Part shown: piece by piece, positions 1 through 40,032 of the stretch
How positions within the stretch are numbered: the stretch's first letter is position 1
Layout: every line of letters starts with the position of its first letter
Source: an uncultured Clostridia bacterium
GTDB taxonomy: Bacteria > Bacillota > Clostridia > TANB77 > CAG-508
Reading direction: 5' to 3'
DNA length: 40,032 bases
Assembly: GCA_947629625.1 (NCBI GenBank)
Contig: CANRES010000006.1
Coordinates: forward strand, 1 to 40,032
Notes under the pieces: generated by a model
Told to the model about the DNA's origin: nothing
The model's database searches: none
The model's input: the letters and a program-made list of their open reading frames with translations, nothing else
Made by a program: the position numbers and the translations under genes

Positions 1-16
1 GTGTGTGTGTGTGTGT
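1..16. repeat. (GT)8 dinucleotide run at the window edge
   Basis: Eight GT units start at the first base of the window, so the true length is unknown. The run lies just inside the start of a minus-strand reading frame. A change in unit number would shift that frame. Confidence 0.8.
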
Positions 17-48
17 AGAGTACCAATGGTTTCAAGACTTGCTATCAT
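1..48 (-). CDS. Truncated 5' end of an unidentified gene running off the window
   Basis: Reading leftwards, an ATG at 48-46 lies 9 bases after a strong AGGAGG site (about 58-63). The frame stays open for 16 codons to the window edge. The visible peptide starts MIASLETIGTL and then runs into alternating His-Thr, because codons 12-16 are a (CA)n dinucleotide run ((GT)8 on the plus strand). The product cannot be identified. The good ribosome binding site and divergence from the por operon support a real gene start, but the repeat may also mark a contig end or an assembly artefact. Confidence 0.4.
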   Translation of the reverse strand, partial: MIASLETIGTLHTHTH

Positions 49-195
49 TTTTATTTTCCTCCTTCTTTTGTATTTTTATATTATTTGCATTTTTATTTTA
101 TATAAACTTTATTAATTTGTCAATAGATTTTATAATTTTTATTGAACTCTAAGCATAACTTTTGGGCATAATATAAAAATATGTATCATTTTTTC

Positions 196-224
196 TTGAC
201 ATATACATAATTTAAGAATATACT
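196..224 (+). promoter_or_regulatory. Sigma-A-type promoter of the por operon
   Basis: TTGACA at 196-201 and TATACT at 219-224 are separated by 17 bases, about 35 bases before the porC start codon. The match to the vegetative consensus is almost perfect, which fits a highly expressed central-metabolism operon. Confidence 0.75.
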
Positions 225-260
225 TAATTAAAATTTATTTTTATAAGAAAGGATTTTTTT

Positions 261-842
261 ATGAACGATTTAATTGAAATTAGATGGCATGGTCGTGGCG
301 GTCAAGGTGCTAAAACTGCTTCTCTTTTATTAGCAGATGCTGCATTTAATACTGGTAAATATATTCAAGGGTTTCCTGAATATGGTCCAGAGCGTATGGG
401 TGCACCTATTACTGCATATAATCGTATAAGTTCTAAACCTATTACTATTCATAGTAATATTTATGAACCTGATTTTGTAGTAGTTGTTGACGATTCTTTA
501 TTAGAATCTGTTGATGTTACTGCTGGTTTAAAATCTGATGGTGCAATTGTTATTAATACTACAAAAGGTGCTAATGAATTAAAAAAATTTTTAAATAATT
601 ATTCTGGGGATATTTATACTATTGATGCTAAAAGTATTTCTATTGACGCATTAGGTAAATATTTTCCTAATACTCCTATGCTTGCTGCTATTGTTGAAGT
701 AAGCAAAATAATGAGTGAAAAAGATTTTTTAGAATGTATGAAGGAGTCTTTTGTTCATAAATTTGCTAAAAAGCCTGAGGTTATTGAGGGTAATATGAAG
801 GCTATTGAACTTACTTTTTCAAATGTTAAGAAAATTAATTAG
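261..842 (+). CDS. porC: 2-oxoacid:ferredoxin oxidoreductase, gamma subunit (pyruvate-type)
   Basis: This is the gamma subunit of a four-subunit enzyme that decarboxylates a 2-oxoacid, most likely pyruvate, to an acyl-CoA while reducing ferredoxin in the cytoplasm. The N-terminus carries the family motif GRGGQGAKTAS (about residues 11-21), followed by the GFPEYGPERMGAP segment typical of PorC/VorC gamma chains. At 193 residues it has the usual length. It is the first gene of a gamma-delta-alpha-beta operon, the order known for PorCDAB. An AAGGA site lies about 9 bases before the ATG. Substrate choice between pyruvate and branched-chain 2-oxoacids cannot be settled from this subunit; pyruvate is the default inference from the alpha and beta chains. 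Confidence 0.9.
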   Translation: MNDLIEIRWHGRGGQGAKTASLLLADAAFNTGKYIQGFPEYGPERMGAPITAYNRISSKPITIHSNIYEPDFVVVVDDSLLESVDVTAGLKSDGAIVINTTKGANELKKFLNNYSGDIYTIDAKSISIDALGKYFPNTPMLAAIVEVSKIMSEKDFLECMKESFVHKFAKKPEVIEGNMKAIELTFSNVKKIN

Positions 843-867
843 ATTTATTTTTTAAATGGAGGTTTTT

Positions 868-1152
868 ATGATAGATAAAAATACTACCGCAGAGAATTTA
901 ACTATTGGCGGAAATATTTATGATGCAGGTAATGCTCTTGAATTTAAAACAGGTGATTGGAGAAGTGTTAAACCTATTTTTCTATCTGAAAAGTGTAAAC
1001 AATGTGGTTTATGTTTTCCTGTTTGCCCTGATGATGCTATTCCTGTTACTAATGAACAAAAAAGATTAGATTTTAATTATGATTATTGCAAAGGGTGCGG
1101 TGTTTGTGCCAAAGTTTGCCCTTTTAATGCTATTGAAATGAAAAGAAATTAA
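868..1152 (+). CDS. porD: 2-oxoacid:ferredoxin oxidoreductase, delta (ferredoxin-like) subunit
   Basis: This small iron-sulfur subunit passes electrons from the catalytic chains to ferredoxin. Two complete 4Fe-4S motifs are visible: CKQCGLCFPVCP in the middle and CKGCGVCAKVCP near the C-terminus. I start it at 868 (94 residues) rather than the upstream ATG at 856. The sequence GGAGG at 858-862 is an ideal ribosome binding site 5 bases before 868, and it overlaps the upstream ATG. The gene sits between porC and porA with short gaps, so co-transcription and equal stoichiometry are expected. Confidence 0.9.
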   Translation: MIDKNTTAENLTIGGNIYDAGNALEFKTGDWRSVKPIFLSEKCKQCGLCFPVCPDDAIPVTNEQKRLDFNYDYCKGCGVCAKVCPFNAIEMKRN

Positions 1153-1167
1153 TAAGGAGGTTTTGAA

Positions 1168-2355
1168 ATGTCTATTAGAGAACGTTTAAGCGGTAATGAG
1201 GCAGTTGCTACTGCAATGAAACAAATTAATCCTGATGTTGTTGCCGCTTTTCCTATTACACCATCTACTGAAATTCCACAGTATTTTTCAACTTTTGTAA
1301 GTAATGGTAGTGTTGATACAGAATTTGTTGCAGTTGAAAGTGAACATAGTGCAATGAGTGCTTGTATTGGTGCCGAAGCAGCAGGTGCTAGGGCTATGAC
1401 TGCTACTTCTGCTAATGGTTTATCTCTTATGTGGGAGATGATTTATATTGCTTCTAGTTTGCGTTTACCTATTGTTATGTCATTAGTAAATAGGGCTGTT
1501 TCTGGTCCTTTGAATATTAATAATGACCATTCTGATGCTATGGGTGTTAGAGATGCAGGTTGGATAATGCTTTTTTCTGAGAATAATCAAGAGGCTTATG
1601 ATAATACTATTATGGCTCATAGAATTGCTGAAAATAAAGATGTATTACTTCCTTTAATGGTATGCCAAGATGGTTTTATTACATCTCATTCTATTGAGAA
1701 TATCGAACTTATTGAAGATGAAAAAGTTAAAAGTTTTATAGGAGAATATAAACCTGAACATTATTTATTAAATGATAAGGAGCCTATTGCTGTTGGTCCT
1801 CTTGATGTTCAAGCATATTTATTTGAACATAAATATCAACAGGCTCAAGCTATGGTTAACGCTAAAAAGGTTATTATTGATGTTGCAAATGAATTTGAAA
1901 AAATGACTGGTAGAAAGTACTCTTTTTTCGAAGAATATAGACTTGATGATGCAGAGTTTGCAATAGTTTGTATGAATTCTACTGCTGGTACTGCAAAATT
2001 TGTTGTTGATAAATTACGCACACAAGGTGTTAAGGCTGGTTTATTAAAGGTACGTGTATTTAGACCTTTTCCTGCTGAAGAAATTGCTAAGGCTTTATCT
2101 TCTTTAAAAGCAGTTGCTGTTTTAGATAAGTCTGATTCTTTAAATGCAGCAGGTGGTGCTTTATTTGAAGATGTTACTTCTGCTATGTTTACAAATAATG
2201 TTCATGTAAATACGGTTAATTATATTTACGGAATTGGTGGTAGAGATACTACTTGTTATGATTTAGAAAGTGTTTTTAATGATTTACAAGAAATTGCTAA
2301 AACAAATTCTCTTGGAAATCCATATAGATATTTAGGTGTAAGGAGGAATGGATAA
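1168..2355 (+). CDS. porA: 2-oxoacid:ferredoxin oxidoreductase, alpha subunit (pyruvate-type)
   Basis: The alpha subunit of the pyruvate:ferredoxin oxidoreductase complex contributes the pyrimidine-binding half of the thiamine diphosphate site and the transketolase C-terminal-like domain. Visible features are the FPITPSTEIPQ segment near residue 30, the EHSAMSACIGAEAAGAR segment carrying the conserved Glu region, and a C-terminal part with VRVFRPFPAEEI and DKSDSLNAAGG. Its 395 residues match PorA chains of the four-subunit class. An AAGGAGG site precedes the ATG. The stop codon overlaps the porB start by one base (TAATG), which suggests translational coupling. Confidence 0.92.
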   Translation: MSIRERLSGNEAVATAMKQINPDVVAAFPITPSTEIPQYFSTFVSNGSVDTEFVAVESEHSAMSACIGAEAAGARAMTATSANGLSLMWEMIYIASSLRLPIVMSLVNRAVSGPLNINNDHSDAMGVRDAGWIMLFSENNQEAYDNTIMAHRIAENKDVLLPLMVCQDGFITSHSIENIELIEDEKVKSFIGEYKPEHYLLNDKEPIAVGPLDVQAYLFEHKYQQAQAMVNAKKVIIDVANEFEKMTGRKYSFFEEYRLDDAEFAIVCMNSTAGTAKFVVDKLRTQGVKAGLLKVRVFRPFPAEEIAKALSSLKAVAVLDKSDSLNAAGGALFEDVTSAMFTNNVHVNTVNYIYGIGGRDTTCYDLESVFNDLQEIAKTNSLGNPYRYLGVRRNG

Positions 2356-3293
2356 TGGTTAATATGAAAAAGGTTATTGCTGAAACACCTTCAAGATTTA
2401 CTGCGGGACATAGAATGTGTGCAGGTTGCGGTGCTCCTGTTGTTGCAAGAATGGTTTTAAGGGCTTTAAAACCTGAGGACCATGCAGTTATTTCTTGTGC
2501 TACTGGTTGTATGGAGGTTTCTACTTTTATTTATCCTTATACTTCTTGGACAGATTCTTTCATTCATTCTGCTTTTGAAAGTGCTGCTGCAACTCTTTCT
2601 GGTGCAGAGGCTGCATATAATTCTTTAAAGAAGCAAGGTAAATTACCTAATGATAAAACTACTAAATTTATTAGTTTTGGCGGTGATGGTGGTACTTATG
2701 ATATTGGTTTACAGAGTTTATCTGGTGCTATGGAAAGACGCCATAATATGCTTTATGTTTGCTATGATAATGGAGCATATATGAATACTGGTACTCAACG
2801 TTCTTCTGCAACTCCTAAATTTGCAGATACTACTACTTCTCCTGCGGGTAGAGTTATTCCGGGTAAAATGCAAGTTAGAAAAGATTTAACGAAAATTATG
2901 GTTGGTCATCATTTACCTTATGTTGCTCAAACTGCTGCTGTTAATACTTGTTCTGATTTGTATGAAAAATCTCAAAAGGCTATTTATACAGATGGTCCAA
3001 CTTTTTTAAATGTTCTTTCTCCTTGCCCTAGAGGTTGGGGTTACCCTACTGACGAACTTATGAATATTAATAAGTTGGCAGTTGAAACTTGTTATTGGCC
3101 TTTATATGAGGTTATTGATGGTAAGTATATTGTTAATTATAAACCTAAAAATAAGTTACCTATTGAGGAGTTTTTGAGACCTCAAAAGAGATTTCAACAT
3201 ATGTTTAAACCTGGTAATGAGTGGATGATTAAGGAGTTTCAAGATGAGGTTGATAAACGTTGGGAGGAACTTTTAAAATTAGAAAATTTGTAA
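2355..3293 (+). CDS. porB: 2-oxoacid:ferredoxin oxidoreductase, beta subunit (TPP-binding)
   Basis: The beta subunit binds the thiamine diphosphate cofactor and a 4Fe-4S cluster. The N-terminal MCAGCGAP motif and a later ATGCMEV give cluster cysteines. GGDGGTYDIGLQ followed by CYDNGAYMNTGTQ is the metal/TPP signature (GDG...N). At 312 residues it matches PorB of the four-subunit enzymes. The start at 2355 follows AGGAGG (2341-2346) by 8 bases and overlaps the porA stop. It is the last gene of the operon and is followed directly by a strong hairpin. Confidence 0.92.
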   Translation: MVNMKKVIAETPSRFTAGHRMCAGCGAPVVARMVLRALKPEDHAVISCATGCMEVSTFIYPYTSWTDSFIHSAFESAAATLSGAEAAYNSLKKQGKLPNDKTTKFISFGGDGGTYDIGLQSLSGAMERRHNMLYVCYDNGAYMNTGTQRSSATPKFADTTTSPAGRVIPGKMQVRKDLTKIMVGHHLPYVAQTAAVNTCSDLYEKSQKAIYTDGPTFLNVLSPCPRGWGYPTDELMNINKLAVETCYWPLYEVIDGKYIVNYKPKNKLPIEEFLRPQKRFQHMFKPGNEWMIKEFQDEVDKRWEELLKLENL

Positions 3294-3334
3294 AAAAAAG
3301 ACTAGGAAGCCTCAATATTTCCTAGTCTTTTTCT
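3294..3334. terminator. Bidirectional Rho-independent terminator between porB and the ferredoxin operon
   Basis: A perfect 14-bp stem (3295-3308 with 3319-3332, core GACTAGGAA/TTCCTAGTC) has A-runs on one flank and T-runs on the other. It can therefore stop transcription from both the plus-strand por operon and the minus-strand operon that ends at 3347. Confidence 0.9.
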
Positions 3335-3346
3335 ATGTAGTAACAA

Positions 3347-3538
<192 letters not shown>

Positions 3539-3560
3539 TCATTATTTTTTCTATTCTTAA

Positions 3561-4478
3561 TTAATTATTTTCATCTTTCATTTTTAAATCTTGTTTTTCT
3601 AATTCTTCTAATTGTTCTAATTCTTTTAAATTTTCTTGTTCTTCTTCTCCTATTACGTCATTTTCTGCATTTTTGATTACTACAATGTCTTTTACATCAT
3701 ATTTTTTATAGTAAAATCCTTCTTTATCTTTAAATTTTACATTTACTTTTTCTTTTAATATTTCAACATTGTCTACTACGCCCTTGCCTTCGTCTGTTTT
3801 TACTATTGAGCCTACCTTTGGTAGTTTTTTTAATTTTTCTTCATATACTTCTTGCTCATATTTTAAGCAACACATAAGTCTTCCGCAGTTTCCAGATATT
3901 TTTGATGGTGTTAATGATATATTTTGTTCTTTTGCCATTTTTATTGATACTGTTTCAAAATTGTCTAGAAATGAGCAACAACATAATTCTCTACCACATA
4001 TTCCATTTCCACCTATTCTTCTAACTTCGTCTCTAACTCCTATCTGTCTTAATTCTATTCTTGTTTTATATATTGATGCTAAATCTTTTACTAATTCTCT
4101 AAAATCTATTCTTCCATCTGCCGTAAAGTAAAATAACATTTTTGTGTTATCAAATTTATAATCTACTTCTACTAATGTCATTTTTAAACCATGTTCTTTT
4201 ATTTTTTGATTTGCTATTTCAAATGCATCTTTTTCTACCTTTTTGTTTTCTTCATTATGTTTTGCATCTGCTTTTGTAGCAACTCTTATTATCTTTTTTA
4301 ATGGTTTTACTAATTTATTTTCGTCCATTTGTCTATTGGCTATTATTACTTCTGCATATTCTTGTCCCATTGTTGTTTCTACTATAACATAGCTTCCTTT
4401 TTCTATTTTATTTTCTCCCGGATCAAAAAAATATATTTTTCCCGGCTTTTTAAATCTTACTCCTATTATGTTTTTCAT
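3561..4478 (-). CDS. ricT: PSP1-domain protein, RicT/YaaT homologue
   Basis: A 305-residue PSP1 family protein. In Bacillus subtilis, RicT (YaaT) acts with RicA and RicF as an Fe-S-containing complex that affects RNase Y-dependent mRNA processing and the sporulation/biofilm phosphorelay. The family cysteine clusters are clear: GICGRELCCCSFL and, further on, CGRLMCCLKYE. The C-terminus is an acidic, Glu/Leu-rich tail of about 40 residues that is probably disordered or coiled. It lies 15 bases downstream of holB, the same adjacency as yaaT-holB in many Bacillota, which supports the assignment. An AGAGG site precedes the ATG. Confidence 0.88.
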   Translation of the reverse strand: MKNIIGVRFKKPGKIYFFDPGENKIEKGSYVIVETTMGQEYAEVIIANRQMDENKLVKPLKKIIRVATKADAKHNEENKKVEKDAFEIANQKIKEHGLKMTLVEVDYKFDNTKMLFYFTADGRIDFRELVKDLASIYKTRIELRQIGVRDEVRRIGGNGICGRELCCCSFLDNFETVSIKMAKEQNISLTPSKISGNCGRLMCCLKYEQEVYEEKLKKLPKVGSIVKTDEGKGVVDNVEILKEKVNVKFKDKEGFYYKKYDVKDIVVIKNAENDVIGEEEQENLKELEQLEELEKQDLKMKDENN

Positions 4479-4493
4479 TATATACCTCTATTT

Positions 4494-5363
4494 CTATTCA
4501 AATATTTTCAACAATAGGTTGTCTATTGTCATATCATAATTTGCATTTAATTTTATTCGCTGTTTTGCTTCTTCTACATATTGTATGTAATTTATATATT
4601 TTGCATTTTTTTTGGCTTTTTCAAATAGTATTGTATTTATATATTCTAACATTTCTTGTATATCTTCTTTATTTTTATATAAACTTTCTATTTTATTTAA
4701 TACATCTAATATTGTGTAATTTTCTATGTTATTAAAATATTTATCAAGTTCTCCATATATTTCTTGTTTTTCATTCATTTCAAGTGCTTTTTTTATACTT
4801 CCAAAATATGATGTAGTGTTTATTCCGTATTTTTCTTTTAAAAATTCTTCTATTTTTTTATTTTCTATTGGATTAAAATTTATTTTCGTACATCTTGATT
4901 TTATTGTGTTTAATATGTTACTTTCATTTGATGTAATTAATATTATTGTTATATATTCAGGTGGTTCTTCTAAGGTTTTCAATAAACAATTTTGTGCTTC
5001 TTTAGTCATTTTTTCACTATCATTTATTATATATATTTTTTTGTTTGATATTATTGGTTTTTCTAATGTTTTTGATTGTAACATTCTTATTTCATCAATT
5101 TTTATACTGTTTTCTTCTGTGTCTATTTCATAATAGTCTGGATTATTTGATGTTTCAAACTCTATACAAGATTTACATTTGTTACATGGTTTATTGTTTT
5201 CGTCTAAGCACAATATTGCTTTTGCAAATTCTTTTGCAAAAAGTTTTTTTCCTATTCCTTCTAGTCCTACAAATAAGTAACTATGCGTAATTGTCCCATT
5301 TTTTATTGTTTTATTTAGTAATTCTTTTATTTGTTCATTTCCAATTATGTTTTGAAAGTTCAT
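4494..5363 (-). CDS. holB: DNA polymerase III delta' subunit
   Basis: A clamp-loader AAA+ subunit of 289 residues. It starts with the family signature NIIGNEQIKELL. A P-loop-like VGLEGIGKKLFA follows, then a four-cysteine zinc module (C...CNKCKSC), the DEIRMLQ segment, LLKTLEEPP and the SRCTKINF motif typical of delta'/tau subunits. The P-loop is degenerate (GKK instead of GKT), as is common in delta' chains, which usually do not hydrolyse ATP. It sits between the signal peptidase and ricT genes, with AAGGAG before the ATG. The C-terminal third is lysine- and asparagine-rich and less conserved. Confidence 0.9.
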   Translation of the reverse strand: MNFQNIIGNEQIKELLNKTIKNGTITHSYLFVGLEGIGKKLFAKEFAKAILCLDENNKPCNKCKSCIEFETSNNPDYYEIDTEENSIKIDEIRMLQSKTLEKPIISNKKIYIINDSEKMTKEAQNCLLKTLEEPPEYITIILITSNESNILNTIKSRCTKINFNPIENKKIEEFLKEKYGINTTSYFGSIKKALEMNEKQEIYGELDKYFNNIENYTILDVLNKIESLYKNKEDIQEMLEYINTILFEKAKKNAKYINYIQYVEEAKQRIKLNANYDMTIDNLLLKIFE

Positions 5364-5389
5364 AATTTCTCCTTGTTTTTAATATATGT

Positions 5390-6046
5390 TTATTGTACTT
5401 TTCCAAATAAATTTAATGGCCAAAAACGTATAGCAACTTTACTTTCTATTTTTTCGATTGGAACACATCCAAATGCTCTACAATCTGTACTTTGTGCTCT
5501 ATTATCTCCCATTGCAAATATATATCCCTCTGGCACTACAAAATCATCTAATACATCATCTGAGTTACGTAATTGAGTTTTTACGTCGTCTTTTAAATAT
5601 TCTTCTTCTAATTCTTCTCCATTTATATATACTTTTCCGTCTTTTATTTCTACATGTTCTCCCGGAAATGCAATTACTCTTTTTATATAACTTTCTTTTC
5701 CAATTTCCAATACATAGTATGTGAATTTTGAAAATATATTTGATGGTTGATTTTCATATATTGCTTTTGGGTTTGAATTTGGATCATCTATTATATTGTT
5801 TAATGTTTTTAGAGTTGGTGCTTCAAATGTAATTATATCTCCTCTTTTAGGCTCTTGATGTGTTGTTCTAAACCATCTATTTAATATTAGTCTTTGATTT
5901 TCTAATAGTGTTGGTTTCATTGAAACTTGTTTTACTATTGTTGGTGTACCAACAAAATATCTTACTAATAATGCTAATACTACTGCTATTAAAATACAGT
6001 ATGCCCATTCTATTATTTCTTTGTAAATATTTTTTTTATTTTCCAT
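5390..6046 (-). CDS. lepB: Type I signal peptidase
   Basis: This membrane protease removes signal peptides from secreted proteins. The 218-residue chain has one N-terminal transmembrane helix (about residues 14-32), then the catalytic Ser in VSMKPTL (Ser42), the general-base Lys in KRVIAFPGE (Lys122) and the conserved GDNRAQSTDCRAFG box near the C-terminus. The catalytic domain faces the outside of the cell. An insertion of about 30 residues lies between the Ser and Lys boxes (about residues 80-110). It is in the middle of the minus-strand operon, 29 bases after the histidine kinase gene. Confidence 0.92.
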   Translation of the reverse strand: MENKKNIYKEIIEWAYCILIAVVLALLVRYFVGTPTIVKQVSMKPTLLENQRLILNRWFRTTHQEPKRGDIITFEAPTLKTLNNIIDDPNSNPKAIYENQPSNIFSKFTYYVLEIGKESYIKRVIAFPGEHVEIKDGKVYINGEELEEEYLKDDVKTQLRNSDDVLDDFVVPEGYIFAMGDNRAQSTDCRAFGCVPIEKIESKVAIRFWPLNLFGKVQ

Positions 6047-6075
6047 TACTTTATTTCCTTTCTTTTTTATTGTTT

Positions 6076-7242
6076 TTATTCCTTCGTTGGTATTCTTATT
6101 ACAACTTCTGTTCCTTCTCCTACCACACTTTTAATATCTATACTACCATTATTTTTATCTAATATTTCTTTTGCTATTGATAAGCCTAGTCCTGTTCCTC
6201 CTAATTCCCTAGTTCTTGCTTTATCTACTCTATAAAATCTTTCAAATATTCTTGTTAAGTCTTCTTCTGGTATTCCAAGTCCAGTATCTATTATTTTTAT
6301 ATAGGCATCATTATATACAAATCCTACATATATTTTTATTTTTCCGTTTTCTGGTGTATATTTTATGCTATTTGTAAGTATATTTAGTACTACTCTTTCT
6401 ATTCCATCTTTATTTGCATATACTAATGGTACATTTGCCGTAACAAAGCATTCTGTTTGTAAATTTTTTTTGTCTATTTCTAATTGTAATTTTTTTTGAC
6501 ATTCTTTTACTAGTTCTCCTAAGTCAAATTGTGTTTTTTCTTCTTTTATTTCATTATTATCAAATTTTGATAGTGTTAGTAAGTCTGTAACTAGTTTTGC
6601 CATTCTTCTTGCTTCTGTTGATATTACATTTAAGAAGTTTGTTTGTGTTTCTTTATCATATTCTCCTTCTGCTAATGTATCTGCATACCCCATTATTGAT
6701 GTAATTGGTGTTTTTAGTTCATGTGATACATCTGCTACAAACTCTTTTCTCATATTATCTAGTCTTACATGCTCTGTAATGTCTTGTATTAATACCATTA
6801 TTCCTGCTGGTCTATCTTTTTCGTCTTTGAATGATGCAAATAGTAGTTTTAAGTAGTTATCTCCTACATTTATTCTTTTTTCTGATGATGTCCAATTTTC
6901 TAAATATATTTGTTTTTCCATATTTATATCTACATCATATTTTTTAAATATTTTTTCAAAGTTATCGTCTTCTGGTAATATTCTTAATTGTCTTGTTGCT
7001 GCCGGATTTACTAATATTATTCTTCCTTCCATATTAAATGCTATTATTCCATCTGTCATGTGTAATAATATTGTCTTTAAATATTGTTTTTCTACATCCT
7101 CTGTTATTGTGTTTTTTTCTGCTCCTTTTATTAACTTTCTTTTTGGTCTTCTTAGTTTTATTAATATTATTATTCCTATTATAATTAATATTAATAGAAG
7201 TACTGCTATTATGCAGTACATTATCATTTCTTTTTCTAACAT
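6076..7242 (-). CDS. Sensor histidine kinase, WalK/PhoR-like
   Basis: A 388-residue membrane sensor kinase partnered with the response regulator upstream. It has one N-terminal transmembrane helix (about residues 7-28), a short linker and a PAS domain (about 55-155) with a LIQDITE end. The HisKA domain has the H-box VSHELKTPITSI (His174), and the C-terminal HATPase contains NILTNSIKYTP, DTGLGIPEEDL and GGTGLGLSIA. There is no large extracellular sensor loop, unlike classical WalK or PhoR with two membrane helices. Whether it is the cell-wall (WalK) or phosphate (PhoR) type cannot be decided from sequence alone. Confidence 0.88.
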   Translation of the reverse strand: MLEKEMIMYCIIAVLLLILIIIGIIILIKLRRPKRKLIKGAEKNTITEDVEKQYLKTILLHMTDGIIAFNMEGRIILVNPAATRQLRILPEDDNFEKIFKKYDVDINMEKQIYLENWTSSEKRINVGDNYLKLLFASFKDEKDRPAGIMVLIQDITEHVRLDNMRKEFVADVSHELKTPITSIMGYADTLAEGEYDKETQTNFLNVISTEARRMAKLVTDLLTLSKFDNNEIKEEKTQFDLGELVKECQKKLQLEIDKKNLQTECFVTANVPLVYANKDGIERVVLNILTNSIKYTPENGKIKIYVGFVYNDAYIKIIDTGLGIPEEDLTRIFERFYRVDKARTRELGGTGLGLSIAKEILDKNNGSIDIKSVVGEGTEVVIRIPTKE

Positions 7243-7292
7243 CTTTTTTCCTCTTTTTTATCATGAAATAAGGCAAAGTTTCTCATTGACTT

Positions 7293-8024
7293 CTATTTAT
7301 CTGCTATATAATATCCTACTCCTCTTTTTGTTATTAGCATTTTTGGTAGGTTTGAGTCTTTTTCTATTTTTTCTCTTATTCTTCTAACTGTAACATCTAC
7401 TGTTCTTATATCTCCATAATATTCATATCCCCATACTTTTTCAAGTAATACTTCTCTTGTTACTACTTGACCGGGTTGACTTGCTAAATATTTTAATACT
7501 TCGAATTCTCTTAATGTTAAATCTATTATTGTTTTTCCTATTCTAACTTCAAATTTTTCTAAGTCTAATTCTAATTGACCTACTTTTATTCTGTGTCCAT
7601 TTTCTTGTTGTGGATTATTATTTTTTTCTGTTTTTGCTATTTCTACTTTTCTTAGGTTTGCTTTTATTCTTGCCATTAATTCTCTTACACTAAATGGTTT
7701 TGTAATGTAATCGTCTGCTCCTAATTCTAATCCTAATATTTTATCTATTTCTTCGTCTTTTGCACTTAACATTATTATTGGTATATTTAAAGTGTTTCTA
7801 ATTTTTTTACATACTGTTAATCCATCCATTCCCGGTAACATTATGTCTAATAATATTAAGTCTGGTTTTTTATCTAATGCTATATCTACGGCAGTTGCAC
7901 CATCTGCTGCTTCTAACGTTTCATAGCCTTCTTTTTTTAAGTTATATACTAATATATCCATTATTGGTTTTTCGTCATCTACTATTAATATTGTTTTTTT
8001 ATCTTTTATATTTTCTTCTTCCAT
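7293..8024 (-). CDS. OmpR-family response regulator, WalR/PhoP-like
   Basis: A 243-residue DNA-binding response regulator. The receiver domain (about residues 10-125) has the acidic pocket Asp16-Asp17, the phosphoacceptor Asp60 in LLDIMLPGMDG, and Lys in ITKPFSVRE. The C-terminal winged helix carries LTLREFEVLKYLA and DVTVRRIREKIE with the final GVGYYI. The linker of about 25 residues is polar. It is the first gene of the six-gene operon, with AAAGGAGG before the ATG and a recognisable promoter at 8053-8081. Cognate kinase: the next gene, 50 bases downstream. Confidence 0.9.
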   Translation of the reverse strand: MEEENIKDKKTILIVDDEKPIMDILVYNLKKEGYETLEAADGATAVDIALDKKPDLILLDIMLPGMDGLTVCKKIRNTLNIPIIMLSAKDEEIDKILGLELGADDYITKPFSVRELMARIKANLRKVEIAKTEKNNNPQQENGHRIKVGQLELDLEKFEVRIGKTIIDLTLREFEVLKYLASQPGQVVTREVLLEKVWGYEYYGDIRTVDVTVRRIREKIEKDSNLPKMLITKRGVGYYIADK

Positions 8025-8052
8025 TATGTTTTCCTCCTTTTTTCTCCCTTAG

Positions 8053-8081
8053 AATATATCATAAATTTTTTATTAAAACAA
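8053..8081 (-). promoter_or_regulatory. Promoter of the response regulator-ferredoxin operon
   Basis: On the minus strand, TTGTTT (8081-8076) and TATATT (8058-8053) are separated by 17 bases, about 30 bases before the start codon. Confidence 0.55.
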
Positions 8082-8088
8082 GGCTTTT

Positions 8089-9981
8089 TTAAATTTTAAT
8101 TAAATTATATTCCATTTTTAATTCTTCTAAAATTTCTTGTTCTCTTTTTGTACATGTAAATATTAATATTTGTCTATTTTTTGTTTCTTCTATTAAATAT
8201 TTTAATATTTTTTCTAATCTTGTTTTATCATAGTATGCAAAGGCTTCGTCTAATATTATTGGCATTGTTTCTTCACTTATTTCTTCTACTAATGCTAATC
8301 TTAATGATAAGTATAATTGTTCTATTGTTCCTATGCTTAAATTTTCTGCTGATATGTAATTTCCGTTTTCTATTTCAACTATTAGTCCTTTTTCATCATT
8401 GAATTTTACATTTTTATATTTTCCTGATGTAATTTTATTTATATTTTCTGATAAATTTTTTGTAAATTTTGGTGTTACATTTTCCTTCATTTTTTGATAT
8501 GCAAGTTCTAAATATTCTTTTGCTAAATTTATGCTTTTACTTGTGTTTTTTAATTCTTCATATTTTTCTTCAATATTTGATAGTTCTTCTTCTAGTGAAG
8601 ATAAATTTTCTAATTTTGGTAAGATGTTTTCTTTTTCTATTTCTAATTTGTGTAATTCTAATTTTAAGTTATTTAATTTTGCTTGTTGATTATCGTATTC
8701 GCTTTCTATATTACTTTTTTGTAACATTTTATTTATTTCGTTTTCGTTATCTTTTGTTTTCATTTTTTCTATTTTTTCATTTGTTTCTTTTTTTATTTTT
8801 TCTTCTATTTGTTTTGTATTGTTTATATATTCTTCGTTATTATTTTGTAATATTTCTATTTCATTTTTTAATTGATTTATGTTTTGGTTTATTTGTTGTT
8901 CTCTTTGGTTAATTTCTTTTATTATATTTTTTCTATTTTTTTGAATTCTAATTATATTTATTAATAAAATTGAAATAAATATTATTCCTGAAATTATTGT
9001 GATTACGTTTGTTGTAAATTTCCATATTATTATTTCTAATATTAAAAATATAATTAATAAGATTAATGTTGTATAATTTTTTTTGTTTTTTGTTTTACTT
9101 TCTTTTTTATTTTTTTCTATTTCTAATTCATTTATTTTTTCTTGTATATTTTTTATTTTTTTATTATTTTCTTCTTCAATGTTTTTATTTATTTTTATTT
9201 TTTCTTTTTCTATATTTTCCGCTTCTTTTATTTTTTTAATATTTTTTATTATTTCTAATTCATTTTCACTTTTATTAATTTCTTCTATTATTCTTTTGTT
9301 TTCTTCCTCTATACTATATTTTTTATCTGCATATATTAATATTTCTTCTTTTTCGTTTTCTATTTCTTTTATTCTATTTTCTGCATTATTTATTGGTCTA
9401 TCTGAACTTCTTTCTGTTCCAACTTCTTCTAATAATTTTTTATTTAATTTATTTATTGTTTTATTAAATGATGTAGTATCTTCTCCTGTTCCTACGATGT
9501 TTGTTATTTTTTGTAATAATACATTTTGCTTTTTTTCATCTAGTTCTACTTCTCTTTGTTCTGCTACTATTGTAGATAAAAATAATTCTTCGTCTACTTT
9601 GGTTTGGTCATAGAAAAATTGATTTCCTTTTGTTTTATCTATGTTAAAGTTTTTGCTTATATCTTCTAATTTTTCATTATATATTTTTGGATTTTTTTTA
9701 TCAAATTCTCTAAATACTTCGTAGTTTTCTCCATTGTCTAAGGTATATTTTATTTTTCCTGAATATTCTCCATTATTCCATGACTTATATTTTTCGTAAT
9801 CTGTTATATTTTTTCCATTTTTATTTTTTGATGCTCCATAAAACATACTTTGTATGAATTTTAATATTGTTGTTTTTCCGCTTTCATTTTCTCCGTATAT
9901 TAAATTCAATTTTTTATTAAATTCTATTTCTTTATTTTCTAATTTTCCAAAGTTGTTTATTTTTATATTTTTTATTATCAT
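8089..9981 (-). CDS. YhaN/SbcC-like coiled-coil ATPase with a central membrane hairpin
   Basis: A 630-residue SMC/Rad50-type ABC ATPase. Walker A is YGENESGKTT near residue 35. Long coiled coils occupy the middle. The C-terminal lobe has LSIGTIEQLYLSLRLALVEE (signature) and MPIILDEAFAYYD (Walker B and D-loop). About residues 303-350 form two hydrophobic helices in the middle of the coiled coil, which suggests membrane anchoring at the coil apex, where Rad50 proteins carry a zinc hook. Its start codon directly abuts the stop of the phosphoesterase gene, so the two are coupled. By analogy with SbcCD/YhaON it is the ATPase of a nuclease complex. YhaN is the nearer relative because of the shortened coil. 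Confidence 0.85.
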   Translation of the reverse strand: MIIKNIKINNFGKLENKEIEFNKKLNLIYGENESGKTTILKFIQSMFYGASKNKNGKNITDYEKYKSWNNGEYSGKIKYTLDNGENYEVFREFDKKNPKIYNEKLEDISKNFNIDKTKGNQFFYDQTKVDEELFLSTIVAEQREVELDEKKQNVLLQKITNIVGTGEDTTSFNKTINKLNKKLLEEVGTERSSDRPINNAENRIKEIENEKEEILIYADKKYSIEEENKRIIEEINKSENELEIIKNIKKIKEAENIEKEKIKINKNIEEENNKKIKNIQEKINELEIEKNKKESKTKNKKNYTTLILLIIFLILEIIIWKFTTNVITIISGIIFISILLINIIRIQKNRKNIIKEINQREQQINQNINQLKNEIEILQNNNEEYINNTKQIEEKIKKETNEKIEKMKTKDNENEINKMLQKSNIESEYDNQQAKLNNLKLELHKLEIEKENILPKLENLSSLEEELSNIEEKYEELKNTSKSINLAKEYLELAYQKMKENVTPKFTKNLSENINKITSGKYKNVKFNDEKGLIVEIENGNYISAENLSIGTIEQLYLSLRLALVEEISEETMPIILDEAFAYYDKTRLEKILKYLIEETKNRQILIFTCTKREQEILEELKMEYNLIKI

Positions 9982-11052
9982 TTACATCGCCTCTAATCCT
10001 ATTTCTATTGCTTTTTCAATTATTTTTTTTTCTTCGGGATTTTGTTTTATCTTTTCTAATAATTCTTTTACAAATATTCCTTTTAAACTATTTTCTTCTG
10101 CTATTTTTTCTAAGTCATATTTTATTTTGGTTTTATCTTTTATTTTTATTATATTTTTATTTTGTATATATTTTATTATATTGTTTACATTTATTTCAAA
10201 TTGTCTATTTCCTGTTAATATTATTTTATAATATTTATTTTCTTCTGTTTTTATTTCGTTTATTTTTTCTATTAATTCTTCTTCTGTTAAAATTTCTGTT
10301 ATATCTATTTCATATTCTACAAATTCTTTTTCGTCTATTGGTACGAATTCTATATTTAATTTTTTTGTGTCTTCTTTAATTTCACCAACTATCATCCCAT
10401 GATTACCTAATTCGTCAAATCCTAATGATATTGTTGAACCCGGATAAATTATTTTTTGTTCTTCTTTATAGTTGGTTTTATGTATATGACCTAATGCAAT
10501 ATAGTCAAATTTTAAATTTTCTAATTCGTTTTTATTCATTGGATTATATTCTAAATCTTCTGTTGTTCCGCCTTCTAGGCTTCCATGTGTTATTAATATA
10601 TTTATTTTTTCTGGATTTTCTATTTGAATTTTTGAATATTCTGATGCTTTCATATAAAAGTTATCAAAGCCAAAACCGTATATGTCTACATTGTTTTCGC
10701 TTATTTTTTCTATATTTGATTTAAATATGTGTACATTTTTGTTCCAATTAAATTTGTTATAATAAGAATTTTGTAAATATGGGTCGTGATTTCCTGGTGT
10801 TATATATATTTTTGTATTTGGTATTTCACTAAATAAATTATTTATGTATTCTATTGTACTTTGTTTTACATATTCGTGTTCATAAAGGTCTCCACTTATA
10901 AATAGATATTCTATTTTGTTTTCTTTTATATATTCTATTATTTTTTTTAGTGCTTTTCTTTGGTCTAGTCTTCTTAAATTTCCTAGTTCGTTTTTGTTTA
11001 AGGTTGTAAATGGCACGTCAAAGTGCATGTCTGCTATATGTACAAATTTCAT
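9982..11052 (-). CDS. SbcD/YhaO-like metallophosphoesterase (DNA exonuclease family)
   Basis: A 356-residue calcineurin-type phosphoesterase of the Mre11/SbcD class. Metal-ligand motifs appear in order: HIADMHFD at the N-terminus, ISGDLYEHE, PGNHDPY, ITHGSLEG and LGHIHK. The C-terminal part is lysine/glutamate-rich and would contact the ATPase coiled coil. Partner: the YhaN/SbcC-like gene, which starts at the base after this stop codon. The likely role is processing of DNA ends or hairpins, inferred from the family. The CTCC/GGAG site before the ATG is good. Confidence 0.88.
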   Translation of the reverse strand: MKFVHIADMHFDVPFTTLNKNELGNLRRLDQRKALKKIIEYIKENKIEYLFISGDLYEHEYVKQSTIEYINNLFSEIPNTKIYITPGNHDPYLQNSYYNKFNWNKNVHIFKSNIEKISENNVDIYGFGFDNFYMKASEYSKIQIENPEKINILITHGSLEGGTTEDLEYNPMNKNELENLKFDYIALGHIHKTNYKEEQKIIYPGSTISLGFDELGNHGMIVGEIKEDTKKLNIEFVPIDEKEFVEYEIDITEILTEEELIEKINEIKTEENKYYKIILTGNRQFEINVNNIIKYIQNKNIIKIKDKTKIKYDLEKIAEENSLKGIFVKELLEKIKQNPEEKKIIEKAIEIGLEAM

Positions 11053-11076
11053 ATTTTTCTCCTTGTTTTTGTTATT

Positions 11077-11592
11077 TTAATTGTTTTTTATTTCTTGTAT
11101 TGTTTCGTTTTGTTGCATTTCTTCACTCATAAAGTCATACACTCTTTTATCTTGTTTCATTGCGGCTATGGCAATTTCAGGGTTTTCCCTTAGTTTTTTA
11201 CTTGCATATTTATATATTAATCCTTTATTTGTTACTGCATTTAATACTACTTCATAGTCGTTTCTAAGTTCTTGTGATGCATAGTATAGGGCTTGTCCGT
11301 CTTTTTTTACTCCTTCTAATACTATTTCTCTATCTGATTGTAGTCTTTCACTTGCATAGCATATTGTCCATGCTGCTTTTTTTACTGCTTCTAATACGAT
11401 TTGCCTATTATCTCTTGTTTCTTTTCCTGCAAATTCTAAGGCTTCTCCATCATTTTTTACCGCTTCTAATACTACTTCTTCATTATCTCTTAGTTCTTGA
11501 CTTGCATATTCTAATAGTTTTCCGTTTTCTTTTACGGCTTCTAAGATTATTTCTTTGTTATTTGCTTGTTTTTTTAATTCTTCTATTTCCAT
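11077..11592 (-). CDS. DUF4116 repeat protein
   Basis: A 171-residue protein made of about six helical repeats of 24-25 residues, each with the pattern (I/V)VLEAVKxDGxALxYASxELRDN. This is the DUF4116 repeat, often found in several copies in bacteria and large viruses. Its function is unknown; an alpha-solenoid protein-protein interaction role is only an inference. There is no signal peptide or membrane segment. It is the first gene of the operon with the SbcD/YhaN-like pair, 24 bases upstream of it, so a link to that complex is possible. Confidence 0.85.
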   Translation of the reverse strand: MEIEELKKQANNKEIILEAVKENGKLLEYASQELRDNEEVVLEAVKNDGEALEFAGKETRDNRQIVLEAVKKAAWTICYASERLQSDREIVLEGVKKDGQALYYASQELRNDYEVVLNAVTNKGLIYKYASKKLRENPEIAIAAMKQDKRVYDFMSEEMQQNETIQEIKNN

Positions 11593-11623
11593 AGTTTCCT
11601 CTTATTTTATTTTTATTGTTAAT

Positions 11624-11652
11624 ATTATAAATTATTTATTTTTTATTTGCAA
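11624..11652 (-). promoter_or_regulatory. Promoter of the DUF4116-phosphoesterase-ATPase operon
   Basis: On the minus strand, TTGCAA (11652-11647) and TATAAT (11629-11624) are separated by 17 bases, about 30 bases before the DUF4116 start codon. Confidence 0.6.
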
Positions 11653-11704
11653 TAATTTTACGATAAATTATATTTTAATTGTAACAACACCATTCTATTT
11701 TATG

Positions 11705-11723
11705 TTTGTCGTTTTTTGTCGAT
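11705..11723 (+). promoter_or_regulatory. Two tandem Spo0A-box-like repeats upstream of the NRPS
   Basis: TTTGTCGTT (11705-11713) and TTTGTCGAT (11715-11723) are direct repeats spaced exactly 10 bases, one helical turn. Both resemble the Spo0A box (TTGTCGAA): the second matches 7 of 8 positions, the first 6 of 8. They lie about 30-45 bases upstream of the -35 element of the NRPS promoter. Confidence 0.35.
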
Positions 11724-11751
11724 ATTTTTTCTATTATTTTTCTAAAAAAAT

Positions 11752-11780
11752 TTGCATTTTTTTACATATAAGTATATAAT
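11752..11780 (+). promoter_or_regulatory. Promoter of the NRPS-histidine kinase operon
   Basis: TTGCAT (11752-11757) and a perfect TATAAT (11775-11780) are separated by 17 bases. The expected transcript start is about 25 bases before the NRPS ATG, which has GAGG at 11801-11804. Confidence 0.7.
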
Positions 11781-11812
11781 GTTCATATATTTATATACAA
11801 GAGGTTTAAAAT

Positions 11813-14800
11813 ATGAAAAAGATGTTTAACTTAACTGCTCCACAAAATTCAATATGGCTTACGGAACAATATTATAACAACACAAATATTAACAACATCT
11901 GTGGTTCTGTAACTATTTCTACAAAAGTTGATTTTGATAAACTTAATGATGCAATTAATATATTTGTAAAAAATGCAGATAGTTTTAGAATTAAACTTTT
12001 TATGGATAATACTGTTGTAAAACAATATATAAGCGATTTTGTTGAATTTAATTGCGAAGTTATTAATGTTAACTCAGACGAAGATGTAAAATCATTAGAA
12101 AAAAGAGTTGCAAGTGTTCCATTTAATTTAACAAAAGATTTATTATTTAATTTTAAATTATTTAAGTTTCCAAATGGAACAGGAGGCTTTATTTTTGATG
12201 CTCATCATATTATTTCTGATTCTTGGACACTTGGTATTGCAGTTAATGAAATTATAAAAATTTACTCTTGTTTATTAAAAAATGAAGAAGTTGATTGCTC
12301 TAATATTTTTTCTTATACAGATTATATTGCTTCTGAAAGCGATTATTTAAAAAGTGATAAATTTTTAAAAGATAAAGAATATTGGGATAATATATATTCT
12401 ACTATACCTGAAATTGCTTCTATTCCAAGTGTTAATACAGACGAATTAAAAAATATATCTACTAATGCTAATAGAGAATTGGTTAGTATTGATAATGATT
12501 TATTAAAATCTATAAATAGTTTTTGTACAGAAAATAAGGTTTCTGTATATAACTTTTTTATGGCTATTTTTTCAATTTATATAAATAAGATATCTAATTT
12601 AGACGATTTTGTAATTGGTACCCCTATTTTAAATAGGGCTAATTTTAAAGAAAAACATACTCCTGGTATGTTTATTAATACTATTCCTTTACGTATTTCA
12701 TTAGATAATAACATTTCTTTTAAAAATATTGTTTCAAATATTGCTACAAATTCTATGGGAATGTTAAGACATCAAAAATATTCTTATCAATATATTATAG
12801 AAAATTTAAGAAAAATAGATTCTAGTTTACCTAATTTATATAACATTATGATTTCTTATCAAGTTACTAAAACATTAGATAATATTGATGTAGTTCCTCA
12901 TAATACTAGATGGACTTTTAATGGCACTATTGCTGATGATTTAGAGATTCATTTATTTGATTTTAATGATGCTTCTGGTTTAAATATTGCTTATGATTAT
13001 ATATGTGATAAATATTCTAAAACTGATATTGTTAATATTCATAAGCGTATTTTACATATTATTAATCAAATTATTGATAATAATGAAATTTGTTTAAAGG
13101 ATATTGAAATTATTACTCCTGATGAGAAAAATAAAATTTTATATGATTTTAATAATACAAAGGTAGATTACCCTAAAGATAAAACTGTTGTAGATTTATT
13201 TGAAGAACAAGTTGCAAGAACTCCTAATAATATTGCAGTTGTTTTTGAAGATAAGAAATTAACTTATAAAGAATTAAATGAAAAGGCAAATGGGTTAGCG
13301 CATTATTTATTAGATAATGGTGTTACACCTAATGATATTGTGGCTATTATGGTTAATCGTTCACTAGAAATGATTATTGGTATTTTGGCTATTTTAAAAT
13401 GTGGTGGAGCATATTTACCTATTGACCCTAAATTTCCAATAGATAGAATTTCATATATGTTACAAGATAGTAATTGTAAAACTATTTTACTAAATAATAA
13501 TACATTTAATTTAATTAATAAAGATTTTAAAAAAGTTAATATTGATTTATCTTCAAAAATATATAATAATAATAAATCTCAAAATATAAATACACAAATA
13601 TCCATTAATAACTTAATATATTTAATATATACTTCTGGCTCAACAGGAAAACCAAAAGGTGTTTTAATTACGCATAAAAATATATTAAATTTTATTTACG
13701 GAACTAAAGCCATTATTAATTTTAATAATAAAACAATGGTTTCTTTAACAACTATTTGTTTTGATATTTTTGCATTAGAATTATGGTGTTCTTTAACAAG
13801 TGGAATTAAATTAGTAATTGCAAATGAAGAAGAACAAAGTAATTCTTACTATTTGAATAAACTAGTTTCAAAAAATAATGTAAATATGATTCAAACAACC
13901 CCTTCAAGATATACTGCCTTAATAAATGATAAAAACAATTTATCTTATTTTAATTCTTTGACAGATATAATGATAGGTGGAGAACCTGTACCTTCTAAAT
14001 TATTAGAAAATTTAAAAGAAATTAGTAATGCTAAGATATATAATATGTATGGTCCAACAGAGACAACTGTATGGTCTACAATAAAAGATTTATCAAATGA
14101 CAATGAAATTACTGTTGGAAAACCTATTGCTAATACAACTTGCTATATTTTAGATAAAAATATGAATTTACTTCCACCACTTGTTGCTGGTGAACTTTAT
14201 ATAGGTGGAGATGGTGTTTCTAATGGTTATAAAAATAGAGAAGACTTAACAAATGAAAAATTTATTAATTCTCCTTTTAAAGCAAATGAAATTATATATA
14301 ACACTAATGATTTAGCATATTTTAAACCAAACGGAGAAATTGTGCACTTAGGAAGAACTGATTTTGAATTAAAAATAAATGGATATAGAATAGATCTTTT
14401 TGATATAGAAAAAAATATTTTAAATAACTCTAATATTACAAATTGCGTTGTAATGCCAATTAATTTAGAAAATAATAAAAAAATTCTTTGTGCTTATATA
14501 ACAAGTAATGTAAAAATTGATATTAAAAATTTAAAAAATGATTTATTAAAAGTTTTACCAAAATATATGATTCCAACTCGTTTTATTCAAATTGATAAAA
14601 TGCCATTTACTCCAAATGGAAAAATAGATAGAAATGCATTACAAAAAATAAATGTAAATACCACAAATGATATAGATATTCCTATGGAATATAATGATTT
14701 AACAAAAAAAATTGTAAATATTATTTATAATAAATTTCAAATTAATAATATTAATATTAATGATAATTTATTTGAAATAGGTTTAGATTCTCTAAGTATT

Positions 14801-17800
14801 ATACTACTATCAACATTTTTATCAAATGAATTTAAAATTAATATTACTATAAAAGATTTAATTGAATGTAATTCTATTATGGAATTGGCAGATATAGTTT
14901 CAAATAAATCTAATGAAACTAATAAAGATATAATTGAAAAAACAGAGCAACAAGAATATTATCCAGTATCTTCTGCTCAAAGAAGAATGTACTATGCTTC
15001 TAGTTTAGATGGAAATAATTCTTTGTTATATAACATTGCGGGTGGAGCAATTTTAAATAAAATGCCTGATGTTAAAAAATTAGAAAAATGTATTAATATT
15101 TTAATTAAAAGACATGAATCTTTACATACATATTTTGACATAGTTGATGGTAATATTGTACAAAAAATACTAGATAATTTTGATTTTAAATTAGAGGTTG
15201 TAAACTCTAATATTACTGATGTTGATGCTTTATTTAATAATTTTGTTAAACCATTTAATTTAAACAAAGCACCTTTATTTGATGTAAAATTAATTAATTT
15301 TGATAACAAAGTATTTTTATTATTTAATATGCACCATATTATTAGTGATGGTACTTCTGTTTCAATTTTTATTGAAGAACTTTGTAAGTTATACAATACT
15401 GATACTGAATTACCTGAACTTAATATTAGTTATAAAGATTTTGCCGTTTGGGAAAATAAAAAAATAAATTCCAATGAATTTAATAGTGATAAAGAATTTT
15501 GGGTTAATCAATTTAATGATGAAATACCTTTATTAAATATGCCTACAAACTTTTCAAGACCTACCGTTCAAAGTTTTGAAGGTGATAATGTTTATTCTAC
15601 AATTAATAAAGAATTAACTTTAAAATTAAATGAATTATCAAAAGAACTTCAAATTACACCTTATATGCTACTTTTAAGCATTTATTATATACTTTTATAT
15701 AAATATACAGGCCAAGAAGATATTATAGTTGGCTCACCTATTGTTGGTAGAGATAATTCACAAGTTTCTAATATAATTGGTATGTTTGTAAATTCATTGG
15801 CTTTAAGAAATAAAATAGATACTTCTTTATCTTTCAAGGAATTTACAAATATTATTAAAGAAAATTGTTTAAAAGCATTTGAACATCAAGCATATCCTTT
15901 CGACGAATTAGTTAATGCTTTAAATATTAAAAGAGATACAAGTAGAAATCCTTTATTTGATACAATGTTTATTTATCAAAATAATGGTAATGCTACTTTA
16001 TCTTTCAATGGTATAAATTCTAAAACTTATGTACCAAAAAGTAATATTTCAAAATTTGATTTATCAATTGAAATTGTACCTGAAAATAGCGAATTAAATT
16101 TACGTTTTGAATATTGTACAAAACTTTTTGAAAAGAAATTTATAACTGAACTTTCAAATCATTATTTGAATATTTTACAAATTATTTTAAATAATAATGA
16201 TATTAAAATTGCTGATATAGATATGCTTTCAAAAGAAGAAAGAAATAAAATTTTATTTGATTTTAATAATACAAAAGTTGATTATCCAAAGGATAAAACT
16301 GTTGTAGATTTATTTGAAGAACAAGTTGCAAGAACGCCTAATAATATTGCAGTTGTTTTTGAGGATAAGAAATTATCTTATAAAGAATTAAATGAAAAGG
16401 CAAATCAATTAGCATATTATTTAAATAAAAATGTAAATGAAAATAATGTTATTGGTATTATGTTAGAGCGTTCTTTTGAAACTATTATTTGTATGTTAGC
16501 AGTTTTAAAATCTAACAATGCCTACATGTTAATTGATACTGGTCTTCCAGAAGATAGAATTTTATATATGCTAAATAATGCTAATTCTCCTTTATTAATT
16601 ACAAATACTAAGGTAAATAATGTTAGTTTTGAAAATAAATTATTTATTGACAGTGAAGATTTTAGCAAATTTAATAATGATAACTTAAAATTAAATTATA
16701 ATATAAATAATAATTTATCTGTAGTTTATACATCTGGCTCAACTGGCTTACCAAAAGGAGTTTTACTAAATCAAAAAGGAATGATTAATTTAATTTATAG
16801 TTATAGAGATTTTATAGATATAAAACATTTTAGTAACTTTTTAAGTATTTGTTCTATTTCTTTTGATATGTTTGGTGTTGAAGTTTATATACCTTTATTA
16901 AATAATAAAACTTTAATTTTAGCAAATGAAGAAGAACATAAAGACCCTATGTCTATAAGTAAATTAATTCAAATAAATAATGTAGATTTTATGATGATTA
17001 CTCCTTCAAAAATTGAATTATTATTAACTAATGATTATACATGTAAAAGTTTAAAAATATTAAAAAGTATACAATTAGGGGGAGAAACATTAAATTCTAA
17101 CTTATTTGAACAATTAAGGAAATATACCAATGCACAAATTTGTAATGAATATGGTCCTTCTGAAATTACTTCTTGTTGTACTTATAAAGAAATTGTATCT
17201 TCACAAAATATTAACATTGGAAAGCCTATTAGTAATGTTCAAATATATATACTTAATAAAGATATGAATCTATGCCCTATTGGTATTGAAGGAGAAATTT
17301 GTGTTAGTGGTAATGGTGTTTCTAACGGATATATTAATAATAAAGTAGCAACTGATAAAGTATTTGTTCAAAATTCATTTGGAAATGGTTTATTATATAA
17401 AACTGGAGATATTGGAAAATATGATTCTAATGGGGATATAGAATATATTGGTAGAAAAGATTTTCAAGTTAAATTAAGAGGTTTAAGAATTGAATTATCT
17501 GAAATTGAAAAACAATTTTTAAATATTCCTAATATTAAAAATTGTGCGGTTATTTATAAAAATGAGCCTAATAACAATTCATATTTAGTAGCTTTCTTTA
17601 CGGCTACAAGCAATATAGAAATTCAAGAAATTAGAGAAGAATTATCTAAACATTTACCATTATATATGGTGCCTAAATATATTATTAAATTAGATAATAT
17701 GCCTATTACTAGAAACGGAAAAATAGATTTAAACAAATTAAAAGAATATCAAATTTCAGCTTATGAAACATCACATTATGTAGCACCTGAAACTGAACTA

Positions 17801-20800
17801 CAAAAAATATTCTGTGATACATGGGAACAATTATTAAATACAAGAGTTGGTATTAATGACGATGTTTTTGAATTAGGTGCAGATTCACTTCTTGCTATTA
17901 AATTTAAAGTTGAAATGCTTTCTAAAAATATTGATGTACAATATGCGGATATTTTTAAATTTCCTACTGTTAAAAAATTCTGTGAAAATAATTTAGCACC
18001 TTTAAATAAAGGAGAACATATTATTACAAAAGCAGAAAAACAAGAATATTATCCAGTATCTTCTGCACAAAAAAGAATGTACTATGCTTCTAGTTTAGAT
18101 GACAACAATTCTTTGTTATATAACATTGCAGGTGGAACAATTTTAAATAAAATGCCTGATGTTAAAAAATTAGAAAAATGTATTAATACTTTAATAAAAA
18201 GACATGAATCTTTACGTACATATTTTGATATAGTTGATGGTAATATAGTACAAAAAATATTAGATAATTTTAATTTTAAATTAGAAGTTGTAAACTCTAA
18301 TATTACTGATGTTGATGCTTTATTTTATAAATATATTAAACCATTTAATTTAAATAAAGCACCTTTATTTGATTTAAAATTAATTAATTTTGATAACAAA
18401 GTATTTTTATTATTTAATATGCACCATATTATTAGTGATGGTACTTCTTTTTCAATTTTTATTAACGAACTTTGTGAGTTATATAACAATGATACTGAAT
18501 TACCTGAGCTTAATATTAGTTATAAAGATTTTGCAGTTTGGGAAAATCAAAAAATAAATTCTAATGAATTTAATAATGATAAAGAATTTTGGGTTAATCA
18601 ATTTAATGATGAAATACCTTTATTAAATATGCCTACAAACTTTTCAAGACCTACCGTTCAAAGTTTTGAAGGTGATAATGTTTATTCTACAATTAATAAA
18701 GAATTAACTTTAAAATTAAATGAATTATCAAAAGAACTTCAAATTACACCTTATATGCTACTTTTAAGCATTTATTATATACTTTTATATAAATATACAG
18801 GCCAAGAAGATATTATAGTTGGCTCACCTATTGTTGGTAGAGATAATTCACAAGTTTCTAATATAATTGGTATGTTTGTAAATTCATTGGCTTTAAGAAA
18901 TAAAATAGATACTTCTTTATCTTTCAAGGAATTTACAAATATTATTAAAGAAAATTGTTTAAAAGCATTTGAACATCAAGCATATCCTTTCGACGAATTA
19001 GTTAATACTTTAAATATAAAAAGAGATACAAGCAGAAATCCTTTATTTGATACAATGTTTATTTATCAAAATAATGGTAATGCTACTCTATCTTTTAATG
19101 GTATAAATTCTAAAACTTATGTACCAAAAAGTAATATTTCAAAATTTGATTTATCACTTGAAATTGTACCTGAAAATAGCGAATTAAATTTACGTTTTGA
19201 ATATTGTACAAAACTTTTTGAAAAGGAATTTATAACTAGTCTTTCAAATCATTATTTGAATATTTTACAAGTTATTTTAAATAATAATGATATTAAAATT
19301 GCTGATATAGATATGCTTTCAAAAGAAGAAAGAAATAAAATTTTATATGATTTTAATAACACAAAGGTAGATTATCCAAAGGATAAAACTGTTGTAGATT
19401 TATTTGAAGAACAAGTTAAAAATAACCCTAATAATATTGCAGTTGTTTTTGAAGATAAAAAATTAACTTATAAAGAATTAAATGAAAAGGCAAATGGGTT
19501 AGCACATTATTTAAATAAAAATGTAAATGAAAATAATGTTATCGGTATTATGTTAGAACGTTCTTTTGAAACTATTATTTGTATGTTAGCAGTTTTAAAA
19601 TCTAACAATGCCTACATGTTAATTGATACTGGTCTTCCAGAAGATAGAATTTTATATATGCTAAATAATGCTAATTCTCCTTTATTAATTACAAATACTA
19701 AGGTAAATAATGTTAGTTTTGAAAATAAATTATTTATTGATAACGAAGATTTTAGTAAATTTGATAAAGATAATTTAAAATTAAATTATAATATAAATAA
19801 TACTTTTTGCATTATTTATACATCTGGTTCAACTGGTACTCCAAAAGGTGTTGAACTTAAAAATAATGGTGTTGTAAATCTTGTATTAAGTTATAGAATT
19901 AATTTAAATACAGATATATGTAATAATTTCATAAGTATTAGTACAGTTGCTTTCGATATGTTTATTGTAGAAACATTTGTGCCTTTATTATCAGGTAAAA
20001 CTATAATACTATCAAATGTAGAAGAACAAAAAATTCCAACATATATAAGTAATTTAATTATTAAATACAATGTAGATTTCATATTAACTACACCATCAAG
20101 AATTGATTTACTTTTAATTAATGAAGATACAAGAATTTGTTTAGAAAAATTAAAAATTATACAATTGGGTGGAGAAAATTTTACCACTAATTTATATGAA
20201 AAATTAAAAAATTATACTAATGCAAATATATATAATGGTTATGGTCCTAGTGAAATTACCGCTTGTTGTTCAAATAAAAAAGTAACAACTAATAAAATTA
20301 ATATTGGTAAACCAAATTGCAATACTCAAATTTATATACTTAATAAAGATATGAATTTATGTCCTATTGGTATTGAAGGAGAAATTTGTATTAGTGGTAA
20401 TGGTCTTGCAAAAGGTTATATTAATAATAAAGTAGCAACTAATAAAGTATTTGTTCAAAATCCGTTTGGAAATGGTTTATTATATAAAACTGGAGATATT
20501 GGAAAATATAATTCTAATGGAGATATAGAATATATTGGCAGAAAAGATTTTCAAGTTAAATTAAGAGGTTTAAGAATTGAATTATCTGAAATTGAAAAAC
20601 AATTTTTAAATATTCCTAATATTAAAAATTGTGCTGTTATTTATAAAAATGAGCCTAATAACAATTCTTATTTAGTAGCTTTCTTTACGGCTACAAGCAA
20701 TATAGAGATTCAAGAAATAAGAGAAGAATTATCTAAACATTTACCATTATATATGGTGCCTAAATATATTATAAAATTAAATAATATGCCTATTACTAGA

Positions 20801-22294
20801 AATGGAAAAATAGATTTAAATCAATTAAAAGAATATCAAATTTCTGCTTATGAAACATCACATTATGTAGCACCCGAAACTGAATTACAAAAAATATTCT
20901 GTGATACTTGGGAACAATTATTAAATACAAGAGTTGGTATTAATGACGATATTTTTGAATTAGGTGCAGATTCACTTCTTGCTATTAAATTTAAAGTTGA
21001 AATGCTTTCTAAAAATATTGATGTACAATATGCGGATATTTTTAAATTTCCTACTGTTAAAGGTTTATCTGAAGCAAATTCAGCAACTATTGCAGAAGTA
21101 GTAGATAATTATGATTATACAAGAATAAATGAGGTATTAGAAAAAAATAATATAAAAAATTATAAAAATATCGTATCTAATAAAAATAATAATATTCTTT
21201 TATTAGGTTCTAATGGTTTTGTTGGTATGCACATTTTATACAATTTTATTAAACACGATAATGGAATTATTTATTGTATTGTTAGAGATAAAAACAAAAT
21301 ATCTGCTAGAAGTAGATTTTTAGATGCTTTACATTTCTATTTTGATACAAAATTAGACGAATTTATTGATAATAGAATTGTTATTTTAAAAGGTGATATA
21401 ACAAAAGAAAATTTTGGTTTAAATATTAATTTATATGAAGATATTGTAAACAATATTTCTGTTGTTATTAATTCTAGTGCTAATGTAAGACACTATGGAA
21501 ACTTTGAAAATTTTGAAAATATTAATATTGGTTTAACTAAAAAAGCTATAGAATTTTGTGAAAAACATAATAAGAGATTAATTCAAATATCTACTACAAG
21601 TGTTTGTGGTAATATTGAAAAAGATAAAAATATATCATTTTCTGAAAATAATTTATACATAGGTCAAAAATTAGATAATGTTTATATTAAGAGTAAATTT
21701 GAAGCAGAAAGAATTATTTTAGAACATATTTCTAATGGTTTAAATGCACAAATTTTAAGACTTGGTAATATAACTAATAGATTTAGTGATGGTAAATTTC
21801 AAATTAATGTTGAAGAAAATGCATTTGTAGGTATGTTACAATCTTTAATAAATTTAGGTGCTATACCTGAATATTTATTAAATGCTAAATTAGAATTTAC
21901 ACCTGTTGATTTATGTGGTTACGCTATTATTTTATTAATGCAAAATTATGTGCCTGATTTTAGTGTTTTTCATTTATATAATTCTAATTCTATAAGTATG
22001 AAAAACTTTATAGACTTGCTAAAAAATAATAATATTAATTTAAAAATACTTAGTGAAGTAGATTTTGAAAATAAAGTAAAAGAAATTTTAATGGATGATA
22101 GTAAAAAAGATATATTATCTGGTATTGTTAATGAGTTAAGTTCTAATAATAAACTAGAATTTAATTCTAATATAGATATTTTATCTGAATTTTCGAGAAA
22201 ATTTTTAAATACTATTGACTTTAATTGGTTAAAAATAGATAATATATATGTAAAAAAATATATAGATTATTTTAAAAATATTAATTTTATTTAA
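11813..22294 (+). CDS. Three-module non-ribosomal peptide synthetase with terminal reductase (C-A-T-C-A-T-C-A-T-R)
   Basis: A 3493-residue single-chain assembly line. Condensation domains lie at about 1-430, 1045-1470 and 2077-2500, with HHxxxD motifs at about 131, 1174 and 2204; the first reads HHIISDSW, with Ser replacing the usual Gly. Adenylation domains are at about 453-950, 1490-1980 and 2519-3010 (TSGSTG, YGP(T/S)E, NGKID). Carrier serines lie near 992, 2024 and 3053 in G(L/A)DSL. A reductase spans about 3125-3493: LLLGSNGFVG for NADPH, ISTTS and YIKSK as the SDR-type triad. The product is predicted to be a tripeptide released as an aldehyde, or as an alcohol after a second reduction. 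An N-terminal C domain often adds a fatty acyl cap. The hand-read A1 code DILQMGMVWK resembles glycine codes; DMVMQGESCK (A2) and DMVLQGGACK (A3) are not recognised. No thioesterase, epimerase, MbtH, transporter or phosphopantetheinyl transferase gene is in the window. Confidence 0.93.
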   Translation: MKKMFNLTAPQNSIWLTEQYYNNTNINNICGSVTISTKVDFDKLNDAINIFVKNADSFRIKLFMDNTVVKQYISDFVEFNCEVINVNSDEDVKSLEKRVASVPFNLTKDLLFNFKLFKFPNGTGGFIFDAHHIISDSWTLGIAVNEIIKIYSCLLKNEEVDCSNIFSYTDYIASESDYLKSDKFLKDKEYWDNIYSTIPEIASIPSVNTDELKNISTNANRELVSIDNDLLKSINSFCTENKVSVYNFFMAIFSIYINKISNLDDFVIGTPILNRANFKEKHTPGMFINTIPLRISLDNNISFKNIVSNIATNSMGMLRHQKYSYQYIIENLRKIDSSLPNLYNIMISYQVTKTLDNIDVVPHNTRWTFNGTIADDLEIHLFDFNDASGLNIAYDYICDKYSKTDIVNIHKRILHIINQIIDNNEICLKDIEIITPDEKNKILYDFNNTKVDYPKDKTVVDLFEEQVARTPNNIAVVFEDKKLTYKELNEKANGLAHYLLDNGVTPNDIVAIMVNRSLEMIIGILAILKCGGAYLPIDPKFPIDRISYMLQDSNCKTILLNNNTFNLINKDFKKVNIDLSSKIYNNNKSQNINTQISINNLIYLIYTSGSTGKPKGVLITHKNILNFIYGTKAIINFNNKTMVSLTTICFDIFALELWCSLTSGIKLVIANEEEQSNSYYLNKLVSKNNVNMIQTTPSRYTALINDKNNLSYFNSLTDIMIGGEPVPSKLLENLKEISNAKIYNMYGPTETTVWSTIKDLSNDNEITVGKPIANTTCYILDKNMNLLPPLVAGELYIGGDGVSNGYKNREDLTNEKFINSPFKANEIIYNTNDLAYFKPNGEIVHLGRTDFELKINGYRIDLFDIEKNILNNSNITNCVVMPINLENNKKILCAYITSNVKIDIKNLKNDLLKVLPKYMIPTRFIQIDKMPFTPNGKIDRNALQKINVNTTNDIDIPMEYNDLTKKIVNIIYNKFQINNININDNLFEIGLDSLSIILLSTFLSNEFKINITIKDLIECNSIMELADIVSNKSNETNKDIIEKTEQQEYYPVSSAQRRMYYASSLDGNNSLLYNIAGGAILNKMPDVKKLEKCINILIKRHESLHTYFDIVDGNIVQKILDNFDFKLEVVNSNITDVDALFNNFVKPFNLNKAPLFDVKLINFDNKVFLLFNMHHIISDGTSVSIFIEELCKLYNTDTELPELNISYKDFAVWENKKINSNEFNSDKEFWVNQFNDEIPLLNMPTNFSRPTVQSFEGDNVYSTINKELTLKLNELSKELQITPYMLLLSIYYILLYKYTGQEDIIVGSPIVGRDNSQVSNIIGMFVNSLALRNKIDTSLSFKEFTNIIKENCLKAFEHQAYPFDELVNALNIKRDTSRNPLFDTMFIYQNNGNATLSFNGINSKTYVPKSNISKFDLSIEIVPENSELNLRFEYCTKLFEKKFITELSNHYLNILQIILNNNDIKIADIDMLSKEERNKILFDFNNTKVDYPKDKTVVDLFEEQVARTPNNIAVVFEDKKLSYKELNEKANQLAYYLNKNVNENNVIGIMLERSFETIICMLAVLKSNNAYMLIDTGLPEDRILYMLNNANSPLLITNTKVNNVSFENKLFIDSEDFSKFNNDNLKLNYNINNNLSVVYTSGSTGLPKGVLLNQKGMINLIYSYRDFIDIKHFSNFLSICSISFDMFGVEVYIPLLNNKTLILANEEEHKDPMSISKLIQINNVDFMMITPSKIELLLTNDYTCKSLKILKSIQLGGETLNSNLFEQLRKYTNAQICNEYGPSEITSCCTYKEIVSSQNINIGKPISNVQIYILNKDMNLCPIGIEGEICVSGNGVSNGYINNKVATDKVFVQNSFGNGLLYKTGDIGKYDSNGDIEYIGRKDFQVKLRGLRIELSEIEKQFLNIPNIKNCAVIYKNEPNNNSYLVAFFTATSNIEIQEIREELSKHLPLYMVPKYIIKLDNMPITRNGKIDLNKLKEYQISAYETSHYVAPETELQKIFCDTWEQLLNTRVGINDDVFELGADSLLAIKFKVEMLSKNIDVQYADIFKFPTVKKFCENNLAPLNKGEHIITKAEKQEYYPVSSAQKRMYYASSLDDNNSLLYNIAGGTILNKMPDVKKLEKCINTLIKRHESLRTYFDIVDGNIVQKILDNFNFKLEVVNSNITDVDALFYKYIKPFNLNKAPLFDLKLINFDNKVFLLFNMHHIISDGTSFSIFINELCELYNNDTELPELNISYKDFAVWENQKINSNEFNNDKEFWVNQFNDEIPLLNMPTNFSRPTVQSFEGDNVYSTINKELTLKLNELSKELQITPYMLLLSIYYILLYKYTGQEDIIVGSPIVGRDNSQVSNIIGMFVNSLALRNKIDTSLSFKEFTNIIKENCLKAFEHQAYPFDELVNTLNIKRDTSRNPLFDTMFIYQNNGNATLSFNGINSKTYVPKSNISKFDLSLEIVPENSELNLRFEYCTKLFEKEFITSLSNHYLNILQVILNNNDIKIADIDMLSKEERNKILYDFNNTKVDYPKDKTVVDLFEEQVKNNPNNIAVVFEDKKLTYKELNEKANGLAHYLNKNVNENNVIGIMLERSFETIICMLAVLKSNNAYMLIDTGLPEDRILYMLNNANSPLLITNTKVNNVSFENKLFIDNEDFSKFDKDNLKLNYNINNTFCIIYTSGSTGTPKGVELKNNGVVNLVLSYRINLNTDICNNFISISTVAFDMFIVETFVPLLSGKTIILSNVEEQKIPTYISNLIIKYNVDFILTTPSRIDLLLINEDTRICLEKLKIIQLGGENFTTNLYEKLKNYTNANIYNGYGPSEITACCSNKKVTTNKINIGKPNCNTQIYILNKDMNLCPIGIEGEICISGNGLAKGYINNKVATNKVFVQNPFGNGLLYKTGDIGKYNSNGDIEYIGRKDFQVKLRGLRIELSEIEKQFLNIPNIKNCAVIYKNEPNNNSYLVAFFTATSNIEIQEIREELSKHLPLYMVPKYIIKLNNMPITRNGKIDLNQLKEYQISAYETSHYVAPETELQKIFCDTWEQLLNTRVGINDDIFELGADSLLAIKFKVEMLSKNIDVQYADIFKFPTVKGLSEANSATIAEVVDNYDYTRINEVLEKNNIKNYKNIVSNKNNNILLLGSNGFVGMHILYNFIKHDNGIIYCIVRDKNKISARSRFLDALHFYFDTKLDEFIDNRIVILKGDITKENFGLNINLYEDIVNNISVVINSSANVRHYGNFENFENINIGLTKKAIEFCEKHNKRLIQISTTSVCGNIEKDKNISFSENNLYIGQKLDNVYIKSKFEAERIILEHISNGLNAQILRLGNITNRFSDGKFQINVEENAFVGMLQSLINLGAIPEYLLNAKLEFTPVDLCGYAIILLMQNYVPDFSVFHLYNSNSISMKNFIDLLKNNNINLKILSEVDFENKVKEILMDDSKKDILSGIVNELSSNNKLEFNSNIDILSEFSRKFLNTIDFNWLKIDNIYVKKYIDYFKNINFI
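15511..17995 (+). repeat. NRPS module 2 copy of an internal duplication
   Basis: This part of C2-A2-T2 repeats about 3090 bases later as C3-A3-T3. Long runs are identical by eye, for example 15511-15900 with 18601-18990. Identity falls inside the adenylation core (about 16705-17265) and recovers after it. Confidence 0.85.
18601..21060 (+). repeat. NRPS module 3 copy of an internal duplication
   Basis: Partner of the module 2 copy. The offset is 3090 bases before the adenylation core and about 3087 after it. The divergent core is about 19795-20340. The match ends just after the carrier domain, where the chain passes into the reductase. Confidence 0.85.
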
Positions 22295-22314
22295 AAAGCA
22301 ATACAATTTGCTTT
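22295..22314 (+). other. Small hairpin between the NRPS and the kinase gene
   Basis: AAAGCAA (22295-22301) pairs with TTGCTTT (22308-22314) around a 6-base loop, directly after the NRPS stop and before the GGAGG of the kinase. There is no T-run, so it is more likely a processing or attenuation element than a terminator. Confidence 0.35.
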
Positions 22315-22326
22315 GATGGAGGTTTT

Positions 22327-24129
22327 ATGGAATATTTTACTTCGTTAATATTACTGATAATATCTGAAATACTAATTTTAGGCTTAGCATTATTTTTAAA
22401 AAAAGAGAAAAAAAGTCAATTAAAAACTGCGTTTAATTTTGTATTATTATTTATGTCTATTTGGACAATTGCATCAATTTTACAAATTGTTTTTCAAAAA
22501 ACAGATATTGACCCTTTCTTTTTTGAAAAAATATCTGTATTTGGAGTAAGTTTTTTACCTGTTGCATTTTTAGCAGTTGGAATAATATTTTCCAAAACTA
22601 AAATTAAAATTAGGTGGTATCATTTTTTATTTTTAATAATACCTATAGTTTCTATTATATTAACCATTACTAATGAATACCATCATTTATTTTTTATACA
22701 ATATTCTATTAATATGAATAATTTAATTACTGGAAAATATTTTATTATTCACAATTCATATACATACTTACTTTACGGAATTGGAATATTTTATTTTATC
22801 AAATATTCTATAAAAAATTCTGGTTTTTTTTCAAAACAATCTTTACTTATTATATTAGGAATTAGTATACCTTTAATAACTAATTTACTTGGTGGTCTTA
22901 GTATTATAAAAATGACAATGTATATGACACCTATATCATTTTCATTTTTAGCATTTTTCTTTGCAATTGCAATGTTCAAGTTTAAGTTTATTAGTATAAC
23001 ACCAATAGCAATGCAAAATATTGTTGATAAAATGTCAGATAGTTTTGTAGTATTAAATGAAAACAATATAGTAACAGACTTTAATAAAACTTTTGTAGAT
23101 ACATTTCATTTATCTCAAAATAAAGTTAGAAATGCTAATTTTGTTGACTTATTAAAAGTTATCAAAATTGAAAATGAAGCTAGAAATATTGAAGATGCTA
23201 TAAAAAAAGTTAAATCTACAACAGAAACCTTGTATTTTGATAAAGAATTTAAAATTGGTGAACAATTCTTTAATATTGAAATAAGCAATATTTCTTCAAA
23301 AGGAAATTTTTTAGGCACACTTATATTATTTAAAAATGTAACTCAACATATACTAGATATCCAAACTATTGAATCTAACCAAGAAATGCTTATGGAAAAA
23401 GAACGTTTAGCTACACTAGGTCAAATGATTGGTGGTATTGCTCATAACTTAAAAACTCCTATAATGTCAGTTTCTGGTGCAGCAGAAGGTTTACACGATT
23501 TAGTAAATGAATATCGTAATTCAATTGGAGACCCAGAAGTTACTCTTGAAGACCATAAAGATATTGCAAATGATATGGAAACTTGGATAGAAAAAATAAG
23601 ATCTCACATGTCTTATATGTCTGATGTTATTACCGCTGTTAAAGGACAAGCCGTTACTCTATCTTCTGAACAGTCTGTTAACTTTACTATTGACGAATTA
23701 ATTAAACGTGTAAATATTTTAATGAAACATGAGTTGAATAATAATTTAATTACTTTAAATGTAAATTCTAACGTAGACTTAAATTTAGAATTAAATGGCA
23801 ATGTTAATAGTTTAGTACAAGTTATTAACAATTTAATTTCAAATTCTATTCAAGCATATAACGGACAAACTAATAAGTATATTGATTTTAATATTGACTC
23901 TACTCCAACTAGCATAATTTTCGCTATTCAGGATTATGGTTCAGGTATGAGTAAAGAAGTTCAAAATAAATTGTTTAAAGAAATGATTACAACAAAAGGT
24001 AAAAATGGTACTGGTCTTGGTTTATTTATGTCTTACTCTAATATAAAAGCTCACTTTAACGGAAACATGACTTTTGAGTCTGAAGAAGGTAAAGGTACTA
24101 CTTTTAAAATTATATTACCTTTGAAATAA
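22327..24129 (+). CDS. Sensor histidine kinase with N-terminal 7TM region and PAS domain
   Basis: A 600-residue membrane kinase. The first about 220 residues contain seven or so hydrophobic helices, as in the 7TM histidine kinase N-terminal region. A PAS domain follows at about 225-340 (DKMSDSFVVLNENNIVTDFN). The H-box is GGIAHNLKTPIMSV (His373), with Asn replacing the usual acidic residue after His. The HATPase has NNLISNSIQAY, DYGSGMSKEV and GTGLGLFMSY. The gene starts 33 bases after the NRPS stop with GGAGG before the ATG, and a terminator follows it, so it is co-transcribed with the synthetase. No response regulator is adjacent; it could sense the peptide, its target or membrane state. 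The orphan HD-GYP regulator at 35310 is one conceivable partner, but nothing in the sequence proves that. Confidence 0.85.
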   Translation: MEYFTSLILLIISEILILGLALFLKKEKKSQLKTAFNFVLLFMSIWTIASILQIVFQKTDIDPFFFEKISVFGVSFLPVAFLAVGIIFSKTKIKIRWYHFLFLIIPIVSIILTITNEYHHLFFIQYSINMNNLITGKYFIIHNSYTYLLYGIGIFYFIKYSIKNSGFFSKQSLLIILGISIPLITNLLGGLSIIKMTMYMTPISFSFLAFFFAIAMFKFKFISITPIAMQNIVDKMSDSFVVLNENNIVTDFNKTFVDTFHLSQNKVRNANFVDLLKVIKIENEARNIEDAIKKVKSTTETLYFDKEFKIGEQFFNIEISNISSKGNFLGTLILFKNVTQHILDIQTIESNQEMLMEKERLATLGQMIGGIAHNLKTPIMSVSGAAEGLHDLVNEYRNSIGDPEVTLEDHKDIANDMETWIEKIRSHMSYMSDVITAVKGQAVTLSSEQSVNFTIDELIKRVNILMKHELNNNLITLNVNSNVDLNLELNGNVNSLVQVINNLISNSIQAYNGQTNKYIDFNIDSTPTSIIFAIQDYGSGMSKEVQNKLFKEMITTKGKNGTGLGLFMSYSNIKAHFNGNMTFESEEGKGTTFKIILPLK

Positions 24130-24163
24130 AAATTATATGATAATCAAAACTTAATTATAAAAA

Positions 24164-24205
24164 TTAGACTGTTTACAAAATAAAACTTGTAAACAGTCTG
24201 ATTTA
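24164..24205. terminator. Terminator between the kinase and Nudix genes
   Basis: A perfect 13-bp stem, AGACTGTTTACAA (24166-24178) with TTGTAAACAGTCT (24187-24199), has an 8-base loop and AT-rich flanks. It ends the NRPS-kinase transcript and probably the convergent Nudix transcript. Confidence 0.8.
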
Positions 24206-24212
24206 TTTAAAT

Positions 24213-24701
24213 TTATTTTTTTTCAAAATATTGCATATCATTAAATAATTTTGCATGAGTTTTTTCAAATTGATTTTTATTAATTAACATACTAATTTCT
24301 TCTTTTGTTGCCCATTTTACTTCTTGAACTTCTTCAACTTGTAAATTTAATTCATTTATATTAATTTCTTCTTTTATATAATATAAATCTAATATCTTAT
24401 TATTTTTTATAAATGTATTAACATATATAAATTTTTCTTCAGGTATATCAATTCCTAATTCTTCCCATATTTCTCTTTTCATTCCCTGTATAGATGTTTC
24501 TTTCGATATTGGATGACCTCCTGTTGTTCCCCATTTTTCCCCTTTTTGTTTGGATGCTTTTTGAATTAAAAATTCACCTTTTGAATTTTGTATAAAACAT
24601 ACAACAATTAACATATAATTTTCACCTGTTGGGACAACATTAGCAGTGTATGTTTTACCCGTTCTATTTTTATTTTTATCATAATAATCACGAATTTCCA
24701 T
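24213..24701 (-). CDS. Nudix hydrolase
   Basis: A 162-residue Nudix protein. Residues 62-84 match the Nudix box GX5EX7REUXEEXGU exactly (GHPISKE at the start, REIWEELGI at the end), with a TTGG segment just before it. Nudix enzymes hydrolyse nucleoside diphosphate-linked substrates or act as isopentenyl diphosphate isomerase-like enzymes. The substrate cannot be told here. The N-terminal segment, with a polar stretch followed by beta strands, resembles the isomerase-like/ADP-sugar group. It is a single gene with its own promoter (24743-24771), and its ribosome binding site (GAGAAGTTG) is weak. Confidence 0.85.
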   Translation of the reverse strand: MEIRDYYDKNKNRTGKTYTANVVPTGENYMLIVVCFIQNSKGEFLIQKASKQKGEKWGTTGGHPISKETSIQGMKREIWEELGIDIPEEKFIYVNTFIKNNKILDLYYIKEEININELNLQVEEVQEVKWATKEEISMLINKNQFEKTHAKLFNDMQYFEKK

Positions 24702-24742
24702 TTATTTTCAACTTCTCTTCAATACTCTTTTTTATTATAGAT

Positions 24743-24771
24743 ATTATATTACAACAAATATACTATTTCAA
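24743..24771 (-). promoter_or_regulatory. Promoter of the Nudix gene
   Basis: On the minus strand, TTGAAA (24771-24766) and TATAAT (24748-24743) are separated by 17 bases. Confidence 0.65.
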
Positions 24772-24830
24772 TAAATTTATAAAATTATAATATTTACAAC
24801 AAAAAAATTATTATTAGCATTAAGTTTTAT

Positions 24831-24859
24831 TTGACATTTTATGTTAAATACATTATAAT
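24831..24859 (+). promoter_or_regulatory. Consensus promoter of the glycosyltransferase gene
   Basis: A perfect TTGACA (24831-24836) and a perfect TATAAT (24854-24859) are separated by 17 bases, 27 bases before the start codon. Confidence 0.85.
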
Positions 24860-24886
24860 TACTTATATTAATAAGCGAGGTTATTT

Positions 24887-25792
24887 ATGAAAAGATTTGG
24901 AATCATTATACCTATGCACAATGCCGAGGAATTTATTGAAAATGCTTTAAATAGTGTAAAAATTCAAAATTACAAAAATTATGAGTGCATAGTAATTGAA
25001 GACCATTCAAAAGATAAATCAAAAAAAATTGTTGAAGATTATATTTTAAATAATCCTGAAATTAATATAAAGTTATTCGAAACACCCGAAAATAAATGGG
25101 GACCCGGTACTGCTAGAAATATTGGCCTAAATAATTCAAATTGCGAATATGTAGTTTTCTTAGATGCAGACGACGAATTATGTGACGAATCATCATTAAA
25201 ACACATTAGTGATGCTATTGATAAAAACGAATTAGTAGAAGTTTTAATATTAGGTTTTCAAAGAAAGTGGAAAGATTATAAAGATAGAACTATTTTAACT
25301 ACTACATTTAGACCAAAATCAAAACACACAGATAAGCATTATCAAATTGGAAAAAATAATGAAGGTACAATTTGGTCTGGATGTTGGAAAAAAAGTTTAT
25401 TTGATAATAATAATATAAGATTTCCTGAAAATACGATTTGGGAAGATTTAATTCCTAAATTAGAATTATTTAATTCGGCTAATGATAGTAAAATTAGTAT
25501 ATGTGGATATTCTACACATAAATATAATGTAAGACCGGGTAAAAGCATTGGAACTACCCCAACAATTAATAAGTTAAAATCTATGATAGAATTACATAAA
25601 AAATGCCGCCAGTTAGTTGAAGAAGGTAAAATAGATTCAAAATATGAAAAAGATATAGAAACAAGAGTTAGAAACAGCCCTTTATTAGCAGGTTGGATGC
25701 TAGGTATGGCTTTATATACTAAATTATTAGGTGATATTCCTTCAAAAATTGAAAATACTTTTCATAAAGATAATACAGATAAAGAAAGATGA
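24887..25792 (+). CDS. Family 2 glycosyltransferase
   Basis: A 301-residue GT-A fold glycosyltransferase. The N-terminus is FGIIIPMHNAEEFIENALNS, followed by YECIVIEDHSKDKS and, near residue 93, the metal-binding FLDADDEL (DxD type). A later WEDL segment is typical of the acceptor side of family 2 enzymes. It has no membrane helix, so it would act in the cytoplasm on a nucleotide-sugar donor. It stands alone under a consensus promoter, with no polysaccharide cluster around it, so the acceptor is unknown. The stop codon lies inside the terminator stem. Confidence 0.85.
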   Translation: MKRFGIIIPMHNAEEFIENALNSVKIQNYKNYECIVIEDHSKDKSKKIVEDYILNNPEINIKLFETPENKWGPGTARNIGLNNSNCEYVVFLDADDELCDESSLKHISDAIDKNELVEVLILGFQRKWKDYKDRTILTTTFRPKSKHTDKHYQIGKNNEGTIWSGCWKKSLFDNNNIRFPENTIWEDLIPKLELFNSANDSKISICGYSTHKYNVRPGKSIGTTPTINKLKSMIELHKKCRQLVEEGKIDSKYEKDIETRVRNSPLLAGWMLGMALYTKLLGDIPSKIENTFHKDNTDKER

Positions 25793-25816
25793 GAAAACTC
25801 TCACCTTTCTTTATTT
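25781..25816. terminator. Bidirectional terminator between the glycosyltransferase and DUF4143 ATPase genes
   Basis: A 14-bp stem with one mismatch (AAAGAAAGATGAGA at 25781-25794, TCTCACCTTTCTTT at 25799-25812) has a 4-base loop. It covers the glycosyltransferase stop codon and sits against the stop of the convergent ATPase gene. Confidence 0.75.
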
Positions 25817-27107
25817 ATATACAAAATACTGCATATAATGGCACAGACCTTATATTATTTTCAAATCCAAAATTTTTTTCTGAAATTCTAATTGCATATT
25901 TTGGATTATAAATTTTAATATACATATCTAAACTTCTTGATTTAATATGAGTACTTGTTTTAACTTCTATTGGAATAATCTCAGTTTCTTTTTGAATTAC
26001 AAAATCTAATTCTGCTTTTCCTTCTGACTCCCAGTAATATAATTCATATCCATTTATTTTCAATTCATTAGCAACATAATTTTCTGTAAGAGGACCCATT
26101 GAAATCATTGTTGGTTGATTACTTAAATCTATTTGATATAGTGGGTATTTGGCTTTATTAACAAATAATCCAACATCACTCATATATAACTTAAATGAAG
26201 AAAGTTCTTTATGCATTTCTAATGGCATTTCCGGGTTAACTTTATATACTTGATTTACTATACCACTATTTTTTAACCACATAATAGCAGGTCCAAATAT
26301 ACTTGAAGTTCCTCCTTTTGAAATTACTTTATATTGAAATTTTTGATTATCCTTCGCTAATTGCATAGGAATTGAATCAAATGCTGAAATTATTTTGTTT
26401 GATTCAGAATTATCAGCATATTTGGTCATATCTCTAACATAAGAATCTAAAATCATTGCTTGAATATCTATTGTAGAAATAATTTTTTGTTCTTCTAGAT
26501 ATGTTTTAACAACTTCTGGCATTCCTCCAACTATTAAATATGTTCTATATAATCTTAAACAAAGTTCATGTATATTGTTATCCATTTTTTCATTATTTTC
26601 ATAATGATTTTGTATTACTGAAATTAAATCTTCTCTACCTATTGCACACAAAAACTCTTTGAATGATAACGGATACATATTTATTAATTGAACTTTCCCT
26701 ACTGGAAATGAATAATTTTGTCTATTTATTGCTATTCCTAATAATGAACCCGCAGCAATTATATGATATTCTGGTGCATCTTCAAAGAAATATTTAAGTG
26801 ATGTTAATGCTCTTTCATTTGCTTGAATTTCATCAAAAATTATTAATGTTTTTTCTGGAATTATTTTTTCTCCATAAAATAACTCTAGTTTATTTATTAT
26901 ATATTTTGCATCTATACTTTCATTAATTTGATTACTTAATTCTTTATTTGTTTCAAAATTTACATATATAGTATTTTCATAAAATGTTTTTCCAAATTCT
27001 TTTATTATATATGTTTTTCCAACTTGTCTGGCACCATGTATAATTAATGGTTTTCTATTTTTAGAATTTTTCCATTTTATTAAATCGTTTATAATTTCTC
27101 TTTTCAA
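25815..27107 (-). CDS. AAA ATPase with C-terminal DUF4143 domain
   Basis: A 430-residue ATPase of the AAA_14/DUF4143 family. Walker A is GARQVGKT (residues 25-32) and Walker B is TLIIFDEIQ (Asp92, Glu93). The C-terminal DUF4143 domain contains ELDFVIQKETEIIPIEVKTS, a restriction-endonuclease-like pattern (D...E-x-K). The family is widespread and multi-copy in gut anaerobes and poorly characterised. The start is a TTG at 27107, chosen because AGGAGG lies directly upstream and no ATG fits. It has its own promoter, which carries an inverted repeat, so it may be regulated on its own. Confidence 0.85.
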   Translation of the reverse strand: MKREIINDLIKWKNSKNRKPLIIHGARQVGKTYIIKEFGKTFYENTIYVNFETNKELSNQINESIDAKYIINKLELFYGEKIIPEKTLIIFDEIQANERALTSLKYFFEDAPEYHIIAAGSLLGIAINRQNYSFPVGKVQLINMYPLSFKEFLCAIGREDLISVIQNHYENNEKMDNNIHELCLRLYRTYLIVGGMPEVVKTYLEEQKIISTIDIQAMILDSYVRDMTKYADNSESNKIISAFDSIPMQLAKDNQKFQYKVISKGGTSSIFGPAIMWLKNSGIVNQVYKVNPEMPLEMHKELSSFKLYMSDVGLFVNKAKYPLYQIDLSNQPTMISMGPLTENYVANELKINGYELYYWESEGKAELDFVIQKETEIIPIEVKTSTHIKSRSLDMYIKIYNPKYAIRISEKNFGFENNIRSVPLYAVFCI

Positions 27108-27130
27108 AATACTACCTCCTTTTTATTATT

Positions 27131-27184
27131 ATACCCTATAAGTTCAAAAAAATCAATTGTTATTTATATTTTTTTGAACTTATA
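27131..27184 (-). promoter_or_regulatory. Promoter of the DUF4143 ATPase gene overlapped by a 17-bp inverted repeat
   Basis: On the minus strand, TTGATT and TATAAT are separated by 17 bases just upstream of the AGGAGG. Perfect 17-base arms (27137-27153 and 27168-27184, core AAGTTCAAAAAAAT) flank the -35 region, and one arm lies in the spacer. It may be an operator. It could also act as a weak terminator of the gene upstream, although no T-run follows it. Confidence 0.5.
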
Positions 27185-27207
27185 TGTAAAAAGTACAGTG
27201 TATTTTA

Positions 27208-27480
27208 TTAAAACATTCCACCTTCTTGAACTCTTATATTAAAGAATGATTCACTTGAAACTATATCATATACTTCATAAACTACAAATATACAAGCAAT
27301 AATACCAATTATAATTGCTATTGTAGAAATTACTTTTATAAACCTATTTAATGTATCTGAAAGTTTCTTTACTCCTTTATAATCTTCTTCATTAAACATT
27401 TTTATTTTGTTAACATCTTTTTTTAAATCATCATTCTTTTGCCATTTTTCTAATTCTTTCCAATCTTCATCTTTACTCAT
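27208..27480 (-). CDS. Small single-pass membrane protein of unknown function
   Basis: A 90-residue protein. The first 45 residues are highly charged (KDEDWKELEKWQKND and similar), a single hydrophobic helix follows at about 50-72, and about 18 residues follow after it. There is no signal peptidase site and I do not recognise a family. It lies 20 bases after gltX with GAGGAG before the ATG, so it is probably co-transcribed with the tRNA synthetase. That arrangement alone says little about function. Confidence 0.7.
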   Translation of the reverse strand: MSKDEDWKELEKWQKNDDLKKDVNKIKMFNEEDYKGVKKLSDTLNRFIKVISTIAIIIGIIACIFVVYEVYDIVSSESFFNIRVQEGGMF

Positions 27481-27500
27481 TTGTATATCTCCTCATTATA

Positions 27501-29150
27501 TTATTTATTTTTATATTTATTAATTCTATTTATTATTTCATCTTTTCCTAAAACTTGCATTATTTCATATAAATCTGGCGTATTTCTTCTACCAGTTAAA
27601 GCCACTCTTATTACTGTGCTAACATCTCCAACATGACCTTTATAATTTTCTGGATTTAATTTATACTCTTTAACTTCTTTTGCATAACCCAAAACTCCTG
27701 ATAATTCTTTTATTTTATCAAACCACTCTTGTTTATTATCATTTTCGTTATAATATTTTTCTATATATAAAGTTAATATTTTTGATATTTCTTCTTTATC
27801 TGTTATTTTATCAAATTCATAAATTTCATTTTTTTCAAATTTATCTTTAAACATATAATAAATATTATTCTTAACATCTGACCATTTTGAAATATCTTTT
27901 CTAGGTTTTACTCCTCCTCTTTCAATTCCAAATACTTTTAGTGCATATTCTTTATCTTTAAGCATTTCCGTAAGTTCTTCGTCATATCTTTGTGCCCATG
28001 ATAATACTTCGTCATATATTTTTTCTTTTGAATATTTTGATATAACATTTTTTGAAACATCTAATAGTTTTACTAAATCAAATATTGCCCCACTTACGCT
28101 CATTTTGTTTAATTCAAAATTGAATTCTGATATATTTTTATCTGGATTTGCTTTTCTCCAATTTTCAAAATTAGAGTTTGCTATATTTAATAAATATTCT
28201 GTTACTGCTTGTGATGGTATTCCTTCTTTGTGATAATAACTTACTGCTGCTTCTGGGTCTTTTCTTTTACTTATTTTACGTTTTTTACCATCTTCTTCTT
28301 TCATTATTGGTGCAGTATGCGCATATTTTGGAATTTTAAATCCTAGTGTTTTAAATAAATCTATATGAAGTGGTACTGAAGATACCCATTCGTCTGAACG
28401 AATTACGTGTGTTACTCTCATTAAATGGTCGTCTATTGCATGTGCAAAATGATATGTTGGTAGTCCGTCTGCTTTTATTATTATTATATCTTGGTCATTT
28501 TCAGGGAAATCTATATTTCCTTTTATTACATCATGATGTTTTATTTTCTTTTCTTCATTTCCCATTGATTTAAATCTTATTATGTATTTTTCTCCATTTT
28601 TTATCTTTTCTATTACATCATCTAATGGATAATTTCTATATTTTGCCCATACTCCATAATATCCTGTTCTAATTTTTGCTTTTTCTTGTTTTTCTCTCAT
28701 TTCCTCTAATTCTTCTGGGGTGCAGAAACATGGATATGCTCTTCCTTGTTCTATTAAGTATTTTGCATATGCTTGATATATTTCTTTTCTTAAACTTTGT
28801 TTATATGGACCATAATTTCCTATTTCTTCTGTTTCATTTATCATTCCTTCGTCGAATTTTATATCAAAATCTTTTACGGCTTCAATTATTTCATTAACTC
28901 CATTTTCTACCTGTCTTTTTTGGTCTGTATCTTCTATTCTTAAGAAAAATACTCCTCCTGTTTGTTCTGCTAATTTTCTTCCTATTATGCTTTGATATAA
29001 CCCTCCAATATGCATATATCCAGTAGGGCTTGGTGCATATCTTGTTACCATTGCTCCTTCTTTTAGGTTTCTTTCTGGATATTTTTCTTCATAATATGAT
29101 ATCGGTTTTGCATCTGGAAATATTAAGTCTGCTAAATATTTATAATCCAT
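27501..29150 (-). CDS. gltX: Glutamyl-tRNA synthetase
   Basis: A class I aminoacyl-tRNA synthetase that charges tRNA with glutamate. The HIGH motif is HIGG (residues 47-50) within APSPTGYMHIGG, and the KMSKS motif is KISKRKDPE near residue 295. At 549 residues it is longer than the E. coli enzyme (about 470), with an N-terminal extension of about 30 residues before the catalytic domain. Whether it also misacylates tRNA-Gln, as in many Bacillota, depends on gatCAB, which is not in the window. It has its own consensus promoter at 29186-29214. Confidence 0.95.
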   Translation of the reverse strand: MDYKYLADLIFPDAKPISYYEEKYPERNLKEGAMVTRYAPSPTGYMHIGGLYQSIIGRKLAEQTGGVFFLRIEDTDQKRQVENGVNEIIEAVKDFDIKFDEGMINETEEIGNYGPYKQSLRKEIYQAYAKYLIEQGRAYPCFCTPEELEEMREKQEKAKIRTGYYGVWAKYRNYPLDDVIEKIKNGEKYIIRFKSMGNEEKKIKHHDVIKGNIDFPENDQDIIIIKADGLPTYHFAHAIDDHLMRVTHVIRSDEWVSSVPLHIDLFKTLGFKIPKYAHTAPIMKEEDGKKRKISKRKDPEAAVSYYHKEGIPSQAVTEYLLNIANSNFENWRKANPDKNISEFNFELNKMSVSGAIFDLVKLLDVSKNVISKYSKEKIYDEVLSWAQRYDEELTEMLKDKEYALKVFGIERGGVKPRKDISKWSDVKNNIYYMFKDKFEKNEIYEFDKITDKEEISKILTLYIEKYYNENDNKQEWFDKIKELSGVLGYAKEVKEYKLNPENYKGHVGDVSTVIRVALTGRRNTPDLYEIMQVLGKDEIINRINKYKNK

Positions 29151-29185
29151 TTTTATTTTCTCCTCTTATTTATTTTTCGTTTTTT

Positions 29186-29214
29186 AATATACCATTTTTT
29201 TACTTATTTGTCAA
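29186..29214 (-). promoter_or_regulatory. Promoter of gltX
   Basis: On the minus strand, a perfect TTGACA (29214-29209) and TATATT (29191-29186) are separated by 17 bases, about 35 bases before the start codon. It gives gltX a transcript separate from the MoxR-VWA operon upstream. Confidence 0.75.
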
Positions 29215-29278
29215 TGTAACTTGATTCAATTATATATAAACAAATATTTAATTTTCTATATAATAACGTTAAATAAAT

Positions 29279-30643
29279 TTATCTATCCATATCTCTTTTT
29301 GAAAGATTTGTATTAATTAATTTTAATTTTTCTAATTGCCTCTCTGTAATATTTATGACTTTGCCACAACAAGGATTAAAGGCTTTGTTTCCATATACTA
29401 GCCAAATAATATTTTCATTTTTTAAATCATCTTTTGGCATTGTACCTGGACATGGATAACCGTCAGTAAAAACTATTTTATTTATTTCCCTTTTTTTAGT
29501 GAAGCTTCTTACTGCTAAATCCCAGTCTTCTGTCCAAGCAGAATGTCCTCTTGCATCACTTGGTATAGTGAAATTATCTATATCTCTTACATTTTTAATA
29601 TCTACGAGTCCCCAAAATTTTTCATTAAAACATCCTACTTTTAATTTTGACTGTTTTAATAATGGCTTTATTTGTCTTAAAAAAGCCTTAACTAAATCTA
29701 ATTCTACTGAACCAGAAACATCTATCATAATTTCTGTTTCTGCTTCATCTTCAATGTCATTTTCTTCTAATCTATAAGCATAGTTGTTTTCTGCAATAGC
29801 ACGTCTTTTACTCCATATTGTTTCTGTTTTTTCTACTTCTCTTCGTATTAAAACTTTCCAGTCAATTTCTTCTTTGCTTTCTCCTATGTTATCTAATTTT
29901 ATTTTTTCCTCTGTTTTTCCTCTTATTTCTTGTTCTATTTTTTCACGTCTTTCTTTAAATTTTTCTCTTTTTTCTTCTCTATTTTCTGTGAAATCCATTT
30001 TTTCATTAAATTCAAATTCTTGGTCTTCTACGGATTTTTGGTCTTTTTTACTTTGATTTTTCTCTTGTTCGTTATTTTTAAATGCTTCTTTCCATAAACT
30101 ATGGTCATCACCTTGTTGTGATGTATTATCGCCATTTTGCTCTTGTTGCTCTCCACCTTGTTCTTGTTGGTCCCCACTTTGTTGTTGCCCTCCACTTTGC
30201 TCTTGTTGTTCTTCATTTTGTTTCTGTTGTTGCTTTTGCTTTTTTTCTTGTTCTTTTAATAAAATTTGATAAAATTCTTCTGCTGAATAATTTAATGCTT
30301 CTGGCATATTTACATACCCTTCTTTAATAGTAAAACCATCTCTTTCTAGATTTGCATTTATAATAGCATCTGTTGCTATATTCCATAATTTTGGATTTCT
30401 TGCTTTACCATCTTTATCCTTTAATCTAAACATGTGCATAAATTTAATATGCATTATTTCGTGTGCTACTAAAAATAATTTATCATTTTCACTTAAACTT
30501 GCAAAATAATTTGGGTCAATATAAATTGTTTTTCCATCAGTTGCTGCCGTATAGCAATTTTTGAATTCAATATTTGCTTTTGCTATTTCACTTCCAAATT
30601 TAGGGTATTTAGTTAGGATTTTTCTTTTTATATCATAAAACAT
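29279..30643 (-). CDS. DUF2201-type metallopeptidase-like protein with C-terminal VWA domain
   Basis: A 454-residue two-domain protein. The N-terminal domain has a zinc-protease motif, HEIMH (residues 61-65), within LVAHEIMHIKFMH. A Gln/Glu/Lys-rich linker of low complexity spans about 130-210. The C-terminal VWA-like domain has the metal-site motif DVSGSV (from Asp308) and ends with a cysteine pair (NPCCGK). VWA proteins of this kind are the usual partners of MoxR AAA+ ATPases, which remodel a target that the VWA protein helps to select. It overlaps the upstream MoxR gene by 11 bases, so translation is coupled. Actual proteolysis is unproven; only the HExxH motif supports it. Confidence 0.85.
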   Translation of the reverse strand: MFYDIKRKILTKYPKFGSEIAKANIEFKNCYTAATDGKTIYIDPNYFASLSENDKLFLVAHEIMHIKFMHMFRLKDKDGKARNPKLWNIATDAIINANLERDGFTIKEGYVNMPEALNYSAEEFYQILLKEQEKKQKQQQKQNEEQQEQSGGQQQSGDQQEQGGEQQEQNGDNTSQQGDDHSLWKEAFKNNEQEKNQSKKDQKSVEDQEFEFNEKMDFTENREEKREKFKERREKIEQEIRGKTEEKIKLDNIGESKEEIDWKVLIRREVEKTETIWSKRRAIAENNYAYRLEENDIEDEAETEIMIDVSGSVELDLVKAFLRQIKPLLKQSKLKVGCFNEKFWGLVDIKNVRDIDNFTIPSDARGHSAWTEDWDLAVRSFTKKREINKIVFTDGYPCPGTMPKDDLKNENIIWLVYGNKAFNPCCGKVINITERQLEKLKLINTNLSKRDMDR

Positions 30644-32852
30644 AATCTTCCTCTTTCATTTCTTTATTTTTTTCTTTCATTAAATAATTACTATACATTT
30701 TACCTATATCATTATAAGCAATAGTGCCTTCTTTTACATATTGTTTTGCTTCATTTGAATTATATAAAGATAGTTCCATTTCTTGTAATTCTGCTATTTG
30801 TTCCATTTTTCTTTCATCTTTTCCTGCCCAATATATATCGTAAATTGAAAGATATTCTGGGTCGCAATATTTTTTTATAAATTTTCTGCAAGCCTCTACT
30901 TGTGTTTCATTTGCTGTTATTAATGCAGTCATATAACTAAATCTTTCATTTATATCTTTTGGTAAATCTGCTTGTGTATATCCAACTCCCATCCCTTTTA
31001 CTACTTCTTCCGGAGTTAGTGTTGGAAGATTATAAAAGTCAAAAAATTCACTTGCCCATTCCATACGAAGTTTTGATTCTAATGACCTTTGAATTATATC
31101 TTCAACATTTTTTCCTTTATATTTACCTTCTTCTAAATTCCTTTCAAAATTATATAGTGTATTTGAAATTGAAGTCCATCCACGAGGGTCATTTGTTCTT
31201 CCTTTACATCCATTTGCATCTAAGTTCTGTTCTCCTATTTCTGGCTCTTCATAAAAATAATCTATATCTTCTATATCTTCACTTTTTCCTGAATTGTTAT
31301 ATTTTGATAACATATATCCTATTACTGCTGGATGTATTTTATTTGGTATTGCATATTCTGTTATCCATTCTCCAACTTTTGGCTCCATATCTAATATGTG
31401 GTCAAATCTTTTTTCTAATGGTTCTGCTAGGTCTTCTGCTACACTTGAATATTTTTTCTGATTTCCAGTTGCAACAACTACAACATTATCTGGTAATTTT
31501 AGCCCTTTTCCTATTTCTACAATTCTATTTAATACTAACGTATATACTAAACTTTGTACTGCTGGTTTTACATTTAAAAGTTCGTCTAGCATTATTACAA
31601 TTTTTTTATTACTTTCTTTTGACCTTTCATATACTGTATCTGCTATATTGTATATGTTTTGTATATTTTCTTCTATTAATTTTCTTTCTTCTTCTGTTGC
31701 TTCTTGCATAATTACAGTTTTTGCAAAGTCTGGTGGTATACTTTGCCCTGTTTGTATATTAACTGAACCTACTACTTTTTCTGGGAACATATTATTTGTT
31801 AATTTTATATATATTAAATCTGGGTATAGTGATTTTATTCTTTCTGTTTTTCCTATTCCAGATGGTCCTCTAAGTAATACTGATTCTCCTGATTCTATCC
31901 AGTTATGTATTATTTCCGTATCTGTCATGTTTGTTCTTGAAGATGTCTTTGTTTTATCTGGGTTTAATTTTTGTAGTCTTGATTTTCTAGTTCCAATTTC
32001 TTCTATTTCTTCTTGTTGTTTTTCTAAATCTATTGTTTCTCTTAATTGTTCTAATTCTTTTGATAAATATTTATCCATAAATAATTTTATATCTGTTTTA
32101 TCAAAATCTTTTGTATGATAATCTCTTTCATATTTGAATTGAACTCCTGCAAAAATTATTTTTTCTGTTATCATAATTTTTGCTTTTTCATCAACTAACC
32201 ATTTTACTGGAGATACTTCTACCCATACATTATCTCCACTTTTATATTCTTCTCCATTTGAAAGTTGAAAACTATAATAACTTAAATTAGCTTCAACTCT
32301 CACATATCTTTTTCCTTTATATTGATATTCCTCATGTCTTTTTGGCTCAAATTTTTCACCAAAATTATCATATTTTTTTGAGTCTGTTGTATAAACATTT
32401 CCTGTTCTTGATAATTTTCCACTTTTAAGTGCTTGTTCTAATTCTAATTGCATATCTTTCGTAACTGCTTTTTGTGGATAGTATCCATATTCTACTTCAA
32501 AAATTCCATCTCTTGCTCTTTTCCCACTTACTCCGTTCGTGGGGATTGAGCCGATTAATGAGAACGGTAAAGCTGGGCGAGCCCCACCATAGCGTCTAGT
32601 AACATCGAGACAATTTCTAGAACCATTCTCGTTAACCACGCGCGCGTCATTATCCCCGTCATCTGATTTAGTCCAATAATGACCTGTTCTACCTTCTAAA
32701 GAATAATCACTTTCTATATGATCGTCTGAAAAATATCCTCCTAAAAGAATAGAAAAATCTGTTATTGCCGCCTTAGTTCCTCTTTTTTTAAATATATCTA
32801 ATCTATCACTTCCAAAACATTGTTCTTCTGTTAAAAATGTAAGTTTACTCAT
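30633..32852 (-). CDS. MoxR-type AAA+ ATPase with variable N-terminal domain (copy A)
   Basis: A 739-residue protein. Residues 1-100 form a domain with a hypervariable stretch (57-89) bounded by RT..YWTKS and GARPALPF. Residues 100-240 (from VEYGYYPQ to GVQFK) look like a DUF6273-type domain. A charged linker leads to the AAA+ module: Walker A GPSGIGKT (329-336), Walker B IVIMLDEL (Asp423, Glu424), sensor VVVATGN and arginine finger EKRFDHI. This fits a MoxR-like remodelling ATPase whose N-terminus may recognise a target. It is the middle gene of a three-gene operon, 5 bases after copy B, and overlaps the VWA gene. The ATPase part is identical by eye to copy B over about 1 kb. The start follows GGAGTAAAAAAT. 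Confidence 0.85.
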   Translation of the reverse strand: MSKLTFLTEEQCFGSDRLDIFKKRGTKAAITDFSILLGGYFSDDHIESDYSLEGRTGHYWTKSDDGDNDARVVNENGSRNCLDVTRRYGGARPALPFSLIGSIPTNGVSGKRARDGIFEVEYGYYPQKAVTKDMQLELEQALKSGKLSRTGNVYTTDSKKYDNFGEKFEPKRHEEYQYKGKRYVRVEANLSYYSFQLSNGEEYKSGDNVWVEVSPVKWLVDEKAKIMITEKIIFAGVQFKYERDYHTKDFDKTDIKLFMDKYLSKELEQLRETIDLEKQQEEIEEIGTRKSRLQKLNPDKTKTSSRTNMTDTEIIHNWIESGESVLLRGPSGIGKTERIKSLYPDLIYIKLTNNMFPEKVVGSVNIQTGQSIPPDFAKTVIMQEATEEERKLIEENIQNIYNIADTVYERSKESNKKIVIMLDELLNVKPAVQSLVYTLVLNRIVEIGKGLKLPDNVVVVATGNQKKYSSVAEDLAEPLEKRFDHILDMEPKVGEWITEYAIPNKIHPAVIGYMLSKYNNSGKSEDIEDIDYFYEEPEIGEQNLDANGCKGRTNDPRGWTSISNTLYNFERNLEEGKYKGKNVEDIIQRSLESKLRMEWASEFFDFYNLPTLTPEEVVKGMGVGYTQADLPKDINERFSYMTALITANETQVEACRKFIKKYCDPEYLSIYDIYWAGKDERKMEQIAELQEMELSLYNSNEAKQYVKEGTIAYNDIGKMYSNYLMKEKNKEMKEEDYVL
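30884..31916 (-). repeat. Identical ATPase-coding block, copy A
   Basis: Line-by-line reading shows no difference from 33124-34156 (offset 2240 bases). It covers the AAA+ core from Walker A towards the C-terminus. Divergence resumes on both sides. Confidence 0.85.
32523..32544 (-). other. GC-rich hairpin just downstream of variable region A
   Basis: CCCAC (32523-32527) pairs with GTGGG (32539-32543), about 40 bases after the variable segment in coding direction. The hairpin lies in a stretch of codons (ACC/ACG, CCC, AAC) unusual for this genome. It occupies the position of the initiation-of-mutagenic-homing region and hairpin known from DGR target genes. Confidence 0.4.
32586..32684 (-). other. 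Candidate DGR variable region in MoxR copy A
   Basis: These 33 codons (residues 57-89) differ from copy B at 29 of 99 bases without any gap. Hand alignment gives 25 differences at codon positions 1 and 2 and 4 at position 3; 22 codons change and only one change is silent. C-ending codons (GAC, CGC, AAC, CTC) are concentrated here although the genome strongly prefers A/T-ending codons, as expected from an AAC-rich template. Confidence 0.65.
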
Positions 32853-32857
32853 ATTTT

Positions 32858-35092
32858 TTACTCCTTGATTTTTTCATTATTATAATCTTCCTCTTTCATT
32901 TCTTTATTTTTTTCTTTCATTAAATAATCATTGTACATTTTACCTATATCATTATAAGCAATAGCACCTTTTTCTACATATTGTTTTGCTTCATTTGCAC
33001 TATATAAAGATAGTTCCATTTCTTGTAATTCTGATATTTGTTCCATTTTTTTTTCATCTTTTCCTGCCCAATATATATCATAAATTGAAAGATATTCTGG
33101 ATCGCAATATTTTTTTATAAATTCTCTGCAAGCCTCTACTTGTGTTTCATTTGCTGTTATTAATGCAGTCATATAACTAAATCTTTCATTTATATCTTTT
33201 GGTAAATCTGCTTGTGTATATCCAACTCCCATCCCTTTTACTACTTCTTCCGGAGTTAGTGTTGGAAGATTATAAAAGTCAAAAAATTCACTTGCCCATT
33301 CCATACGAAGTTTTGATTCTAATGACCTTTGAATTATATCTTCAACATTTTTTCCTTTATATTTACCTTCTTCTAAATTCCTTTCAAAATTATATAGTGT
33401 ATTTGAAATTGAAGTCCATCCACGAGGGTCATTTGTTCTTCCTTTACATCCATTTGCATCTAAGTTCTGTTCTCCTATTTCTGGCTCTTCATAAAAATAA
33501 TCTATATCTTCTATATCTTCACTTTTTCCTGAATTGTTATATTTTGATAACATATATCCTATTACTGCTGGATGTATTTTATTTGGTATTGCATATTCTG
33601 TTATCCATTCTCCAACTTTTGGCTCCATATCTAATATGTGGTCAAATCTTTTTTCTAATGGTTCTGCTAGGTCTTCTGCTACACTTGAATATTTTTTCTG
33701 ATTTCCAGTTGCAACAACTACAACATTATCTGGTAATTTTAGCCCTTTTCCTATTTCTACAATTCTATTTAATACTAACGTATATACTAAACTTTGTACT
33801 GCTGGTTTTACATTTAAAAGTTCGTCTAGCATTATTACAATTTTTTTATTACTTTCTTTTGACCTTTCATATACTGTATCTGCTATATTGTATATGTTTT
33901 GTATATTTTCTTCTATTAATTTTCTTTCTTCTTCTGTTGCTTCTTGCATAATTACAGTTTTTGCAAAGTCTGGTGGTATACTTTGCCCTGTTTGTATATT
34001 AACTGAACCTACTACTTTTTCTGGGAACATATTATTTGTTAATTTTATATATATTAAATCTGGGTATAGTGATTTTATTCTTTCTGTTTTTCCTATTCCA
34101 GATGGTCCTCTAAGTAATACTGATTCTCCTGATTCTATCCAGTTATGTATTATTTCTGTGTCTGTCATGTTTGTTCTTGAAGAAGACTTCGTATCATCGG
34201 GGTTTAATTTTTGTAGTCTTGATTTTCTAGTTCCAATTTCTTCTATTTCTTCTTGTTGTTTTTCTAAATCTATTGATTTTTCTAATTCTTTTGATAAATA
34301 TTTATCCATAAAAATTTTTATATCTGTTTCATCAAAATTTTTTGTATTATAACCTCTTGTAGATTTGAATTGAACTCCTGAAAAAATTAATTTTTCAGTT
34401 ATCATAATTTTTGATTTTTCGTCAACTAACCATTTTACTGGTGATACTTCTACCCATACATTATCTCCATTTCTATATTTCTCTCCATTTGAAAGTATAA
34501 ATCCATTTTCAACAAAATATGACTTAGCTTCAACTCTCACATATTTTTTTTCGTTATATTGATATTCCTCGTGCCTTTTTGGCTCAAATTTATCATCATA
34601 ATCATCATATTTTTTTGAATCTGTTGTATAAACATTTCCTGTTTTTGATAATCTTCCACTTTTAAATGCTTGTTCTAATTTTAATTGCATATCTTTTGTT
34701 ACTGCTTTTTGTGGATAGTATCCATATTCTACTTCAAAAATTCCATCTTCTGCTCTTTTACCACTCACTTCGTTCGTGGGGATTGAGCCAATTGATGAGA
34801 ACGGTAAAGCTGGACGAGCCCCACAATTGCGTTCAATAATATCGCGCCAACTCACACTACCATCTCCGTAAACTACGCACACGCAATTATTCCCGTAATT
34901 TGATTTAGTCCAATAAAAACTTGTTCTACTTCCTAAATAATCAGCACTATCTATGTAATGCAGTGGTGAACGATATCCTCCTAAAAGAATAGAAAAATCT
35001 GTTATTGCCGCCTTAGTTCCTCTTTTTTTTAATATATCTAATTTATCACTTCCAAAGCATTGTTCTTCTGTTAAAAATGTAAGTTCACTCAT
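32858..35092 (-). CDS. MoxR-type AAA+ ATPase with variable N-terminal domain (copy B)
   Basis: A 744-residue tandem paralogue of copy A and the first gene of the operon. The layout is the same: conserved start (LTFLTEEQCFGSD), variable stretch at residues 58-90, GARPALPFSSIGSIP, DUF6273-like region to about 245, charged linker, then the AAA+ module with Walker A at 329-336. It differs from copy A by a one-codon insertion before the variable core, a shorter linker (ELEKSIDLEKQ) and a longer C-terminal tail. The ATPase core is identical by eye. The two copies could form mixed hexamers that present different recognition surfaces; this is inference. Its promoter carries an inverted repeat at 35126-35159. 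Confidence 0.85.
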   Translation of the reverse strand: MSELTFLTEEQCFGSDKLDILKKRGTKAAITDFSILLGGYRSPLHYIDSADYLGSRTSFYWTKSNYGNNCVCVVYGDGSVSWRDIIERNCGARPALPFSSIGSIPTNEVSGKRAEDGIFEVEYGYYPQKAVTKDMQLKLEQAFKSGRLSKTGNVYTTDSKKYDDYDDKFEPKRHEEYQYNEKKYVRVEAKSYFVENGFILSNGEKYRNGDNVWVEVSPVKWLVDEKSKIMITEKLIFSGVQFKSTRGYNTKNFDETDIKIFMDKYLSKELEKSIDLEKQQEEIEEIGTRKSRLQKLNPDDTKSSSRTNMTDTEIIHNWIESGESVLLRGPSGIGKTERIKSLYPDLIYIKLTNNMFPEKVVGSVNIQTGQSIPPDFAKTVIMQEATEEERKLIEENIQNIYNIADTVYERSKESNKKIVIMLDELLNVKPAVQSLVYTLVLNRIVEIGKGLKLPDNVVVVATGNQKKYSSVAEDLAEPLEKRFDHILDMEPKVGEWITEYAIPNKIHPAVIGYMLSKYNNSGKSEDIEDIDYFYEEPEIGEQNLDANGCKGRTNDPRGWTSISNTLYNFERNLEEGKYKGKNVEDIIQRSLESKLRMEWASEFFDFYNLPTLTPEEVVKGMGVGYTQADLPKDINERFSYMTALITANETQVEACREFIKKYCDPEYLSIYDIYWAGKDEKKMEQISELQEMELSLYSANEAKQYVEKGAIAYNDIGKMYNDYLMKEKNKEMKEEDYNNEKIKE
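33124..34156 (-). repeat. Identical ATPase-coding block, copy B
   Basis: Partner of the block at 30884-31916. About 1.03 kb without a visible difference implies very recent duplication or ongoing gene conversion. Confidence 0.85.
34823..34921 (-). other. Candidate DGR variable region in MoxR copy B
   Basis: This counterpart of 32586-32684 encodes residues 58-90. Variable codons include TAC, TGC, TGC, TAC and CGC at sites where copy A has GAC, GAC, CGC, AAC and CTC: the third-base C is kept while the first two bases change. It is flanked by constant TATTGGACTAAATCA upstream and GGGGCTCG downstream. Confidence 0.65.
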
Positions 35093-35125
35093 ATCTTTTA
35101 CTCCATCATTCTTATATCTATCTTT

Positions 35126-35176
35126 TTATGGTAAAATTTCCATAATTATTTTACCATAATTATCACTTTTTTGCAA
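35126..35176 (-). promoter_or_regulatory. Promoter and candidate operator of the MoxR-VWA operon
   Basis: On the minus strand, TTGCAA (35176-35171) and TAAAAT (35153-35148) are separated by 17 bases. Perfect 12-base inverted repeat arms, TTATGGTAAAAT (35126-35137) and ATTTTACCATAA (35148-35159), overlap the -10 element and the expected transcript start. A repressor bound there would block initiation. Confidence 0.55.
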
Positions 35177-35246
35177 TTATTTAAGGATATTTTTACAATA
35201 AAATTTCCATTTTTTTAACTTTTTTCAACAAATTTTGTAAATAATC

Positions 35247-35275
35247 TTGATTTTATTATAATTTATTAATATAAT
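35247..35275 (+). promoter_or_regulatory. Promoter of the HD-GYP regulator gene
   Basis: TTGATT (35247-35252) and a perfect TATAAT (35270-35275) are separated by 17 bases. Transcription would begin near 35282, after the in-frame ATG at 35280, which supports the start codon at 35310. Confidence 0.65.
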
Positions 35276-35309
35276 AATAATGAATTTTTTTAAATTTATT
35301 GGAGGTTTT

Positions 35310-36362
35310 ATGAGAAAAGGTACTTATGACGCGAATTCTAATGGCTATAAAATCATTGTTGTAGATGATGAACCCGGTATTGTTGATTCATTATCAATTT
35401 TCTTGAAACGTTCTGGATACAATTTTACTGGTGTAACAGACCCTGTTGAAGCAATTGAACTTGTAAAAAAAGAACATTTTGATTTAATGCTTTTAGATTT
35501 TATTATGACTCCTCTTCATGGAGACCAAGTTGTTGAAGAAATTAGAAAATTTAACAGAGAATTATATATTTTATTATTAACAGGTCATAAAGATTTAGCA
35601 CCACCACTTGAAACTATTAGAAGATTAGATATTCAAGGTTATTGTGAAAAAAGCGATAAATTTGACCAATTACTTTTATTAGTTGAATCAGGAATAAAGG
35701 CTATTTCTCAAATGAATTTAATAAAAGAAATTAATGAAGAATTAAAAGACGCAAATGAAAGACTTGAAAAAGCATATATGGAAAGTATAGAAACATTACG
35801 TTATACAGTTGAAGCAAAAGACCCATATACTCGTGGACATTCTGATAGGGTTTCTGAATATTCTGTTTTAATTGGTAAATATTTAGGTTTACCTGAGGAA
35901 GATTTGAAGATATTAAGAATTGGTGGTTTATTCCATGATATAGGAAAAATCGGTGTTCCTGATAGTATTTTATTAAAAACTGAAAAACTTACTGATGACG
36001 AATACTCAGAAATAAAAAATCACCCTTCTATTGGTGCTCATATTTTATCTAACGCATCAATTTTTAAGGATATTATTCCTATTGTAAAGCATCACCATGA
36101 AAAATATGACGGAAATGGTTACCCTTCAAAATTAAAGGGTGAAGATATTCCACTTTTTGCAAGAATTGCTGCTATTGCAGATACTTTTGATGCTATGACT
36201 TCAAAAAGAACTTATAGAGATTCTTTAGGTTTAGATATCGTTAAGTCAGAAATTGAAAGATGCAAGGGTACACAGTTTGACCCAAAACTTGCAGATATAT
36301 TTTTAGATATTTTGAATAATCATTATACAGATATAGTTGAAATTCAAAGTAAGTATTTGTAA
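35310..36362 (+). CDS. Response regulator with HD-GYP phosphodiesterase domain
   Basis: A 350-residue two-domain protein. The receiver (about residues 10-130) has the acidic pair in VVDDEPG and phosphoacceptor Asp63 in LLDFIMTP. A short coiled coil joins it to an HD-GYP domain with HSDRVSEYS, LFHDIGKIGVPD, HHHEKYDGNGYP and DTFDAMTSKRTYR, all canonical for cyclic di-GMP hydrolysis. I start at 35310 (GGAGG at 35301-35305) rather than at the ATG at 35280, because the promoter places the transcript start near 35282. No kinase gene is adjacent. It probably lowers cyclic di-GMP in response to phosphorylation. It is divergent from the MoxR operon with 217 bases between the two start codons. Confidence 0.9.
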   Translation: MRKGTYDANSNGYKIIVVDDEPGIVDSLSIFLKRSGYNFTGVTDPVEAIELVKKEHFDLMLLDFIMTPLHGDQVVEEIRKFNRELYILLLTGHKDLAPPLETIRRLDIQGYCEKSDKFDQLLLLVESGIKAISQMNLIKEINEELKDANERLEKAYMESIETLRYTVEAKDPYTRGHSDRVSEYSVLIGKYLGLPEEDLKILRIGGLFHDIGKIGVPDSILLKTEKLTDDEYSEIKNHPSIGAHILSNASIFKDIIPIVKHHHEKYDGNGYPSKLKGEDIPLFARIAAIADTFDAMTSKRTYRDSLGLDIVKSEIERCKGTQFDPKLADIFLDILNNHYTDIVEIQSKYL

Positions 36363-36399
36363 ATTATATAAATACTTTTCACTAAAAGGGGGTGAATTT

Positions 36400-36741
36400 A
36401 TGGACGATGAAAATTTACCAAAAAATGAGGAACCTACAACTACATCAACTGCAAATGCTGAAATAGTTGACGAACAAAAAGGTTTAAGTATTACTTCTTT
36501 AATTTTAGGTATAGTTTCTATAGTAACTCTTTGCTTTATACCTTATATTTCTATTCTTTGTGCAATAGCAGCAATTGTTCTTGGTGCTATTGGTAGAAAA
36601 AAAGGTGGAAGTGGCATGGGTACAGCAGGTTTAATAATTGGTATTATTACACTTGTTTTAGCAGTAATTGTAATAATATTAGGAGTAATCGGAATAGGAA
36701 TGCTTGCTTCTATGGATCTAAATACTTTAAACAGTTTATAA
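36400..36741 (+). CDS. DUF4190-type small membrane protein
   Basis: A 113-residue protein. About 30 polar residues (MDDENLPKNEEPTTTS...) precede two hydrophobic segments (about 36-60 and 75-105). Gly-rich GAIGRKKGGSGMGTAGLIIG between them is characteristic of the DUF4190 family. Function is unknown. The start at 36400 follows AAGGGGGTG; the longer in-frame reading from 36337 would overlap the HD-GYP gene and has no ribosome binding site. A terminator follows it. Confidence 0.8.
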   Translation: MDDENLPKNEEPTTTSTANAEIVDEQKGLSITSLILGIVSIVTLCFIPYISILCAIAAIVLGAIGRKKGGSGMGTAGLIIGIITLVLAVIVIILGVIGIGMLASMDLNTLNSL

Positions 36742-36746
36742 TTTTT

Positions 36747-36778
36747 AAATAACCTCTATTATGAGGTTATTTTTTTAT
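36747..36778 (+). terminator. Rho-independent terminator after the DUF4190 gene
   Basis: A 10-bp stem, AAATAACCTC (36747-36756) with GAGGTTATTT (36763-36772), has a 6-base loop and is followed by a T-run. Confidence 0.9.
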
Positions 36779-36792
36779 TATTATATTGTATT

Positions 36793-36816
36793 TTGTCGAA
36801 TTATATTATATAATTC
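36793..36816 (+). promoter_or_regulatory. Spo0A-box match and inverted repeat upstream of the DUF975 gene
   Basis: TTTGTCGAA ends at 36800 and is an exact TTGTCGAA box. It overlaps a palindrome, GAATTATA-TTA-TATAATTC (36798-36816), that contains TATAAT-like sequence. It lies 28-50 bases before the start codon, so it could overlap the promoter. A chance match cannot be excluded in such AT-rich DNA. Confidence 0.35.
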
Positions 36817-36844
36817 AACTAATTTTAAAAAAGGAGGTTTTTAT

Positions 36845-37657
36845 ATGAATACTGCAGAAATTAGACATTTAGCAAAAGATTCTATAAAGGGTAAACATTT
36901 TAAGGCTTGTATTATAATACTAATTTATCTTTTACTTACAATGTTAATTGCTATGGTTCCTATTGCTGGTTCAATAGGCTCTATTGTTCTTTCTATTCCA
37001 TTTTCTTATGGTTTAGTTTATACAATGATTAAATTAAAAAGAAATGAAAATGTAGGATATTTTGATTTTGTATCTAATGCTTTTTCAAATTTCGGTAATG
37101 CTTGGAAGGTTGCTTTTAGTATATTAGGAAAATTATGGCCATATTTATTAGCTTATGTTTTACTTGTATTAGTTTTAACATTTAGTATAATATCATTTGG
37201 TGGTGGAATTGCTATATCTCAACCTATTGCAAATGAATTTTTAGATTCAAATAGTTTTTCATTTACACCATTTTTTATAGCATTATTTGTAATTATTCTT
37301 CTTGCTAGCATTGCTTGCATTGTTGTATATATATTATTTATAATTAAATCATTATATTATTCTTTATCTTACTATGTTCTTTATGATAATTCTTCATTAA
37401 CAGGTAAAGAAATTGTTGAACAAAGCCATGCTTTAATGAAAGGTAATCGTTGGAACTTTGTTAAAATGCAAATTCCATATTATTTAGCATATATCGGATT
37501 TATGATATTGGTTTCAATTTTAGCAAGTATTATTAGTATAGCAACGAAAACTACTTTTTTAACAGTACTTTTATATATATTTATATATTGTGCTATATTA
37601 TACATTTTACCTTTAATTCAATTTGCAATTATTGAATTTTATGAGAAAGTAAAATAA
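36845..37657 (+). CDS. DUF975 family integral membrane protein
   Basis: A 270-residue protein that starts with the DUF975 signature (NTAEIRHLAKDSIKGKHFK) and has about five or six transmembrane helices. A conserved middle region, KSLYYSLSYYVLYDN, is followed by a GKEIVEQSHALMKGNRWNFV segment facing the cytoplasm. Function is not known, although members are common in Clostridia. I place the start at 36845 because AAAGGAGG lies just before it; the longer frame from 36761 lacks a binding site and begins inside the terminator region. Confidence 0.85.
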   Translation: MNTAEIRHLAKDSIKGKHFKACIIILIYLLLTMLIAMVPIAGSIGSIVLSIPFSYGLVYTMIKLKRNENVGYFDFVSNAFSNFGNAWKVAFSILGKLWPYLLAYVLLVLVLTFSIISFGGGIAISQPIANEFLDSNSFSFTPFFIALFVIILLASIACIVVYILFIIKSLYYSLSYYVLYDNSSLTGKEIVEQSHALMKGNRWNFVKMQIPYYLAYIGFMILVSILASIISIATKTTFLTVLLYIFIYCAILYILPLIQFAIIEFYEKVK

Positions 37658-37663
37658 GAAAAA

Positions 37664-37712
37664 ATAAAACTGTGCAATATTTATTTTTAAATTTTGCACA
37701 GTTTGTATTATA
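37664..37712. terminator. Terminator between the DUF975 gene and the minus-strand operon
   Basis: An 11-bp stem, AAACTGTGCAA (37667-37677) with TTGCACAGTTT (37694-37704), has an AT-rich loop of 16 bases. It separates convergent genes. Confidence 0.7.
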
Positions 37713-37747
37713 TTTTGATTTCTATTAAATTAAATTTTTAACATATT

Positions 37748-37915
37748 TTATATAATATTTCTTAATATTCCCCAAATTGCAAAGCAAACAAAAATCATTA
37801 CAATAGAAAAATATACTTTATTATAATTATTTTTTCCTTCTTTTCTTATTTTATATAAATTATAAAACATATAAATAACAAATATATATGCAATAGCAAT
37901 AATAAAAAAATTCAT
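37748..37915 (-). CDS. Small two-helix membrane protein (55 residues)
   Basis: A short frame starts at ATG 37915, two bases after the stop of the DUF2752 gene, with GGAG seven bases upstream inside the end of that gene. The peptide begins MNFFIIAIAYIFVIYMFYN, has a basic loop (KIRKEGKNNYNK), a second hydrophobic helix (VYFSIVMIFVCFAIWGIL) and ends RNII. The ribosome binding site, tight coupling and clean two-helix pattern support a real gene. I recognise no family. It may partner the DUF2752 protein. Confidence 0.65.
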   Translation of the reverse strand: MNFFIIAIAYIFVIYMFYNLYKIRKEGKNNYNKVYFSIVMIFVCFAIWGILRNII

Positions 37916-37917
37916 AA

Positions 37918-38253
37918 TTACGCTCCAAAAATTATATCTACATAAGATTTTAAATTTTTATTTTTTACTATATTATAAGTAATAATTATTATATCTTGTA
38001 AAGCCAAGTATATAAAAATTGGTAATAAAATTAAAGTGAAAAATGAATTATATTCTATTGCAGATAAAATATCAAAATTTAAAATTGCTTTCATCGCTCT
38101 TGTAAATCCACAAGTTGGGCAATAAATGCCTGTCCTACTATAAATATAACATCCTATATTAAAGATATTTGTATATTTTAATATTATTAATGATAAAATA
38201 ACTATTACATACAATATTATTCTTAAAAAAACTCCAATTTTTATTTTTTTCAT
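37918..38253 (-). CDS. DUF2752 family membrane protein
   Basis: A 111-residue protein with an N-terminal membrane helix, then the DUF2752 signature GIYCPTCGFTRAMKAI, and two further hydrophobic segments. The CPxCGxTRA motif suggests metal or redox chemistry near the membrane, but the family has no established function. It lies 27 bases after the ABC-F gene and is coupled to the 55-residue membrane protein downstream. The CxxC pair is intact. Confidence 0.85.
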   Translation of the reverse strand: MKKIKIGVFLRIILYVIVILSLIILKYTNIFNIGCYIYSRTGIYCPTCGFTRAMKAILNFDILSAIEYNSFFTLILLPIFIYLALQDIIIITYNIVKNKNLKSYVDIIFGA

Positions 38254-38280
38254 TTATCTAAAACCTTTTTTATAATATTT

Positions 38281-39861
38281 TTATTCTATTTCTAAATATT
38301 CATTGTATGTGCATTCTCTATCTATTAATTTATCTTTTTTAATGTCTATTATTCTATTTGCAACTGTTTGTGTTAATTGGTGGTCATGTGATGTAAATAA
38401 AATATTTCCTTTAAATTTTATCATTCCTTCATTTACGGAAGTTATGCTTTCCATATCTAAATGGTTGGTTGGTTCATCTAAAATTATAAAATTTGCACCT
38501 GAAAGCATCATTTTAGATAATACACATCTTACTTTTTCTCCTCCCGATAATACATTTACCTTTTTTAATGCTTCCTCTCCTGAAAATAACATTCTTCCTA
38601 AAAATCCTCTAACATAAGTTTCATCAGGGTCTTTTGAATATTGTCTTAGCCATTCTACTAAATTACAGTCTGAATTAAATAGGTAATTATTATCTTTTGG
38701 AAAATATGAAGATGTTATTGTTATTCCCCATATTAATTCTCCTTCATCAGGTTCCATTTCTCCTGATATTATTTGAAATAGTATAGTTTTTGCTACTTCA
38801 TTATCTGCTAAAAATGCAATTTTATCTCCTGGTTTTACTGTAAATGAAATATTGTTTAATATTTTTTCTCCATCTATTGTTTTAGATATATTTTTTACTG
38901 TTAATATTTCTTTTCCCGGTTCTCTATCTGGCTTAAAGTCTATATATGGATATTTTCTATTTGATGGTTTTATTTCGTCTAATTCTATTTTTTCTAATGA
39001 TTTTTTTCTTGATGTTGCTTGTTTTGATTTTGACGCATTTGCACTAAATCTTGCAATAAATTCTTGTAATTCTTTTATTTTTTCTTCTTTCTTTTTATTT
39101 GCTTCTTTCATTTGTTTTAATGCTAACTGGCTAGATTCATACCAAAAGTCATAATTTCCTGGATATACTTTTATTTTTCCAAAGTCAACATCTGCTATAT
39201 GTGTACATACCTTGTTTAAAAAGTATCTATCGTGTGATACTACTATTACTGTATTTTCAAAGTTTATTAAAAATTCTTGTAACCAATTTATGCTTTTTAA
39301 ATCTAAATCGTTTGTAGGCTCGTCTAATAATAGTATATCTGGATTTCCAAATAATGCTTGTGCTAAAAGTATTTTTACTTTGTCTTTTGCTTCTAATTCC
39401 TTCATGTATTTATCATGCGTTTGTGTTTCTATTCCTAAATTGTTTAGCAATATTGCAGCATCCGCTTCTGCATTCCATCCGTCTAATTCTGCAAATCTTT
39501 CTTCTAATTTTCCTGCTTTTATTCCATCTTCTTCTGTAAAGTCTGGTTTTGCATATATTGCTTCTTTTTCTTTCATAATGTTATATAATTCTTGGTTTCC
39601 CATTATTACTGTGTCTATTACTTTATATTCTTCATAAGCAAAGTGGTCTTGTTTTAATACTGATATTCTTTCTGTTTTTTCTTTTGTTACTTCTCCTTTG
39701 CTTGGTTCTATTTCTCCTGATAATACTTTTAAAAATGTTGATTTTCCTGCTCCATTTGCTCCTATTATTCCGTAGCAGTTTCCTTTTCCAAATTTTATAT
39801 TTACGTCTTCAAATAAGACTCTTTTTCCGAATCTTACTGTAACTCCTATTGCGTTTAACAT
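38281..39861 (-). CDS. ABC-F family ATPase (YkpA/YbiT-like)
   Basis: A 526-residue protein with two ABC ATPase domains and no membrane segment, as in ABC-F translation factors that act in the ribosomal E site. Domain 1 has Walker A GANGAGKST (residues 34-42) and DILLLDEPTNDLD. The linker (about 240-300) is lysine/glutamate-rich. Domain 2 has LSGGEKVRC and FIILDEPTNHLD. Two sites are degenerate: the domain 1 signature reads LEAKDKVK instead of LSGGxK, and the domain 2 P-loop reads ADNEVAKT. Similar looseness occurs in YkpA-like members, so this need not mean loss of function. Whether it protects against an antibiotic is unknown. Confidence 0.9.
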   Translation of the reverse strand: MLNAIGVTVRFGKRVLFEDVNIKFGKGNCYGIIGANGAGKSTFLKVLSGEIEPSKGEVTKEKTERISVLKQDHFAYEEYKVIDTVIMGNQELYNIMKEKEAIYAKPDFTEEDGIKAGKLEERFAELDGWNAEADAAILLNNLGIETQTHDKYMKELEAKDKVKILLAQALFGNPDILLLDEPTNDLDLKSINWLQEFLINFENTVIVVSHDRYFLNKVCTHIADVDFGKIKVYPGNYDFWYESSQLALKQMKEANKKKEEKIKELQEFIARFSANASKSKQATSRKKSLEKIELDEIKPSNRKYPYIDFKPDREPGKEILTVKNISKTIDGEKILNNISFTVKPGDKIAFLADNEVAKTILFQIISGEMEPDEGELIWGITITSSYFPKDNNYLFNSDCNLVEWLRQYSKDPDETYVRGFLGRMLFSGEEALKKVNVLSGGEKVRCVLSKMMLSGANFIILDEPTNHLDMESITSVNEGMIKFKGNILFTSHDHQLTQTVANRIIDIKKDKLIDRECTYNEYLEIE

Positions 39862-39918
39862 CTTTTTCCTCCTTGTTTTTATTTTAACATTATTATATTA
39901 TAAACTATTTTCCCCTTT

Positions 39919-39939
39919 TTTCCAATAGAATATTGGAAA
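39919..39939. other. Perfect 9-bp inverted repeat upstream of the ABC-F gene
   Basis: TTTCCAATA (39919-39927) and TATTGGAAA (39931-39939) flank GAA, about 60 bases upstream of the ABC-F start. It is followed by TTTTT on the plus strand, so it could be an operator of the ABC-F gene or a small terminator. The rest of 39862-40032 shows no gene. Confidence 0.4.
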
Positions 39940-40032
39940 TTTTTATAAACTAAAATTGTATATGTGTCAATGATGTGAAACAAAATTCTATAAAAAAATT
40001 TGTAGTATCATCGAATTTTATATTGGTGCTTT

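What the first reader, a model, noticed from the sequence alone, without database searches (positions are those of the whole stretch)
32586..34921. DGR-type hypervariable regions in two tandem MoxR ATPases
Seen: two paralogues identical over about 1 kb of ATPase sequence differ at 29 of 99 bases in one N-terminal segment. Of these, 25 are at codon positions 1 or 2; 21 of 22 changed codons alter the amino acid. Sites such as GAC/TAC, GAC/TGC, CGC/TGC, AAC/TAC and CTC/CGC keep the third C while bases 1 and 2 vary, in a genome that avoids C-ending codons. Known: DGRs copy a template repeat with adenine-specific errors, so AAC template codons become NNC in the target. The constant edges (YWTKS, GARPALPF) resemble lectin-like or formylglycine-generating-enzyme-like DGR target folds. 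Inference: the MoxR N-terminus is, or was recently, a DGR target.
Basis: partly seen in the sequence, partly recalled or inferred. Interest (0 to 1): 0.92.

Follow-up and report, generated by a model that had tools for sequence, protein, structure and literature searches.

The report
Retroelement-mutated sensor on bacterial AAA+ ATPases
Two neighbouring bacterial ATPase genes carry, near their front end, a short stretch that a reverse-transcriptase system deliberately mutates in close relatives; this genome kept the diversified targets but appears to have lost the mutating machinery.

Summary
In at least 11 relatives of the same bacterial family, the homologous tandem ATPase genes sit directly downstream of a complete diversity-generating retroelement (DGR): Avd-like gene, ~80-base template repeat (TR), DGR-type reverse transcriptase (RT), then the targets and a DUF2201_N partner. 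Across 14 TR-VR pairs, mismatches fall at 145/346 template adenines but only 6/690 other bases (p=4e-71). Two near-identical relatives (cassette 2098/2102 identical) differ at 15 VR sites, all template adenines, and at 0 of 723 other target bases, so the DGR is recently active there. The window's own genome (98% complete draft) lacks this TR and RT; its one RT belongs to a different, FGE-type DGR. The window's targets are therefore probably orphaned: gene A's VR is nearly clean, gene B's has decayed. Unusually, the VR lies at residues ~68-95 of ~740, fused to the ATPase itself, so its homing signals lie inside coding DNA; DGR VRs are described as near-universally C-terminal. This is a new variant of a known kind.

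The parts
32858..35092 (-). Gene B: 744-aa AAA+ (MoxR/AAA_5-type) ATPase with N-terminal DGR-target region; the copy whose VR has decayed
   Evidence: ORF; AAA_5 E=1.9e-6; N-terminal homologues with TR/RT in relatives
30633..32852 (-). Gene A: 739-aa paralogue, tandem copy; VR and acceptor nearly clean
   Evidence: ORF; AAA_5 E=1.8e-6; 1032-nt identical run with gene B
32567..32650 (-). Variable region (VR) of gene A
   Evidence: 83% match to the template repeat of L068 over 84 bp; 10/25 adenine and 3/49 non-adenine mismatches against relative TRs such as L069
34804..34887 (-). VR of gene B, partly decayed
   Evidence: 14/25 adenine and 10/49 non-adenine mismatches against relative TRs such as L069; only the last 30 bp match a TR at E<1e-3
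32573..32585 (-). IMH-like 3' end of VR A (GGGGCTCGCCCAG), shared with relatives' TRs
34810..34822 (-). IMH-like 3' end of VR B (GGGGCTCGTCCAG, one change)
32533..32567 (-). Inverted repeat CCGTTC...GAACGG just 3' of the gene A IMH, inside coding sequence; candidate stem-loop of the acceptor site
   Evidence: Both arms kept in nearly all loci with a TR and RT, lost in several diverged copies; folding with DNA parameters did not consistently favour it
34770..34804 (-). Same inverted repeat in gene B, one arm mutated (GAACGA)
29279..30643 (-). Partner gene: DUF2201_N putative metallopeptidase domain with weak C-terminal VWA-like DUF2201 match; follows the tandem ATPases in relatives too
   Evidence: DUF2201_N E=2e-24, DUF2201 E=0.24 below cut-off; co-located in relatives

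Best explanation
The N-terminal domain of these tandem MoxR-type AAA+ ATPases is the target of a chromosomal DGR. In the complete form (seen in relatives) the order is avd-like gene, TR, RT, target 1, target 2, DUF2201_N partner. The RT copies the ~80-base TR with errors at adenines. The cDNA replaces the VR of the downstream genes, using the GGGGCTCGCCCAG homing sequence and probably the CCGTTC...GAACGG repeat inside the reading frame. This randomises up to about 15 residues of a DUF6273-like binding surface. Shown: architecture, adenine specificity, recent activity in relatives. Inferred: the variable surface recognises some ligand inside the cell, and the ATPase passes that on to the DUF2201/vWA-like partner, as proposed for MoxR-vWA conflict systems. 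In the window's genome the avd-TR-RT block is absent from the locus and not found elsewhere in the assembly, so the two VRs are most likely frozen products; gene A's site remains almost intact and gene B's is decaying.
For: TR and RT next to orthologous targets in at least 11 relatives; RT open, with YMDD and an LGxxxSQ motif, 70-100% identical among most loci; bAvd-like upstream ORF (E=9e-5); TR-VR mismatches 145/346 at A against 6/690 at non-A, Fisher 4e-71; L068 against L082: cassette 2098/2102 identical, VR 15 differences all at TR-A, 0/723 elsewhere; L081 against L086: VR 16 differences, all at TR-A; the window VRs match relatives' TRs with adenine bias; own-genome TR and RT searches negative; graded RT decay in relatives: truncated in L064 and L086, broken into two frames in L089, remnant in L065/G101.
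Against: The window genome is a 68-contig draft, so an unassembled TR/RT cannot be excluded. L062 and L063, whose genomes also show no matching TR/RT, differ only in the VR (18 against 0/720), so an 'orphan' state in drafts may be very recent or an assembly loss. The ligand, the partner mechanism and the fold have no direct support; Foldseek against PDB and viral models gave nothing.
Confidence: 0.9

Rival explanations
1. The DGR is still active in this genome: TR and RT exist in the unassembled ~2%, and both targets are served in trans.
For: Draft assembly, 68 contigs, 98% complete. L062 and L063 show fresh VR-only variation although no matching TR/RT was found in their drafts. Gene A's acceptor is intact.
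Against: In the relatives that have the cassette it lies directly upstream of the targets; here that place holds 188 bp and then an unrelated response regulator/HD gene, and no TR or RT was found in the assembly. Gene B carries C-to-T and G-to-A changes at non-adenine sites, unlike active loci.
Confidence: 0.12
2. Ordinary paralogue divergence, or positive selection on a binding surface, without a retroelement.
For: Differences are mostly non-synonymous; part of the A/B divergence lies outside the template.
Against: Relatives have the TR and RT, and near-identical strains differ only at template adenines.
Confidence: 0.02
3. The C55 DGR of the same genome (MutS_I-like, bAvd, RT, FGE-type TR) diversifies these ATPases in trans.
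For: It is an apparently functional DGR in the same genome with other targets.
Against: Its TR does not match the ATPase VRs and its RT is only 33-37% identical to the cognate RT. A DGR needs a matching template.
Confidence: 0.02

Closest known systems
BPP-1-type DGR (avd-TR-brt)
   Same: Avd-TR-RT gene order, adenine-specific TR-to-VR differences, IMH at the 3' end of the VR, inverted repeat just downstream of the IMH (described in PMC12875486).
   Different: Targets are cellular AAA+ ATPases, not a tail fibre; the VR and its cis-acting DNA lie inside the reading frame near the N-terminus; two targets in tandem.
DGR-diversified MoxR-vWA (VMAP) ternary conflict systems (PMC7159879, PMC10907252)
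   Same: MoxR-type ATPase with a vWA/peptidase-like partner and a DGR at one locus.
   Different: There the variable CLec/FGS domain is on the vWA protein or a separate target next to the ATPase; here it is fused to the N-terminus of the ATPase itself. No VMAP was recognised. The host is a small-genome clostridial lineage, whereas those systems are reported mainly from multicellular bacteria.
DUF6273 DGR targets of gut (Faecalibacterium) prophages (PMC11792537)
   Same: DUF6273-like variable domain.
   Different: Phage proteins with the VR at the C-terminus of DUF6273; here a remote DUF6273-like region on an ATPase.

Membership tests
Diversity-generating retroelement (system in relatives) | Reverse transcriptase of DGR type ([ILV]GxxxSQ and YxDD motifs) | tested here: met
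   RVT_1 E=2e-16; LGNQSSQ and YMDD in the near-full-length RTs. The motif as a DGR mark is from general knowledge.
Diversity-generating retroelement (system in relatives) | Non-coding TR near the RT, matching the VR of the target | tested here: met
Diversity-generating retroelement (system in relatives) | Adenine-specific TR-to-VR substitution | tested here: met
   145/346 against 6/690; strain pair 15/15 at adenines
Diversity-generating retroelement (system in relatives) | Accessory protein Avd or analogue | tested here: met
   bAvd PF22296 E=9e-5, 23.4 bits, below the 40-bit cut-off; position avd-TR-RT fits
Diversity-generating retroelement (system in relatives) | IMH at the VR 3' end and a downstream inverted repeat | tested here: inconclusive
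   IMH-like GGGGCTCGCCCAG conserved; CCGTTC...GAACGG conserved but not consistently the favoured fold
Diversity-generating retroelement (window genome, these targets) | Cognate RT and TR present in the same genome | tested here: not met
   a 68-contig draft, so absence is not final
MoxR-vWA ternary conflict system | MoxR-type AAA+ ATPase | tested here: met
   AAA_5 hits; assignment to the MoxR clade itself not tested by phylogeny
MoxR-vWA ternary conflict system | vWA partner | tested here: inconclusive
   DUF2201_N E=2e-24; VWA-like DUF2201 E=0.24, below cut-off
MoxR-vWA ternary conflict system | VMAP, iSTAND or other third component | tested here: not met
   No such protein recognised among the neighbours scanned with Pfam; no dedicated VMAP model was available
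DUF6273 | Pfam PF19789 match over cut-off | tested here: not met
   None in the window genome; one homologue at E=0.039. Linked only through the G018 protein.
C-type-lectin fold of DGR targets | Structural match to known CLec/FGE folds | tested here: inconclusive
   AF2 model mean pLDDT 84.6, pTM 0.86, VR part less confident; no Foldseek match with E<=0.001; VR part alone folded poorly

The most novel reading that the evidence does not exclude
A DGR lineage of host-associated Clostridia that hypermutates the sensor domain of an intracellular AAA+ ATPase itself. The VR is internal and near the N-terminus, its homing signals are written into the coding sequence, the ATPase bodies of the tandem targets are homogenised by gene conversion, and the machinery is lost repeatedly, leaving frozen, inherited receptors.
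Probability: 0.65. Interest if true: 0.72.

Novelty: new variant of a known kind. Interest (0 to 1): 0.62.

Why it matters
A survey of DGRs describes VRs as near-universally C-terminal and explains this by the need for cis-acting DNA free of coding constraint (PMC8144416). This family is a clear exception, with the acceptor signals inside a reading frame. It also places hypermutation directly on an ATPase of MoxR type, inside the cell of small-genome Clostridia not known to be multicellular, which widens the case for DGR-diversified intracellular sensors. The graded loss of RT and TR among relatives lets one ask what happens to a diversified receptor once it is frozen.

Tried and rejected
Trans-action of the C55 DGR: its TR does not match. 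A hidden TR in the own genome: reconstructed-TR BLAST with all 8 candidates scored, degenerate pattern with 3 mismatches, and IMH pattern with 2 mismatches gave only the two VRs. Viral contigs: no homologue of the N-terminal domain. DUF6273 family search in the own genome: none. Fold searches with the 266-aa model: no match; the 120-aa VR-part model was too poor to search. PDB sequence searches: nothing useful. PADLOC: only a weak DolB hit on gene A, judged uninformative. Literature for DUF2201+MoxR: none held. The DNA fold of the acceptor flank did not consistently show the inverted repeat, so the stem-loop remains a suggestion.

Full report
Observation. Genes B (32858-35092, -) and A (30633-32852, -) are tandem AAA+ ATPases with a 1032-nt perfectly identical core and a short, very different N-terminal segment. 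The region stands out in third-position G+C against a window average of 10.7%.

Relatives decide the case. A reconstructed template (variable sites set to A) searched against 390 genomes of the same family found full-length VR-like hits plus shorter second hits 1.3-5 kb away. Fetching those loci gave a constant arrangement: Avd-like ORF, TR, RT, one or two [N-terminal domain + AAA] genes, and a DUF2201_N gene (the Avd-like ORF was identified by Pfam in L068). TR against own VR, over 14 pairs from 11 loci: 145/346 mismatches at template A, 6/690 at other bases. The best natural experiment is L068 against L082: avd-TR-RT 2098/2102 identical, VR 15 differences all at template adenines, and 0 of 723 elsewhere in the N-terminal domain. 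L081 against L086: 16/16 at adenines, and 13/720 elsewhere. This is an active DGR by any sequence criterion.

The window's copy. Against relatives' TRs, gene A shows 9-12 adenine and 3-8 non-adenine mismatches; gene B 12-15 and 8-13. Gene B's extra changes include several C-to-T and G-to-A, as expected of decay, though the true cognate TR is unknown, so some may reflect TR divergence. Blasting whole relatives' cassettes against the window finds the VRs only, and no avd or RT. The own genome has one RT, on contig C55; it belongs to a separate DGR with an FGE-type TR and targets on C64 and C53 (16/32 and 20/31 adenine mismatches against 10/95 and 15/88 others), and a more doubtful one on C39. 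No TR for the ATPase VRs is present in the assembly. The same orphan state occurs in several relatives. RT decay is graded: intact, 5'-truncated (L064, L086), broken (L089), remnant (L065/G101), absent. Caution: L062 and L063, also without a found TR/RT, differ at 18 VR sites and nowhere else in 720 bases, so absence in a draft genome may be very recent or an assembly gap.

Unusual anatomy. The VR covers about residues 68-95 of ~740. The VR 3' end GGGGCTCGCCCAG and the following CTTTACCGTTC...CCCCACGAACGG are coding, yet use C/G-ending codons that this AT-rich lineage avoids and keep them across genera. The six-base inverted repeat is kept in nearly all loci with machinery and lost in several diverged copies. 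This matches the idea of an IMH plus stem-loop embedded in a reading frame; secondary-structure prediction did not settle it. The survey literature describes VRs as near-universally C-terminal and suggests that this is because cis-acting DNA is then free of coding constraint (PMC8144416).

Concerted evolution. The tandem ATPase bodies are 95-99% identical within most genomes examined, with identical runs of 0.7-1.4 kb; two pairs (L073, L031) are more diverged, at 84-91%. In L064 and L067 the two VRs are also identical to each other. Gene conversion therefore probably homogenises the motors while the DGR diversifies the sensors.

Function. Established: a DGR-diversified domain fused to an AAA+ ATPase that is co-encoded with a DUF2201_N/vWA-like partner. 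Inferred: an intracellular recognition device whose ATPase acts on the partner, by analogy with MoxR-vWA conflict systems (PMC7159879, PMC10907252). In those, the variable domain is on the vWA protein or a separate target; here it is on the ATPase. The N-terminal region is related to a G018 protein (E=1.4e-13) that carries DUF6273, a family used by phage DGR targets (PMC11792537). No structural match was found.

Distribution. The N-terminal region was found in 42 of 388 sampled genomes of the order, nearly all in one family; there was none in viral contigs by the search used.

Noticed in passing
L002 (G000:C55:1-7360), 5300-7240 minus strand: A second, FGE-type DGR in the same genome: stand-alone MutS domain I protein, bAvd, RT, then TR, with variable targets on contigs C64 and C53 and perhaps C39.
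   Followed up: partly
L002:6809-7240 minus; homologues in L113, L115, L116, L124: Stand-alone MutS domain I proteins recur within 1-2 kb of RT genes in several relatives; a possible DGR accessory. No held paper was found that describes it.
   Followed up: partly
window 11813-22294 (+): 3493-aa trimodular non-ribosomal peptide synthetase with terminal reductase domain (3x condensation, 3x AMP-binding, NAD_binding_4), in a 1.26-Mb genome.
   Followed up: no
L062:10001-10795 and L063:4751-5545: Two genomes without a detected cognate TR/RT have target N-terminal domains identical at 720/720 bases outside the VR but different at 18 of 75 bases inside it.
   Followed up: partly
L064 and L067, both tandem targets: The two VRs within one genome are identical to each other, although the two genomes differ at 13 VR sites, all at template adenines: VR sequence seems to be copied between the tandem genes.
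   Followed up: partly
L002 about 7262-7360: Contig C55 ends in about five 19-bp tandem repeats (AATAAAAAAACGGTACCAA), probably the cause of the assembly break beside the DGR.
   Followed up: no
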